Made by a program: the position numbers and the translations under genes. Below are positions 1 through 64,000 of a stretch of DNA of 64,000 nt, one piece after another (position 1 is the stretch's first letter; each line of letters opens with the position of its first letter). Source of the DNA: Alcanivorax sp. (GTDB taxonomy: Bacteria > Pseudomonadota > Gammaproteobacteria > Pseudomonadales > Alcanivoracaceae); the NCBI GenBank assembly GCA_022449455.1, contig JAKUPL010000001.1, positions 1-64,000 of the forward strand. The letters run 5' to 3'. The notes below the pieces were generated by a model that ran no database searches, had not been told where the DNA came from, and was given only the letters and a program-made list of their open reading frames with translations.

Positions 1-556
1 GATCAAGCGGGGTTATCCGGGCGAATTGGCGGTGCCGACGGCGCCGAATCAGGTCTGGTCGATGGATTTCATGGGCGACCAACTCGTCAGCGGCAAATCG
101 TTGAGAACATTCAATGTGCTCGACGACTACAATCGCGAAGGGCTGGGTATTGAAGTTGACCTGTCACGGCCTGCACAACGAGTAATACGTGCGCTTGACC
201 AGATCATCGAATGGCGAGGAAAGCCCGCTGCCCTACGCTGTGATAACGGCCCGGAATATATTTCGCAGGCGCTGGTGGAGTGGGCCAACAGGCAGCGGAT
301 TACACTGATCTACATCCAGCCAGGCAAACCGACCCAGAACGCGTACATTGAGCGGTTCAACCGAACCGCACGGCACGAATGGTTGGATCTACATGAGTTC
401 ACCAGCGTTGCTCACGCCCAGCTATTAGCGACTCAATGGCTCTGGCATTACAATCACGAGCGACCGAACTCGGCTATCGGCGGCGTGCCGCCGGCCCGGC
501 TGTTACAAACCGGTTAACCCTCTACTCAAATTGGCGATTAAAAATGGGGGGATTAC
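1..556 (+). mobile_element. Right part of an IS3-family insertion sequence
   Basis: The window opens inside the second transposase reading frame of an IS3-family element. Downstream of the transposase stop (517) the sequence runs into an A-rich stretch and a run of six G followed by ATTACA, about 541-556, which resembles the terminal inverted repeat seen at IS3-group ends and finishes in CA as expected. The left end lies outside the window, so the inverted repeat pair and the target duplication cannot be checked. The element abuts a czcC-like gene whose start is missing, so the insertion is the likely cause of that truncation. Confidence 0.75.
2..517 (+). CDS. IS3-family transposase OrfB, 5' end outside window
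   Basis: This is the C-terminal catalytic part of a DDE transposase (rve integrase core). The frame is open to the left edge of the window; a TTG at 26 is only an internal codon. Counted from that codon the three catalytic acids are Asp14 (in WSMDF), Asp73 (in CDNGPEY) and Glu109 (in YIERFNR). The 35-residue gap between the second Asp and the Glu is the DDE(35)E spacing of IS3-family enzymes. The C-terminus (HYNHERPN followed by PPARLL) is also typical. In this family the active protein is made by frameshifting from an upstream OrfA, which is not visible here. The visible part is intact and may belong to a functional element. Confidence 0.9.
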   Translation: MKRGYPGELAVPTAPNQVWSMDFMGDQLVSGKSLRTFNVLDDYNREGLGIEVDLSRPAQRVIRALDQIIEWRGKPAALRCDNGPEYISQALVEWANRQRITLIYIQPGKPTQNAYIERFNRTARHEWLDLHEFTSVAHAQLLATQWLWHYNHERPNSAIGGVPPARLLQTG

Positions 557-1796
557 AGTCTGGCCCTTGGCCACCGGCGCCGACACCATCGATTTGAAAT
601 CCGTGAATCTGACGACCGTCCTGTCCCGGGTGCTCGAGCGCAACCCTGGTCTGGATGAATACCCCTATCGTTTCCGCGCCGCTGATGCGGCCGTTGTTCA
701 AGCGGGCATCCGCCCCAGTACCGAAGTCTCCCTGGAAGTGGAAAATATCGCCGGCTCCGGGCAATGGGCCGGCACCGACGGTGCGGAAGTCACGTTGGCT
801 TTGAGCCAGACCGTCGAGTTGGGCGGTCAGCGCGACGCCCGGATGGAGAGTGCTCGCCGGGCCGGAGAAGTGAGTCGTCTGGACTACGATCTCGCGCGTC
901 TTGACTTGCTTGGCGAAGCGAACCGGCGCTACTTGGCGCTTGTCGCCGCCGAGCGCCGCGTGACCCTGGCCGAGAAGGCCCTGGGCCTGGCCGGTGACGC
1001 CGAACAGGCCGCCCAGCGGCGCGTTGCCGCTGGCGCCGCTCCGTCATCCGAACGGCGTCGTTTGGTGCTGTCCCGGCAGGCGGCGGAACGAGACCTGGAA
1101 CGGTCCCGCATGGATCGCCGTTCCGCCAGCCAACGGCTTGCTGCCCTGTGGGGAGAGACCGGTGAGCAAGGTTTGCGTGCCGCCGAAGAGCTGCTGCCCT
1201 TGCCGGACCTTCCCGGTTTGAAGCAATGGCGCGGACGTCTGGATCAGGCGCCGAGGTTGCGCGAATTCGCTTCTCTAACCCGTCTCGCTGAGGCCCGGGC
1301 CCGGTTGGCGCAAGCCAATGGCAGCCGTGACGTACGCTTTTCCGTGGGCGCTCGGCATGATGAATCCAGTGGCGATCAAGCCGCGGTGTTGGGGTTCTCC
1401 ATGCCGCTTAATCTGAGCAACCCCAATCGTGGTAACGAGGCCCTTCGGCTGGCTGAAGTGGACCTTCTCGAGTCGCGCAGAAGTGCCGCGCGCATCGAGC
1501 TGTTGTCGCTGGTGGAGGGCTTGTACCTGGAGCTACAACAACGCCGCACCGAGGTCCGCTCGATTCTGGAGCAATCCCTGCCGGAAGCCCGGCGGCTCTA
1601 CGAGGAAGTCCAGGCCGGCTATCGTCGCGGGCGCTACAGCGTCCTTGACCTGATTGACGCCGCTCATTCCCGTCTGGCCCTGGAGCGTCGAGTTACCGAC
1701 CTGGCTGAGGGCTTTCATCAGCAACGCAATGAACTGGAGCGCCTGACCGGCACTTCCCTGGCCGCCGAAGCGCGTGCGCAAGGAGATTCCCAATGA
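531..1796 (+). CDS. czcC: CzcC-like outer membrane factor, 5'-truncated by the IS
   Basis: This is the outer-membrane channel of a heavy-metal RND efflux system, of the TolC/OEP fold, normally a trimer docking on CzcBA. The body is complete: two OEP repeats with long coiled-coil helices and a typical C-terminus (YRRGRYSVLDLIDA). The first codons of the open frame (TTG at 531) lie inside the IS end, and no signal peptide or lipobox is present. The native mature sequence appears to begin just after the IS, near 557, so roughly the start codon and signal peptide are lost. Without export the channel should be non-functional. It overlaps czcB by four bases (ATGA). Whether any protein is made from IS-borne signals is unknown. 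Confidence 0.8.
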   Translation: MAIKNGGITVWPLATGADTIDLKSVNLTTVLSRVLERNPGLDEYPYRFRAADAAVVQAGIRPSTEVSLEVENIAGSGQWAGTDGAEVTLALSQTVELGGQRDARMESARRAGEVSRLDYDLARLDLLGEANRRYLALVAAERRVTLAEKALGLAGDAEQAAQRRVAAGAAPSSERRRLVLSRQAAERDLERSRMDRRSASQRLAALWGETGEQGLRAAEELLPLPDLPGLKQWRGRLDQAPRLREFASLTRLAEARARLAQANGSRDVRFSVGARHDESSGDQAAVLGFSMPLNLSNPNRGNEALRLAEVDLLESRRSAARIELLSLVEGLYLELQQRRTEVRSILEQSLPEARRLYEEVQAGYRRGRYSVLDLIDAAHSRLALERRVTDLAEGFHQQRNELERLTGTSLAAEARAQGDSQ

Positions 1797-3016
1797 ACCG
1801 ATTTATTCTGAGTGTGTTGTACGCTGGCCTGCTATCTGCTGTCACCACCGGTGCCTGGGCGGCAGGCGCGAGTGGTGGCGATCATGCTGAACGCCAGGAG
1901 CGTGAGGGGCCGCACGGGGGACGCCTGCTGGAGAAAAATGAATTCGGTCTGGAGCTGACGATATTTGAAGATGGCGTTCCACCTGAATATCGAGTCTACG
2001 CTTACCGGAACGGAAAACCCCTGGACCCGGATCAAGTAGATTTGACCATCAGGCTGGACCGTCTGGGCGGACAGCGAGACCGTATTACCTTTGCCCCGGA
2101 GCGTGACTACTTGCTGGGCCAACAGCCAGTGGCCGAACCGCATTCCTTTGATGTCACCGTGGAAGCCAGCCTGGATGGTGAGGCGCACCAGTGGCGTTTC
2201 GAAAACCATGAAGGCCGCACCCTTATCCCTGAACGTCTGGCGAAAGCCTCCGGTCTCGGTACCGAAATCGCCGGTGAGCGAACCCTGGAGCGCACGCGCC
2301 AGGTCACCGGCCGGGTCGAAGCAGATCCAGACAAACTATACCGGGTCACCGCCCGCTATCCGGGCACGGTTGAGCGGGTGCTGGTGTCGGTGGGCGACCG
2401 GGTAAAAAAAGGCCAGCCGCTGGCGCGGGTGGAAGCCCGGGAGAGCCTCACCCTGCAGACGGTGACCGCACCGGCGGATGGCGTGATTACAGAGCGCTTT
2501 CTGAACGCCGGAGCGGCCACCAGCGGCGAACCAATTGTTGAGATCGGCGATTTCTCCACCCTTTGGCTGGAGCTGCATCTGTTCCCTCGTGATCTGGACG
2601 CTGTGTCCCCAGGGCAGGCTGTGCGCCGAGCGGACGACGCTACTGTGTTGGGCGCAGTGGATTACCTGTACCCCCGAGCTGACGAGGACAGTCAGGTCAC
2701 CCGGGCGCGGGTAGTGGTCAACGACCCACCCGCCGATCTGCGCCCTGGCATGTTGATTGGTGCCCAGGTGGTGATTGAAAAGAAGACGGTGCCGTTGGCG
2801 GTACGCCGGGAAGCGATTCAGAGTTTCCGCGACATGCCGGTAGTGTTTGCCCGCTTCGATGAAAAGTATGAAGTGCGGATGATCAAACAAGGCATGAGTG
2901 GCGCGGATTACGTGGAAGTCACCGGTGGTTTGGAGCCAGGCACCGAATACGTGACTGAAAACAGTTTCCTAATCAAGGCCGACGTCCTTAAAGACGGCGC
3001 CACTCACGGCCACTAA
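1793..3016 (+). CDS. czcB: CzcB-like periplasmic adaptor of a metal RND efflux pump
   Basis: This is a membrane-fusion protein of 407 residues that links the inner-membrane pump CzcA to the outer-membrane channel. A signal peptide (residues about 1-24, ending AWA) precedes a His/Glu-containing stretch (GGDHAERQEREGPHGG) like the one at the N-terminus of CzcB proteins. This is followed by the CzcB-type N-terminal beta domain, the lipoyl/hairpin region near residues 170-245 (GTVERVLVSVGDRVKKGQPL) and beta-barrel domains. The mature C-terminus ends in GATHGH. The start overlaps the czcC stop (ATGA), consistent with translational coupling. Substrate is probably Zn/Co/Cd, by family and by the CzcA motif next door. 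Confidence 0.9.
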   Translation: MNRFILSVLYAGLLSAVTTGAWAAGASGGDHAERQEREGPHGGRLLEKNEFGLELTIFEDGVPPEYRVYAYRNGKPLDPDQVDLTIRLDRLGGQRDRITFAPERDYLLGQQPVAEPHSFDVTVEASLDGEAHQWRFENHEGRTLIPERLAKASGLGTEIAGERTLERTRQVTGRVEADPDKLYRVTARYPGTVERVLVSVGDRVKKGQPLARVEARESLTLQTVTAPADGVITERFLNAGAATSGEPIVEIGDFSTLWLELHLFPRDLDAVSPGQAVRRADDATVLGAVDYLYPRADEDSQVTRARVVVNDPPADLRPGMLIGAQVVIEKKTVPLAVRREAIQSFRDMPVVFARFDEKYEVRMIKQGMSGADYVEVTGGLEPGTEYVTENSFLIKADVLKDGATHGH

Positions 3017-3029
3017 GTGCTTAAGCACT
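3016..3029. other. 14-bp perfect palindrome between czcB and czcA
   Basis: The sequence AGTGCTTAAGCACT is its own reverse complement. It starts at the last base of the czcB stop codon and ends two bases before the AAGGAG ribosome binding site of czcA. It could form a small mRNA hairpin that tunes czcA translation, or be an operator. Its role is not known. Confidence 0.5.
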
Positions 3030-3031
3030 AA

Positions 3032-6166
<3,135 letters not shown>

Positions 6167-6187
6167 CCTGGACCTTAACCCGAAACA

Positions 6188-6209
6188 GGGCGCCACCGTT
6201 TGGGCGCCC
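6188..6209. terminator. GC hairpin after czcA, possible terminator
   Basis: GGGCGCC (6188-6194) pairs with GGCGCCC (6203-6209) around an eight-base loop, 22 bases after the czcA stop. No clear T-run follows, so termination would be weak or Rho-assisted. Confidence 0.4.
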
Positions 6210-6307
6210 CGTCAGTATGATATGGGATTGACGATGAACTACTGGCCGTGCCTGTGCGTCGCCGGTACCGGTCGAGGACCAGGCCGAAGTCCTCTTTCTG
6301 ATCGGGC

Positions 6308-6338
6308 TTGACCCTGTAGTGGCTACAGGTATTGGAAT
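6308..6338 (+). promoter_or_regulatory. MerR-family type promoter and operator for the CDF gene
   Basis: A TTGACC -35 box (6308-6313) is followed, after a 19-base spacer, by TGGAAT (6333-6338) as the -10 box. The overlong spacer holds a dyad, CCTGTAG (6313-6319) and CTACAGG (6323-6329), with three bases between the arms. This is the architecture of promoters controlled by metal-sensing MerR proteins (ZntR, CadR, PbrR, CueR), which untwist the long spacer when metal binds. The gene that follows is a metal exporter. No merR-like gene is present in this window, so the regulator must act in trans. Confidence 0.75.
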
Positions 6339-6367
6339 GTGCGGAAACGGATCGAAGGAGCCGGCCA

Positions 6368-7300
6368 GTGCACACCCATCACCATCATGACCATGCTCAC
6401 CCGCACGGCGCGCCAAAGGATTTCGGGCGCGCCTTCGTGATCGCCATCACCCTGAACCTGGGGTTCACGGCGGTGGAATTCGTGTACGGCTTCCTCGCCC
6501 AATCCTCGGCATTGATGGCCGACGCCGGGCATAACCTGTCCGATGTGCTGGGCCTGGTGCTGGCCTGGGGCGGGGCGATGCTGGCGCGCAAAGCGCCGGA
6601 CAGCCGCTTTACCTTCGGGCTGCGCGGCAGCTCGATTCTGGCGGCGCTGGCCAACGCCATGTTCCTGCTGATCGCCTGCGGCGCCATCGGCTGGGACGCC
6701 ATCCGGCGGCTCGCCGATCCGCCGGAAGTGGCGTCGGTGACCGTTATGGTGGTAGCGGGCATCGGTGTTCTGATCAACCTGGCGTCGGCCTGGTTATTCG
6801 CCAAGGGCAGCAAGGGCGATTTGAATATCCGCGGTGCTTTCCTGCATCTGGCCGCCGACGCGGCGGTGTCGGTGGGCGTGGTGCTGGCCGGTCTGGCGAT
6901 ACTCTATACCGGCTGGAACTGGCTCGACCCGGTGACCAGTCTGCTGATCACCGTGGTCATCGTGATCGGCACTTGGGGCCTGCTGCGCGAATCCCTGAAG
7001 CTGGTGCTGAACGCGGTGCCCGCGAACATCGATCTTCCCGAGGTGGACGCCTGGTTACGTGACCAGCCGGGCGTCACCGGCATTCATGACCTGCACATCT
7101 GGGGCATGAGCACCACGGAGAGCGCGTTGACGGTCCATCTGGTGATGCCGGACGGCTTCCCCGGCGACGCCTACCTGGACCGGGTGGCGGACGGGCTGCA
7201 ACACCGTTTCAGCATTGCCCACAGCACCCTGCAGGTGGAGCGGGGCGATAACGCCCACTTCTGCGTGCTGCACGCGCCGAACGACGGCCAAACCGATTGA
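6368..7300 (+). CDS. czcD: CzcD-like cation diffusion facilitator
   Basis: This is an inner-membrane divalent-cation/proton antiporter (CDF family), about 310 residues. I chose the GTG at 6368 because AGGAG (6356-6360) lies seven bases upstream; an earlier TTG at 6332 lies inside the promoter. The N-terminus is His-rich (HTHHHHDHAHPHG), typical of Zn exporters. Six membrane segments follow. Segment II holds the metal site (LMADAGHNLSDVLG) and segment V the second half (HLAADAAVSVGV), giving the H-D/H-D Zn-selective pattern. The C-terminal cytoplasmic metallochaperone-like domain (VTGIHDLHIWGMS) is complete. It is expressed from a MerR-type promoter and followed 24 bases on by a second CDF-like gene. 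Confidence 0.92.
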   Translation: MHTHHHHDHAHPHGAPKDFGRAFVIAITLNLGFTAVEFVYGFLAQSSALMADAGHNLSDVLGLVLAWGGAMLARKAPDSRFTFGLRGSSILAALANAMFLLIACGAIGWDAIRRLADPPEVASVTVMVVAGIGVLINLASAWLFAKGSKGDLNIRGAFLHLAADAAVSVGVVLAGLAILYTGWNWLDPVTSLLITVVIVIGTWGLLRESLKLVLNAVPANIDLPEVDAWLRDQPGVTGIHDLHIWGMSTTESALTVHLVMPDGFPGDAYLDRVADGLQHRFSIAHSTLQVERGDNAHFCVLHAPNDGQTD

Positions 7301-7324
7301 CCACCGAACCGCACGGAGACTGGC

Positions 7325-7978
7325 ATGGCATGTTGCGAACCGGAACTGGATAAGCAGGCGCCCGTCGCCTACCGAAACGCGCTGATCGCGGTGCTGGCGA
7401 TCAACCTGGTGATGTTCGGCGTCGAGGCGGCGGTGGGCCTGTTTTCAGGATCCCGGGCACTGCGCGCCGACGCGCTGGATTTCCTGGGTGACGCCGCTAC
7501 CTACGGCCTCACCCTTTGGGCGCTGGGGCAATCCCTGACCTGGCGATTTCGCGCCGCCCGTATCAAGGGCTTCTCGCTGCTGCTGCTGGGGTTGCTGGTG
7601 CTGGCGGACAGCTTGGTAAGCCTGATAACCGGGGCCGCGCCCCCCGGGGTGATGATGTCCGGCATCGGCGCCTTGGCGCTGGTGGCCAACCTCACCAGCC
7701 TGATGCTGCTGGTACGCTACCGCCAGGGTGACGCCAATATCCGCTCCGCCTGGCTGTGCACGCGCAATGATGTGCTCGCCAATATATCGGTGATCGTCGC
7801 CGGCCTGCTGGTGCTGGCCAGCGGCAGCCACTGGCCGGACGTGCTGGTGGCGATGGCGATTGCCGGTTTGTTCTGCCATAGCGCGGTGTCCATTCTGCGC
7901 CAGGCCAATGCCGAACAGAGGGCCGGGCAACGTGACGGGCCGGGCCCCGGTGGTGACGGCTGCGGCCCGGCGCGTTAG
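7325..7978 (+). CDS. Short CDF-like cation transporter lacking the C-terminal domain
   Basis: This 217-residue membrane protein resembles the membrane half of CDF transporters. The segment II metal motif is DALDFLGDA, and segment V has RNDVLAN in place of the usual HxxxD. After the sixth segment it stops with a short polar Gly/Pro-rich tail (about 25 residues), so the roughly 90-residue cytoplasmic dimerisation domain of ordinary CDF proteins is absent. It starts at an ATG with GGAGA six to ten bases upstream and is probably co-transcribed with the czcD-like gene. A cysteine pair (MACCEPE) at the extreme N-terminus could bind metal. Substrate is unknown; the altered segment V site suggests a selectivity different from Zn. 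Confidence 0.8.
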   Translation: MACCEPELDKQAPVAYRNALIAVLAINLVMFGVEAAVGLFSGSRALRADALDFLGDAATYGLTLWALGQSLTWRFRAARIKGFSLLLLGLLVLADSLVSLITGAAPPGVMMSGIGALALVANLTSLMLLVRYRQGDANIRSAWLCTRNDVLANISVIVAGLLVLASGSHWPDVLVAMAIAGLFCHSAVSILRQANAEQRAGQRDGPGPGGDGCGPAR

Positions 7979-8011
7979 TCTGCCCGGCATTTCCGCTCCA
8001 ACGGCATCGTC

Positions 8012-8227
8012 ATGAGTTTTAAAAACGAAGACCTGATCGCTGTCTGCCAGCGCACCATGCCTTTCGGTAAATACCAGGGCAGGCCGCTGATCGACCTGCC
8101 GGAATCCTACCTGCTGTGGTTCGCCGACCGCGGCTTTCCCCGCGGCGAGCTGGGCCGTCTTATGGCCCTGGCGATGATCCTCAGCGTGGAAAATCTCAAG
8201 CATCTGGTAACGCCGTTCCGCGAGTGA
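8012..8227 (+). CDS. DUF3820 family small protein
   Basis: This is a 71-residue soluble protein. The motif MPFGKYQGRPLIDLPESYL with the following LWFADRGFPRGELG is diagnostic of the DUF3820 family. Members have been annotated as putative quorum-sensing-regulated virulence factors, but the molecular function is not established. It stands alone, 33 bases after the second CDF gene. Length is normal for the family. Confidence 0.8.
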   Translation: MSFKNEDLIAVCQRTMPFGKYQGRPLIDLPESYLLWFADRGFPRGELGRLMALAMILSVENLKHLVTPFRE

Positions 8228-8255
8228 GCGGCGGGCGTGCACGGTGGTTGCCGGT

Positions 8256-8284
8256 TTGACGCATATTCTTTGCATCTTTTACCG
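8256..8284 (+). promoter_or_regulatory. Candidate promoter for the macAB operon
   Basis: A TTGACG box at 8256-8261 lies in the 109-base gap before macA. A weak -10 candidate (TTTACC/TTACCG) starts near 8278-8279, giving 16 to 17 bases spacing. The assignment rests mainly on the -35 match and position. Confidence 0.3.
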
Positions 8285-8336
8285 GTACCTTTGAGGTCGA
8301 CGCATTCTTTTCTGGGCAGAGTATTCGGGCAGGGTC

Positions 8337-9475
8337 ATGACACGCTGGATCAAACGTCGTTTGCTAATCGTTTCGCTGGTGGTCCTGGCCGCGCTGGCCG
8401 CGTCCTGGTGGTGGCTGTCGGGTAACGGCGCCACGGACGGGCAGTGGCAGACCGCCCGGGCCCAACCCGCCGACATCGAGGATCTGGTGACCGCCCTCGG
8501 CACCCTGGAGCCCTACGATTACGTGGACGTGGGCGCCCAGGTGTCCGGCCAGCTGGAAAAGCTGCACGTGGATCTCGGCGATAAAGTCGAAAAGGGCCAA
8601 CTGCTGGCGGAAATCGATGCCTCGGTGCAGGAGTCGCAGGTGCAGGCGGGCCTGGCGCAACTGGACGCCCTGCGCGCGCAACTGGAGCAGCAGCGCGCCG
8701 AGCTGGAACTGGCGCAGGTGCAGTTCGACCGCCAGGAGCGGCTGCGCCAGGCCGACGCCACCAGTGATGACGCCTGGCAGACCGCCAAGGCCACCCTGGC
8801 CACCACCCGCGCCCAGATCAAAGTGCTTCAGGCACAGATCGACCAGACCCAGTCCGGCCTTGAGGGCGACCAGGCGACCCTCGGCTACGCCAAGATCTAC
8901 GCCCCCCGCGACGGCACCGTGGTGACCCTGGACGCCCGCGAAGGGCAGACCCTCAACGCCAACCAGACCGCGCCGATTCTGATGCGCGTCGCCGATCTCT
9001 CCACCATGACCGTGTCCACGGAGGTCTCCGAGGCGGACGTGGACCGGCTGGAGATCGGCATGCCGGTGTACTTCTCCACCCTGGGCAACAGCGCCGTGCG
9101 TTATGACAGCACGCTGCGCCAGGTGCTGCCGACCCCGGAAGTGGTCAACAACGTGGTGCTCTACACCGCCGAGTTCGATGTGGCCAACCCGGACAACGCC
9201 TTGATGTCGGGGATGACCGCCCAGGTGTTTTTCGTGGTGGAGTCCGCCGAGGGGGCGCTCAGCGTGCCCGCGTCGGCGGTGAAGAGCGGCGCCGACGGTC
9301 AGTACGTGGAGGTGCCCGCCGGCAAGGGCCGGCTGGAAAAACGTCCGGTGAAAACCGGCGTCACCGACCGGGTGCGCGTGCAGATCACCGGCGGGCTCGC
9401 CGAAGGCGACACCGTGGTGATCGGTAAGGTGCAGGCGCAAACCGAGGACGAGCCGCGCCGCCGGGGTCTGTTCTG

Positions 9476-9476
<1 letters not shown>
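8337..9476 (+). CDS. macA: MacA-like periplasmic adaptor protein
   Basis: This 379-residue membrane-fusion protein is the periplasmic partner of a MacB-type ABC exporter. It has an N-terminal membrane anchor (residues about 6-24, [19 protein letters not shown]), then a lipoyl half ([20 protein letters not shown]), a long alpha-helical hairpin around residues 95-175 rich in Gln/Ala/Leu, the second lipoyl half and a beta-barrel. The stop codon overlaps the start of macB (TGATG), so the two are translationally coupled. A TolC-like gene follows macB, completing a tripartite pump. Known MacAB-TolC pumps export macrolides, peptides or lipopeptides; the substrate here is not predictable. Confidence 0.9.
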
Positions 9477-11426
<1,950 letters not shown>

Positions 11427-11434
<8 letters not shown>

Positions 11435-12830
11435 CGGCCCAATCAATAACGGCTGCAAGCGGGCGCTGACCATGCTGACCCTGGCCCTGACGGTGGCCGG
11501 GTGCGCGGTGCGCTCCGGGCTGGAAACACCGGAGCCGGAAGCGCCGGCGCAGTGGGAGAATCAGCTCGCCGACAGCCGCGCCGCGCTGGCCAACCCGGCC
11601 TGGTGGCAGGGCTTCGGCAGCGATGAGCTGAACCAGCTGGTGGCCCGGGCGCTCACCGACAACACCGATTTGCAGGCCGCCGCCGCCCGGGTGCTGCAGG
11701 CGGAAGGCCGCCTGCGGCAGGCCGGCTCGTCCCTGTTCCCGAGCTTGTCCCTGGGGGGCGGCGCGTCCACCTCCGGCACTTTCGGTGGCAATGACGGCAC
11801 CGACCGGTTCCAGCTCAACGCCAATGCCAGCTACGAGCTGGACCTGTGGGGCCGGCTGCGCAACAACAAGGCGATCGCCGAGGCCAACCTGGACGCCAGC
11901 CGCTTCGACCGGGACGCGGTGCGCCTCACGGTGCTGTCCAGCGTCGCCAGCACCTGGCTCCAGTGGCGCTACCTGCAGGACCGGCTGACCCTGGCCGAAA
12001 ACAGCCTGGCCCTGGCCGAACGCATCCTCGAGGTGGTCGAGGCCAAGGTGCGCTACGGCGCCGTGTCGCCCCAGGATCTGGCCCAGCAGCGCACCCTGGT
12101 GGCCAACCAGCGCGCCGCCCTGCCGGATCTGCGCCAGCAAACCCGGGAAACCCGCTACGCCCTGGCGGTGCTGGTGGGCGAGACGCCCCAGGGGTTCCTG
12201 CCTGGGGCCGGGGATGGCGGCCTGGCGGATCTGACCGTGCCGGAAATCCAGCCGGGCCTGCCCGCCGACGTGCTCGCCCAGCGCCCGGACGTGGGCCGCG
12301 CCCTGGCCGGCCTGATGGCCGCCGATTACGGCGTGGCCGTGGCCCGCACCGCCTACTGGCCGTCGCTGAGCCTCACCGGCAGCGCCGGCTACGCCAGCAG
12401 CTCCCTGGGCGACCTGTTCGACGGCGACGCGGTTTACAACCTGGCCGCCTCCCTGAGCCAACTGATCTTCGACGGCGGCCAGACCCGGGGCGAGAACACC
12501 GTGGCCCGGGCCGCCTGGCTGGAGCAGGTGGCCGGTTACCGGGGCGTGCTGCTCACCGCCCTGTCCGAGGTGGACCAGGGCCTGGGCAACATCAACGCGC
12601 TCGATGAGCAGGGCGCTCACCGCCGGGAAGCCCTGACCCAGGCCCGGCGCGGTTTCGAGATCGCCGAGACGCGCTACCGGGAAGGCGACATCGAGCTGAC
12701 CTCGGTGCTGGACGCCCAGACCAGCCTGATCAGTGCCCGCCAGAACCTGCTCGATCTGCGTTACGATCAATTGGTGGCACGGGTCACGCTGTACCGGGTA
12801 TTGGGGCAGGGGCTGGCGGGCCCGCTATAA
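11427..12830 (+). CDS. NodT/OprM-type outer membrane efflux lipoprotein
   Basis: This is a 467-residue TolC-family channel, the third component of the MacAB pump upstream. The signal peptide carries a lipobox (LTVAGC, acylated Cys at about residue 26), as in NodT/OprM-type factors. Two OEP domains follow, with the usual motifs [14 protein letters not shown] and [20 protein letters not shown], and a C-terminal [16 protein letters not shown]. It overlaps macB by eight bases. The seven-base gap to the next gene suggests that transcription continues into it. Confidence 0.92.
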
Positions 12831-12837
12831 TCGCGGC

Positions 12838-13743
12838 ATGTCGATTCCCCTGGTCTACCACCCGTCCTACAGCTTTCCGTTCCCGGCGCGCCACCGTTTT
12901 CCCATGGAGAAGTTCCGGCTGCTCCACCAGCGGTTGCGCGACGCCGGCATCGCCGGGCTCAACAATCTGCACCGCCCGGGCCGGGCGCGGGCGCCGCTGT
13001 TGTCCCTGGCTCACTGCCCGGACTATCTGGACCGTTTCCTGGGCAACCGCCTCGGTGACAAGGAAGCCAAACGCCTGGGGTTGCCGTGGAGCGAGGGGCT
13101 GGCGCGGCGTACCTGCATCGCGCCCATGGGCACCCTGGTCACCGCCCAGCTCGCCCTCAAGCACGGCATTGCCTGTCACCTGGCCGGCGGCACCCACCAT
13201 GCCCATTACGATTTCGGCTCCGGTTTCTGCATCCTCAATGATCTGGCGGTCACCGCCCGGGCGCTGCTGGCCGAGGAGCGCGTGAAACAGGTGCTGATTT
13301 TCGACTGCGACGTGCACCAGGGCGACGGCACCGCCGCCATCCTCGCCGGCGAACCGCGCGCCTTCACCTGCTCGGTGCATTGCGAAAAGAACTTCCCCAC
13401 CCGCAAGATGCACAGCGATCTGGATGTGGGCCTGCCGGTGGGGCTCGGCGACGAGGATTATCTGGCCATCGTCACCGACACCCTGGGCGGGTTGCTGGAC
13501 GCCCTGCGCCCGGATCTGGTGTTGTACGATGCCGGCGTGGATGTGTACCGGGATGACCCGCTCGGGCGCCTGGCGGTCAGTCTGCCCGGCCTGGCGGAAC
13601 GGGAGCGCCGGGTGCTGGCGCTTTGCCGCGATCGTGACGTGCCGGTGGCCACCGTCATTGGCGGCGGCTACGACGATGACCGCGCCGCTCTGGCCCGCCG
13701 CCACGCTCTGGTGATCGAGGCGGCCCATTCATTGTGGAGGTAG
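12838..13743 (+). CDS. Histone deacetylase-like zinc hydrolase (AcuC/APAH superfamily)
   Basis: This 301-residue enzyme belongs to the arginase/deacetylase fold that removes acetyl groups from amines (acetyl-lysine, acetylpolyamines). The ATG at 12838 starts the conserved core (PLVYHPSYSFPFP). Catalytic elements are the His pair in GGTHHAHYDFGSGFC, the zinc ligands in DCDVHQGDGTA and the late Asp in LVLYDAGVDVYRDDPLG. Length is about 300, as usual for the bacterial class. It follows the efflux operon by seven bases and precedes the CbiX gene. The link to efflux is unclear and its substrate is not predictable. Confidence 0.9.
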   Translation: MSIPLVYHPSYSFPFPARHRFPMEKFRLLHQRLRDAGIAGLNNLHRPGRARAPLLSLAHCPDYLDRFLGNRLGDKEAKRLGLPWSEGLARRTCIAPMGTLVTAQLALKHGIACHLAGGTHHAHYDFGSGFCILNDLAVTARALLAEERVKQVLIFDCDVHQGDGTAAILAGEPRAFTCSVHCEKNFPTRKMHSDLDVGLPVGLGDEDYLAIVTDTLGGLLDALRPDLVLYDAGVDVYRDDPLGRLAVSLPGLAERERRVLALCRDRDVPVATVIGGGYDDDRAALARRHALVIEAAHSLWR

Positions 13744-13745
13744 TG

Positions 13746-14114
13746 GTGAAAAAAGCCCTGTTGATCATGGCCCACGGCAGCCGCGCCGAGGCGGCCAACG
13801 AGGAATTCAAGGCACTGGTGGACGCGGTGGCGGAAACCACCCGGGAAGACTACGCGGCGGTGCTGCCGTGCTTTCTGGAACTGGCGCGTCCGTCGTTGCA
13901 GGAGGCCCTGCAGCAGCTGGAGCACCAGCCGGTGGACAGCGTCTATGTCTATCCGCTGTTCTTCAATAACGGCAAGCACGTGGCCACCGACATCCCCGCC
14001 CAGGTGGAAGAGGCCCGCGAGCGCCACCCGCACCTGACCATCGAGCTGCTGGAGTACTTCGGCACCGCGCCGGGGTTGGCGGCGCTGGTGCGCGAGCACA
14101 TCGCGGGGCAATAG
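13746..14114 (+). CDS. Short CbiX/SirB-type chelatase
   Basis: This 122-residue protein is a small-type sirohydrochlorin chelatase, which inserts Co or Fe into sirohydrochlorin. I chose the GTG at 13746 because GGAGG (13736-13740) ends five bases before it; the upstream GTG codons at 13734 and 13743 sit on or too near that site. The metal-binding histidines are in MAHGSR near the N-terminus and in NNGKHVATDIP near residue 80. The short CbiX form works as a homodimer equivalent to the two-domain enzyme. It lies just after the deacetylase-like gene (GTAG junction). No other cobalamin or siroheme gene is nearby. Confidence 0.85.
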   Translation: MKKALLIMAHGSRAEAANEEFKALVDAVAETTREDYAAVLPCFLELARPSLQEALQQLEHQPVDSVYVYPLFFNNGKHVATDIPAQVEEARERHPHLTIELLEYFGTAPGLAALVREHIAGQ

Positions 14115-14117
14115 CCT

Positions 14118-14135
14118 GGTGTGAACAGGCCCTAG
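14118..14135. repeat. Solitary terminal repeat of the palindromic element
   Basis: GGTGTGAACAGGCCCTAG matches 17 of 18 bases of the end of the 270-bp palindromic element at 15501-15770. No matching partner arm lies nearby, so this is a remnant or a shared target-like site. Its CTA (14132-14134) is the stop codon of the lpxR-like gene on the minus strand. Confidence 0.7.
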
Positions 14136-15337
14136 AACGTTTTCGCCACGATCAGCCCGCCCCACAGCACATTACGGTCGGCGGTGCCGTCGCGCACTTC
14201 CGAGGTGTGGCCGCGCAGCACATAGCTGAGCCGCCAGCCATTGGCGAACGAGCGGGTGTAGCCCAGCCAGGCTTCCAGAATCAGGTGGTTCAGCTCGTCG
14301 CTGTCGTAGGTCACTTCGCTGTCGCGGAACTGGCCCTGCAGAAAGGCGTTGTAGCCCCGCGCCACCACCGCGGCGCCGCCCCACACGTAGCTCTCGGTGG
14401 GCGCCGGGCCGCCCACGCCTCGGGAGGAGCCGTCCGCGTAGCTGGCCAGCTCCGGATTGAATTTCCACCACGGGTCGGCGATGCGCCCGCCCCGGAAACT
14501 CAGGCTCCAGCGTGCCTCGGTGAGGTAGCCGGCGGAGGCCTGCAGGGTGCTTTTTACTTCCAGGTTTTCCGACGACGGATTCAGATATTTCTGCCGCGCC
14601 AGGGTGTAGCGGGCGGTGGGTTCGCCGCCTTCGCTGACCTGGTGATCCCAGCCTTCCGCGTGCTCGCTGCCGATCACCTTGTGCACCGCGTTCTGGCCAT
14701 TGCCGACGATCGCCAGCCCCAGGGCGCCCAGGGTCAGGCTGCTGTGCCAGGCCACGTTCTCGCCCCGGTCGATCCGGACCCGGGACTGGGACATGTAGAG
14801 CAGGCTGGCGTAGGGCCGGTCGTCGTACAACGGCGCCGAGGCCTCCTTGTCCTCCGGGGTGAAGCCGAACAGCCCGAATTCCACGCTGTGGCCGTCGATG
14901 GGCGTCCGGGCCTCTCCTTCCTCGCCGGCCAGATGGTCCACGCCGAACAGCCGGTCCAGGCCGGTGAGCACCGGGTTCAGGGAATACCAGGCGTCGCGGG
15001 CGTCGCGGCCGGTGTGGGAAAAACTCAGGCCGTAGGTGTAATCCTGGTCGCGGCCGGTGGGCACCAGGGCGTCGTTATCGAACGCGAACGACCAGCTCTC
15101 ACGCGCCGGTTCCCGGGCCGGCTCCGCCCGTGGCCGGCGCGGAGTTCGCTCCTCGCGGTCGAGCATGGCCAGTTGTGGGTTGTCGCGGTCCATGAAGGCC
15201 GGGGCGTCGCTGGCCGGTGCCGATTGCGCCAGCGACGAGGGCGCGCTGATAACACCGATCAGAAACGCGGCGCCCAGCAGGCCGCCTTTGAAGTGAACGC
15301 CTCGCGTTCGGGAGGCGTGTTCGAATGCATCGTCCAT
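14132..15337 (-). CDS. lpxR: LpxR-like lipid A deacylase (DUF2219)
   Basis: This is an outer-membrane beta-barrel of about 401 residues, of the family that removes the 3'-acyloxyacyl chain of lipid A. I chose the ATG at 15337, with GGAG five bases upstream, over a GTG at 15352. A signal peptide ends near SLAQS. Family motifs are the early FAFDNDALVPTGRDQDYTYG, with the Asn/Asp pair used in catalysis, DDRPYASLLYMSQS, and VHKVIGSEHAEGWDHQV, which carries the conserved His. A Pro/Arg-rich linker of about 50 residues separates the signal peptide from the barrel. The last residue is Phe, as needed for barrel assembly, and the stop codon falls within a repeat remnant. Confidence 0.85.
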   Translation of the reverse strand: MDDAFEHASRTRGVHFKGGLLGAAFLIGVISAPSSLAQSAPASDAPAFMDRDNPQLAMLDREERTPRRPRAEPAREPARESWSFAFDNDALVPTGRDQDYTYGLSFSHTGRDARDAWYSLNPVLTGLDRLFGVDHLAGEEGEARTPIDGHSVEFGLFGFTPEDKEASAPLYDDRPYASLLYMSQSRVRIDRGENVAWHSSLTLGALGLAIVGNGQNAVHKVIGSEHAEGWDHQVSEGGEPTARYTLARQKYLNPSSENLEVKSTLQASAGYLTEARWSLSFRGGRIADPWWKFNPELASYADGSSRGVGGPAPTESYVWGGAAVVARGYNAFLQGQFRDSEVTYDSDELNHLILEAWLGYTRSFANGWRLSYVLRGHTSEVRDGTADRNVLWGGLIVAKTF

Positions 15338-15500
15338 CGTTCTCCGTTCCACGGAAATCAGTTTGCCGGATCCCGCCGCCGACGCCGGGTCGGTGTCCGG
15401 GAGCGCTATCCTGCTTGGCGCGCCGCCGGAGGCGGTAGGTCAAAGCTGGGCTTTTCTTGCCTGTTTCCGCATCGCGGTGGAGTCCGCGTGGCGATGTTGT
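15338..15500. other. Intergenic, upstream of lpxR
   Basis: These 163 bases lie between the lpxR-like start and the palindromic element and should contain the lpxR promoter. I see no confident -35/-10 pair and no small gene. Confidence 0.4.
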
Positions 15501-15770
15501 TAGGGCCTGTTCACACTACTTGCATTACGTCTGCTGGATGCCATTTTGGCCTCCAGCTAGGCGGAGGGAGCGCCGTTTGGTTATTCCAAATAAGCGACCG
15601 ACAACGACGCTGGGGGCCAAAATGGCTCCAGCCCTTCGGGTTGCGGCTAAAAACCCACCACTCCGCGTTGCTCGTCGTTCATTTGGAGCCACCAAACCTC
15701 TCTCCTCGCGCCTTGATTGGTGGATTTTTAGCCGCAACAGGCGTGATGCAAGTAGTGTGAACAGGCCCTA
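15501..15770. mobile_element. 270-bp palindromic MITE-like element
   Basis: The outer ends form 29-base inverted repeats, TAGGGCCTGTTCACACTACT and onward at 15501-15529 and its complement at 15742-15770, with one mismatch. Two further inverted repeats nest inside: GCCATTTTGGCC (15540-15551) with its complement at 15615-15626, and a 21-base pair at 15640-15660 and 15718-15738 with one mismatch. The two halves also align imperfectly as reverse complements about the CCCTTCGGG at 15632-15640, so the whole element is one large imperfect palindrome. It has no coding capacity. The termini look like those of a DNA transposon, so it is probably a non-autonomous derivative mobilised in trans. Confidence 0.75.
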
Positions 15771-15881
15771 GTAGCCGTCCTGGCCGAGGCCGGGATCCTT
15801 TCCTTGGCGAGGCCCGGGGGCGCCGCCGTCGATGGACAGCATTGGTGATCGCGGCGTGTTGCGCGAGAGGGGGGATGTAAA

Positions 15882-15926
15882 AGCTTGTGCAAGCCCGGGG
15901 TGGACGTGATCACGTCCACACCCGGG
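15882..15926 (-). terminator. Strong hairpin terminator of the siderophore receptor gene
   Basis: The 20-base perfect palindrome GTGGACGTGATCACGTCCAC (15900-15919) is flanked by CCCGGG on each side (15894-15899 and 15921-15926), giving a stem of about 16 base pairs. It begins 11 bases after the receptor stop on the minus strand. A second small hairpin (GCTTG and CAAGC, 15882-15893) and a short T-run follow on that strand. Confidence 0.7.
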
Positions 15927-15936
15927 GGTCGACGGT

Positions 15937-18243
15937 TCAGCGCAGTTGGTAGGTCACGGTGGCCATGACACTGCGTTCGGCGCCGAAGTAGCAGTAGTTC
16001 AGCGAGTAGCAGGACGCCACGTATTCCTTGTCGAGCAGGTTGTTGGCGTTGACCCGGGCGCTCAGGCCCTGAATGCCAAGATGGCTGAAGTCATAGCCGA
16101 GCGCCGCGTCCACCAGGGTGTAGGACGGTACCTCGCGGGTGTTGGCGCGGTCCGCCTGAATGCCCTCGGTGTAGCGCACCCCGGCGCCCAGGTCGAAGCC
16201 CGCCATGGGCCCCTGGTCGAAGCGGTAATGGCCCCAGGCGGTGGCCTGGTTGCGCGGCGCCTGGTTGACCTGGTTACCCTCGATTCCGGGCTCCGCCTCG
16301 GTGTACTCGATGTCGGTGTAGGTGTAGCTGGCCCGTACCCGGAAACGGTCGGTGAGCAGGGTCTGCGCCTCCAGCTCCACGCCCCGGGAACGGATCTCGC
16401 CGATCGGCACATAGACCGGGTTCTGCGGTTCGCGGATCGCCAGGTTCTCCTGGTCGATGTGGAACAGCGACAGAGTGTACAGGCCGCGGCCGTCACGGGG
16501 CTGGTACTTGAGGCCGGTTTCGTACTGGGTGCCCTCGGTGGGTTCCAGCGGGTCGCCGTCCTCGTCGGTGTAGACGCTGGGGTTGAACGATTCGGAATAA
16601 CTCACATAGGGCGCGAGGCCGTTGTCCAGACGGTAGAGCACGCCGGCCCTGCCGCTGAACTGCTCCTCGTCCTGGCTGGAGCGGGCACCGGTATCCTGAT
16701 TGACGTTGGCGGTGCGTACCCAGTCATAGCGGCCCCCCAGGGAGAAACGCCAGCGGTCCAGGGCGATCTGGTCGCTCAGATAGACGCCGGTCTGGATCAG
16801 TTTGCGCTCATGGGGCACTGGGTCGCCAATGGCGGTGGGGACCGCTCCATACACCGGATCGAAGGCGTCGATGGCGGGGAAGGCGCCGCTGCTCCAGGCC
16901 GCGTCCACGTCGCGGTGCTGGTAGTCGGCGCCGATCAGCAGGGTGTGTTGCAGATCGCCGGTGGCGAAGTCGGCGCGGGCCTGGTTGTCCACGGTGTAGG
17001 CGTCCAGTTGTTCGTCGGCGCCGGAGTAGAAGCGGCTGAGCTGGTCGCTGTTGCCCACCCATTGGTAGGAATACACCTGCTGGAGCTGTACGTCGCTGGT
17101 GATGTAGCGGAAATTCTGCCGCAGGCTCCAGGTGTCATCGATGAAGTGCTGTAGCTGGTAGCCGAGCATTTTCTGGGTGCGCTCGAACTGCTCGTAATCC
17201 GGCTCGCCCTCGAAGAAGGTGTTGTCGATGTAGCGGCCGTTGCGCCGGTACAGGCTGCCCTCGGCGGGCACGCCGCTGTGGCTGCCGCCTTCCGGATCGT
17301 CCTGGTAGTAGGCCATCAGGTCGAGCAGGGTGTTGTCGCCCAGTTGCAGGGTCAGGCTGGGCATGATTGCCCGCCGTTCCTGTTCCAGGTGATCGAACTG
17401 GGTGTCGCCCTTGTCCGCCAGGCCCACCAGCCGGTAGGCCACCCGGTCGTTCACCGGCCCGGAGAAATCGAAGCCCACGCCGCGATAGTCGTTGGTGCCG
17501 ACGCCGAAGCGCAGTTCCTGGCGGGTTTCGAACAGTGGCTTCTTGCTGGTCAGGTTGACCAGGCCGCCGGGGGAGGCGCGCCCGTAGAGCACCGAGGTGG
17601 GGCCCTTGACGATCTCCACCCGCTCCAGGAAGTAGGGATCGATCTGCATGGAGCTGAAGGTGCCGCCATCGCCCATGGTCTTGAGACCGTCCAGGTAGAT
17701 GTTGTCGATGCTGTCGTCGGAAAAACCGCGCAAGGACACGTAGTCATAGCGTTTGGAGGCGCCGATCTGGTCGGTGAATACGCCGGGGGTGTAGCGCAAG
17801 GCCTGCTGCACGGTATCGGAGCCCTGTTCCTCGATCTGGGCGCGGCGCACCACGGAAATCGATTGCGGCGTTTCCAGGGTGGGGGTGTCCACCTTGGTGG
17901 CCACCTCCGCGTTCACCGCCACCGGCGCCAGGGTGCTTTCGGTCACCGGGGCCGGCTCCAGGGTGATGCTGCCGTCGTTGTTGACCCGGTAACGCAGGCC
18001 GCTGCCGGCCAGCAACCGGCCCAGGGCCTCCGGGGCGCTGTAGTCCCCTTGCAGAGCCGGGCTTTGCTTGCCCTGGGTGGCGTCGGCGTCGTACAGCAGC
18101 TGCACGCCGGTGGCCTCGGCCAGCTCCGCCAGGGCGGCGTCCAGGGGCTGGGCCTCGATGTCCAGCTGCGCGGCCCGGACCGGGCCGAGCAGGGTCAGCC
18201 CGGCGGCGAGCAGGACCAGGCGGGGGTAATTCATTGATTTCAT
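15937..18243 (-). CDS. TonB-dependent siderophore receptor with signalling domain
   Basis: This is an outer-membrane ferric-siderophore receptor of about 768 residues. I chose the ATG at 18243; the frame is open further upstream, but that part overlaps a Fur-like site. After a signal peptide (ends near LLGPVRA) residues about 28-96 form an STN (secretin/TonB short) domain, which contacts a FecR-type anti-sigma protein. A plug domain follows (TPQSISVVRRAQIEEQG, then RGFSDDSIDNIYLDGL), then a 22-strand barrel ending in TVTYQLR. The family is the FpvA/FecA-like transducers. The sigma/FecR hybrid gene directly upstream on the same strand is the expected partner, so this is a cell-surface signalling receptor, probably iron-regulated. 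Confidence 0.92.
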   Translation of the reverse strand: MKSMNYPRLVLLAAGLTLLGPVRAAQLDIEAQPLDAALAELAEATGVQLLYDADATQGKQSPALQGDYSAPEALGRLLAGSGLRYRVNNDGSITLEPAPVTESTLAPVAVNAEVATKVDTPTLETPQSISVVRRAQIEEQGSDTVQQALRYTPGVFTDQIGASKRYDYVSLRGFSDDSIDNIYLDGLKTMGDGGTFSSMQIDPYFLERVEIVKGPTSVLYGRASPGGLVNLTSKKPLFETRQELRFGVGTNDYRGVGFDFSGPVNDRVAYRLVGLADKGDTQFDHLEQERRAIMPSLTLQLGDNTLLDLMAYYQDDPEGGSHSGVPAEGSLYRRNGRYIDNTFFEGEPDYEQFERTQKMLGYQLQHFIDDTWSLRQNFRYITSDVQLQQVYSYQWVGNSDQLSRFYSGADEQLDAYTVDNQARADFATGDLQHTLLIGADYQHRDVDAAWSSGAFPAIDAFDPVYGAVPTAIGDPVPHERKLIQTGVYLSDQIALDRWRFSLGGRYDWVRTANVNQDTGARSSQDEEQFSGRAGVLYRLDNGLAPYVSYSESFNPSVYTDEDGDPLEPTEGTQYETGLKYQPRDGRGLYTLSLFHIDQENLAIREPQNPVYVPIGEIRSRGVELEAQTLLTDRFRVRASYTYTDIEYTEAEPGIEGNQVNQAPRNQATAWGHYRFDQGPMAGFDLGAGVRYTEGIQADRANTREVPSYTLVDAALGYDFSHLGIQGLSARVNANNLLDKEYVASCYSLNYCYFGAERSVMATVTYQLR

Positions 18244-18266
18244 GGAGTCGGTACCCTTTTCAAAAC

Positions 18267-18290
18267 AATGCAAATAGAAACCATTCGCGA
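18267..18290 (-). promoter_or_regulatory. Fur-box-like site upstream of the siderophore receptor
   Basis: On the minus strand GAATGGTTTCTATTTGCATT (18267-18286) resembles Fur boxes of iron-uptake genes (GAATGGTTATCATTTGCATT-like). It lies about 25 bases before the chosen start codon. This supports iron repression in addition to sigma-factor control. Confidence 0.55.
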
Positions 18291-18364
18291 CAAAGGCACC
18301 CAGGAAGACGATGGCCGCTTCCGTTTCTGAACCCCAAGAAGAAATTTTTTTGCTCAATAGGCTT

Positions 18365-18420
18365 CGCGGCTGAAGCCGCTCCTACCGCGCGATCATGCCG
18401 TAGGAGCGGCTTCAGCCGCG
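18365..18420. repeat. Inverted pair of REP units
   Basis: CGCGGCTGAAGCCGCTCCTA (18365-18384) and its exact reverse complement (18401-18420) face each other across 16 bases. Each unit is itself a small palindrome (GCGGCT-ga-AGCCGC). The same GTAGGAGCG core recurs at 49384, 52544 and 56390, so these are dispersed REP elements. The pair lies between the sigma/FecR hybrid and its receptor gene and may stabilise or attenuate the transcript. Confidence 0.8.
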
Positions 18421-18428
18421 ATCTCCGT

Positions 18429-19583
18429 TCAATAAAGCACCACCACGCCTGGCAGGCGAAGCGCCCGCACCGGCAGGGTCTGAGTGAGGGCGCTCAACAC
18501 CGCCTCGGGCTCGTCGGTGGCGAAGGTGCCGCTCACCCGCCGCCCGGCCAGATCATCGTTGAGCAGGACCAGCCGGCCCGTATGGTAGGGCCGCAGATCG
18601 GTGAGCAGCTCGCCCAGGGGGCGGTCGCGGAACACCAGGCGGCCCCGCGCCCAGGCCAGCACGGCGTCGGCGTCCACCGCCGCCACCGGGCCGATCCGGC
18701 CGTCGCGCCAGTGCACCTGCTGGTCGGCGGTGAGCGTGCGCTCCCGGTGGCCGTCGCCGGCCACCACGCTGCCCTCGGCCACGGTGAGGCGGGTGATGCC
18801 ATCGCGGTGGCGCACCTCGAAGCGGGTGCCGGTGACCCGCACCCGGGCGTCGTCGGCGCGCACCAGGAACGGATGGGCGCGGTCCTTGGCCACCTGGAAC
18901 AGGGCCTCGCCACGCACCACCTCCACCCGGCGGTGGTCGCCGGTGACGTCGATGTTGATGGCGCTGCGGCCGTTCAGGGTCACCCGGCTGCCGTCCGCCA
19001 GGGTCAGGGTGCGTTGCTCGCCGGCGCCGGTGCGCGCGTCCGCCGTCCACACCGACCAGGGCAGGTCGGCGGCCACCACCAGCAGCACCGCCACCGCCGC
19101 CAGCAGGGCGCGGCAATGGGCCAGGGCGCGGGCGATGTACTTGCCCGCCATGCGCTCGGAGACCCCCAGCCGCTGGCCGATCTCGCGCTGGCTGACGCCG
19201 TCCAGCCGGTTCCACAGCAAGGCCTGACGCTGATGCTCGGGGAGAGCCGCCAGGGCGCTGTTGAGGCCGTCCACCGCCTGGGCGCTGCGCGCGGCGGACT
19301 CCGGCGTCGGCGTGTCGCTTTCCAGGGCCAGGTCGGGGTCGGTGAGGGCCACCGTGGTGGGGCGGCGGCGTTGCTGGCGCAGGTGGTCGATCAGCAGGTT
19401 GCGGGCGATGCGGAACACCAGGGCGCGGGGATTGCGTGGCGTCTCCCGCTGCTCCTCCAGCCGGCGCAAACGCAAGTACACCTCATGGCACAGATCGGCG
19501 GCCTGTTCCGGCGAGTCCAGACGCCGGCACAGATAACCGTTGAGTTCCCGGGCGTGCTGTTGAAAGAGGTCGTCGGCCTGCAT
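18429..19583 (-). CDS. ECF sigma factor / FecR anti-sigma hybrid in one chain
   Basis: This 384-residue protein joins two normally separate regulators. Residues about 5-72 are sigma-70 region 2 (NPRALVFRIARNLLIDHLRQ) and about 105-158 region 4 (ALPEHQRQALLWNRLDGVSQ, then the helix-turn-helix REIGQRLGVSERM). A hydrophobic segment (about 156-173, ALLAAVAVLLVVAA) crosses the membrane. Residues about 185-290 are the FecR domain (TLADGSRVTLNGRSAINID, GEALFQVAKD) and about 315-384 the C-terminal FecR region that binds the receptor STN domain. The usual cytoplasmic N-terminal domain of FecR (DUF4880) is absent. No frameshift is needed. A hybrid of this type, IutY of Pseudomonas putida, is known. It probably controls the receptor downstream through regulated proteolysis. 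Confidence 0.88.
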   Translation of the reverse strand: MQADDLFQQHARELNGYLCRRLDSPEQAADLCHEVYLRLRRLEEQRETPRNPRALVFRIARNLLIDHLRQQRRRPTTVALTDPDLALESDTPTPESAARSAQAVDGLNSALAALPEHQRQALLWNRLDGVSQREIGQRLGVSERMAGKYIARALAHCRALLAAVAVLLVVAADLPWSVWTADARTGAGEQRTLTLADGSRVTLNGRSAINIDVTGDHRRVEVVRGEALFQVAKDRAHPFLVRADDARVRVTGTRFEVRHRDGITRLTVAEGSVVAGDGHRERTLTADQQVHWRDGRIGPVAAVDADAVLAWARGRLVFRDRPLGELLTDLRPYHTGRLVLLNDDLAGRRVSGTFATDEPEAVLSALTQTLPVRALRLPGVVVLY

Positions 19584-19616
19584 GGGGTGGCGCCCGCCCC
19601 GTGGGGCCGGTCATCG

Positions 19617-19640
19617 TGAGTGAGAATGATTCGTGATCCG
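19617..19640 (-). promoter_or_regulatory. Fur-box-like site upstream of the sigma/FecR hybrid
   Basis: GTGAGAATGATTC-like sequence (GAGAATGATTCGTGATC, 19623-19639) lies about 35-55 bases upstream of the hybrid's start codon. FecI-type sigma genes are usually Fur-repressed, which fits. The match is partial. Confidence 0.45.
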
Positions 19641-19715
19641 TTTGCGGGCATTATGCCACCGCCCCGCCGGCCCGCGCCAGGGGCGGCGGGCGCGAGGGTT
19701 GGCGTGGCCCGCCAA

Positions 19716-20876
19716 TCAGCGCGGAGACCGGTAGGCGTGGACGCGGTGGCCGGGTTTGGAGAATACCCACTGCCAGAGCTGGATGGTGCGTGCCCGGAAC
19801 GCGCCGGCGCACACGTTCAGGTAGTAGTGCCACATGCGATGAAAGCGCTCATCGTAGCGACCTTCGAGTTCCGGCCAACGGGCCTGGAAGTTGGCGTCCC
19901 AGGCTTTCAGGGTGCGCGCGTAGTCCGGGCCGAAGTTGTGCAGGTCCTCCACCACATAGCGGTGCTCGGCGTGGCGGGCGATTTGTTTGATGGACGGCAG
20001 CTCGCCGTTGGGAAAGATGTACTTGTCGATCCAGGCGTCGTGGCTGTTGGTGCTTTCGTTGTTGCCGATGGTGTGCAGCAGCATCAGCCCCCGGTCCTTG
20101 AGCAACCGCCGGGTGGTCTCCATGAAGGTGCGGTAGTTGCGCCGGCCCACGTGTTCGAACATGCCCACCGACACCACCCGGTCGTACTGGCCGGTCACCG
20201 TGCGGTAATCCTTGAGCAGCACTTCCACGGGCAGGTCCTTGCAACGTTGCCGGGCGAGCTCCGCCTGCTCGGTGGACACGGTGACGCCGTGGGCGCGCAC
20301 GCCATAGTGCCGGGCGGCGTATTCCAGCAGGCTGCCCCAGCCGCAGCCGATGTCGAGCAGGGTCATGCCCGGCTCCAGCTCCAGCTTGCGGCAGATCAGA
20401 TCCAGTTTGGCTTCCTGGGCTTCGTGCAGGGTGGTGGCATCCTTCCAGTAGCCGCAGCTGTAGGCCATGGTCGGGTCGAGCATTTTCTCGAACAGATCGT
20501 TACCCAGATCGTAATGCTGTTCCGCCACCTGGCGTGAACGTCGCAGGCTCTGGCGGTTGCGCAGGCCGTGGCCAAGCAGCTGCAACGCCAGGGTCCATTT
20601 GTTCTTGCCCAGGTTGTCGGCGCCGGCGCGCAGGATGCGATGGGTGAATTCATCCAGGGCATCGCAGTCCCACCACCCGTCCATGTAGGATTCGCCCAGT
20701 CCCAGCGAGCGCTGGGCGGCGATACGCGAGAGCGTGTCCGGATGGTGGATTTGCATGTCCCAGGGGCGCCGACCGTTGATCTGGATGTCGGCGTTGGAGA
20801 GAACGGAAGCGATCAAGTCGTCGATGGCGCGCGACCCGGTATGGGGGGCGTCGTCGCGGCTGCGTGAACCGAGCAT
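19716..20876 (-). CDS. cfa: Cyclopropane-fatty-acyl-phospholipid synthase
   Basis: This SAM-dependent enzyme adds a methylene group across double bonds of membrane phospholipid acyl chains at the inner-membrane surface. Its 386 residues match E. coli Cfa (382). The N-terminal lipid-binding domain contains HHPDTLSRIAAQRSLGLGES and YMDGWWDCDALD. The methyltransferase core has the SAM loop LLDIGCGWGSL near residue 175, VSVGMFEHVGRRNY and FPNGELPSI. AGGAG lies seven bases before the ATG. It is a single gene, with its own promoter likely in the 20877-21139 gap, which it shares divergently with the ydjM-like gene. Confidence 0.95.
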   Translation of the reverse strand: MLGSRSRDDAPHTGSRAIDDLIASVLSNADIQINGRRPWDMQIHHPDTLSRIAAQRSLGLGESYMDGWWDCDALDEFTHRILRAGADNLGKNKWTLALQLLGHGLRNRQSLRRSRQVAEQHYDLGNDLFEKMLDPTMAYSCGYWKDATTLHEAQEAKLDLICRKLELEPGMTLLDIGCGWGSLLEYAARHYGVRAHGVTVSTEQAELARQRCKDLPVEVLLKDYRTVTGQYDRVVSVGMFEHVGRRNYRTFMETTRRLLKDRGLMLLHTIGNNESTNSHDAWIDKYIFPNGELPSIKQIARHAEHRYVVEDLHNFGPDYARTLKAWDANFQARWPELEGRYDERFHRMWHYYLNVCAGAFRARTIQLWQWVFSKPGHRVHAYRSPR

Positions 20877-21004
20877 ACAGCATCTCCTTCAGGGTTGATT
20901 GAAGACTGCATGGGTGTCACGGGCGTCAGCATGGCTGCCCTTGGAAACCATTCTTTGACGCCAGCCTCACGGACGCAAGCGCCGGCAGTGGTGAAAAATC
21001 GCCG

Positions 21005-21031
21005 AAGTTCCCCGCGGAACTTTATTTTTAC
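21005..21031 (+). terminator. Hairpin plus T-run in the cfa/ydjM divergent gap
   Basis: AAGTTCC (21005-21011) pairs with GGAACTT (21016-21022) around a four-base loop and is followed by TATTTTTA, the form of a Rho-independent terminator on the plus strand. No plus-strand gene lies immediately upstream, so it would end a short untranslated RNA, or act within the ydjM leader. Confidence 0.4.
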
Positions 21032-21139
21032 AATAATATTCAAACAGTTGGCTTGCCGGACCCCATGGTATGAACACCTTCTATGGATGTGATTTGGGTC
21101 CGCTATTCACCTTTTTGGCGCTTTTTTCGGGAGCAGGGC

Positions 21140-22168
21140 ATGGATTCTTTGACGCAGGCGGCGCTCGGCGGCGCCCTGGGTGGCGCGGTGCTGGGCGGTC
21201 GTCTTGGGCGCGGCGCCGTTCTTGGCGGCGCGGTGCTGGCCACCCTGCCGGATCTGGACGTTCTCATCGACTACGGCGACGCCGTGGCCAACTTTTCCGA
21301 GCACCGCGGCTTCAGCCATTCGCTGCTGGTGCTGGCGCCCCTGGCCACCCTGCTGGCCTGGGGGCTGAGCCGCTGGAAACCGGCGCCGGGCTTCGGCCGC
21401 TGGTGGGCGTTCACCACTCTGGTGCTGCTCACCCATCCGTTGCTGGACGCCTTCACCACCTATGGCACCCAGCTCTGGTGGCCGGTGGGGCCGCCGGTGG
21501 CGCTCAACAGCGTGTTCATCATCGATCCGCTTTATACCCTGCCCCTGCTGATCGCGGTGATCATCGCGCTGATCCGGCCGCCGGCGCTCACCGCGCTGTC
21601 CGTGGGGCTGGGCCTGTCCAGCGCCTACCTGGCCTGGAGCCTGGTGGCCCAGCAATGGATTACCCAGCGGGTGCAGGACACCCTGGCGGAGCGCGGCCTG
21701 GAAGCAGTGCCGCTGATGGTGCAGCCGATGCCGTTCTCCACCTTTCTGTGGCGCGCCACCGCCCTGACGCCGGACCAGCGTCTGGAAATCGTCACCGGCG
21801 TGTTCGACGGCGACCGGCCGCCCCATGTGGAGGCCTTCCCCCGGTCCCCGGAGCTGGAAACGGAAGCGGCGCGGCTGGCGGACGGCCGGCGCCTGGCCTG
21901 GTTCACCCGGGGGTTCCTGGATTACCGCCGCGACGGAGACCGTCTGGTGGTCACCGATGTGCGCCTGGGGGTGCCCGGCGCCCATCCGTTCCAGTTCGTG
22001 ATCGCCCACCAGGGCCTGGACGGCTGGCAGCCGCTGACCAGCAGCCGGCTGCCACGGCCCCTGGTCAACCAGGACGTCTGGCCAGCGTTGTGGCGGCGCA
22101 CTTTCGCCCTGGCGCCGGTGCTGTGCCTGCGCTCGCTGACCGTCGGCGACAGCGTCGCCGCCTGCTAG
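21140..22168 (+). CDS. YdjM-like membrane-bound metal-dependent hydrolase
   Basis: This is an integral membrane protein of about 342 residues. I chose the ATG at 21140, preceded by GGGAG at a good distance, because the conserved family start is MDSLTQAALGGALG. Motifs of the family (DUF457/YdjM) include TLPDLDVLIDYGD, EHRGFSHSLLV and LLTHPLLDAFTTYGTQLWWP, which carry the His/Asp residues thought to bind metal. Four to five membrane segments lie in residues 1-180 and the remainder is a soluble domain. The biochemical substrate of the family is not established; E. coli YdjM is an SOS-regulated member. Confidence 0.85.
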   Translation: MDSLTQAALGGALGGAVLGGRLGRGAVLGGAVLATLPDLDVLIDYGDAVANFSEHRGFSHSLLVLAPLATLLAWGLSRWKPAPGFGRWWAFTTLVLLTHPLLDAFTTYGTQLWWPVGPPVALNSVFIIDPLYTLPLLIAVIIALIRPPALTALSVGLGLSSAYLAWSLVAQQWITQRVQDTLAERGLEAVPLMVQPMPFSTFLWRATALTPDQRLEIVTGVFDGDRPPHVEAFPRSPELETEAARLADGRRLAWFTRGFLDYRRDGDRLVVTDVRLGVPGAHPFQFVIAHQGLDGWQPLTSSRLPRPLVNQDVWPALWRRTFALAPVLCLRSLTVGDSVAAC

Positions 22169-22340
22169 GCTCGGCAAGCCAGTATCTGGATACCCGGACC
22201 CTTTTTATCCACAATGGCCGCGAGCGCCTTGCCATCGGCCGGACGCCAGTGGTCGCGGAAAGTGCCGGGAACAAGGGGGTGGCAGGGCGGCCCTGCTGGT
22301 GCGGGCGTTGGAATAAAAATACCAACCAACCAGGAAGACC

Positions 22341-23450
22341 ATGGCACCCGTACTCCGGAATGAGCCCGATCTGCTTCAAACACTCTACCGCTCTCTGACC
22401 CATCGGGAAGGCTTTCATGCCTTTCTGGAAAAACTGACCGGTGCCATCAACGGCTGTGCCGCCCAGCTGTTGGTGATTCATCGTCAGCCCCTGCGCATGG
22501 AGCACGTCTGGTATCACGGCCTTTCGGAAGAATTCCTCGACTGGTATCTGGAAAACAACATGATCGCCCAGGATGTGGTCAGCAATCAGGCCATCAAACA
22601 GGCACCGGGACTTTTCCAGTCGGCCCTGCCACTGCTGCCGGATTTTCGGCCCGACGCGGATTACTCCAAATGGGAAAACGAACAGGACATGCTGGACTCC
22701 GCCTGGCTGGTGGTCGACAACACGCGCACCCACACCTTTGTCCTGACTATTCAGCGCACCGTGGGCCAGGGGCCGTATCAGCAGACGGAGCTGGATGCCC
22801 TGAACCGGCTGGTGCCTCATATCCGCCAGACCGTGCAGCTTTACCGGCAACTGGAAACCCGCAGCAAGGCGGCGTCATCCCTGTCGGCCATCATTGATGT
22901 TCTGCCCGATGCCACCTTTGTACTCGACAGCCTGGCCACCGTGTTCTACTCCAATAAGGCCGCCCGGGCTCTGATCAACCGGGAGCGTTGCCTTAGCATC
23001 CGCGACGAACGCTTCAGCTTCGCCGAAAAGGACGTACAGGCCGCCTTCTTTCGCAGCTCGGCCCAGGTGGTTCGCTCCAGCATGGGGAAGGAGGGCTACT
23101 GCAGCGAGACCCTGTTCCTCAAGCGTGAACGGCGGTCCCCGCTGATTTTCGTGATCCGCCCCATCGAAAGCAGCGAACTGCTGGCTGGGGGCGCTCTGGT
23201 GAGCGTCTACGAACCGGACAACCGGCCCCTTCCCACCGCCGAGCATATCGCCGCCTACTTCGACCTGACCCAGGCCGAAGCCCGGGTTTGTGAACAATTG
23301 GTCAGCGGCAAAAGCGTACAGGCCGTCAGCGAACAATCAGGCCGTAGCGTCGCCACCGTGCGCTCGCAGATGAAACAGATTTTTCAGAAAACCGGCTGTT
23401 CCCGGCAAGGGGAACTGGTCAGCCGGATTCTGGCGGCGTTGTTGCGTTAG
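22341..23450 (+). CDS. LuxR-type transcriptional regulator
   Basis: This 369-residue DNA-binding regulator has a LuxR/GerE helix-turn-helix at its C-terminus (residues about 310-369: FDLTQAEARVCEQLVSGKSV, then SGRSVATVRSQMKQIFQKTG). The N-terminal two thirds has no receiver domain; residues about 180-290 look PAS-like (IDVLPDATFVLDSLATVFYS), so it may sense a small molecule. A GGAAG site precedes the ATG. The stop overlaps the convergent AraC-type gene by four bases. The target genes are unknown. Confidence 0.85.
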   Translation: MAPVLRNEPDLLQTLYRSLTHREGFHAFLEKLTGAINGCAAQLLVIHRQPLRMEHVWYHGLSEEFLDWYLENNMIAQDVVSNQAIKQAPGLFQSALPLLPDFRPDADYSKWENEQDMLDSAWLVVDNTRTHTFVLTIQRTVGQGPYQQTELDALNRLVPHIRQTVQLYRQLETRSKAASSLSAIIDVLPDATFVLDSLATVFYSNKAARALINRERCLSIRDERFSFAEKDVQAAFFRSSAQVVRSSMGKEGYCSETLFLKRERRSPLIFVIRPIESSELLAGGALVSVYEPDNRPLPTAEHIAAYFDLTQAEARVCEQLVSGKSVQAVSEQSGRSVATVRSQMKQIFQKTGCSRQGELVSRILAALLR

Positions 23451-24523
23451 CAGGCCCCTTCGTCACTCCGGGCCGAGGGATCGGGGCGGTCCAGGGTGCG
23501 CGCCAGCAACCGGCGGCAGGCGCTGGGGGTGAGGCCGGTCCAGCGTTTGAACGAGCGCCGGAAGTTGGTGGGGTCGTTGAAACTCAGGTGGCGGGCCACC
23601 TGATCGTTGCTGTAGCCATGCAACTGCAGAAGATGCAGCGCCTCGTGTTTACGGGCCCGATCCAGCAATTGCTGGAAGTGGGTGCCCTGGCGGCGCAGCC
23701 GTCGCTTCAGGGTGGCCGGGCTGGCGCCCAGGGCGGAGGCCGCCTGTTCCAGGCTCACCGGTTCGCGCACCCGTTGGCGCAGGTAATCGTAGAGCGCCTG
23801 GATGAAGCTGGTGCGAAAGCCCAGCCGGGCCAGGTCGTTTTCGCAGTCGCGCAGGGCCAGCGCCCGGGCCGTGGCCGACGCCCGTGGCCAGGGCCGGTCC
23901 AGGTAACCGGCCGGCAGCAGCATGGCGTCCATGTGGGCGTCGAAGTGCAGGTCCGACCCCAGATGCACCCGGTATTGCTCCGGGTACGCCGGGCGCGGAT
24001 AGCTGAACTGGAAGATCCAGGGCAGCCGCTCGCCGCTCAGCCAGCGGGTCACCGACGCCAACCCGGCCATCATGGTCTCCACCAGGAAACGGTATTCGTC
24101 GCCGGCGCCGCAGGCGTCCAGCCACTGCACGCAGCAGTAGTCGCCGGCGCGCGCCACCCGGGTGGTGAGCAGCGGCGAGATCAGTGACTGGGCGGACTCG
24201 AATACCGCCAGGGCCAGGCCCAGGTCCGGGGCGTTGCCGAGCAGGGCGCTCACCGCGCCATAGTGGCCGGGGAACAGCCGCTGGCCGTGCAGGAAACTCA
24301 GTTCCGGCTCCGGGTAGAGGCGGCGGGCATTGTGGATCAACTGCAGATACTGACGCGGCGAGGCCAGGGCGCGGCCAGCGGCCACCTCGTGATAGAACAG
24401 ACCGGTGTGACGCAGCAGGCGGTCCACCTCCGCGCCCTGGTCGCACACCAGGTCCATCAGCGTCACCGGTTGGTGGTGGGCGCCGATGAACTTGTCGTCC
24501 AGTTCGTAGCCGGCCTCGATCAT
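23447..24523 (-). CDS. AraC-family transcriptional regulator
   Basis: This 358-residue regulator has an N-terminal domain of the Arabinose_bd type (VTLMDLVCDQGAEVDRLLRH, LGNAPDLGLALAVFESAQ) and a C-terminal pair of helix-turn-helices (residues about 255-345: SLEQAASALGASPATLKRRL, YSNDQVARHLSFNDPTNFRR followed by SFKRWTGLTPSACRR). The full-length AraC/OruR-like arrangement is intact. It starts four bases after the stop of the GGDEF gene on the same strand, so the two form an operon. The natural effector is unknown. Confidence 0.88.
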   Translation of the reverse strand: MIEAGYELDDKFIGAHHQPVTLMDLVCDQGAEVDRLLRHTGLFYHEVAAGRALASPRQYLQLIHNARRLYPEPELSFLHGQRLFPGHYGAVSALLGNAPDLGLALAVFESAQSLISPLLTTRVARAGDYCCVQWLDACGAGDEYRFLVETMMAGLASVTRWLSGERLPWIFQFSYPRPAYPEQYRVHLGSDLHFDAHMDAMLLPAGYLDRPWPRASATARALALRDCENDLARLGFRTSFIQALYDYLRQRVREPVSLEQAASALGASPATLKRRLRRQGTHFQQLLDRARKHEALHLLQLHGYSNDQVARHLSFNDPTNFRRSFKRWTGLTPSACRRLLARTLDRPDPSARSDEGAC

Positions 24524-24527
24524 GATG

Positions 24528-25427
24528 TCAGGCCGGTGCCGGTTGTTCGCGGCGGGCTTCCAGGTCCTGGTTGGCCCGTTCGATCAGCGCGTCCGGTTCG
24601 TCGCCCCGTGCCGTGGCCAGGCCCACGTCCAGGCGCTGCAGGCGGGTTTCGCCCTGGCGGGTCTTGAACGCGAAGTGGTCCACCGCGGCGATCAGTTCCC
24701 CGGCCAGCAGGGTCGCCTCCCGTTCGCCGGTGCCGGGCAGTACCACCGCGAAGCGGTCGCCGGCGTAGCGGCACAGCAGGTCATCCTGGCGCAGGTTGAG
24801 CAGCAACAGTTCCGCCAGTTCCTGGAGCAGCCGGTCCGCGTCCCGCGAGCCCAGTTGCCGGCGCACGTGATCGAAGCGGTTCACGTCCAGCATCATCAGC
24901 GTCACGGCGCGGCCGGCCTCGCCCAGCTCCATGGCCAGTTGCCGGCGCAGGTAAGGCGCGCTGGTCAGGTTGGTAAGGCGGTCGAAGCTGCGGTGCTCGC
25001 GAAAAATCCGCTCCCGGCGACGCAGTTGCTCGTTGATGGCCAGCTGCTCCCGTTGCCAGTGGTAGATGCCCAGGGTCAGCAGCACCATGCCCAGGGGCAT
25101 GGCGCCGGATTCCACCCAATGATCCCAGACCACCGCCTCGGGCAGGCGGATCACCTCGTCCAGCACGTCCTGCCAGTAGGCGATGAAGATGCCGGTCAGC
25201 CCGGCCACCAGATAGTTGGTGACGCGGCCGGAAGGGCGGCTATTGAGAATCAGGCCCAGCCACAGAAAAGCGAGCAGGGCGGCGCCGCCCTCGCCGGCGA
25301 TGTCCAGCCAGGCGATTTCCTCCAGCCCCTTGGGGTCTCCGGCGGCCAGGTTGGCCAGCAGCACCAGGTTGGCCAGGGTGGCCACGGCGAGAATCTTCCA
25401 GCGGTGCAGATGCAGCATTCTTATCAC
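24528..25427 (-). CDS. Membrane GGDEF protein with degenerate active site
   Basis: This 299-residue protein has several hydrophobic segments in residues about 10-125 and a GGDEF domain in about 145-290. The metal-binding region is conserved (VTLMMLDVNRFDHVRRQLG), but the catalytic loop reads RYAGDRFAV, that is AGDRF instead of GGDEF. Loss of the glutamate normally abolishes diguanylate cyclase activity, so it is more likely a c-di-GMP/GTP-sensing or scaffold protein. It is co-transcribed with the AraC-type gene, which starts four bases later. An orphan terminator lies in its leader region (25562-25603). Confidence 0.85.
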   Translation of the reverse strand: MIRMLHLHRWKILAVATLANLVLLANLAAGDPKGLEEIAWLDIAGEGGAALLAFLWLGLILNSRPSGRVTNYLVAGLTGIFIAYWQDVLDEVIRLPEAVVWDHWVESGAMPLGMVLLTLGIYHWQREQLAINEQLRRRERIFREHRSFDRLTNLTSAPYLRRQLAMELGEAGRAVTLMMLDVNRFDHVRRQLGSRDADRLLQELAELLLLNLRQDDLLCRYAGDRFAVVLPGTGEREATLLAGELIAAVDHFAFKTRQGETRLQRLDVGLATARGDEPDALIERANQDLEARREQPAPA

Positions 25428-25561
25428 GGTGTCGTCCTCTTCCCGTTTCCTGCAGGCACTGGTACGCGGCGGCCATGTCAGTTCGATGACAGACCGGCGG
25501 ATGGCGGGCCAGGGGGTCGAATCGGCTCACCCGATCCGCCGTGGCGCGGCGTTGATCGATG

Positions 25562-25603
25562 AAAAAAGCCGGTCGTGCCCCCACGGGCCGCGGCACGCCC
25601 GGC
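25562..25603 (-). terminator. Rho-independent terminator on the minus strand in a gap
   Basis: GCCGGGCGTGCC and GGCACGACCGGC (minus strand; plus coordinates 25592-25603 and 25568-25579) form a 12-base stem with one mismatch, followed on that strand by six T (25562-25567). It sits about 135 bases upstream of the GGDEF gene and about 165 bases inside the divergent gap, so it would stop a transcript that starts near 25700. Confidence 0.7.
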
Positions 25604-25659
25604 GCGCGGTGGGGGTGCGAACGGCTCAGTGCGCCCGGCCTGTCGGCGTAAGTCATTGA

Positions 25660-25699
25660 TTTTCATGGGGTTGGCTTTTCCCTGTAACAGAACGGACAT
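25660..25699 (+). promoter_or_regulatory. Candidate PhoB-box repeats upstream of the TonB-dependent receptor
   Basis: CTGTAAC (25682-25688) and CGGACAT (25693-25699) sit at the 11-base period of Pho-box half-sites (consensus CTGTCAT), each matching 5 of 7. Two weaker repeats at the same period precede them (TTTTCAT at 25660, TTGGCTT at 25671). The match is modest and leans on the function of the downstream genes. Confidence 0.35.
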
Positions 25700-25766
25700 T
25701 TCCCGTGCCTAGTGTCCCGGCGCAACGCAATCAGGCAGGGGGCGCCGTGCCCCGGGGGAGAACCGC

Positions 25767-28232
25767 ATGTTCAAGAAAACTTTGCTCGCCACCCTGGTGG
25801 GCCTGGCCGCGGGCCAGGCCGCCTGGGCCCAGCAGGCCGGCGACGGCAACGAGGAGACCGTCAAGGTGATCGGCCAGGCGGCCAGCATGGACAAGGCGCT
25901 GGCCAGCCAGCGCGCCGCCGACAACATTGAAACCACCGTCAACGCCGACGCCATCGGCCAGTTTCCCGACAGCAACGTCTCCGAGTCCTTGCAGCGCCTG
26001 CCCGGGGTGTCCATCGAGCGGGACCAGGGCGAGGGCCGCTTCGTGCGGGTGCGCGGCCTGGCCCCGGACCTGAACGCGGTGAACGTTAACGGCATCCAGG
26101 TGCCGGCGCCGGAATCCGACCGCCGCGCCGTGGCCCTGGACGTGATTCCCTCGGAGCTGCTGGAGTCGCTCACGGTGGTGAAATCGCTCACCCCGGACAT
26201 GGACGCCAACTCCCTGGGCGGCACCGTGGAGGTGAACAGCCTGTCGGCCTTCGACCGCGACGGGCTCTACTACTCCGTGTCCGGCCAGGCCGGTTACCAC
26301 GAGCACAGCGAGGAAACCAGCCCGGAACTGTCCGCCGCCGCCAGTAATCGCTTCGACCTGGGCGACGGCCAGGACAACTTCGGCGTCGCCGCCGCCATCA
26401 GCTGGGCGGAGCGGGACTTCGGCTCCGACAACGTGGAAACCGGCGGCGCCTGGGATTTCGACGGCGACACGCCGCGCCTGGAGGAATTCGAACAGCGCGA
26501 CTACACCATCACCCGGGAACGGCTGGGCATGGCGCTGAACCTGGACTACCGGCCCGACGACAACACCAGCTACTACCTGCGCACCCTGCACAGCCGCTTC
26601 CGCGACCAGGAAGTGCGCCAGGCCACCCTCTACGGTTTCGACAGTGCCCAGGCCGCCGGCGAGACCGGCCTCACCGAGGTGGAGAAGGAACTCAAGAACC
26701 GGGAGGAAACCCAGGAAATCACCTCCCTGGTGTTCGGCGGCAAGAAGCGCTGGGACCGCTGGATCATGGAATACAACCTGGGCTACAGCGAAGCCAGCGA
26801 GGAAGAGCCCCGCCACACCGACGGCGCCGTGTTCGTCGCCGAGCTGCCCAACGGCGGTTTCACCGACAGCCGCCAGCCCAATGCGCTGCACCCGGACGGT
26901 TTCTTCGACGACGGCAACTACGAACTGGACGAGGTGGAAGTCGCCAGCGGTGACACCGAGGACAACCAGACCGACCTCAAGCTGGACTTCACCCGCGAGC
27001 TGCTGTGGAACAACAACCCGGCTTCCATCAAGTTCGGCACCAAGATGGCGCGCCGCGACAAGGAAGGCGACGTCAACGTCTGGACCTACGAACCGGACGG
27101 CAACCTGGCGGATTTCCGCACCGACGTGGACTACGAGCTGGGCGACATCGGCTCCGGCATCGACCCGGACGCCATGGACAACGCGCTCAGCGGGCCCGGC
27201 GAGTTCGACGCCGAGGCCTCCGCCATCGAGGACTACAAGATTTCCGAGGACCGCGACGCCGCCTACGTGATGGGCACCGTGGACTTCGAGAAGCTGCGCC
27301 TGCTGGGCGGCGTGCGTTATCAGCGCACCGACTTCGAGGCCCGGGGCAACGGCGTCGAGGACGGCACCCTGGTGACCAATGACTACGACGAAAGCGAGGA
27401 CCACTGGCTGCCGGCCCTGCACCTGCGCTACCAGCTCGGCCGCGACACCATCGCTCGCGCCGCCTTTACCCAGTCCGTGGTGCGGCCCACCTTCGAACAG
27501 CTTTCTCCGGGCTTCGAGATCGACGGCGACGAAGCCAGCTTCGGCAACCCGGAGCTCAAGTCACTGGAAGCCAACAACTTCGATCTTGGCATCGAGCACT
27601 ACATGGGCCGCGCCGGGGTGATCTCCGCCTTCGCGTTCTACAAGGACATCGATAACTTCGCCTACCTCACCGATCTGGGTGGCTCGCCGGGCTACGAGGC
27701 GTTCAGCGACGCGGAGACCTTCGACAACGGCAGCGACGCTTCGGTGTACGGCCTGGAGCTGTCCTACTCCAAGCAGTTCAACGAATTGCCGGCGCCGTTC
27801 AACGGCCTGTTGGTGGGCGCCAACGCCACCTTCGTGGATTCCGAGGCCACCATCGAAAGCTACGACGATGACGCCGGCGCCTATTCCCGCCGCGACATCC
27901 CGCTGCCCAGCCAGTCCGACGTCACCGGCAACCTGGTGTTCGGTTACGAAACGCCGCGCCTGAGTCTGCGCCTGGCGGCCAACTACACCGGTGAGTTCCT
28001 GCAGGAAGTGAGCGATCCCCTGGACGATCGCTACGACATCTACACCGATGACCATGTGCAGCTGGACTTCACCGGCCACTACTTCCTCACCGAGCAGCTC
28101 CAGCTCACCTTCGAGGCGATCAACATCAATGACGAACCCTTCTACGCCTACACCGGCAAGGAGCGGTTCAACGCCCAGTACGAGGAATACGGCCCGACCT
28201 ACAAGCTGGGGCTGTCCCTCAAACACTTTTGA
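25767..28232 (+). CDS. TonB-dependent receptor, probably for phytate or organophosphate
   Basis: This is an 821-residue outer-membrane receptor. A signal peptide (residues 1-22, ending AAWA) precedes a plug domain (IGQFPDSNVSESLQRLPGVS, then VRGLAPDLNAVNVNGIQVPA) and a barrel ending in LGLSLKHF with C-terminal Phe. There is no STN signalling domain. The plug wording is typical of the carbohydrate/organic-nutrient receptor clade rather than siderophore receptors. A phytase lipoprotein gene follows 67 bases downstream, and a TonB-ExbBD motor with PhoX lies after that. By context it probably imports phytate, its breakdown products or another phosphate ester; the substrate is not proven. Confidence 0.9.
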   Translation: MFKKTLLATLVGLAAGQAAWAQQAGDGNEETVKVIGQAASMDKALASQRAADNIETTVNADAIGQFPDSNVSESLQRLPGVSIERDQGEGRFVRVRGLAPDLNAVNVNGIQVPAPESDRRAVALDVIPSELLESLTVVKSLTPDMDANSLGGTVEVNSLSAFDRDGLYYSVSGQAGYHEHSEETSPELSAAASNRFDLGDGQDNFGVAAAISWAERDFGSDNVETGGAWDFDGDTPRLEEFEQRDYTITRERLGMALNLDYRPDDNTSYYLRTLHSRFRDQEVRQATLYGFDSAQAAGETGLTEVEKELKNREETQEITSLVFGGKKRWDRWIMEYNLGYSEASEEEPRHTDGAVFVAELPNGGFTDSRQPNALHPDGFFDDGNYELDEVEVASGDTEDNQTDLKLDFTRELLWNNNPASIKFGTKMARRDKEGDVNVWTYEPDGNLADFRTDVDYELGDIGSGIDPDAMDNALSGPGEFDAEASAIEDYKISEDRDAAYVMGTVDFEKLRLLGGVRYQRTDFEARGNGVEDGTLVTNDYDESEDHWLPALHLRYQLGRDTIARAAFTQSVVRPTFEQLSPGFEIDGDEASFGNPELKSLEANNFDLGIEHYMGRAGVISAFAFYKDIDNFAYLTDLGGSPGYEAFSDAETFDNGSDASVYGLELSYSKQFNELPAPFNGLLVGANATFVDSEATIESYDDDAGAYSRRDIPLPSQSDVTGNLVFGYETPRLSLRLAANYTGEFLQEVSDPLDDRYDIYTDDHVQLDFTGHYFLTEQLQLTFEAININDEPFYAYTGKERFNAQYEEYGPTYKLGLSLKHF

Positions 28233-28299
28233 TCAGGCAGGGCGGTACCCGGCACGCGCCGGATGCCGCCGGCTTTTTTCCTGACGTAAGGACGACACC

Positions 28300-30135
28300 A
28301 TGAAGAAATGCACCACCCTGTTTTTGCTGTGCCTGGGCGGCGCCTTGTTGGCCGGTTGCCAGCATGGGCCGGACCGGGCACCGCCTTGGGTGCCGGATCA
28401 ACGGGCCGGGCTGGCGCTGTGGTTTCCCGGCGCCGGTGACGGCTGGGCGGCGATCAGCGCCGCCGGCGACCTGATCGTGGACGGCGCCGGCGCGCCGCTG
28501 CGTGGCGGTGATTTCGAACGCCTCGACGGCCGGCGTCTGGACGACGGCCGCTGGCGGCTGGCCACCGTGGACACCGCCGCCAACCAGGTGGTGGTGCTGG
28601 AGGTGGCGGACCACCGGGCGCGCACCCTGACGACCCTGCCGGTGCCGGACTACGAAGTGAACGGGCTCTGTCTGTACCAGGACCGGGACGCGCATCTGTC
28701 CGTGTTCGTGCTGGACGAGCGTGGCGGCGCCGACCAGTGGTTGCTGCGCGACGGCGGCGAGCCGCTGCACGTGCGCCGCCTGGCGCTGCCCGCCGGCGCC
28801 GAGTACTGCCGCGTGGACGACCGCCGGGACGCCCTCTACATGAGCGAGGAGGGCGTCGGCCTGTGGCGCTACCGCGCCGATCCGGAACGGGACCCGGAGC
28901 GCACCCTGATCGATGCCCGCCACCCCCACGGCGGCGTGGCCGAGAGCGCCAAGGGCCTGGCCCTGATCCCCGGCGGCGTGGCCCTGCTCGACGCGGACGC
29001 CGCCGAGCTGCACCTGTATCGCGACGGCGCCCCGGTGGGCGCGCCCCTGGCGGTGCCCGACCTGGACGAGCCGGAACGGCTGGCCAGCCGCTGGCGGGAC
29101 GGCCGGCTCACCCTGGTGGTCCTGGATGACGATGGCGCCGCCGCGCGGCGTCTGACGGTGCCCTGGGACGCCGCCACCAGCGACCAGGAAGAAGCGGATC
29201 TGGTCACCGTGCTGCCCAGCGCCCAAACCGAGCCGGTGGCCCGCTTCGGCGACGCCGCCGACGACCCGGCGATCTGGATTCACCCGGACAACCCGGCCGC
29301 CAGCCTGGTGCTCGGCACCGACAAGAAAAACGGCCTGCACGTCTACGACCTGTCCGGCCGGGAGCGGCAGTTCCTGCCCGCCGGCAAGCTCAACAACGTG
29401 GACGTACGCGGCAACCTGGCGGTGGCCAGCAACCGGGACCACGACAGCCTGCATCTGTTCGACATCGACGCCGCCAGCGGCCGCCTCACCGACCTGGGTG
29501 AACTGGCCACCGGCCTGGAAGAAATCTACGGCCTGTGCATGCACCGGGACGGCGAGGGCCGCGTCCATGCCATCGCCAATGGCAAGAGCGGCGCCTTCGA
29601 ACAGTACCGGCTGCGGCGCTCTGAACACGGCGTGCGCGGCGAACGGGTGCGTCGCTTCCAGGTGCCCAGCCAACCGGAGGGCTGCGTCGCCGACGACGCC
29701 ACCGGCCGCCTGTTCGTGGGCGAGGAGAACGCGGCGGTGTGGGTACTGCCCGCCGACCCGGACGACCCGACCCCGGCGCGCCCGGTGATCGAGGTGGGCG
29801 ACAAGGTGGTCGCCGACATCGAGGGCCTGGCCCTGCACCTGGGCGACGACCACCGCTACCTGGTGATCTCCAGCCAGGGCAACAACAGCTATGTGGTGGT
29901 GGACGCGGTGCCGCCCTTCGCTTACCGGGGCCGCTTCCGCATCGGTGCCAACCTGGACGCCGCCATCGACGGCGCCTCGGAAACCGATGGGCTGGAAGTG
30001 ACCGCCCTGGACCTGGGCGGCGCCTATGGCGAGGGCCTGCTGGTGGTCCAGGACGGCCGCAACCGGCTGCCCCAGGCCCCGCAGAACTTCAAGTACGTGC
30101 CCTGGACGGCGGTACGCGAGGCCTTGGGGCTTTAA
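28300..30135 (+). CDS. Beta-propeller phytase lipoprotein, two-domain
   Basis: This 3-phytase hydrolyses phytate with calcium. It has 611 residues. The N-terminus is a lipoprotein signal (LGGALLAGC, Cys20, next residue Gln, so outer-membrane sorting is expected). Residues about 320-610 form the catalytic six-bladed propeller with family motifs DDPAIWIHPDNPAASLVLGT, DKKNGLHVYDLSGRE and a late ASETDGLEVT. Residues about 35-300 form a second, incomplete propeller-like domain, as in known dual-domain phytases where it increases activity. It lies in tandem with the receptor, so phytate could be cleaved at the cell surface or in the periplasm next to the uptake channel. Confidence 0.9.
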   Translation: MKKCTTLFLLCLGGALLAGCQHGPDRAPPWVPDQRAGLALWFPGAGDGWAAISAAGDLIVDGAGAPLRGGDFERLDGRRLDDGRWRLATVDTAANQVVVLEVADHRARTLTTLPVPDYEVNGLCLYQDRDAHLSVFVLDERGGADQWLLRDGGEPLHVRRLALPAGAEYCRVDDRRDALYMSEEGVGLWRYRADPERDPERTLIDARHPHGGVAESAKGLALIPGGVALLDADAAELHLYRDGAPVGAPLAVPDLDEPERLASRWRDGRLTLVVLDDDGAAARRLTVPWDAATSDQEEADLVTVLPSAQTEPVARFGDAADDPAIWIHPDNPAASLVLGTDKKNGLHVYDLSGRERQFLPAGKLNNVDVRGNLAVASNRDHDSLHLFDIDAASGRLTDLGELATGLEEIYGLCMHRDGEGRVHAIANGKSGAFEQYRLRRSEHGVRGERVRRFQVPSQPEGCVADDATGRLFVGEENAAVWVLPADPDDPTPARPVIEVGDKVVADIEGLALHLGDDHRYLVISSQGNNSYVVVDAVPPFAYRGRFRIGANLDAAIDGASETDGLEVTALDLGGAYGEGLLVVQDGRNRLPQAPQNFKYVPWTAVREALGL

Positions 30136-30152
30136 GCATTTAAGTAAAGGGA

Positions 30153-30192
30153 CTGTCATCCGCCTTTTATAGAGTGGTCACGAAACTGTCTT
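30153..30192 (+). promoter_or_regulatory. PhoB-box-like direct repeats upstream of the tonB/phoX operon
   Basis: Four seven-base repeats stand at exact 11-base steps: CTGTCAT (30153, 7/7 to consensus), CTTTTAT (30164, 5/7), TGGTCAC (30175, 4/7) and CTGTCTT (30186, 6/7). This periodicity is the hallmark of PhoB binding sites, which replace the -35 box. The first pair leaves room for a -10 element near 30181 and a short leader before the ATG at 30203. The operon encodes PhoX, a classical Pho-regulon phosphatase. Confidence 0.6.
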
Positions 30193-30202
30193 GAGAGCTT
30201 TT

Positions 30203-30970
30203 ATGAACAAGCCAATCGGAACCCTGATGGTGCTGGCGGCCCTGGCCGCCGGCGGCGTCCGGGCCGCGGACATGCGGGCGGTCACCGCCGAGGGCGAGGC
30301 ACGGGCCTCGGAAAGCGGCGCCGCCCAGAACCGGGTCGCCGGCCTGGACGACGAAAGCGCGCGGCTGGAAGCGGAGTACCGCCAGTTGCTGCGTACCGTG
30401 GACGGCCTGGAAACCTACAACCGGGTGCTCGGCGAGCAGGTCGCCGCCCAGGAAAGCGAACGCCAGGACATGGCCGCCTCCCTGGACAACGCCGCCCGCC
30501 TGGAACGCCGCCTGGTACCGCTGATGGACCGCATGATCGAGCGGCTGGACACCTTCATCGACGAGGATCCGCCGTTCCAGGTGACGGCGCGCCACGCCGC
30601 AATGGACGAACTGCGCCAGCGGCTCGGCGACCCGGACGCGCCGGTGGCGGACACCCTGCGCCGGGTGTTCGAGGCCTACGCCGGCGAAGCCGCCCACGGC
30701 CGTTCCCTGGACAGCTGGCGGGGCACCCTGGAGCTGGACGGCGAGCGCCGCGATGTGAACCTGCTGCGGGTGGGCCGGGTGGCCCTGATGTACCGCACCC
30801 TGGACGGCGAAGCCCTGGGTGCCTGGGACCCGGGCGCCGGCCAGTGGCGGAGCCTGGATCGGGGCGAATACCGCCGCGCCTTCGACATGGCGATGAAAAT
30901 CGCCGACAAACAGGCGGCGCCGGAGCTGATCCGCGTGCCCCTGTTCGGTGCCCGGGAGGTGACGCCATGA
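30203..30970 (+). CDS. DUF3450 periplasmic coiled-coil protein
   Basis: This protein of 255 residues has a signal peptide (ends GGVRA, about residue 22), a long coiled coil (about 45-115: DDESARLEAEYRQLLRTVDG and following) and a compact C-terminal domain (LELDGERRDVNLLRVGRVAL, GQWRSLDRGEYRRAFDMAMK). The DUF3450 family is consistently encoded at the start of TonB2-type operons with TtpC, ExbB, ExbD, TonB and a TPR protein. Its precise role in energy transduction is not settled. I chose the ATG at 30203; a TTG at 30191 lies within the Pho-box repeat. The stop overlaps the next start (ATGA). Confidence 0.85.
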   Translation: MNKPIGTLMVLAALAAGGVRAADMRAVTAEGEARASESGAAQNRVAGLDDESARLEAEYRQLLRTVDGLETYNRVLGEQVAAQESERQDMAASLDNAARLERRLVPLMDRMIERLDTFIDEDPPFQVTARHAAMDELRQRLGDPDAPVADTLRRVFEAYAGEAAHGRSLDSWRGTLELDGERRDVNLLRVGRVALMYRTLDGEALGAWDPGAGQWRSLDRGEYRRAFDMAMKIADKQAAPELIRVPLFGAREVTP

Positions 30971-32292
30971 CCCGCGTACTGGTGTGTGTATTGGCGGCGC
31001 TGCTGATGGCGCCGGCCCTGGCCGCCGACAGTCTGTCCCTGGATACCCTGTTGGAACAGGCCCGCCAGGGCCGTGCCGGGGAAGCCCGGGAAAACCGCGA
31101 GCGGCTGGCCCGCTTCCGCGCCGAGCGCGACCGCCGCGACGCTCTGGAGCAGCGCAGCGAGAACCTGGAGCAGCGCTTCGAGGCCAACCGCGAAACCCTG
31201 GAGGCGCGCCGCGCCGAGCTGCGCGAGGCCCTGGGTGGCATGCGCGAGGTGTTCGGCGTGGTCCAGCAGGTGGCCGCCGACGCCCGGGCGGATTTCCGCG
31301 ACAGCGTCACCCAGGTGCAGTACCCGGAACGGGACGCCTTCCTGGCCGGGCTGATCCAGCGCATGGGCAACGCCGACCGGCTGCCGGACCTGGATCAGGT
31401 GGAGCGGCTGTGGCTGGAATTGGACCGGGAAATGCGCGCCGGTGGTCAGGTGGCCCGCTTCAAGCACCCGATCGTGGAAGCGGACGGCGACACCGACAGC
31501 GACGAAACCGTCACCCGGGTGGGCCTGTTCCAGCTCACCGCCGACGATGACTATCTGGAATATCTGCCCGCCGAGAACCGCCTGGTGGAGCGCGCTGCCC
31601 AGCCCGACGGCGCCGCCCGCGCCAGCGCCGAGGCCCTGGACGAGGAGCGCTTCCCGGTGGCGTTCGCCCTGGACCCCACCCGTGGCGAGCTGCTCGACAT
31701 GCTGGTGCGCATGCCCGGCTTCCTGGAGCGCCTGCGCCAGGGCGGCCTGATCGGCTACGCCATCCTGCTGCTGGGCGCCGTGGCGGTGCTGGTGACCCTG
31801 GAGCGGGCCCTGGTGCTGGCCCGCCAGCGGCGCCGCTTCAAGCGCCAGATGGCGGACCCGGCCCACCCCGGTGACAACCCCCTGGGGCGCATCCTGGCCT
31901 GCTACGCGGACCAGCGGCACCGGGACCCGGAAACCCTGGAGCTGAAGATCGGCGAGGCGCTGATCAAGGAACTGCCGCCGCTGCAGAAGCGCCTGGTGTG
32001 GCTGAAGATGATCGCCATGGTGGCGCCGCTGATGGGCCTGTTGGGCACCGTCACCGGCATGATCGTCACCTTCCAGTCGATCACCCTGTTCGGCACCGGC
32101 GATCCCAAACTGATGGCCGGCGGCATTTCCCAGGCCCTGGTGACCACCGTCATGGGGCTGTCCGTGGCGATTCCCACCCTGCTGCTGCACACCCTGCTGC
32201 ACGCCCGCGCCCGGGCGCTTGGCCAGGTGCTGGAAGAGCAGGCCGCGGGCATGGTCGCCGAACAAATGGCCGGCGCCCGCGCCGCCGCCTGA
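30967..32292 (+). CDS. TtpC-like protein: periplasmic coiled coil plus ExbB/TolQ domain
   Basis: This 441-residue inner-membrane protein is the extra ExbB-like subunit of TonB2 systems (TtpC in Vibrio). A signal peptide (to about residue 20) is followed by a coiled coil rich in Glu/Arg (about 30-105), a periplasmic domain to about 255, and then the MotA/TolQ/ExbB unit with membrane segments near 262-284, 350-370 and 388-410. The ExbB core motif VAPLMGLLGTVTGMIVTFQS and GGISQALVTTVMGLSVAIPT is intact. I chose the ATG at 30967 (ATGA overlap with DUF3450 gene); the open frame extends upstream but is out of phase with that gene. It should transmit proton-motive force to TonB together with ExbB and ExbD. 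Confidence 0.9.
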   Translation: MTRVLVCVLAALLMAPALAADSLSLDTLLEQARQGRAGEARENRERLARFRAERDRRDALEQRSENLEQRFEANRETLEARRAELREALGGMREVFGVVQQVAADARADFRDSVTQVQYPERDAFLAGLIQRMGNADRLPDLDQVERLWLELDREMRAGGQVARFKHPIVEADGDTDSDETVTRVGLFQLTADDDYLEYLPAENRLVERAAQPDGAARASAEALDEERFPVAFALDPTRGELLDMLVRMPGFLERLRQGGLIGYAILLLGAVAVLVTLERALVLARQRRRFKRQMADPAHPGDNPLGRILACYADQRHRDPETLELKIGEALIKELPPLQKRLVWLKMIAMVAPLMGLLGTVTGMIVTFQSITLFGTGDPKLMAGGISQALVTTVMGLSVAIPTLLLHTLLHARARALGQVLEEQAAGMVAEQMAGARAAA

Positions 32293-32302
32293 GGAAGCGA
32301 CC

Positions 32303-32833
32303 ATGCTCGACGCCCTGCGTGAACTGCTGGATCTGGGTGGCCCGGTGCTGTGGCTGATCGGCGCCGTGCTGGTGGCCCTGTGGGCGCTGATCGCCGACCG
32401 CTGGCTATACCTGTGGCGGGTCCATCCGGACCGCCGCCGCCGGGCCCTGGCGGTGTGGCGGGCGGTGCGCCCCCCCAACCTGTGGAGCGCCCGCAAGCTG
32501 CGCGCCCGGCTGGTGTCCCTGGTGGCCCAGCCCCTGGAGCGGCACCTGGCGCTGATCCGCACCCTGATCGCCCTGTGCCCGCTGCTCGGCCTGCTGGGCA
32601 CGGTCACCGGCATGCTGCGGGTGTTCGACGTGCTGGCGGTGATCGGCACCGGCGACGCCCGCGCCCTGGCCGACGGCGTGGCCCGCGCCACCGTGCCCAC
32701 CATGGCCGGCATGGTGGCGGCCTTGTCCGGCGTGCTGATGAGCCACTACCTGGCGCGCCGCGCCCGCTACGAGCGCGAAGCGCTCACCGACGCCATGACC
32801 ATCGACGCCCCCGGGGGAGACACCCATGCGTAG
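32303..32833 (+). CDS. exbB: ExbB-like proton channel subunit
   Basis: This 176-residue inner-membrane protein is the second MotA/TolQ/ExbB-family member of the operon. Three membrane segments are visible: about 12-30 (GPVLWLIGAVLVALWALIA), about 90-112 (IALCPLLGLLGTVTGMLRVF) and about 130-150. The conserved CPLLGLLGTVTGM core lines the channel with ExbD. The ATG at 32303 is preceded by GAGGAAG. It overlaps exbD by eight bases. It is shorter than E. coli ExbB (244) but normal for the TonB2-type ExbB2. Confidence 0.9.
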   Translation: MLDALRELLDLGGPVLWLIGAVLVALWALIADRWLYLWRVHPDRRRRALAVWRAVRPPNLWSARKLRARLVSLVAQPLERHLALIRTLIALCPLLGLLGTVTGMLRVFDVLAVIGTGDARALADGVARATVPTMAGMVAALSGVLMSHYLARRARYEREALTDAMTIDAPGGDTHA

Positions 32834-33239
32834 ATTCGCCTGGCAGGATCAGACCGACGAGCAGGACACCGGCATCGACGTGACGCCCATGCTCGACGTG
32901 GTGTTCATCCTGCTGATCTTTTTCATCGTCACCGCCTCCTTCGTCAAGGAGACCGGCGTGGAGGTGACCCGCCCCACGGCGGACACCGGCACCAGCCGGG
33001 AAGGCGCCAACATCGTGGTGGCCATCGACAACCAGAACCGGGTGTGGATCGACCAGCGTCAGGTGGATCCCCACGCGGTGGAAGCCCACGTGGCCCGGCT
33101 GCACGCCCGCAACCCCCAGGGCAGCGTGGTGATCCAGGCGGACGCCGCCTCCAACACCGAAACCCTGGTCACGGTGATGGACGGCGCCCGCGCCGCCGGG
33201 GTCCCGGACATCGCCATCGCCACCCGGAGCGGGCGCTGA
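32826..33239 (+). CDS. exbD: ExbD-like proton channel subunit
   Basis: This 137-residue protein has one membrane segment (about 23-42, LDVVFILLIFFIVTASFV) and a periplasmic domain. Asp24 in TPMLDVVF corresponds to the single proton-carrying aspartate of ExbD/TolR (Asp25 in E. coli). It forms the stator with ExbB and passes energy to TonB. The stop codon overlaps the tonB start (TGATG). Confidence 0.92.
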   Translation: MRRFAWQDQTDEQDTGIDVTPMLDVVFILLIFFIVTASFVKETGVEVTRPTADTGTSREGANIVVAIDNQNRVWIDQRQVDPHAVEAHVARLHARNPQGSVVIQADAASNTETLVTVMDGARAAGVPDIAIATRSGR

Positions 33240-33904
33240 TGACCGCCATCCAGCAACAGCTCGCCGGCGGCGGCGGACGCTTCACCCGCCTGCTGGCCCT
33301 GCCCGCCGCGCTGGTCGCGGCGCTGCTGCTGGGCTGGCTGATGGCGCGGCTGATCCAGGCCGAGGGCGAGGCGCCGCCCAGCCGGGAGCCCATGAAGGTG
33401 GTGCGCTTCGACGACAGCCGCCAGCAGCGCGCCCAGCCGGCAAGCCAGGCCCTGCCCCAGCGGCCGCCGGACACGCCGGCGCCGCCGCTGCCCTCGCCGG
33501 TGGCCCTGGACACGCCGGCCCCGGCCACCCCGGACCTGCCCCTGCCGGCGGCTCCCACGGAGCGCCCCAGCGTCACCCCGGACCTGAAACCGGGGGACCT
33601 GGGCGAGCCGTCGGCGCCGGTCGGCGACAGCGGCGAGTACCTGCCCATGACCAAGGTCACGCCGGCCTACCCGGAGCGGGCCCGCATGCAGAATCTGGAA
33701 GGCGACTGCGTGGTGGAATACACGGTCACGCCCCAGGGCACCACCACCGACGTGCGGGTGGTGGAGGACGAGTGCGAGAACTGGTTGTTCCGCCGGCCGG
33801 CGGTGAAGGCGGCGCAACGGTTTCGTTATCAGCCGCGCCACCAGAACGGCCAGGCGGTGGCCGTGCCGGGGGTGCGCAACCGCTTTGAATTCCGCCTGGA
33901 GTAA
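33239..33904 (+). CDS. tonB: TonB-like energy transducer
   Basis: This 221-residue protein has a single N-terminal membrane anchor (about 15-38, LLALPAALVAALLLGWLMAR), a Pro-rich periplasmic linker (about 60-130) and a C-terminal TonB domain (about 135-221: MTKVTPAYPERARMQNLEGD, VVEYTVTPQGTTTDVRVVED, AAQRFRYQPRHQNG). The ATG at 33239 is the start because it overlaps the exbD stop and opens the anchor. The short form and its place after ExbD identify a TonB2-type protein serving the local receptor rather than a global TonB. Confidence 0.92.
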   Translation: MTAIQQQLAGGGGRFTRLLALPAALVAALLLGWLMARLIQAEGEAPPSREPMKVVRFDDSRQQRAQPASQALPQRPPDTPAPPLPSPVALDTPAPATPDLPLPAAPTERPSVTPDLKPGDLGEPSAPVGDSGEYLPMTKVTPAYPERARMQNLEGDCVVEYTVTPQGTTTDVRVVEDECENWLFRRPAVKAAQRFRYQPRHQNGQAVAVPGVRNRFEFRLE

Positions 33905-33908
33905 ACCC

Positions 33909-35087
33909 ATGCGTTACTGGCTTGTTGTCCTGCTGCTTGTGTCCCTCGGCGCCCAGGCGGCGTTGCGCCCGGCGGTTCATGAACGGCTCCAGGACGCCCG
34001 CGCCCGGGCCGAGGCCGGCCACGGCGACGCCGCCCTGGCGGCCCTGGAGACGCTCACCTCCGAGCTGGACCTCACCGGCGAGGAGCGCGCCCGGGTGGAC
34101 GAACTGCGCGGCTACCTGCATTACCAGGCCGGCCGCCACGACGCCGCCCTGAGCGCCTACCAGGCGGTGGCCGCCAACCCGGACGCGCCGGCGCCCCTGC
34201 TGGACGGCACCCGCCGGGCACTGCTGTGGCTTTATTACGACGCCGGCCGCATGGATCGGGCCCTGGCCCAGTTCCGCGCCCTGGCCGCGCGCCACGACCA
34301 GCTCACGCCCGAGCTCCATGTGCTGGGCGCCACCGTGCTGCACGGCGCCGGTGACCACCGGGCCGCCGCCGACCATCTGCGCCGGGCGGTGGCCGGCCGG
34401 GAAGCCCGCGGCGAGGCGGTGCCGGACACCTGGCTATCGTCCTGGCGGGCGAGCCTGCAGGCCGCCGGCGATTACCGCGCCGCCGCCCGGGTGCAGAACC
34501 GGCTGGTGAACCGCTCGCCCAGCCCGGAGCACCTGCTGGCCCTGGCCGGCCTGTACGGCCGCGCCGGCGAGACGCGTAAGCAGGTGGCGGTGCTGGAAAG
34601 CCTGTACGAGAACGATCAACTGCCGGGCACCGACGCCCTGCGCACCCTGATCGCCCTGTACCAGCGCCTGGACCGGCCCCTGCAGGCGGCCCGGGCCCTG
34701 GACGCGGCGCTCCGGGAGGGCGTCCTGGGCGCCAGCCGGGAACGCCGCCGGCGGCTCGCCGGCCTGTGGCTCCAGGCCCGGGAGCAGGACCGCGCCCAGG
34801 CCACCCTGGAACGGCTGGTGGAGGACCACCCGGACGCGGACCTCTATCTGCAATTGGCGCGGCTCCATAACCGGGCACAGCGCTGGGGCGAGGCCGCCGG
34901 CGCCCTGGAGGGGGCCTTGGCACGGGGCGTGGACGACCGCGCCGACACCCTGATGGCGCTGGGCGTGGCCCGTTACCGCCAGGGCCGCCGGGCCGCCGCC
35001 CGGGACGCCTTTGAGCAGGCCCGCCGCCATGCCGCCCGCCGCGCCGACGCCGAACAATGGCTGGCCCACCTGAGCCGGCAACCTTGA
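33909..35087 (+). CDS. TPR-repeat periplasmic protein of the TonB operon
   Basis: This 392-residue protein has a signal peptide (to about residue 18, SLGAQA) and then helical tetratricopeptide-like repeats throughout (for example DELRGYLHYQAGRHDAALSA, ALGVARYRQGRRAAARDAFE near the C-terminus). TPR proteins are the usual last member of DUF3450-TtpC-ExbB-ExbD-TonB operons, where a scaffold role is suspected. It starts four bases after tonB and ends ten bases before phoX. Confidence 0.85.
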   Translation: MRYWLVVLLLVSLGAQAALRPAVHERLQDARARAEAGHGDAALAALETLTSELDLTGEERARVDELRGYLHYQAGRHDAALSAYQAVAANPDAPAPLLDGTRRALLWLYYDAGRMDRALAQFRALAARHDQLTPELHVLGATVLHGAGDHRAAADHLRRAVAGREARGEAVPDTWLSSWRASLQAAGDYRAAARVQNRLVNRSPSPEHLLALAGLYGRAGETRKQVAVLESLYENDQLPGTDALRTLIALYQRLDRPLQAARALDAALREGVLGASRERRRRLAGLWLQAREQDRAQATLERLVEDHPDADLYLQLARLHNRAQRWGEAAGALEGALARGVDDRADTLMALGVARYRQGRRAAARDAFEQARRHAARRADAEQWLAHLSRQP

Positions 35088-35097
35088 GGACCGAACC

Positions 35098-37068
35098 ATG
35101 ACCGATTCCCGCTTTCGCATCGACCCGGACGCCCTGGAGGCGCTGGACGACCGGCCGGTGGCCCGTCCCCGCGCCGGCGCGCCCCTGGACCCGCACCGGC
35201 GCCGCTTTCTGCGCGGCGGCCTGGGCCTGGCCGCCGCCGGATTCTTCGGCGCGCCCCTGGCCGGCTGCGCGCCGTCCGCCCCGGCACCGGGCGGGCGCCC
35301 GGCCATCGGCTTCACGCCCCTGGCCCGCCAGACCGACCCCGCCTTCGACGCCGTGGCCGTGCCCGACGGCTACCGCGCCCGGGCCTTCTACGCCTGGGGA
35401 GATCCGATCCGCGCCGGCGCCCCGGCCTGGAAGCCGGGCGCCTCCAACGACTGGCGCGATCAGCTCGAGCAGGCCGGCGACAACCACGACGGCATGCATT
35501 ACTTCCCGTTCCCGGACGACCCCAACGGCCACGGCCTGCTGGTGATCAACCACGAAAAGGTGGAAACGGAATACCTGCACCCGAACGGCCCCACGGTCCG
35601 CCAGGACGCGGACGGCCGCCGCCGGCGTCCGGTGCGGGAAGTGAAAAAGGAACTGGCCGCCCACGGCGTCAGCGTCATCGAAGTGCGCCGCGACGACGAC
35701 GGTGAGTGGCGGCGGGTGATGGACTCCCGCTACAACCGCCGGATCAGTGCCCTGACGCCCATGGTCCTGCGCGGCCCAGCCGCCGGCACCCCGGGCCTGC
35801 GCACCGCCTCGGACCCGGACGGGCGCACCGTGATCGGCACCTTCGCCAACTGCGCCCTGGGCTACACCCCCTGGGGCACCTATCTCGCCTGCGAGGAAAA
35901 CTGGCCCAACTACTTCGTCAACCGGGACGCGGCGGACCACGCCGGGCGCGCGAGCCATGCCCGCTACCGGGTCAGCCAGGGCGAGGTCAGCAACTATTAT
36001 TTGTGGGAAACCGCCGAACCGCGCTTCGACGCCACCCCGGACCCGGCGGCGCCCCACGGCGGCCACGTCAACGAGCCCAACCGCTTCGGCTGGGTAGTGG
36101 AAATCGACCCGTTCGACCCGGACGGCACCCCGGTGAAGCGCACCGCCATGGGCCGGCTGGTGCGCGAGTGCAGCACTCCCTCGGTGGCGCCGGACGGCCG
36201 CCTGGCGTTCTACTTCGGCGACGACACCCGGGGCGAATACGTCTACAAGTTCGTGCCCGCCGGCCGCTACCGGCCCGACGACCCGGCCGCCAACCGCCAC
36301 CTGCTCGACGAGGGCACCCTCTACGTGGGCGTGTTCGGCGACGGTGGCAAGGGGGAATGGCGGCCCCTGGTTCACGGCCAGGGCCCGCTCACCGCGGAGA
36401 ACGGCTTTCATGATCAGGCGGACGTGCTGATCAACGCCCGGGGCGCCGCCGACCTGGTGGGCGCCACCACCATGGACCGGCCGGAATGGGTGGCGGTGAA
36501 ACCGGGCAACCGGGAGGTCTATGTCTCGCTCACCAACAACCACAAGCGCGGCCAGGTGCCGGATCAGCCGGTCAACGGCGCCAACCCGCGCTCACCGAAC
36601 CTGCACGGCCAGATCCTGCGCTGGCGTGAACGGGACGACGACCCCCCCGCCACCCGCTTCCAGTGGGAGCTGTTCCTGCTGGCCGGCTATCACCGGGACA
36701 CGGACGTGCCCGACGCCCAGAAAGGCACCATCGACGGCGACGTCTTCTCGTCCCCGGACGGCCTCTGGTTCGACCCGGACGGCCGCCTCTGGATCGAGAC
36801 CGACTACGACGACGCCGGCCCCGACCACGCCGCCATGGGCACCAACCAGTTGCTGTGCGCCGACCCGGACACCGGCGAGGTGAAACGCTTTCTGGTGGGC
36901 CCGCGCGGCTGCGAGATCACCGGCATCACCGGCACCCCGGACGGTCGCGCGCTGTGGATCAACGTGCAGCACCCGGGCATCAGCTTCCCCGCCGGCGACG
37001 GCCACACCCGGCCCCGTTCCGCCACCGTGCTGATCGAGAAGAACGACGGCGGCGTGATCGGCACCTGA
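35098..37068 (+). CDS. phoX: PhoX-type alkaline phosphatase, Tat-exported
   Basis: This 656-residue phosphatase of the PhoX/DUF839 family releases phosphate from a broad range of esters using calcium and iron. The N-terminus carries a twin-arginine signal (HRRRFLRGG, Arg34-Arg35) followed by a hydrophobic stretch and a possible lipobox (APLAGC, Cys57). Family motifs are GDNHDGMHYFPFP, LLVINHEKVETEYLHPNG, CALGYTPWGTYLACEENWPN and RECSTPSVAPDGRLAFYFGD. Tat export fits a protein that loads its metals in the cytoplasm. It is the last gene of the TonB operon and so is likely under the same Pho-type control. It converges on the oxidoreductase gene 12 bases later. Confidence 0.93.
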   Translation: MTDSRFRIDPDALEALDDRPVARPRAGAPLDPHRRRFLRGGLGLAAAGFFGAPLAGCAPSAPAPGGRPAIGFTPLARQTDPAFDAVAVPDGYRARAFYAWGDPIRAGAPAWKPGASNDWRDQLEQAGDNHDGMHYFPFPDDPNGHGLLVINHEKVETEYLHPNGPTVRQDADGRRRRPVREVKKELAAHGVSVIEVRRDDDGEWRRVMDSRYNRRISALTPMVLRGPAAGTPGLRTASDPDGRTVIGTFANCALGYTPWGTYLACEENWPNYFVNRDAADHAGRASHARYRVSQGEVSNYYLWETAEPRFDATPDPAAPHGGHVNEPNRFGWVVEIDPFDPDGTPVKRTAMGRLVRECSTPSVAPDGRLAFYFGDDTRGEYVYKFVPAGRYRPDDPAANRHLLDEGTLYVGVFGDGGKGEWRPLVHGQGPLTAENGFHDQADVLINARGAADLVGATTMDRPEWVAVKPGNREVYVSLTNNHKRGQVPDQPVNGANPRSPNLHGQILRWRERDDDPPATRFQWELFLLAGYHRDTDVPDAQKGTIDGDVFSSPDGLWFDPDGRLWIETDYDDAGPDHAAMGTNQLLCADPDTGEVKRFLVGPRGCEITGITGTPDGRALWINVQHPGISFPAGDGHTRPRSATVLIEKNDGGVIGT

Positions 37069-37080
37069 GGGAGAGCAGGG

Positions 37081-38091
37081 CTACGCCCAGCCGGCCAGCA
37101 CCAGCTTGCCGATGGTGGCGCCGCCTTCCAGGCGGCGGTGGGCTTCCTTGAGGTTGGCGGCGTTGATCGGCCCCAGGCCTTCGGCCAGGGTGGTTTCCAG
37201 CACGCCCTTTTCCATCAGCCGGGCGGCCTGGGCGAGGATTTGCCCCTGGCGTTCCATGTCCACGCCGAACAGGGCGCGGGTGAACATGAATTCCCAGGCG
37301 AAGCGGGCGCTCTTGGGTTTCAGCGGGTTGGTGTCCAGTGGTCCGCGGGCGTCGACGATGGAGACGATGCCGCCCAGGGGCGCCACCAGCTGGCAGACAT
37401 CGTTCCAGTAGCCGTCCGGTTCCTGGGCCAGCAGGATGGCGTCCACCTGCTCGATGCCTTGGGCCTTGAGCGGTTCCACCAGCCCTTTGCGGTAATCGAT
37501 GGTGTGGTGGGCGCCCATGGCCCGGCACCATTCGGCGGAGCGTTCCCGGCCGGCGGTGGCGATCACCGTCATGCCGAAGTGGCGCGCCGCCAGTTGCGCG
37601 GCGATGGAGCCCACGCCGCCGGCGCCGCCGACGATCAGCAGGGTCTTGCCTTTCGCCGTTTGCGGGGTGAGGCCGAGCTGGTCTTCCAGGGCCTCCCAGG
37701 CGGTCAGGGTGGTCAGCGGCAGGGCGGCGGCTTCCTGCAGGCCGATGCCCTCCGGCGCCTTGGCGACGATGCGCTCGTCCACGCATTGGTACTGGGCGTT
37801 GGAGCCCTGGCGCTGCATGGCGCCGGCGTACCAGACCCGGTCGCCGGGCAGGAAGTCGCGCACTTCCGAGCCCACCGCCTCGACGCGCCCGGCGGCGTCG
37901 TAGCCGAGCACCTTGTAGCCTTTTTCCGCCAGGGGGCGTTGGCGTACCTTGGTGTCCACCGGGTTCACCGACACCGCCTCCACCGCCACCAGCAGGTCCC
38001 GGGGGCCGGGTTGCGGCTGGTCCAGCTCGATGTCTTCCAGGGCGTGCACGTCCTCGATGGCGCGGGGTTGATTGAAGCCGACTGCTTTCAT
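37081..38091 (-). CDS. Zinc-type alcohol dehydrogenase / quinone oxidoreductase-like
   Basis: This 336-residue medium-chain dehydrogenase/reductase lacks the catalytic zinc cysteines, as in the quinone-oxidoreductase group. The N-terminal GroES-like domain has VNPVDTKVRQRPL and LGYDAAGRVEAVGSEV; the NADPH loop is LIVGGAGGVGSIAAQLA near residue 155. I chose the ATG at 38091, with GGGAGG four bases upstream, over an upstream ATG at 38109. A closely similar family is annotated as zinc-binding alcohol dehydrogenase (YhfP/ZADH-like). Its substrate is unknown. It is a single gene that converges on phoX. Confidence 0.88.
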   Translation of the reverse strand: MKAVGFNQPRAIEDVHALEDIELDQPQPGPRDLLVAVEAVSVNPVDTKVRQRPLAEKGYKVLGYDAAGRVEAVGSEVRDFLPGDRVWYAGAMQRQGSNAQYQCVDERIVAKAPEGIGLQEAAALPLTTLTAWEALEDQLGLTPQTAKGKTLLIVGGAGGVGSIAAQLAARHFGMTVIATAGRERSAEWCRAMGAHHTIDYRKGLVEPLKAQGIEQVDAILLAQEPDGYWNDVCQLVAPLGGIVSIVDARGPLDTNPLKPKSARFAWEFMFTRALFGVDMERQGQILAQAARLMEKGVLETTLAEGLGPINAANLKEAHRRLEGGATIGKLVLAGWA

Positions 38092-38111
38092 GGAGCCTCC
38101 CGGGGGCACGA

Positions 38112-38139
38112 GTTAAAAGTTGAAAGTTAAAAGTTGAAA
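38112..38139 (+). repeat. A-rich 14-bp tandem repeat, two copies
   Basis: GTTAAAAGTTGAAA occurs twice back to back (38112-38125, 38126-38139) in an otherwise GC-rich gap between divergent genes. A related version (GTTAAACGTTGAAA plus a partial copy) occurs at 44096-44121. The function is unknown. Confidence 0.7.
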
Positions 38140-38188
38140 GGGGATGGTTTCAAACCATCAGGGTAACCAGAACAACAAGGATAGCATC

Positions 38189-39667
38189 ATGAACTTCGAG
38201 GAATACCGGCGGTACGATGGTTTGGGGTTGGCGGCGCTGATGGCCAAGGGGGAGGTGTCCGCCGGGGAGGTGCTGGAGGCGGCGATCCAGCGGGCGGAGG
38301 CGGTGAACCCGAAGCTCAACGGGCTGATCATTCCGCTCTATGAAGAAGCCCGGCAACGCGCCGCCAAGCCGCTGGAGGGCCCCTTCGCCGGGGTGCCGAT
38401 GCTGGTCAAGGACCTGTTCCAGGAAATCGGCGGGGCGCCCTCCTATGCCGGCAACAAGGCGCTCAGGGACATGGACTTTCGCGCCCCCCGCGATTCGGAA
38501 CTGGTGCGCCGCTGGAAGGCCGCCGGCGTGGTGCCGTTCGGGCGCACCAACACGCCGGAATTCGGCTCCAAGGGCGTCACCGAACCGGAGTCCTTCGGCG
38601 CCACGCGCAACCCCTGGAACACGGACCACACCCCGGGCGGTTCCTCCGGCGGTTCGGCGGCGCTCACCGCCGCCGGCGTGGTGCCGTTCGCCGGCGCCAA
38701 CGACGGGGGCGGCAGCATTCGTATCCCCGCCGCCTGCTGCGGCCTGTTCGGGCTCAAGCCCGGGCGCGGCCGCACCCCCTGGGGGCCGGAGTTCACCGAG
38801 GCGCTGCACGGCATTTCCGTGAACCATGTGGTGAGCCGCTCGGTGCGCGACTCCGCCGCTCTGCTGGACGCCACCCACGGCGACGAGCACGGCGCCCTGT
38901 TCCGCATCGCGCCGCCGCCCGGGTCCTACCTCAGCGAACTGGAGCGCGACCCGGCGCCGCTGAAAATCGGCTTCTCCCTGACCTCGCCCATCGGCACCCC
39001 GGTGGACCCGGAAGCGGTCAAGGCGGTGGAGGACACCGCCCGCCTGTTGCGGGACCTGGGCCACCACGTGGAGGAGGCGGCGCCGTCCCTGGACATGATG
39101 GCCATGAGCATGGACTGGCTGGGCATCTGGTTCACCAAATGCGCCTCCGAGGTGGCCCGGGTCAAGCAGCTCACCGGCTGTGGTGACGAGGGCTTCGAGC
39201 TGGATACCCTGGCCATGGCCGCCTTCGGCCACGCCACCCGCGCCGACGAGTACCTGGGCTTCTACCAGCGCGGCCAGCTCTATGCCCAACAGCTGGCGGA
39301 CTTCCACGACCGCTATGATTTCTGGCTGACCCCGACCCTGGCCCTGCAACCGGCGGCCATCGGCGCCGCCGCCACGCCGCCCTGGCAGCAGAACGCCCTC
39401 AAGGTGATCCTCAAGCTGCGCGCCGGCAAGCTGGTGATGAAGTCCGGCCTGGTGGAACAGATGGCCCGGGAAAACATGAAATACGTGCCCTTCACCCAGC
39501 TCGCCAACTTCACCGGCGTGCCGGCCATGTCGGTGCCCCTGCACTGGTGCGACAGCGGCCTGCCCATGGGCGTGCAGTTCGTCGGCGCCCACGGCGACGA
39601 AGGCCGGCTGCTGGGGCTGGCTGGGCAGTTGGAGAAGGCGAAGCCGTGGTTTGATCGTAGGCCCTAG
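38189..39667 (+). CDS. Amidase signature family enzyme
   Basis: This 492-residue cytosolic hydrolase of the amidase signature family uses a Ser-Ser-Lys triad. The residues are Lys74 (PMLVKDLF), Ser152 (in GGSSGGSAAL) and Ser176 (in DGGGSIRIPAA). I chose the ATG at 38189 with AAGGA eight bases upstream. It is not next to gatB/gatC, so it is not the GatA subunit; it is an amidase of unknown substrate (6-aminohexanoate-cyclic-dimer-hydrolase-like proteins look similar). It overlaps the convergent glcF by four bases (CTAG). Confidence 0.9.
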   Translation: MNFEEYRRYDGLGLAALMAKGEVSAGEVLEAAIQRAEAVNPKLNGLIIPLYEEARQRAAKPLEGPFAGVPMLVKDLFQEIGGAPSYAGNKALRDMDFRAPRDSELVRRWKAAGVVPFGRTNTPEFGSKGVTEPESFGATRNPWNTDHTPGGSSGGSAALTAAGVVPFAGANDGGGSIRIPAACCGLFGLKPGRGRTPWGPEFTEALHGISVNHVVSRSVRDSAALLDATHGDEHGALFRIAPPPGSYLSELERDPAPLKIGFSLTSPIGTPVDPEAVKAVEDTARLLRDLGHHVEEAAPSLDMMAMSMDWLGIWFTKCASEVARVKQLTGCGDEGFELDTLAMAAFGHATRADEYLGFYQRGQLYAQQLADFHDRYDFWLTPTLALQPAAIGAAATPPWQQNALKVILKLRAGKLVMKSGLVEQMARENMKYVPFTQLANFTGVPAMSVPLHWCDSGLPMGVQFVGAHGDEGRLLGLAGQLEKAKPWFDRRP

Positions 39668-40911
39668 GGGCGATCAGGCGTCTCGGATAACCCCTCATCC
39701 ACAATCTCGATCCAGTGCCGCACCGGCGTGCGGCCGGCGGCGCCCAGGTGCATCTGGCAGCCGATGTTGGCGGTGGCGATGGCATCCGGGTGGCCGCTTT
39801 CCAGGGCGTCCAGTTTTTGATCCCGCAGTTGCCGGGCCATGGCGGGTTGGGTGATTGAGTAGGTGCCGGCGGAGCCGCAGCACAGATGGGCGTCGGGCAC
39901 CGGGGTGAGGTCGAAGCCCAGGCGGGTGAGCACGCTTTCGGTGACGCCGGCCAGGCGCTGGCCATGTTGCAAGGTGCACGGGCATTGAAAGGCCAGCCGG
40001 CCTTCGGCGTGCACCGCCAGCGTTTCCAGATTTTCTTGGGCGAGAAATTCCGCCGGGTCCCGGGTGCGCTCGCTGACGCGGCGGGCCTTGTCGGCGTAGG
40101 CCGGGTCGTCGCGCAGCACCTTGCCGTATTCCTTGATAAAGGCGCCGCAGCCGCTGGCGGTGGGGATGATGGCTTCCACGCCGTCGTCCAAGGCGGCGAT
40201 CCAGGTGTCGATATTGCGTCGGGCCCGGGCCAGGCCGGTGGCCTGGCCGTCCAGGTGCCCCCCCAAATGATAGTCCACGGCGCCGCAGCAGCCGGCGCCG
40301 GACCAGACTTCCGCGCCAATGCCCAGGCGGTCCAGCACCCGGGCGGTGGCGGCGTTGGTGTTGGGCGACAGGGCCGGTTGCACGCAGCCGGCCAGCAGCG
40401 CCACCCGGCGCGGATGGCCGCCGCCGGGCCAGGCGCCCGGTGACGGCACCCGGGCGGGGATCTTCTCTTTCAGCGCCGCCGGGGCCAGCGGTCGGGCCAG
40501 ACGGCCCAGTGCCATGAGCGCGGCGAACAGCCGGGGATGGGGCATCAGGGTGCGCAGGCCCCGGCGCAGCAGGCGGTCCCGCGTGGAACGGGGCACCTGG
40601 CGTTCCAGTTCCGGTCGGGCGATGTCCAGCAGGGAGTGGTAGTCCACCCCGGAGGGGCAGGTGGTCTCGCAGGCCCGGCAACTCAGACAGGCGTCCAGAT
40701 GGTGCTGGGTGCCTTCGCCGGGTTCGTGGCCCTCCAGCATTTCCTTGATCAGATAGATGCGCCCGCGCGGACCGTCCAGTTCGTCGCCGGTGAGTTGATA
40801 GGTGGGGCAGGTGGCGTTGCAGAAGCCGCAGTGCACGCAGCTGCGCAGAATCGATTCCGCCTCCTCGGCGCGGGGCAGTTGGCGGGCGGTGTCGCTGAGT
40901 CGGGTTTGCAT
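39664..40911 (-). CDS. glcF: Glycolate oxidase iron-sulfur subunit GlcF
   Basis: This 415-residue subunit passes electrons from the GlcD flavin to the respiratory chain. Two [4Fe-4S] motifs lie in the N-terminal part (CVHCGFCNATCPTY near residue 26, CLSCRACETTCPSG near 77). The C-terminal half holds two CCG (DUF224) domains (SGAGCCGAVDYHLGGH, AHLCCGSAGTY). Length equals E. coli GlcF (407). It is the last gene of the glcD-glcE-glcF operon, 13 bases after glcE. Confidence 0.95.
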   Translation of the reverse strand: MQTRLSDTARQLPRAEEAESILRSCVHCGFCNATCPTYQLTGDELDGPRGRIYLIKEMLEGHEPGEGTQHHLDACLSCRACETTCPSGVDYHSLLDIARPELERQVPRSTRDRLLRRGLRTLMPHPRLFAALMALGRLARPLAPAALKEKIPARVPSPGAWPGGGHPRRVALLAGCVQPALSPNTNAATARVLDRLGIGAEVWSGAGCCGAVDYHLGGHLDGQATGLARARRNIDTWIAALDDGVEAIIPTASGCGAFIKEYGKVLRDDPAYADKARRVSERTRDPAEFLAQENLETLAVHAEGRLAFQCPCTLQHGQRLAGVTESVLTRLGFDLTPVPDAHLCCGSAGTYSITQPAMARQLRDQKLDALESGHPDAIATANIGCQMHLGAAGRTPVRHWIEIVDEGLSETPDRP

Positions 40912-40924
40912 GGCCGGCCTCCGG

Positions 40925-41980
40925 TTACAGGTCCGCGTAGAGCCGGCCCGGGTTGAAAATCCGGTCCGGGTCCAGGCGGGCTTTCAGCGTCTGGTGGTAG
41001 CGCAGCAGGGGCGCCGGCAGCGGGTGGAAGGGCGTGTCCTCCGGTTCCTCGCCGCTGAAACGGGTGGCGGAGCCGCCGGCGCTGGCCGCCAGTTGCCGCA
41101 GGGTGTCGGCGTCCGCGTCGCTTTTCAGCCAGCGCTGGGCGCCGCCCCAATCGCTGAGCCGGGTGCCGGGCAGGTCCAGCTCCGGGGTCGCCGGCGGCAA
41201 GGACAGGCGCCACAACGGCTTGGCGCCGTCGAAGAACGGCAGCCGGTGGTCGCGCAGTTTCTGCCAGTAGTGCGCGTCCTCCAGCGGCTCGCCGCCGATC
41301 TCCGCCACCGCCGCGTCCACCGAGCCCTGGTTGCCTTCCAGGCGCAGCCGGAGCAGGCCGCCGCCGTGGCAGGCGGCGGACAGGGGCAGGCCGCGTCGGC
41401 GCCAGTTCAGTATCCGTTCCCGGGCCTGTTCGCCGGTGAGTCGCAGTTGCAGAGAGCGGCTGGCGCGGGGGTGCGGCAGCACCTTGAACGACACTTCCGT
41501 GATCAGCCCCAGGCAGCCGAAGCTGCCGGCCATCAGCCGGGACAGGTCGTAGCCGGCCACGTTCTTCATCACCTCGCCACCGAAACGCAGGTGCCGGCCC
41601 TCGCCGGTGATCACCCGGGTGCCGAGTACGAAGTCCCGCACCGAACCGGCCCAGGGCCGGCGCGGGCCGGCCAGGCCGCTGGCCACCATGCCGCCGACGC
41701 TGGCGTCGCCGCCGAACAGGGGCGGCTCGAACGGCAGCATCTGGTCCTGCTCCGCCAGGGTGGCGATCAGTTCGCTGACCCGGGTGCCGGCGCGGGCGGT
41801 GACCACCAGCTCGCTGGGGTCATAATGGACCACACCGCTGTGGCCGAGTGTATCCAGCGCCTCGCCATCCACCGGCCGGCCCAGGTGGCTTTTGCCGCCG
41901 GTGCCCCGCGGGCACAGCGGGCGACGCTCGGCGCGGGCGGCGCGCACCCGCTCCAGCAGCGCTTCGGTCCGGTCGCCCAT
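40925..41980 (-). CDS. glcE: Glycolate oxidase FAD-binding subunit GlcE
   Basis: This 351-residue flavoprotein subunit is related to GlcD but shorter. The ATG at 41980 overlaps the glcD stop (ATGA). FAD_binding_4 motifs are PRGTGGKSHLG, FGGDASVGGMVASGLAGPRR and MKNVAGYDLSRLMAGSFGCL (near residue 165-185). E. coli GlcE has 350 residues. All three subunits are needed for glycolate dehydrogenase activity in E. coli. Confidence 0.95.
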   Translation of the reverse strand: MGDRTEALLERVRAARAERRPLCPRGTGGKSHLGRPVDGEALDTLGHSGVVHYDPSELVVTARAGTRVSELIATLAEQDQMLPFEPPLFGGDASVGGMVASGLAGPRRPWAGSVRDFVLGTRVITGEGRHLRFGGEVMKNVAGYDLSRLMAGSFGCLGLITEVSFKVLPHPRASRSLQLRLTGEQARERILNWRRRGLPLSAACHGGGLLRLRLEGNQGSVDAAVAEIGGEPLEDAHYWQKLRDHRLPFFDGAKPLWRLSLPPATPELDLPGTRLSDWGGAQRWLKSDADADTLRQLAASAGGSATRFSGEEPEDTPFHPLPAPLLRYHQTLKARLDPDRIFNPGRLYADL

Positions 41981-43473
41981 CAGAACCGCTCCAGGTCGGG
42001 GAACGGCAGTTCGCCCCGGTGAATGTGCATGGCGCCGAACTCCGCGCAACGGTTCAGGGTGGGGATGTTCTTGCCCGGATTGAGCAGTCGCTGGGGATCG
42101 AAGGCGGCCTTCACCGCGTGGAAGCAGGTGATTTCGTCGGCGTCGAACTGGCTGCACATCTGGTTGATCTTCTCGCGGCCCACGCCGTGCTCGCCGGTGA
42201 TGCTGCCGCCCACCGCCACGCACAGCTCCAGGATGCGCCCGCCCAACGCCTCGGCCCGGTGCAGCTGGTCACTGTCGTTGGCGTCGAACAGGATCAGCGG
42301 GTGCATGTTGCCGTCGCCGGCGTGGAAGACGTTGGCCACGCGCAGGTCGTATTCCCGGGACAGCGCCTCGATGCCGGCCAGCACCTTGGGCAGTTCCCGT
42401 TTCGGGATGGTGCCGTCCATGCAGTAGTAGTCCGGCGAGATGCGCCCCACCGCCGGGAAGGCCGCCTTGCGGCCGGCCCAGAAGCGCTGGCGCTCGGCGT
42501 CGTCGCGGGCCTGGCGGATGTCGGTGGCGCCGGCGTTCTCCATCACCGCGCGCACCCGCTGGCAGTCCTCGTCCACGTCGCTTTCCACGCCGTCCAACTC
42601 GCACAGCAGAATGGCGGCGGCGTCCCGAGGGTAACCAGCGTGCGCGAAATCCTCGGCGGCGCACAGGGCCAGGTTGTCCATCATTTCCAGACCGCTGGGA
42701 ATGACGCCGGCGGCGATGATGTCGGCCACCGCCTGGCCGGCCTTCTCCACGCTGTCGAAGCTGGCCAGCAGCACCTTGGCGCGGGGTGGCGCGGGCAGCA
42801 GCTTCACGGTGATTTCGGTGACGATGCCGAGCATACCCTCGGAGCCGGTGAACAGGGCCATCAAATCAAAGCCGGGCGTATCCAGGGCATCGCTGCCCAG
42901 GGTCAGGCATTCGCCGTCCACGGTGACGATCTCCAGCTTCAGCAGATTGTGCACGGTGAGGCCGTATTTGAGGCAGTGCACGCCGCCGGCGTTCTCCGCC
43001 ACGTTGCCGCCGATGGAGCAGGCGATCTGCGACGACGGGTCCGGCGCGTAGTAGAGGCCGTAGGGCGCGGCGGCCTGGGAAATGGCCAGGTTGCGCACCC
43101 CCGGTTGCACCCGGGCGGTGCCGGCCTCGGCGTCGATCTCGAGGATACGGTTGAAGCGCGCCATCACCAGCAGAATGCCCTTTTCCAGCGGCAGGGCGCC
43201 GCCGGACAGGCCGGTGCCGGCGCCCCGCGCCACCACCGGCACGCCCTCGTCGCTGGCGATGCGCATCAGCGCCTTTACCTGCGCCAGGGTCTCCGGCAGT
43301 GCCACCAGCATGGGCACGGTGCGGTAGGCGGACAGACCGTCGCATTCGTAGGGGGTCAGGTCCTCGCGCCGGTGCAGCAGACGCAGATCGGGCAGCGCGC
43401 GCTGCAAGCGGGCCAGCAGGGCCGCCTTATCCACCTCGGGCAGGGGGCCGTCGAGCCGTTCGTCGTAATGCAT
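41980..43473 (-). CDS. glcD: Glycolate oxidase catalytic subunit GlcD
   Basis: This 497-residue FAD-linked oxidase (499 in E. coli) converts glycolate, and often D-lactate, to the 2-oxo acid. FAD-binding motifs are VVARGAGTGLSGGALPL (near 92) and CSIGGNVAENAGGVHCLKYG (near 145). The C-terminal domain has FHAGDGNMHPLILF and ITGEHGVGREK, the last being the family signature. It is the first gene of glcDEF on the minus strand. No glcC regulator or glcB/G/A partner is in the window; the promoter must lie in 43474-43600. Confidence 0.95.
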   Translation of the reverse strand: MHYDERLDGPLPEVDKAALLARLQRALPDLRLLHRREDLTPYECDGLSAYRTVPMLVALPETLAQVKALMRIASDEGVPVVARGAGTGLSGGALPLEKGILLVMARFNRILEIDAEAGTARVQPGVRNLAISQAAAPYGLYYAPDPSSQIACSIGGNVAENAGGVHCLKYGLTVHNLLKLEIVTVDGECLTLGSDALDTPGFDLMALFTGSEGMLGIVTEITVKLLPAPPRAKVLLASFDSVEKAGQAVADIIAAGVIPSGLEMMDNLALCAAEDFAHAGYPRDAAAILLCELDGVESDVDEDCQRVRAVMENAGATDIRQARDDAERQRFWAGRKAAFPAVGRISPDYYCMDGTIPKRELPKVLAGIEALSREYDLRVANVFHAGDGNMHPLILFDANDSDQLHRAEALGGRILELCVAVGGSITGEHGVGREKINQMCSQFDADEITCFHAVKAAFDPQRLLNPGKNIPTLNRCAEFGAMHIHRGELPFPDLERF

Positions 43474-43601
43474 GGTTCCGCCGGGCTGATGTTATTGGAA
43501 TGGTGCTGGGCGGATTTCAGTGTGCAGCGGTGTGGCGGGGTGAGCAAGGTCGCGTCAGCGACGGCCCGGAGGGTGGCCGCCAAGGACGGCAGGCCACAAA
43601 A

Positions 43602-43626
43602 AAAGACCGGGCCAGGCCCGGTCTTT
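43602..43626. terminator. Bidirectional hairpin terminator between glcD and ygiW-like gene
   Basis: AAAGACCGGGCC (43602-43613) and GGCCCGGTCTTT (43615-43626) form a perfect 12-base stem, with an A-run on the left and T's on the right. It lies 17 bases after the ygiW-like stop on the minus strand, where it reads as stem plus seven T. Confidence 0.88.
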
Positions 43627-43642
43627 CTTCAGCGAGGATGGA

Positions 43643-43993
43643 TCAGCTGTCGCCGTCCATGTCCGCGCCCTGCATGGAGTTCACTTTCTCCACTTCCACC
43701 AGGGTGCGGCCATCGTCGTGGTCCACTTCACCGACCACGTCCAGCCGGGTGCCGACCGGCAGCTGGCGATCACCGCTGAGATCGTTGTCCAGTTCGATCT
43801 CAATGGTGCCGGCGCTGTCCTTGAGCATGTAGTGCTCGTCTTCCAGAACCTGGGTGACTTCGCCGGTCACGTGGACCATCTGGCCTTCCTCGATGCCCTG
43901 CTTGATGGCGGCGCTGTCGGCTTTGATGGCGTCACCGGCATGGGCCACGGTGAAGGCGCCCGCGAGGGCGGTGGCGATAATCAGCTTTTTCAT
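43643..43993 (-). CDS. YgiW/YdeI-family OB-fold (BOF) periplasmic protein
   Basis: This 116-residue protein has a signal peptide (residues 1-19, ending AHA) and a bacterial OB-fold domain (GQMVHVTGEVTQVLEDEHYM, GTIEIELDNDL, VGEVDHDDGRTLVEV). The family (NirD/YgiW/YdeI) includes E. coli stress-tolerance proteins of unknown mechanism, possibly binding cationic compounds. GGAGG lies before the ATG. The acidic C-terminus (GADMDGDS) is unremarkable. It is a single gene with a strong terminator after it. Confidence 0.88.
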   Translation of the reverse strand: MKKLIIATALAGAFTVAHAGDAIKADSAAIKQGIEEGQMVHVTGEVTQVLEDEHYMLKDSAGTIEIELDNDLSGDRQLPVGTRLDVVGEVDHDDGRTLVEVEKVNSMQGADMDGDS

Positions 43994-44040
43994 GGCAATC
44001 CTCCTTGTTCGCTCGATACGAGTCAGGAGTATGGCATTGG

Positions 44041-44064
44041 AACCGGCGCTCTGTTGCGCCGGTT
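44041..44064. terminator. GC hairpin downstream of the racemase-like gene
   Basis: AACCGGCGC (44041-44049) pairs with GCGCCGGTT (44056-44064) around a six-base loop, about 55 bases after the minus-strand racemase-like stop. TTTGT follows on the plus strand only, so termination for the minus-strand operon would be weak. Confidence 0.45.
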
Positions 44065-44095
44065 TTGTAAAGGAGGGTGAAATGGCGAATTGGAA

Positions 44096-44121
44096 GTTAA
44101 ACGTTGAAAGTTAAAAAATTA
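44096..44121 (+). repeat. Second copy of the A-rich tandem repeat
   Basis: GTTAAACGTTGAAA (44096-44109) followed by GTTAAAAAATTA (44110-44121) resembles the repeat at 38112-38139 in the same orientation. The TTA at 44119-44121 is the complement of the stop codon of the racemase-like gene. Confidence 0.6.
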
Positions 44122-45399
44122 CGGGCCTGTGCCTTGTGGGAGGGGCGGCCACCAGTCCTGGAGGGTGCCGTCGGCGACGGCGGCCAGGTCGCCGAATTGC
44201 AGCAGCACGAATTCACTCTGGGTGGGGCGGAAAAAAATCTGATCGTTGACCGTGAGCGCGGTGCGGGCGGCGCCGTTGTACATCATCTGGTTGGTGCTCA
44301 CGCCGTACAGGCCGTTGGCTTCGATGCCCGCCGGTGACACCGGCTGGGCTTTCCAGTAACCGCCGTAAATAAAATAGGTGCGCGCCCGGTTCGGATCCCA
44401 CAGGGCCCAGGCGTCGCCCAGCGGCAGGGGGCCGGGCAGGTGCAGGCCGTCCATCGCCTTGAGAACGGGCGCGGCGATAAAGGCGGCGGGCTCGAAGTCC
44501 GCCAGGGTGTCCAGATCGAAGTCCGTGGGTTTGACCAGCGCCGAGCCGGCGGCCAGTTCGTTGAGCGGGGTCTCGTCGCCGTGCAGGGCCACGGTGGGGC
44601 TGCCGGCGCCGTTGAAGGTCAGGCGTTGCTCCCGGTATTTCGGCTGCAACTGATAGAGGCGGTCGATAAAGCTCTGATACACCGCCTGGCTCTTGCGCAA
44701 GGAGTCCTCGCGGCTTTCCACCACGGCGGGCAGCTTGCCCACGTGGGCGTCGTAGCCCATGAAGCCGCTGAAGCCGAGCCGCTGCGGGTGCGCTTCGACC
44801 AATGCCAGCAGCGCGTCCAGTTGAGCTGGTTCGCTCAGGCCGCCGCGATGCAGCCCCACGTCCAGTTCAATGTTCACCAGCAGGCGGCGTCGCAGGCGAC
44901 GCGCCAGGGTCAGGTATTCCCGCAGCCGCGCTTCGCTGTCGATCAGCCATTGCAGTTGCTGGTCCGGGTCGAACCCGGCGTCGGCCGGCAGCTCCTCATA
45001 GAAGCGCGCCGCCGCGTTGACGGGCATGGGCTTGCCGAGCAGCAGGTCGCAGCCCGGCTCCGCCGCCGCCAGGGCGGTGATAAAGGGCTGATGAAACACC
45101 ATCACCCGGCGGGTGCCGGTGAGGGCCATCACCTCGCGGATCAGCGGCACGCTGGGCAGGGACTTGGCGACGATGCGGTAGTCGCGGCCGGGCGGTAATA
45201 AGGCGGTGAGCCGCCGGCAGTTGGCGGCCAGCCGCTGGCGGTCGATCAGCAGCACCGGGCGGCCCGGCCCCTGGGCCCGGAACAGATCGTTGAGCGTCTG
45301 GAAATAGGGCGCGTGGGGCGCGCCCCGGTCGCCGGGTTTGAGCCACCAGGCCAGCGCCAGGCCGCCGCCGAGACCGATCAGAAAAGTGCGTCGTTTCAT
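44119..45399 (-). CDS. Alanine racemase/D-threonine aldolase-like PLP protein, Tat-type signal
   Basis: This 426-residue protein has an alanine-racemase N-terminal barrel (residues about 45-290) and a D-Ser dehydratase-like C-terminal domain. Lys in YRIVAKSLPSVPL is the likely PLP lysine; VNIELDVGLHRGGLSEP and LQPKYREQRLTFNGAGSPTV fit the fold. The N-terminus (KRRTFLIGLGGGLALAWW) reads as a twin-arginine signal, which would export a PLP-loaded protein. It starts with an ATGA overlap at the end of the lactone-oxidase-like gene, so the two are one operon. Reaction and substrate are unknown; an epimerase, aldolase or deaminase acting on amino acids is possible. Confidence 0.78.
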   Translation of the reverse strand: MKRRTFLIGLGGGLALAWWLKPGDRGAPHAPYFQTLNDLFRAQGPGRPVLLIDRQRLAANCRRLTALLPPGRDYRIVAKSLPSVPLIREVMALTGTRRVMVFHQPFITALAAAEPGCDLLLGKPMPVNAAARFYEELPADAGFDPDQQLQWLIDSEARLREYLTLARRLRRRLLVNIELDVGLHRGGLSEPAQLDALLALVEAHPQRLGFSGFMGYDAHVGKLPAVVESREDSLRKSQAVYQSFIDRLYQLQPKYREQRLTFNGAGSPTVALHGDETPLNELAAGSALVKPTDFDLDTLADFEPAAFIAAPVLKAMDGLHLPGPLPLGDAWALWDPNRARTYFIYGGYWKAQPVSPAGIEANGLYGVSTNQMMYNGAARTALTVNDQIFFRPTQSEFVLLQFGDLAAVADGTLQDWWPPLPQGTGP

Positions 45400-46772
45400 G
45401 CCGGTGCTCCGTCCACGAACACCTTCTTGAGGTGCGCATTGAGCAAACGCCCCCGGGGGTCCAGCTCGCGGCGTATGGCCTGGAAGTCGTCGAAGCGCGG
45501 GTACAGGCCGCGCAGCTCCCGGGCGCCCAGGGAATGCAGCTTGCCCCAGTGGGGCCGGCCCTCGCAGGCGCGCAGCACCGGTTCCACGGCGGCGAACACC
45601 GGCCGGTGATCCTGCTTGTAATACTGGTGCACCGACAGGCTGGCGCCGGGGCGGCCGCTGAACATGGACAGCAGGCTGTCGTCGGCGGCCACGTAACGGA
45701 ACTCGATGGGAAAGAACACGTTCAGGTCCTGTTGACGCAGGGTGTCGCAGACCTTGCGCAGGCACTCGATGCCGCGTTCCGCCGGCACCGTGTATTCCAT
45801 CTCGTTGAAACGCACCGTGCGCCGGTTGGCGTAGATCCGGTGGGCCGGGCCCCAACGCCGGTTCTCTTCCACGAACAGGGTGACCAGCTTCTGCAGTGAC
45901 GGCGTCAGCCAGCCGGCGCGCATGGCCAGCTCGCAGACCAGTTCCAGCAGATCGTTGCTGTCGTCCTGGGCCAGGTTGTCGTCCTGCCGATCCGTGAGCG
46001 ACATGGTTTTGACGATGGCGGTGCCGCCCAGGGGAAAAGCGAAAAATTCAATATTGCGGAAGTTGTCTTTTTCGTTTTCCACGAACGCCATGGCCTCGTC
46101 CAGGGGCAGGGTCCAGGTGTGTTCTTCCAACCGGTAGGCGGGCTCGGTGCGCAGGGTCACGTCGGTGATCAGGCCCAGGGCCCCCACCGAGCAGCGCGCC
46201 GCGTGGAACAGGTCGCCGTCGGCGGCGGTGAGGGCATGGCGGCGCCCGGCCATGTCGATCAACGTCAGCGCGTCCACCTGGTCGGACAGGCACGGTAAGC
46301 CCAGGCCGGTGCCGTGGGTGCCGGTGGCGATGGCGCCGGCCAGGGACTGCAGGTTGATGTCCGGCTCGTTGATCAGGCTGCGCCCTTCGTCCCAGGCCCG
46401 GAGGCCGGCCTGGGCGATGCGGGTGCCGGCGCCGAAGCGCAGGGCGCCTCCGTCGGCGGCGCGCAGGCCGCTGAGGGCTTCCAGGGAGACCAGGGTGTCG
46501 TCGGTGGGGACCACGGCGCTGAACGAATGGCTGCCACCAAAGGCTCGCACCGTGCCTTTACTCTGGGCGATCAGTGCGATCAGGCCGTCTTCGTCGGCGG
46601 GATAGGCCAGATTACGGGGCCGGGCGCTTTGGTTGCCGGACCAGTTTTGCCAGGGCGTGGCGGCGTCGGCGGCACGCGGCGCGCCACTCAGACCGGCGAG
46701 GGCGCCGCCCCCGGCGGTGGCCGTCAGCGCCTTGAGAAAGCCGCGGCGGTCCAGGGAAAGGGAGAACGACAT
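45396..46772 (-). CDS. D-arabinono-1,4-lactone oxidase-like FAD enzyme, Tat-exported
   Basis: This 458-residue flavoprotein has an FAD_binding_4 domain (SKGTVRAFGGSHSFSAVVPT near residue 72, LAGAIATGTHGTGLG near 135) and a C-terminal ALO domain (FPIEFRYVAADDSLLSMFSG, HWGKLHSLGARELRGLYPRF). Such enzymes oxidise sugar lactones or alditols (L-gulono-, D-arabinono-lactone). The N-terminus (LDRRGFLKALTATAGGGALA) is a twin-arginine signal. Its stop overlaps the start of the racemase-like gene. Pairing of a periplasmic lactone/alditol oxidase with a PLP protein is unusual and its pathway is unknown. Confidence 0.85.
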   Translation of the reverse strand: MSFSLSLDRRGFLKALTATAGGGALAGLSGAPRAADAATPWQNWSGNQSARPRNLAYPADEDGLIALIAQSKGTVRAFGGSHSFSAVVPTDDTLVSLEALSGLRAADGGALRFGAGTRIAQAGLRAWDEGRSLINEPDINLQSLAGAIATGTHGTGLGLPCLSDQVDALTLIDMAGRRHALTAADGDLFHAARCSVGALGLITDVTLRTEPAYRLEEHTWTLPLDEAMAFVENEKDNFRNIEFFAFPLGGTAIVKTMSLTDRQDDNLAQDDSNDLLELVCELAMRAGWLTPSLQKLVTLFVEENRRWGPAHRIYANRRTVRFNEMEYTVPAERGIECLRKVCDTLRQQDLNVFFPIEFRYVAADDSLLSMFSGRPGASLSVHQYYKQDHRPVFAAVEPVLRACEGRPHWGKLHSLGARELRGLYPRFDDFQAIRRELDPRGRLLNAHLKKVFVDGAPA

Positions 46773-46869
46773 GACGGTTCCTGACTTTTTATTATTGGAA
46801 CCATCGTACTAAATTTATCGCGCGGCGCAACCTTTCCCGTCAGGAGGGCATTGATCCTGGGGCGGTGTT

Positions 46870-47775
46870 TCAGGGAAAGCGCATCCCGGTCAGGGTCTCG
46901 GACAGCTCCCACAGCCGGGCGCCCCGGGCGCCGTCCTGGGCATAGCGCCGGGGGCGCGCCTCGGTGGGCGGGCCGAACGCTTCCATCAGCCGGGCCGGGC
47001 CGTAATAGTGGCCGCCCCGGGCGTCCGGGCTGGTGGCGGCGTACAGGGTGGGCCAGCTGCCTTTTTCGGCGCTCTGGGTGAACAGCGGCCAGGCCCAGCG
47101 GGCCAGCCGGCCGATGCCCAGCGGGCTTTCCTCGGCGATGCCGGGGCCGGCCAGGTTGGTGCTGGCCACGCCCGGATGGCAGGCCAGCGAGCGGGTCTCG
47201 GCGCCGGCGTCGCGCAGGCGACGCTCCAGCTCGATGGCGAACATCAGATTGGCCAGCTTGGCCTGGGCGTAGGCTTTCTGGCGGCCGTACTCGCCGTCCA
47301 GATGGATGTTGTCGAAGTGAATGCGCCCGCCCCGATGGGCGATGCTGCTCACGGTGACGATGCGCGATCCCGGTACTTCGCGCAGGCGCGGCAACAGCAG
47401 GCCGGTGAACGTGAAATGCCCCAGATGATTGATGCCGAACTGGCGTTCGAAGCCGTCCTCGGTGCGGCCTTCCTGCAGCCACATGATGCCGGCATTATTG
47501 ATCAGCAGATCGATGCGCTCGCAGCGCCCGGCGATCTCCTCGGCGGCGGCGCGCACGCTGGCCTGGCTGGCCAGATCCAGATGCACCACTTCCGCCTGGC
47601 CGGGCAGATCGCGGCGGGCGGCTTCCGCTTTTTCCAGGTTGCGGCAGGCCATGATGATGCGGGCCCCACGGGCGGCCAGATGGTGGGCGGCGCGCAGACC
47701 GATGCCGCTGTTGGCGCCGGTGATCACGGCCACCCGGCCGCTCTGGTCGGGGATGTTGGAAGGCTTCCAGCTCAT
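46870..47775 (-). CDS. Short-chain dehydrogenase/reductase, retinol-dehydrogenase-like
   Basis: This 301-residue NAD(P)-dependent oxidoreductase has the Rossmann motif TGANSGIG (near residue 20), NNAG (near 90), the catalytic Ser in VTVSSIAHRGG and the YxxxK pair in AYAQAKLAN. The length and the inserted segment after the active site fit the WWOX/retinol-dehydrogenase-like subfamily rather than the 250-residue classical group. AGGAGCG stands before the ATG. It is a single gene, 97 bases from the lactone-oxidase-like gene start and 47 bases after ubiD on the same strand. Substrate unknown. Confidence 0.9.
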   Translation of the reverse strand: MSWKPSNIPDQSGRVAVITGANSGIGLRAAHHLAARGARIIMACRNLEKAEAARRDLPGQAEVVHLDLASQASVRAAAEEIAGRCERIDLLINNAGIMWLQEGRTEDGFERQFGINHLGHFTFTGLLLPRLREVPGSRIVTVSSIAHRGGRIHFDNIHLDGEYGRQKAYAQAKLANLMFAIELERRLRDAGAETRSLACHPGVASTNLAGPGIAEESPLGIGRLARWAWPLFTQSAEKGSWPTLYAATSPDARGGHYYGPARLMEAFGPPTEARPRRYAQDGARGARLWELSETLTGMRFP

Positions 47776-47822
47776 GGGCGCTCCTGGTCGGCGCGAGTCT
47801 CCGCGACGTCAGCCGCGACCCG

Positions 47823-49289
47823 TCAATCAATGCCGAGCTGATCCCAAAGGGCGTCCACCCGGCGTTTGGTGTCGTCGTCCATGGTAATCGGACGGCCCCA
47901 CTCACGACTGGTTTCACCGGGCCATTTCGAGGTGGCGTCCAGCCCCATTTTCGAACCCAGGCCGGCCACCGGCGAGGCGAAGTCCAGGTAGTCGATGGGC
48001 GTGTTCTCCACCAGCACCGTGTCCCGGGCCGGGTCCATGCGGGTGGTGATCGCCCACATCACGTCCTTCCAGTCGCGACCGTTGACGTCGTCGTCGCAGA
48101 CGATCACGAACTTGGTGTACATGAACTGCCGCAGGAACGACCACACCCCCATCATCACGCGCTTGGCGTGGCCCGGGTACTGCTTCTTCATGGTCACCAC
48201 CGCCATCCGGTAGGAGCAGCCCTCCGGCGGCAGATAGAAATCCACGATCTCCGGAAACTGCTTCTTCAGAATCGGCACGAAGATTTCGTTCATTGCCACA
48301 CCCAGCACCGCCGGCTCATCCGGCGGCCGGCCGGTATAGGTGCTGTGGTAGATCGGATCGCGACGGTGGGTGATGCGCTCCACGGTGAACACTGGAAAAC
48401 GCTCCACCTCGTTGTAGTAACCGGTGTGGTCGCCGAACGGCCCCTCGTCGGCCATCTCGCCGGGATGGATGTGGCCTTCCAGCACGAACTCGGCGCTGGC
48501 CGGTACCTGCAGATCCGAACCCAGGCACTTCACCAGCTCGGTCTTGCTGCCCCGCAGCAGGCCGGCGAAAGCGTACTCGCTGAGCGTGTCCGGCACCGGC
48601 GTCACCGCGCCCAGAATGGTGGCCGGATCGGCCCCCAGGGCCACCGCCACCGGGAAGGGCTCACCCGGGTGCTGCTGCTGCCACTCCTGAAAATCCAGCG
48701 CGCCGCCCCGATGGCTCAACCAGCGCATGATCAGCTTGTTGCGACCGATCAACTGCTGACGGTAGATGCCCAGGTTCTGGCGCTCCTTATGCGGCCCCCG
48801 GGTAATCACCAGCGGCCAGGTCACCAACGGCCCGGCATCCCCGGGCCAGCAGGTCTGGATCGGCAAACGGGTCAGATCCACATCGTCGCCCTCGATCACC
48901 TGCTCCTGGCAGGGCCCGGACCCGCTCACCTTGGGGCTCATGCTCAGCACCTTGCGGAACACCGGCAGCTTCTCCCAGGCATCCCGGAAGCCCTTCGGCG
49001 GCTCCGGCTCCTTCAGAAACGCCAACAGCTCCCCCAGCTCGCGCAGCTCCTGCACGGAATCCCGACCCATACCCAGCGCCACCCGCCGCTCCGTGCCGAA
49101 CAGATTGCCCAACACCGGAATCGAAGAGCCTTTCGGGTTCTCGAACAACAACGCCGGCCCGCCCGCCTTCAGCGTGCGGTCGCAAATCTCGGTGATTTCC
49201 AGATGCGGATCCACTTCCTTGGTGATGCGTTTCAGCTCGCCCTGCTTCTCCAGCTGCTGAATAAAGTCGCGCAAATCGCGGTATTTCAT
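47823..49289 (-). CDS. ubiD: 3-octaprenyl-4-hydroxybenzoate decarboxylase UbiD
   Basis: This 488-residue enzyme decarboxylates the polyprenyl-hydroxybenzoate intermediate of ubiquinone synthesis, using the prenylated flavin made by UbiX. E. coli UbiD has 497 residues. Motifs include [19 protein letters not shown] at the start, the prFMN/metal region ([40 protein letters not shown]) with the catalytic Glu/Arg set, and [20 protein letters not shown]. In Pseudomonas this gene is linked to rho and trxA; here an accessory insert separates them. Confidence 0.95.
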
Positions 49290-49666
49290 GGAACACGGTC
49301 TCGCCGGCTACAAGGTGCGGGGCAGTATAACAGCCCGCCCGCCGGGCACGATGCCATGGCGACACGGCCCACGATGACCACCAGTAGGAGCGACTTCAGT
49401 CGCGATGAGCCCCTGAAGATTGCGACAGAAGCGGAGCCCCGCCCGACCCTCCTGCCGCTGCCCACATGGACAGCATGATTGATGCCGGAAAATCAAGTGC
49501 TCGGGAGACCCGGGGCGTGGCCGTGTAAGGTTTGTAACCTTATGAAATGTCTGGTTTATTCGATTTATATAAAAACAGAAATCGGGGCAGGATTCTGGTG
49601 CGTTCATTAGATATTTAGTTCGGCACCCTAATGCCTGTAGAAATATTTTTATAGAGGGAATGAATT
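49290..49666. other. Intergenic junction between ubiD and the AT-richer insert
   Basis: This 377-base gap holds the ubiD promoter side, a REP unit (49384-49406), and a shift from GC-rich to AT-rich composition after about 49500. AAGGTT and AACCTT (49527-49532, 49536-49541) form a short hairpin. An AT-rich stretch near 49555-49600 could contain the promoter of the OLD nuclease gene. No gene was found. Confidence 0.5.
49384..49406 (+). repeat. REP unit, left bracket of the accessory insert
   Basis: GTAGGAGCGACTTCAGTCGC followed by GAT is a palindromic REP unit. Its exact reverse complement lies at 52544-52566, so the two form a 23-base perfect inverted repeat bracketing the accessory genes. 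Confidence 0.85.
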
Positions 49667-51340
49667 TTGAAGATTACTCGTTTAGAAATTAGTAATTACA
49701 GAACGTTTGAGAGCATAGATATAGGATTTGATGATTTCTATTCTGCTATTTGTGGACAAAATGACGCTGGTAAAAGCAATATCGTTCGTGCGCTGCGAGC
49801 GGTTTTAAGGGAGGATAATATATACGGCCGAGCAAGGAGGCATAGTATTTCAGCATTAAGAGATTTTCCGAGATGGAAAGATGCAAAGGATAAGGATAAG
49901 AGTATTTCTGTGGCAATCGAGCTTACAATATTTAGAGCTGCTGATGCTGGAGTTTTTGAGTTTCTTATCGATTATCTCGATCTCCAGGTGGATGATCTAA
50001 AAGAATCAATGTGTCTTAAGTTAGAGAGCAAGTGGCAAGATTCGATGTCGTCTGGGCAAACAGCTGCGATTCTTGATGGCGAAAAATTTGAAGGCATAAA
50101 GGCACAGGAAATTCACAAGAAAGTTCAGTCAAGCATATTGATTCATAACTCAACGGAAGTCGAAGCAAGGAATTCTTTTACCGGTTTTTTGCATGAGTTT
50201 TCCGAACAATATTCGGCCGAACTTAATAAAATGACGGCAACTCTCCAGAAATCCCTTGCTAAAATAGCAAAAGGACAAAAGGAGGAGGTTTCCAACCTGT
50301 TGTTCAGGATGAACAGTAACCTGAAAGTTGGAATAACAGTTCCCGATATGAGCTTTGACCGACTTCCATATAATTTATCCTTGGGCGACAGCAAAATGGA
50401 GGTCGACTTAGATGACTGGGGGAGCGGGACAAAAAACAGAACCATGATATTTCTAACCTTGCTAAAAGCAAAGCAGGTGAGCGAGTCTGCGACCACGGCT
50501 GAGAAAATGACCCCGATCTTAATTATTGAAGAGCCTGAAAGCTTCTTGCATCCATCTGCACAAGCAGAGTTCGGTAGAGTTCTGCAGCAAATTTCAAACG
50601 AATTTGGTGTTCAGGTAATAACAACTACGCATAGTCCATACATGTTAAATCAGTCCTGCCCCGAAAGTAACATTCTTCTGGAGCGTAACATGTTCAGAAA
50701 ACAGTTGCGTGAGACTAGAAAGATAGATACTTCAGGCGAGAATTGGATGGAACCATTTGGCGTGGTTTTGGGATTGGCCAATGAGGAATTCCAGCCTTGG
50801 CGAGAAATATTTTTCTCGGAGTCGAAATCCCATCTTCTTGTAGAAGGTAAAACGGATAAGGAGTATTTTGAGCTAATTCGCCATAGCTGTCATGGTGCCA
50901 ATAAGTTGGATTTTGATGGCGACATATTTCCTTATGAGGGTTGTGGCAACCTAAAAAATCCGACGCTGCTCAACTTCATAAAATCAAAAAGCAAAAAGCT
51001 TGTTATAACGTTTGATATAGATGTCGTAAAAGAAGTCGAGCCTACCCTCAAGAGGCATGGGTTTGAAAATAATAAATCGTATGTTGTTGTTGGGATTGAC
51101 AGGGCTGGCTCAAGAAGCATTGAAGGGCTAATACCTAGTTCTTACAAAAACACTGTTAATAACAAGAATCCAGAACTTGTTCAGCAAGGTATTCATGGAA
51201 CGAAAGAGGAGCAGAAGTTCGCCAAAAACAAACTGAAGTCTTTATATTTGGAAGAGTTCAAGGAAAATGCAAGGCCAGGTGGAGATGATTATGAAGAGTT
51301 TTATAAAGTGGCCAAGATATTAAACAAAGCGTTCAAATAA
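49667..51340 (+). CDS. OLD-family ATP-dependent nuclease (AAA plus TOPRIM)
   Basis: This 557-residue protein combines an ABC/SMC-type ATPase and a TOPRIM nuclease. Walker A is GQNDAGKSN (residues 30-38), Walker B LIIEEPESFLHP (about 285) and the H-loop TTTHSPYML. The TOPRIM part has LLVEGKTDKEYFEL (about 389) with the catalytic Glu and LVITFDIDVV with a DxD pair (about 447). Members include the P2 OLD exclusion nuclease and GajA of the Gabija defence system. No UvrD-like GajB gene follows, so this looks like a stand-alone (class 1-like) OLD, or a unit with the small gene downstream. Codon and base usage are far AT-richer than the neighbours, indicating transfer. Confidence 0.88.
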   Translation: MKITRLEISNYRTFESIDIGFDDFYSAICGQNDAGKSNIVRALRAVLREDNIYGRARRHSISALRDFPRWKDAKDKDKSISVAIELTIFRAADAGVFEFLIDYLDLQVDDLKESMCLKLESKWQDSMSSGQTAAILDGEKFEGIKAQEIHKKVQSSILIHNSTEVEARNSFTGFLHEFSEQYSAELNKMTATLQKSLAKIAKGQKEEVSNLLFRMNSNLKVGITVPDMSFDRLPYNLSLGDSKMEVDLDDWGSGTKNRTMIFLTLLKAKQVSESATTAEKMTPILIIEEPESFLHPSAQAEFGRVLQQISNEFGVQVITTTHSPYMLNQSCPESNILLERNMFRKQLRETRKIDTSGENWMEPFGVVLGLANEEFQPWREIFFSESKSHLLVEGKTDKEYFELIRHSCHGANKLDFDGDIFPYEGCGNLKNPTLLNFIKSKSKKLVITFDIDVVKEVEPTLKRHGFENNKSYVVVGIDRAGSRSIEGLIPSSYKNTVNNKNPELVQQGIHGTKEEQKFAKNKLKSLYLEEFKENARPGGDDYEEFYKVAKILNKAFK

Positions 51341-51402
51341 AACTTTAAGAAAATTTCTGAAAAGCGACCAGTTTTCGCCGCTCTGCAGCTCCAAGTCAGC
51401 AC

Positions 51403-51768
51403 GTGAGCCAGACGTTAGAGTTATTTATGGATTATTTGTCGAGCCACAAACGTATACTTGAGAAGGCGGTATCAAATGACCTTCCCGACCGCATCAACGG
51501 CGAATCGGAAATTCAGGTCGAAATCGTTCGAGAGCTAGTTGAGGCTGGGTTCCTGAAAGCGGCCGACGCTTCTGACAAGGATGGTATCGAGTATATGGAG
51601 CCAAGAATTACCGTCGCTGGGCGAGAGTACCTCAATGACTTGAGCCAAAGAGCGTATGAAGGCTCGCCTACAGGAAAGGCTCATAGGATAGCCCTACGCA
51701 TTTTGGATTGGTCCGGAGGAATAGCCGCGGGGCTCGTAATTGCTTGGGTGGGGCAGAACTTGCTGTAA
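51403..51768 (+). CDS. Small protein with C-terminal membrane segment
   Basis: This open frame gives 121 residues from a GTG at 51403; an ATG at 51427 is an alternative start and neither has a strong ribosome binding site. The body is soluble and acidic, with a winged-helix-like pattern (EIQVEIVRELVEAGFLKAAD, PRITVAGREYLNDLSQRA) similar to DUF2513-type proteins. A hydrophobic tail follows (about 100-120, GGIAAGLVIAWVGQNLL). It follows the OLD gene by 62 bases on the same strand and shares its insert. I do not recognise its function; a membrane-tethered partner of the nuclease is one possibility. Confidence 0.65.
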   Translation: MSQTLELFMDYLSSHKRILEKAVSNDLPDRINGESEIQVEIVRELVEAGFLKAADASDKDGIEYMEPRITVAGREYLNDLSQRAYEGSPTGKAHRIALRILDWSGGIAAGLVIAWVGQNLL

Positions 51769-51912
51769 GCTCTAACAAACAAGACGGGAACATGGTGGTT
51801 CCCCGCTTTACTGGACACCTTCTCCTAGCGAGTGGACTTCCGACGGTTCGCGTGGGGCCTTGCCGACTCATGGTTCCTGCATTAGACCTCAGATGAGTAC
51901 GGTTGCGCAGAA
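51769..51912. other. Gap inside the insert, no gene seen
   Basis: These 144 bases between the small membrane protein and the TrmH-like pseudogene have mixed composition. I find no convincing gene, terminator or promoter. Parts could be decayed mobile DNA. Confidence 0.3.
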
Positions 51913-52530
51913 ATGACGGAACAGAAGAAACAAAAAAGTGCAGTGCGGAAGCGCGCGGATGAAATCAAGCGCGACCGCTGCAAGAACTTGATTGCCGTGA
52001 TTGAAGACCCGAGCGATATCAGAAATATCGGGACGGTAATTCGCAACGTGAATGCCCTGGGTGTGGAGAAGGTGTACGTGATCGATCCCAGGTCCGCCCT
52101 TCCGGACGATTGGCAAGAAATGCGGGGAACGAAAGCGCTTAACCAGACCTCCGTTTCGGCTATCAAATGGAGTTTCGTCAAGCGCTTTGACAACACCGAA
52201 GACTGCATCGCGCACCTGGAGAAGAATCGATTTGTGTCGGTCGTGACCTCTCCTCACGTCAAGGGACGAAACAATGGTGTTCTTGATGAGGTGGACTTTA
52301 CCGAGTGGTATAAGCTGGCCGTTTGATTTGGCAATGAGTCTCGGGGTATCAGCGATACGGCTATTGGGCACAGTATCTTGTGCGTCAGCATCCCCATGTT
52401 TGGGATGATCGAGAGCTTTAATCTCGCCACCACATCCGGCATCGTCCTTTATGAGGTCACTAAGCAGCGTCGAGAGTATCAAAGGAAGTATCGGAAAAGG
52501 AACAGGCGGGTTCCGGTGGATGGTGCCTGA
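51913..52530 (+). pseudogene. TrmH/SpoU-family RNA methyltransferase with in-frame TGA
   Basis: The first open part (51913-52326, 137 codons) has the SpoU N-terminal motif LIAVIEDPSDIRNIGTVIRN. It ends at TGA (52324-52326). The same frame continues immediately with FGNESRGISDTAIGHSILCV, then SIPMFGMIESFNLATTSGIV and LYEVTKQRREYQRKYRKRN to a TGA at 52528-52530. These are the catalytic knot motifs of the family (FGNE-x2-G-S, IPM-G, SFNL-T). Relatives typically have a Trp just before FGNE (LAVWFGNE), so TGG has become TGA by one base. The full frame would be 205 residues. The gene is best called inactivated; stop-codon readthrough is possible but unproven. Confidence 0.85.
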
Positions 52531-52543
52531 CAGGTAGTCCTTT

Positions 52544-52566
52544 ATCGCGACTGAAGTCGCTCCTAC
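52544..52566 (-). repeat. REP unit, right bracket of the accessory insert
   Basis: ATCGCGACTGAAGTCGCTCC followed by TAC is the exact reverse complement of the REP at 49384-49406. It lies 14 bases after the end of the methyltransferase pseudogene and before the rho terminator. Confidence 0.85.
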
Positions 52567-52600
52567 AGTTGCGGTACCTTCTGGTGTTGGCCTCAAACGC

Positions 52601-52630
52601 AAAACGCCCCGGCGATCACCGGGGCGTTTT
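52601..52630. terminator. Rho-independent terminator downstream of rho
   Basis: AAAACGCCCCGG (52601-52612) and CCGGGGCGTTTT (52619-52630) form a perfect 12-base stem with a six-base loop. It lies 35 bases after the rho stop on the minus strand, with A and T tracts built into the stem, so it can act in both directions. Confidence 0.9.
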
Positions 52631-52664
52631 GCGTTTAAGCGGTCTTGTGGAAAGACCGCCGGTG

Positions 52665-53924
52665 TTACTTGCGCTTCATGGAGTCGAAGAACTCAGCATT
52701 GGTCTTGGTTTGCTTCATGCGGTCGATGAGGAATTCCACCGCGCCGATTTCGTCCATGGGGTGGAGGACCTTGCGCAGGATCCACATTTTCTGCAGTTCG
52801 TCCTCGCTGACCAGCCGCTCTTCGCGGCGGGTGCCGGAGCGTTTGATGTTCATGGCCGGGAACACGCGCTTCTCGGAGACCTTGCGGTCCAGGTGCAGTT
52901 CCATGTTGCCGGTGCCCTTGAACTCCTCGTAGATCACTTCGTCCATCTTGGAGCCGGTTTCCACCAGGGCGGTGGCGAGGATGGTGAGGCTGCCGCCTTC
53001 CTCGATGTTCCGTGCCGCACCGAAGAAGCGCTTGGGTTTTTCCAGGGCGTGGGCGTCGACACCGCCGGTGAGCACCTTGCCGGAGCTGGGCTGGACGGTG
53101 TTGTAGGCGCGCGCCAGGCGGGTGATGGAGTCGAGCAGGATCACCACGTCCTGTTTGTGTTCCACCAGCCGCTTGGCTTTCTCGATCACCATTTCGGCCA
53201 CTTGCACGTGGCGGGCCGGCGGTTCGTCGAAGGTGGAGGCCACCACTTCACCGCGGACCGTGCGCGACATTTCCGTCACCTCTTCGGGACGTTCGTCGAT
53301 CAGCAGCACGATCATGTGGGCTTCGGGGTTGTTGCGGGCGATGGAGTGGGCGATGTTCTGGAGGAGCATGGTTTTGCCGGCTTTCGGCGGGGCCACGATC
53401 AGGCCGCGCTGGCCCTTGCCGATCGGTGCCACCAGGTCGATCACCCGGGCGGTGATGTCCTCGGTGGAGCCGTTGCCGATTTCCATGACGAAACGTTCCG
53501 TGGGGAACAGCGGCGTCAGGTTTTCGAACAGGATCTTGTTCTTGGCGTTTTCCGGCTTGTCGGTATTGATCTCGTTGACCTTGAGCATGGCGAAGTAGCG
53601 TTCGCCATCCTTGGGAGGCCGGATCTTGCCGGAAATGGTGTCGCCGGTGCGCAGGTTGAAGCGCCGGATCTGGCTGGGCGAAACGTAGATGTCGTCCGGA
53701 CCGGCCAGGTAGGAGCCTTCCGCGGAGCGGAGGAAGCCGAACCCGTCCTGCAGGATCTCCAGAACCCCGTCACCGTAGATGTCGGAGCCGTTCTTGGCCG
53801 CCTTTTTGAGGATGGAGAAGATGACGTCCTGTTTGCGGGTTCGCGCCAGGTTCTCCAGGCCGAGTTCCTTGGCAATATCCAGCAGTTCGCCGATCGGCTT
53901 CTGTTTCAGTTCGGTAAGATTCAT
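52665..53924 (-). CDS. rho: Transcription termination factor Rho
   Basis: This hexameric RNA-dependent ATPase helicase ends transcription at Rho-dependent sites. Its 419 residues match E. coli Rho exactly in length. The N-terminal domain has [20 protein letters not shown], the RNA-binding OSB-fold [20 protein letters not shown], Walker [16 protein letters not shown] (near 175-190), Walker [17 protein letters not shown] (near 260-275) and the Q/R-loop region [20 protein letters not shown]. It is preceded by a 480-base leader, where Rho is commonly autoregulated. Confidence 0.97.
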
Positions 53925-54404
53925 TGGAGTTTTACAGGGTGTCCAGAGATGAATTGACGGAATACACCATGGGGAGGTGTCTCGATGGTCCGGTTTTCGG
54001 GGGCGGGTGCTCTGTGCGGCGCCGTGCCCTTATTTTGGCTGAAATCGCCCGGATCGGCCGGCCACGGAGGCGGCATGAAAGAGCCGGTTTGGATATGGCC
54101 TGACGCAATGAACGGGAACGATTAAAGATGTGACCCTTGCGAATCAACGCGCGGCGGGGACCGGATTTCCCGGGTGCCGGCTGCGATGATTACCCCTGAC
54201 CGAACAGTGCCTTAACAATGCGGGCTTTGCAAACCCGATGGAAAACAAGGCGGATAAAACGGACGGATCAGGAATCCCTGCCAGAGGGGGCGAATACGCT
54301 GATTCGGGAATGTACCACCGGGTCGGAGGGCTGTCCAGCCCGCGCGGATGACCGGGTTCACGGTCTTCGCGGGCCGGGCAGCCACCGCCGGGCGCAGGCT
54401 CGGT
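53925..54404. other. Rho leader / trxA downstream gap
   Basis: This 480-base gap lies between rho and trxA on the minus strand. Long untranslated leaders before rho are known sites of Rho autoregulation in other gammaproteobacteria, which fits this length. I find no confident gene, hairpin terminator or promoter; short open frames here are chance frames. Confidence 0.4.
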
Positions 54405-54731
54405 TCAGAGCGTGCTGTCCAGGAAGGCGGTGAGCTGGGACTTGGAAAGCGCGCCCACCTTGGTGGCTTCCACATCACCGTTCTTGAACACGGTGAGGGT
54501 GGGGATGCCACGCACGCCGTACTTTCTCGGCGTTTCCGGGTTGTCGTCGATGTTCAGCTTGGCGATGGTCAGCTTGTCCGCGTACTCACCGGAGAGATCC
54601 TCCAGAATCGGCGCCACCATCTTGCAGGGGCCACACCAGGGCGCCCAGTAGTCCACCAGAACCGGACCGTCGGCTTTCAGGACTTTCTCCTCGAAATCCG
54701 CGTCGGTCACGTTGATAATCTCGCCGCTCAT
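54405..54731 (-). CDS. trxA: Thioredoxin 1
   Basis: This 108-residue cytoplasmic disulfide reductase has the active site WCGPCK (near residues 31-36), preceded by [12 protein letters not shown], the cis-Pro loop [12 protein letters not shown] and a normal C-terminal helix ([13 protein letters not shown]). E. coli TrxA has 109. AGGAGAATTC precedes the ATG at a good distance. Divergent from ppx and upstream of rho on the same strand, as in Pseudomonas. Confidence 0.97.
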
Positions 54732-54902
54732 TGAATTCTCCTGCTAGGCTCGCGGGATTGTGAACACGCCATGGTGTCATGGCGGTGCAGAGGGCCATTA
54801 ATATCAGGGTCTGGGGCGCGGATTTCAAGCGCGCCGGGCAATGGGGCCGACAGGGGCCGCCTATCAGGGGCGCCGGGCCGGGGACCGCCGAGGAGGACGG
54901 TT

Positions 54903-56393
54903 TTGCGACAACCTGAACATCTGGCCGCCATCGATCTGGGGTCGAACAGCTTTCATATGGTGGTGGCCCGTCAGGCGCAGGGTGAGGTGCGCGTGCTGGA
55001 AAGCCTGTCCGAGAAGGTACAGCTGGGCGCCGGCCTGGACCGCGATAACCGCCTGGACGAGGCGGCCCAGCAGCGCGCCCTGGACTGCCTGGCGCGGTTC
55101 GGCCAGCGGATCACCGGCATCCCCCGGGGGAATGTGCGCGTAGTGGGTACTAACACACTGCGCATGGCCCGTAACGCCAATCAGTTCATCGCGCGGGCCG
55201 AGGCTCTGCTGGGGCACGACATCGAGGTGGTGGCCGGCCGCGAGGAGGCCCGGCTGATCTATCTGGGCGTGGCCCACAGCCTGGCCGACGACGCCGGCGC
55301 CCGCCTGGTGGTGGACATCGGCGGCGGTTCCACGGAGCTGATCATCGGCGAGCGGTTCGAGGCGGTGGAGACCGAGTCCCTGCACATGGGCTGCGTCAGC
55401 TACGGGCAGCGCTTTTTCCCGGAGGGCCGCATCACCGAGGCGGCGTTCCGCAAGGCGGTCACCGCCGCCCGTCAGGAAGTGCTTTCCATCGACGCCAACT
55501 ACCGGCGGCTGGGCTGGGCCCAGGCGGTGGGGGCGTCGGGCACCGTCAAGGCCATCGCCCAGGTGTGCGAGGAGAACGGCTGGAGCGGCGAGGGCGTCTC
55601 GCTGGAGGGGCTCGACAAGGCGCGCCGCAAGGCGATCAAGGCCGGCAGCGTGGACGCCCTGGATCTGAAGGGCCTGCGCGACGACCGCAAACCGATCTTC
55701 GCTTCCGGTCTGGCGATCCTGCTGGGCATCTTCGAGCAGTTGGGCCTGGAGCGCATGCAGTTTTCCAACGGTGCCCTGCGCGAGGGGCTGCTCTACGACC
55801 TGCTCGGCCGCTTCAGCCATGAGGACGTGCGCGAGCGCAGCATCCAGGCGTTGATGAACCGTCACCATGTGGAGCGCGCCCAGGCGGAGCGGGTCTGGGC
55901 CACCGCCCGGGGCCTCCATGAGCAGGTGGCGCCGGTCTGGCAACTGGAGGACGACGCGGCCCTGGACACCCTGCGCTGGGGGGCGCTGCTTCACGAGGTG
56001 GGGCTGGCGGTGTCGCACAGCCAGTTCCACAAGCACGGTGCTTATCTGGTGTCGAATTCCGACCTGCCCGGCTTTTCCCGGCAGGAGCAGCAGGGGGTGG
56101 CGTTGCTGGTGCGCGGCCATCGCCGCAAGCTGCCGCTGTCGGCCCTGGCCGATTGCCCCGAGGATGAGCAATCGCGCTGGCTGCGGCTGTGTCTGATTCT
56201 GCGGTTGGCTTGCCGGCTGCACCATGCCCGTAACGACGGGCCGGTGCCGGCCCTGGGCCTGGCGGTGGACGGCGAGGCCCTGACGCTGTCGTTCCCGGAG
56301 GGCTGGCTGGCGGAGCATCCCCTGACCCTGGCGGACCTGGAGCAGGAGCAGGAGTATTTCCAGGCCGCCAATTACTCGCTCACGCTCTCGTAG
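54903..56393 (+). CDS. ppx: Exopolyphosphatase Ppx
   Basis: This 496-residue enzyme removes terminal phosphates from polyphosphate (or pppGpp) and belongs to the Ppx/GppA family. I chose the TTG at 54903 because AGGAGG (54891-54896) ends six bases before it; the frame is open upstream but lacks family sequence. Motifs are LAAIDLGSNSFHMVVAR, the phosphate-binding VVDIGGGSTELIIG and SLHMGCVSYGQRFFPEG, with an HD-like C-terminal half (LRWGALLHEVGLAVSHSQFH). It converges with ppk, giving a polyphosphate turnover pair. Its stop codon TAG is part of a REP unit. Confidence 0.93.
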   Translation: MRQPEHLAAIDLGSNSFHMVVARQAQGEVRVLESLSEKVQLGAGLDRDNRLDEAAQQRALDCLARFGQRITGIPRGNVRVVGTNTLRMARNANQFIARAEALLGHDIEVVAGREEARLIYLGVAHSLADDAGARLVVDIGGGSTELIIGERFEAVETESLHMGCVSYGQRFFPEGRITEAAFRKAVTAARQEVLSIDANYRRLGWAQAVGASGTVKAIAQVCEENGWSGEGVSLEGLDKARRKAIKAGSVDALDLKGLRDDRKPIFASGLAILLGIFEQLGLERMQFSNGALREGLLYDLLGRFSHEDVRERSIQALMNRHHVERAQAERVWATARGLHEQVAPVWQLEDDAALDTLRWGALLHEVGLAVSHSQFHKHGAYLVSNSDLPGFSRQEQQGVALLVRGHRRKLPLSALADCPEDEQSRWLRLCLILRLACRLHHARNDGPVPALGLAVDGEALTLSFPEGWLAEHPLTLADLEQEQEYFQAANYSLTLS

Positions 56394-56416
56394 GAGCGGT
56401 CGTTCGACCGCGATTC
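56390..56416 (+). repeat. REP unit overlapping the ppx stop codon
   Basis: GTAGGAGCGGTCGTTCGACC followed by GCGATTC is a variant REP with the palindromic core GCGGTCGTTCGACCGC. The TAG at 56391-56393 is the ppx stop. It separates the convergent ppx and ppk genes and may help end both transcripts. Confidence 0.75.
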
Positions 56417-56435
56417 GGGGCGCTGGTGGGCGGCG

Positions 56436-58523
56436 TCAGCCGCCGGTCAGTTCTTCCAGCAGAGCCTGCTGGGCCAGGAACGGCGCTTCGCCTTCCTCTG
56501 GTTGCACCCGGGTATAGCTGCCGTCCGGGTTCAACGTCCAGGCCTGGCCGTTATCACGCAGATAGTAGTCCAGCCCCTCGCGGAGAATGCGCTGCTTGAG
56601 CAGCGGGTCGTTCACCGGGAAGCAGGTTTCCACCCGGTTGAACAGATTGCGGTCCATCCAGTCGGCGCTGGAGCAGTACAGCAAATCCTCGCCGGCGTGA
56701 TGAAAATGGTAGATGCGGGTGTGCTCCAGGAACCGGCCGATGATCGAGCGCACGCGGATGTTCTCCGAGAGGCCCGGGATGCCCGGCCGCAAGCAGCAGA
56801 TGCCGCGCACGATCAGATCGATCTCCACCCCCGCCTGGCTGGCCCGGTACAGGGCCTGCATGATGCGGCCTTCGGTGAGTGAGTTGAACTTGGCGATGAT
56901 GCGCGCCGGCTTGCCGGCGCGGGCCTGCTCGGTCTCGAAATCGATCCAGCTGATCAGGCTCGGGTGCAGGGTGAACGGCGAGTGCTTCAGGTGCTTGAGG
57001 CGGGCCGCCTTGCCCATGCCGGTGAGCTCCTGAAAAATCTTGTGCACGTCCTGGCACAGGCCTTTCTCAGCCGTCATTAATCCATAGTCGGTGTAAATGC
57101 GCGTGGTCTTGGTGTGGTAGTTGCCGGTGCCCAGGTGCGCGTAGCGTTTGATGCCGTCGCCGTCGCGGCGTACCACCAGCAGCATCTTGGCGTGGGTTTT
57201 GTAGCCCACCACGCCGTACACCACCATGGCGCCGGCTTCCTGCAAGCGGCGGGCGCCTTCGATGTTCGATTCCTCGTCGAAGCGCGCGCGCAGTTCCACC
57301 ACCGCGGTCACTTCCTTGCCGTTGCGGGCGGCGGTTTCCAGATGGTCGAGGATCTCGGAGTTGGTGCCGGTGCGGTAGAGCGTTTGCTTGATGGCCAGCA
57401 CCTTCGGGTCCCGGGCCGCCTCGGCGAGCAGGTTGACCACCGGGCTGAAGCTCTCGAACGGGTGATGCAGCAGGATGTCGCCCTGGTCGATGGCGTCGAA
57501 CACGCTCTCGTGTTTTTTCAGCGCCGGCGGCACCCGTGGGGTGAAGGGCGCATAGTGCAGCCGGGGCCGGTTGACGCTGGTGAACATGCGCGCCAGGTTC
57601 ACAGGCCCGTTCACTTCATAGGCGTCCTGGGCGGTGAGCTCGAACTGCTCCAGCAGATAGTCCACCAGATGGCGCGGACAGTTGTCCGCCACTTCCAGCC
57701 GCACCTCGTCGCCGTAGCGCCGTGACAGCAGCTCGCCCTTGAGCGCGCTGGCCAGGTCCTCGGCGTCCTCGTCCACTTCCAGGTCGGCATTGCGGGTAAC
57801 GCGGAACTGGTAGCAGCCGGTGGCGCTCATGCCCGGGAACAGATCGCTCACATGGGCGTGGATCATCGACGACAGAAAAATAAAGTTGTCGTTGCCGTTC
57901 TCGCAGATGTGCGCCGGCAGCCGGATCAGGCGCGGCAGCGAGCGCGGCGCCGGCACGATGGCCAGGCCGGTGGAGCGCCCGAAGGCGTCCTTGCCGTCCA
58001 GCGGCACGATAAAGTTGAGGCTCTTGTTCACCAGCCGCGGAAACGGATGGGCCGGGTCCAGGGCGATCGGCGTCAGCACCGGATAGACCTGCTCGCGGAA
58101 ATATTTTTTCACCCACTCCGCCTGGCGCCGGGTCCAGTGCTCCCGGCGCAGAAAGTGCACCCCTTCCTCGGCCAGGGCCGGCAGCAAAATGTCCTGCAGA
58201 ATGTGGTACTGGCGCTGCACCGCCTCATGGGTGACGCGGGCGATCTCGTCGAGAATTTCCTGGGCCAGCATGCCGTCCGGCCCGGGCTGCCCGGTGCCGG
58301 TTTCCAACCGGTTCTTCAGCCCGGCCACGCGGATCTCGAAGAACTCGTCCATGTTGGACGAGAAAATCAGCAGGAAATTGAGGCGCTCCATCAACGGATG
58401 GCGCTCGTCCATGGCCTGTTCCAGCACCCGCAGGTTGAACTGCAGCAGGCTCAGTTCCCGGTTGATGTAGTAGTCGTGATTGTCCAAGTCGATGGCGTGA
58501 TGGTGGTTGGCGATATGGTTCAT
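56436..58523 (-). CDS. ppk1: Polyphosphate kinase 1
   Basis: This 695-residue membrane-associated enzyme makes polyphosphate from ATP. The N, head and two C-terminal domains are complete (E. coli 688): [40 protein letters not shown] with the phospho-accepting His, and [20 protein letters not shown] with [13 protein letters not shown] chose the ATG at 58523; an in-frame ATG at 58559 sits almost against a PhoB box and probably before the transcription start. It is convergent with ppx and divergent from a TonB-dependent receptor. The upstream Pho box predicts induction by phosphate starvation. Confidence 0.95.
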
Positions 58524-58562
58524 GGCGTGATCCCGGCCCGGACGCGAAAGAGCCTCCATTCC

Positions 58563-58591
58563 ATGACATTACTGTGACAGAGGCATGACAG
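58563..58591 (-). promoter_or_regulatory. PhoB box of ppk1 (three half-sites)
   Basis: On the minus strand CTGTCAT (58585-58591), CTGTCAC (58574-58580) and ATGTCAT (58563-58569) repeat at exact 11-base steps with four-base spacers, matching the PhoB consensus CTGTCAT at 7/7, 6/7 and 6/7. It lies 40 bases upstream of the chosen ppk1 start. This is the best regulatory site in the window. Confidence 0.88.
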
Positions 58592-58650
58592 GGCGGCGCC
58601 TGGGTCAGAGTATCGCACTGGAAGGCCGCCGGGGAGGGCTTCCATGCTTA

Positions 58651-58682
58651 CGAATGATACGTATAATGCGAACCATTCTTGT
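58651..58682 (+). promoter_or_regulatory. Fur-like site and -10 region of the second siderophore receptor
   Basis: GAATGATACGTATAATGCGA and the following ACCATTCTT form overlapping AATGAT/ATTCTT-type Fur half-sites. TATAAT (58662-58667) is a consensus -10 box inside this stretch. It lies 25-55 bases before the receptor start codon. Confidence 0.55.
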
Positions 58683-58707
58683 TTGCCTTAACGTCCGGAG
58701 TAGTTCT

Positions 58708-60825
58708 ATGCAATTGTTGCCAATCGGCGGCGGCCGCCGTCGTGCTTTAGGCACGCCCCTGGCGGTTTTCGCCACTCTCTTCTGGTCGCCGGTTCTGCTG
58801 GCTCAGGAGGCCAACACCCTGGCGCCGGTGGAAGTGTCCGACCAGTCGCCGGCGGAAGACGCTTCCTACATTCAGGCGGACAAGCCCGCCGCAACCGGTA
58901 AATTGGATGTGCCGGTGGCTCGTCAGCCGTTCGCCATCGAGGTGGTGGGCGAGACCCTGATGCGGGACACCGGCGCCAAGAACATCCAGGATGCGCTGCT
59001 CTATTCCCCGGGGGTTTACAGCGGCGCATTCGGTTTCGACACCCGTGGTGATTCCGCCAAGGTGCGGGGTCTGAACCCTTCATTCTATGTGGATGGCCTG
59101 CGCTACTTGTACGGGTCCTACAACTCCGTGCGCCCCAACATTTACGCGCTGGAAAGCATCGAGGTTCTGAAAGGGCCTTCATCGGTGCTTTACGGCCAGT
59201 CGGAACTGGGTGGCATCATCAATGCGGTGTCCAAGCTGCCCAAGCCCACCCGCCAGGGCGAACTCTGGGCTCAGGTGGGTTCCTTTGATCGCAAGCAGGT
59301 GGCGGCGGACCTCACCGGGCCGCTGTCCGAGGACGGCAAGCTGCTTTACCGGCTGGTGGCTCTGAAGCGGGACAGTGGCACCCAGGTGGATTATGTGGAT
59401 GACGACGGTTTTCTGTTCGCGCCCTCAATCACCTGGCTGCCCACCGATAACACCACCATCAGCCTGTTGCTGAACAGCCAGGAGGATAACGGCGCCGTGT
59501 CCGCGCAATTCCTGCCGGCGCAGGGCACCCTGTTGCCAGGCCCGCTGGGTGATATCGGCTCGGAAACGTTCGTCGGCGAACCGGACTGGGATCGTTACGA
59601 TCGTCGCCGCGACGAGGTGACGCTGTTCGTCGACCATCGGATCGATGAGCAATGGGGCGTGGCATTCACTGGTCGTTATTCAAAAAGCGAGACCGAAACC
59701 CGTGAACATTGGGCCGCGATCGGGTCCGCCCCGGCGGCGGATGGCACCATCGGCCGGGTGATCTACATGGATGACAAGGGCACCGAGGTAAAGAACTTCG
59801 ACGTGCGTCTTAAAGGTAACCTGCTGATGGGCCCCACCCGCCATCATCTGGCCATCGGTGTGGACCGACAGGATGCGCTCTGGACTCAGGACAATACATT
59901 CTCCGGCGCCGGTACGCCTCTCAATGTTTATGACCCGGTCTACGGTAACGTCAACTACGCGGTGCTGGACCCTCAGGATGCGGATGACAATGAGTTGAAG
60001 CAGACCGGGGTGTACATGATTGATCACGTGGACATCGGCCGCGTATCGGTTTCCGGGGCTCTGCGTTACGACGACACCACCAGCACCACCCTGGGCGTCA
60101 ACGGCGTCGATACCGACAAGGATGACCATGCCACCACCGGCCGGATCGGCCTGATGTACAACTTCGACTTCGGTCTTTCCCCTTACATCAGCTACTCAGA
60201 GTCCTTCGTGCCGAACCTGGGTATTTCCAATGGCCGCACGCTGGATCCCACCACCGGCGAACAGCGCGAGGCGGGCATCAAATACCTGTCCGAGCCATTG
60301 GGCTTGTCGGTCACCGCCGCCTGGTTCGATATCGAAGAGACCAATCGGATCATTCCCGGTGCCAATGCGCAGGAAGTGGACCAAACCGGCGCCACCGTGG
60401 ACGGTTGGGAAATCGGCGTGAAGAAGCAGTTCGGCAATCTCAGTGTGCTCGCCAATTACACCAAGCTTGACGCCAAGAATGACCAAAGCGGTTCGCGCCT
60501 GCCGTACGTGGCCGAGGAAGTGGCCTCGTTCTGGGGCAAGTACGAGATGGAAAGCGGCCTGCGATTCGGCGCCGGCGCGCGCTACCAGGGCTCCACGGTA
60601 GGCAATGACTATGGCACCGGCGCGGGCCCCAAAGTGCCCTCCGCGACCCTGTACGATGCCATGATCGGCTATGCCACCGGCCCCTGGGATTTCTCCATTA
60701 CCGGCAAGAACCTAGCCGACAAGGAATACGTATCCTGGTGCCGGGGCCAGAGCGGCGCCACCGTCTACGATTGCGGTTACGGGGAGCGCCGGGTAATTCT
60801 CGGCGACGTGCGTTACCGCTTCTGA
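58708..60825 (+). CDS. TonB-dependent siderophore receptor (no signalling domain)
   Basis: This is an outer-membrane receptor of 705 residues. I chose the ATG at 58708 with GGAG eight bases upstream. A signal peptide (to about residue 33, VLLAQ) leads into a plug (QPFAIEVVGETLMRDTGAKN, VRGLNPSFYVDGLRYLYGSY, IEVLKGPSSVLYGQSELGGI) and a barrel ending in VRYRF. The TonB-siderophore family pattern (ferrichrome/FhuA-like) is clear; unlike the 15.9-kb receptor it has no STN domain, so no surface signalling. A Fur-like promoter site precedes it. The siderophore is unknown and no synthesis or ABC importer genes are adjacent. Confidence 0.9.
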   Translation: MQLLPIGGGRRRALGTPLAVFATLFWSPVLLAQEANTLAPVEVSDQSPAEDASYIQADKPAATGKLDVPVARQPFAIEVVGETLMRDTGAKNIQDALLYSPGVYSGAFGFDTRGDSAKVRGLNPSFYVDGLRYLYGSYNSVRPNIYALESIEVLKGPSSVLYGQSELGGIINAVSKLPKPTRQGELWAQVGSFDRKQVAADLTGPLSEDGKLLYRLVALKRDSGTQVDYVDDDGFLFAPSITWLPTDNTTISLLLNSQEDNGAVSAQFLPAQGTLLPGPLGDIGSETFVGEPDWDRYDRRRDEVTLFVDHRIDEQWGVAFTGRYSKSETETREHWAAIGSAPAADGTIGRVIYMDDKGTEVKNFDVRLKGNLLMGPTRHHLAIGVDRQDALWTQDNTFSGAGTPLNVYDPVYGNVNYAVLDPQDADDNELKQTGVYMIDHVDIGRVSVSGALRYDDTTSTTLGVNGVDTDKDDHATTGRIGLMYNFDFGLSPYISYSESFVPNLGISNGRTLDPTTGEQREAGIKYLSEPLGLSVTAAWFDIEETNRIIPGANAQEVDQTGATVDGWEIGVKKQFGNLSVLANYTKLDAKNDQSGSRLPYVAEEVASFWGKYEMESGLRFGAGARYQGSTVGNDYGTGAGPKVPSATLYDAMIGYATGPWDFSITGKNLADKEYVSWCRGQSGATVYDCGYGERRVILGDVRYRF

Positions 60826-60830
60826 CAACG

Positions 60831-60858
60831 AAAAAGGCCGGCGAAAGCCGGCCTTTTT
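60831..60858. terminator. Bidirectional terminator between receptor and hemB
   Basis: AAAAAGGCCGGC (60831-60842), a GAAA tetraloop and GCCGGCCTTTTT (60847-60858) make a textbook terminator. It serves the receptor gene on the plus strand and hemB (stop 60874) on the minus strand. Confidence 0.95.
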
Positions 60859-60873
60859 CGTGGTGGCGAACGC

Positions 60874-63328
<2,455 letters not shown>

Positions 63329-63336
<8 letters not shown>

Positions 63337-63619
63337 GCGTTACGCCGAGTTGAGTCCCGCGGAGCAGGTGGAGCGGCGTCGTGAGGTGCTGAGTCATATC
63401 CACGACCATCCGGAGCTGCCGATCCATCGGGTGGTGGCGCTGCTGCGTGGCGGGTTGCGCTTCACCTTGAGCGAATACAGCCGGCTCACGGGCGTGTCCG
63501 CGCGGGTGATTCAAGACATCGAACAGGACCGGGGCAACCCCACCCTGGGCACCGTGGAAAAGCTGCTCGCTCCGTTCGGGCTCAAGCTGGCGGCGGTGTC
63601 CTCGCGGATCGGAGAATAG
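63329..63619 (+). CDS. XRE-family HipB-like antitoxin
   Basis: This 96-residue protein has an XRE helix-turn-helix in its C-terminal half (residues about 45-85: LSEYSRLTGVSARVIQDIEQ, DRGNPTLGTVEKLLAPFGLK). The N-terminal arm is charged and helical (SPAEQVERRREVLSHIHDHP). It overlaps the hipA-like gene by eight bases, so toxin and antitoxin are translationally linked, and it probably binds the operon promoter. The next gene, greB, starts three bases after its stop, so greB may be read from the same transcript. Confidence 0.85.
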
Positions 63620-63622
63620 CGT

Positions 63623-64000
63623 ATGGGCCGTTGGCGACCGAAAGGCACCCCCGCCTCCAAGTACATCACGCCGGAGGGCTACCGGCGGCTGAACGAAGAG
63701 CTGCAGCGACTCTGGAAGGAAGAGCGGCCGCCGGTCACCCAATCGGTGCAGGAGGCCGCCGCCCAGGGCGACCGCTCCGAGAACGCCGAGTATATTTACG
63801 GCAAGAAGCAGCTCCGTGAGATCGACCGGCGCATCCGTTTTCTCAGCAAGCGCCTGGACGGCATGACCGTGGTGGACCGGCCGCCGGAGGACACCGGTAA
63901 GGTGTTTTTCGGCGCCTGGGTGGAGCTGGAGGACGACGACGGCAAGCGCGAGACCTACCGGCTGGTGGGCCCGGACGAGGCCGAGGGCGGCGCCGGGTTG
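63623..64000 (+). CDS. greB: Transcription elongation factor GreB, 3' end outside window
   Basis: GreB binds the secondary channel of RNA polymerase and stimulates cleavage of backtracked RNA. The ATG at 63623 has GGAG eight bases upstream. The first 126 codons are visible: the N-terminal coiled coil begins with YITPEGYRRLNEELQRLW, the tip acids are in AAAQGDRSENAEYIYGKKQL, and the C-terminal FKBP-like domain starts near residue 85. The RP-lead (GRWRPKGTP) and the KKQLREIDRR pattern fit GreB rather than GreA. The gene continues past the window; the family is about 158-165 residues long. Confidence 0.92.
   Translation, partial: MGRWRPKGTPASKYITPEGYRRLNEELQRLWKEERPPVTQSVQEAAAQGDRSENAEYIYGKKQLREIDRRIRFLSKRLDGMTVVDRPPEDTGKVFFGAWVELEDDDGKRETYRLVGPDEAEGGAGL

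Follow-up and report, generated by a model that had tools for sequence, protein, structure and literature searches.

Why should a bacterium keep a complete TonB motor inside a set of genes for scavenging organic phosphate, and does that motor serve the receptor encoded beside it? The question is posed by a stretch of 64,000 nucleotides from Alcanivorax sp. (contig JAKUPL010000001.1; hereafter, the window). Within this 4.22-Mb genome, nine genes lie on the plus strand between positions 25767 and 37068 in the order TonB-dependent receptor (TBDR), phytase, DUF3450, TtpC, ExbB, ExbD, TonB, TPR protein, and PhoX. This gene content and order, proposed in the initial annotation, are borne out by Pfam and NCBIfam: the Pfam matches above the cut-off were the TBDR barrel and plug, Phytase, DUF3450, ExbD, TonB_C, TPR, and PhoX, with MotA_ExbB found in two proteins. 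The features are as follows.

25660..25699 (+), Pho-box-like array 5' of the receptor gene (four-unit score, 19/28; conserved two-unit core)
25767..28232 (+), TonB-dependent receptor, 821 aa (Pfam/NCBIfam TIGR01782; predicted TBDR fold)
28300..30135 (+), predicted two-propeller phytase with lipobox, 611 aa (Pfam; 3amr alignment; predicted model)
30136..35097 (+), segment without counterpart in seven relatives, i.e., the motor (blastn against the window)
30153..30192 (+), Pho-box-like array 5' of the motor genes (score, 22/28; sharp 11-bp period)
30203..30970 (+), ttpB-like gene (Pfam DUF3450), ATG start at 30203
30967..32292 (+), ttpC-like gene, a long ExbB with a periplasmic N-terminal part (Pfam MotA_ExbB)
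32303..32833 (+), exbB (Pfam MotA_ExbB)
32826..33239 (+), exbD (Pfam ExbD)
33239..33904 (+), tonB (Pfam TonB_C)
33909..35087 (+), ttpD-like gene, TPR protein (Pfam TPR)
35098..37068 (+), phoX with twin-arginine motif and lipobox (Pfam PhoX; 3zwu alignment; signal by eye)

Adjacent motor genes overlap by 1 to 8 bases or are separated by 4 to 10 bases. The best starts are slightly downstream of those of the longest open reading frames (ORFs) for TtpB (ATG, 30203) and TtpD (ATG, 33909; alternatively, a longer reading from TTG at 33885).

The receptor has plug and barrel domains by Pfam, and its predicted structure is that of an ordinary TBDR. A segment near residue 30, ETVKVIG, was picked out by eye as TonB box-like. 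A phmmer search returned no sequence relative of the receptor in the PDB, and thus none with a known ligand, so that the ligand is not readable from homology. The nearest solved folds to the model were receptors for iron compounds, as expected for any TBDR.

The Phytase match (PF02333; 1.6e-80) falls on the second half of the 611-aa, lipobox-bearing protein. Residues 303 to 610 align with the Bacillus phytase 3amr (E, 2.7e-63) and keep its motifs; the first half folds, in the predicted structure (mean pLDDT, 87), into another all-beta domain. Matches to the model include solved Bacillus phytases and, over about 600 columns, tandem-propeller proteins. Judged by its Pfam match, propeller fold, and conserved motifs, the protein is probably a beta-propeller phytase, and its earlier description as a two-domain lipoprotein of this kind holds. 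Dual-domain phytases were already known, and TBDR genes had been noted beside beta-propeller phytases before. PhoX was matched by Pfam at 6.4e-158 and aligned with 3zwu at an E value of 4e-155; by eye, its N terminus carries a twin-arginine motif followed by a lipobox. The full-length match and the twin-arginine signal indicate a putative PhoX alkaline phosphatase.

With the twin-arginine motif and the lipoprotein +2 sorting rule as background, the window's phytase and its PhoX both appear to be anchored by lipid. In crude pattern tests, a lipobox was present in 51 and absent from 47 of 98 phytases, while 25 of 36 PhoX proteins had a lipobox and 34 of 36 had a twin-arginine pattern. Phytases of Pseudomonas that were inspected resemble ordinary secreted proteins. 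The cleavage at the cell surface envisaged in the initial annotation is doubtful, given that nearly half of these phytases lack a lipobox, and cleavage on the periplasmic side seems likelier because the Pseudomonas proteins look plainly secreted. In Endozoicomonas arenosclerae (L121/L163), the phytase and PhoX are 8.7 kb apart, and an ORF between them (L121, 12413 to 13585) resembles, by eye, a histidine acid phosphatase.

Both strands of the window (127,922 positions) were scanned with the Pho-box consensus in four units, (CTGTCAT N4)x4, for which the maximum score is 28. The top score, 22, occurred at two positions, i.e., 30153 (+) before the motor and 58563 (−) before ppk. Five positions scored at least 19, including 25660 (+) before the receptor (19/28). 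Among the periods of 8 to 14 tried, the motor site peaks at 11 (22 versus at most 13). The receptor site scores 19 at period 11 and 17 at period 10, and with three units period 10 is better (15 versus 14). A two-unit core of the receptor site, CTGTAAC-N4-xTGACAT, occupies a conserved place in 11 of 12 aligned Alcanivoracaceae loci, with a score of merely 9 to 11 of 14. Two-unit scores of at least 11 were found upstream of 58 of 99 receptors versus 37 of 2,080 background stretches, the 99 receptors being non-independent since they include seven duplicate contigs and many congeners. Pho-box-like repeats thus do precede both units, as had been noted, strongly at the motor and more weakly, with weak periodicity, at the receptor. 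These sites fit control of the locus by PhoB, which we infer from the DNA sequence. A Pho-like site before a Ttp motor is not unique to the window, since 2 of 31 other DUF3450 genes have an upstream four-unit score of at least 18 (L253, 18; L259, 20), a count made without a base-composition control. We also considered a Fur-type promoter and rejected it: the best Fur matches upstream of the motor and the receptor reached 9 to 10 of 19, a score common across the window, and no Fur-like site stands out before either.

The scan also touched neighboring genes. A Pho-box-like site, CTGTCATCGAACTGACAT (13/14), lies at 25453 to 25492 (−) before a diguanylate-cyclase-type gene (24528 to 25427, −; GGDEF motif by eye) that is divergent from the receptor gene; this site is among the next-ranked after those of the motor and ppk, is shared with a congener (L111), and is weaker in other relatives. 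The array at 58563 to 58602 (−) precedes a gene resembling polyphosphate kinase (56436 to 58559, −), near which is an exopolyphosphatase-like gene (54771 to 56393, +), both named by eye; a second TBDR gene (58585 to 60825, +) is divergent from the ppk-like gene. In L259 (G083, C4), the array scoring 20 stands before a Ttp-type motor with a TBDR-phytase pair roughly 85 kb away on the same contig, and Pho control of a Ttp motor in trans is possible there.

Phytate is the presumed substrate of the receptor. It is rather unlikely, though the most credible of the alternatives, that the receptor instead imports a different phosphate ester, or metal-bound phytate chiefly for the sake of the metal. 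Homology names no ligand for the receptor, and the iron-compound folds would suit such a substrate even if they are expected of any TBDR; however, the receptor is accompanied by a phytase in most loci, and the promoters are Pho-like, not Fur-like.

The ttpB-like protein matches DUF3450 at 1.4e-67 and its gene is the sole DUF3450 gene found in this genome. From the six-gene order, with DUF3450 first and TPR last, the motor is assigned on sequence to the Vibrio TonB2/3 type. In Vibrio (PMC6957404), the TonB2 and TonB3 systems consist of the same six genes in the same order, ttpB-ttpC-exbB-exbD-tonB-ttpD, with DUF3450 in TtpB and TPR in TtpD; a receptor gene stands at the start of the tonB3 operon, and siderophore uptake in V. 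vulnificus requires all six TonB2 proteins.

The motor genes are under purifying selection (dN/dS, 0.07 to 0.27, from one genome pair, the window genome [G000] and its congener G011). No donor for the motor was found: ttpC homologs within the class are 33 to 54% identical, and the nearest TtpC proteins are 47 to 54% identical. Many Gammaproteobacteria carry these six genes together in a different genomic context. We fetched 34 DUF3450-motor loci from outside the genus (L247 to L266 and L277 to L290), several of them short, and none had a phytase or PhoX match at an E value of 1e-4; with 0 of 34 having either gene nearby, the idea of a phosphate-specific DUF3450 motor family was rejected. Receptors resembling that of the window are present in four DUF3450-motor loci (L253, L257, L260, and L281), and a Pfam receptor is located beside the motor in L247 and L264.

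How the motor came to lie in this locus can be read from its relatives. Among the loci fetched and surveyed, the nine-gene set was present only in the window genome and G011 (L111; 97% identical DNA), and the block, whose co-conservation the initial annotation had proposed to check, turned out to be nearly a one-off. Seven motorless relatives from two genera (L107 to L110, L112, L119, and L120) were compared with the window by blastn, and all seven lack a counterpart of 30136 to 35097. Collinearity with the window extends over both flanks in the congeners L107 to L110 as well as in L112 and L119, which belong to a second genus of the family; in L120, the contig ends on the receptor side. In six of the seven, phoX comes immediately after phytase, with a gap of about 17 bp in L107 to L110; L112 has neither motor nor phoX. 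Receptor, phytase, and phoX without the motor are found in four loci of the same genus and two of the other. Because the segment is absent from seven relatives with collinear surroundings, the motor looks inserted between phytase and phoX in this lineage, and the difference is probably a gain, not a loss. Within the family, DUF3450 matches above the cut-off were limited to G000, G011, and, with a divergent sequence, G023. An order-level set of 143 genomes contained phytase in 31, DUF3450 above the cut-off in 68, and PhoX in 97, with phytase and DUF3450 as neighbors only in G000 and G011 (listed coordinates, compared by eye). In a class sample of 369 genomes, TtpC-like genes (E, 1e-60 or better) occurred in 75 and phytase in 11; besides the window genome, five had both, on separate contigs or hundreds of kb apart.

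A different motor occupies the same slot elsewhere. Of at least 572 confirmed stretches, the 80 best phytase loci (including Pseudomonas, Stutzerimonas, Methylophaga, and Oxalicibacterium) had ExbB-ExbD directly after the phytase in 73 loci and TonB in 72 (L148 ends before TonB); 28 of these 73 then carry PhoX, the other 7 of the 80 have no motor, and none has DUF3450. The proportion of 73 in 80 is not an unbiased frequency because these are the best 80 of 572, found with a search alignment that already contained motor-bearing loci; in addition, 7 of the 80 duplicate contigs in the set of other relatives, as judged from their equal length. That set comprised 30 regions, i.e., 1 with a DUF3450 motor, 3 with ExbBD-TonB, and 26 motorless (7 with phytase then PhoX).

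We built a receptor tree from 39 of 40 rows picked out of 104 receptors (L138 was too short). In this quickly built tree, whose branches are long, a fully supported branch separates the ExbBD receptors from all others, and another does so for the DUF3450 receptors. Two changes, one each for ExbBD and DUF3450, account for the three motor states, from which it follows that two different motors probably joined related receptor-phytase loci separately. That many relatives fill this slot with a motor of a different type strengthens the functional link, and suggests that local powering of this receptor has paid off repeatedly. Two members of the family, Alcanivorax sp. DG881 and a MAG related to it (L158/L180), have the conventional-motor version; their receptors belong to the ExbBD clade, apart from the motorless loci of the family, as if this version had been acquired from outside. 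On a Pseudomonas subflava contig (L130/L186), the ExbB of the phytase locus has, in its translated ORF, a segment of about 34 residues repeated in tandem within the protein, either real or an assembly effect.

Does the receptor depend on the motor beside it? The window genome has five TonB_C matches above the cut-off and 19 receptor plug domains. Two of the matches are beside ExbB and ExbD matches (C2 and C14), the one on C30 resembles a Tol set, and the one on C45 is isolated; in a further set, on C34, the TonB_C match stays below the threshold. Six relatives, G011 included, had three to six TonB_C matches each, and the five tested motorless genomes with receptor, phytase, and phoX all encode other TonB proteins. 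As the motorless relatives retain these three genes, the module can do without the motor, and those relatives must rely on a different TonB. Nor is a pairing of receptor and motor forced in the window genome, given two other exbB-exbD-tonB sets and 19 plug domains. The initial annotation had proposed that the locus uses its own motor rather than the global TonB; the co-encoding of a motor with the receptor, phytase, and PhoX agrees with this, while the motorless relatives, with their other TonB proteins, indicate that it is not required. The receptor may be paired with the co-encoded motor on the grounds of co-location, with strict dependence argued against by the same relatives.

The motor could instead be an additional general TonB system under Pho control that powers several receptors during phosphate starvation, with no pairing to the co-encoded one. 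Such a role would suit a genome with 19 plug domains and few TonB proteins and has parallels in two reports, in which TonB2 of V. vulnificus serves several siderophores (PMC6957404) and tonB2 of T. turnerae serves both iron and carbohydrate uptake (PMC10734418). We nevertheless consider it unlikely, in view of the position of the motor inside a TBDR-phytase-PhoX locus, the independent occurrence elsewhere of a second type of motor in that slot, and the lack of an outstanding Fur-like site before the motor genes. That an ancestral motor between phytase and phoX was lost in most Alcanivoracaceae, the window keeping or having exchanged it, is improbable despite the sister receptor clade with an ExbBD motor in the slot, as it would have to accommodate the near absence of DUF3450 from the family and a motorless state at the same collinear place in two genera; it concerns history and leaves function untouched.

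We judge it fairly probable that this is a Pho-regulated organophosphate uptake locus into which a six-gene motor of the TonB2/3 type was inserted, supplying the receptor with force at least in part. Under phosphate limitation, the receptor, phytase, motor, and PhoX would be made together. The receptor would carry phytate, a similar inositol phosphate, or a phosphate ester across the outer membrane, driven at least partly and locally by the TtpB-TtpC-ExbB-ExbD-TonB-TtpD motor, which would have been inserted between phytase and phoX with a Pho-type promoter of its own. The phytase and PhoX, both seemingly lipid-anchored, would cleave the ester, probably on the side of the outer membrane that faces the periplasm, and the released phosphate would pass to ordinary phosphate transporters. 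The substrate and the receptor-motor pairing, both inferred, are the weakest steps of this model.

A broader proposition, on which we are evenly divided, is that the locus belongs to a Pseudomonadota-wide, modular importer of organophosphates for phosphate starvation, whose motor slot has been filled independently by the three-gene ExbBD-TonB and the six-gene Ttp types. If true, selection would favor a power supply that is encoded locally and co-regulated, and the Ttp type would have been recruited from iron or carbohydrate uptake to phosphorus, gaining a role outside those two. That many bacteria retain several TonB motors still calls for an explanation, and natural variants of one receptor-phytase locus (no motor, three genes, or six genes) make the worth of a local motor directly testable. 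The locus would also flag genomes likely to import organic phosphorus through the outer membrane.

The literature search, with most subscription papers outside its reach, returned no description of the nine-gene set or of a TBDR-phytase-ExbBD-TonB cluster. The suggestion that a motor co-encoded with PhoX is an undescribed system stands to that extent, but phytases of this kind commonly have a motor of the conventional ExbBD-TonB form beside them, and frequently PhoX as well. In Flavobacterium johnsoniae, a TBDR is encoded beside a Pfam Phytase protein (Fjoh_1367/1368), both induced by phosphate depletion; the receptor adjoins the phytase as in the window, and the accessible text mentions no co-encoded motor (PMC8115612). 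Citromicrobium bathyomarinum JL354 has the same adjacency, for which phytic acid uptake was only predicted, with neither a motor nor PhoX mentioned in the part of the report available (PMC3400609). Clusters of the Ttp type have known roles in iron uptake, and those of Teredinibacter in the use of carbohydrates (PMC10734418). Vibrio TonB2 serves siderophores and has a Fur site (PMC6957404), whereas the window motor has phytase and PhoX as neighbors and a Pho-like site upstream; with Fur matches no better than scores common in the window, this motor is TonB2-like in build and is not the TonB2 iron system. Close counterparts are also the TBDR-phytase-ExbB-ExbD-TonB(-PhoX) loci of Pseudomonas and others, which resemble the window locus in having a related receptor and phytase, a motor at the corresponding place, in many cases a PhoX after it, and Pho-like upstream sites. 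They differ in that their three-gene motor is without DUF3450, TtpC, or the TPR protein, and in that PhoX is absent within 6.5 kb in 39 of the 80 best phytase loci despite available sequence. Set against these systems, the locus combines known parts in an uncommon and informative arrangement.
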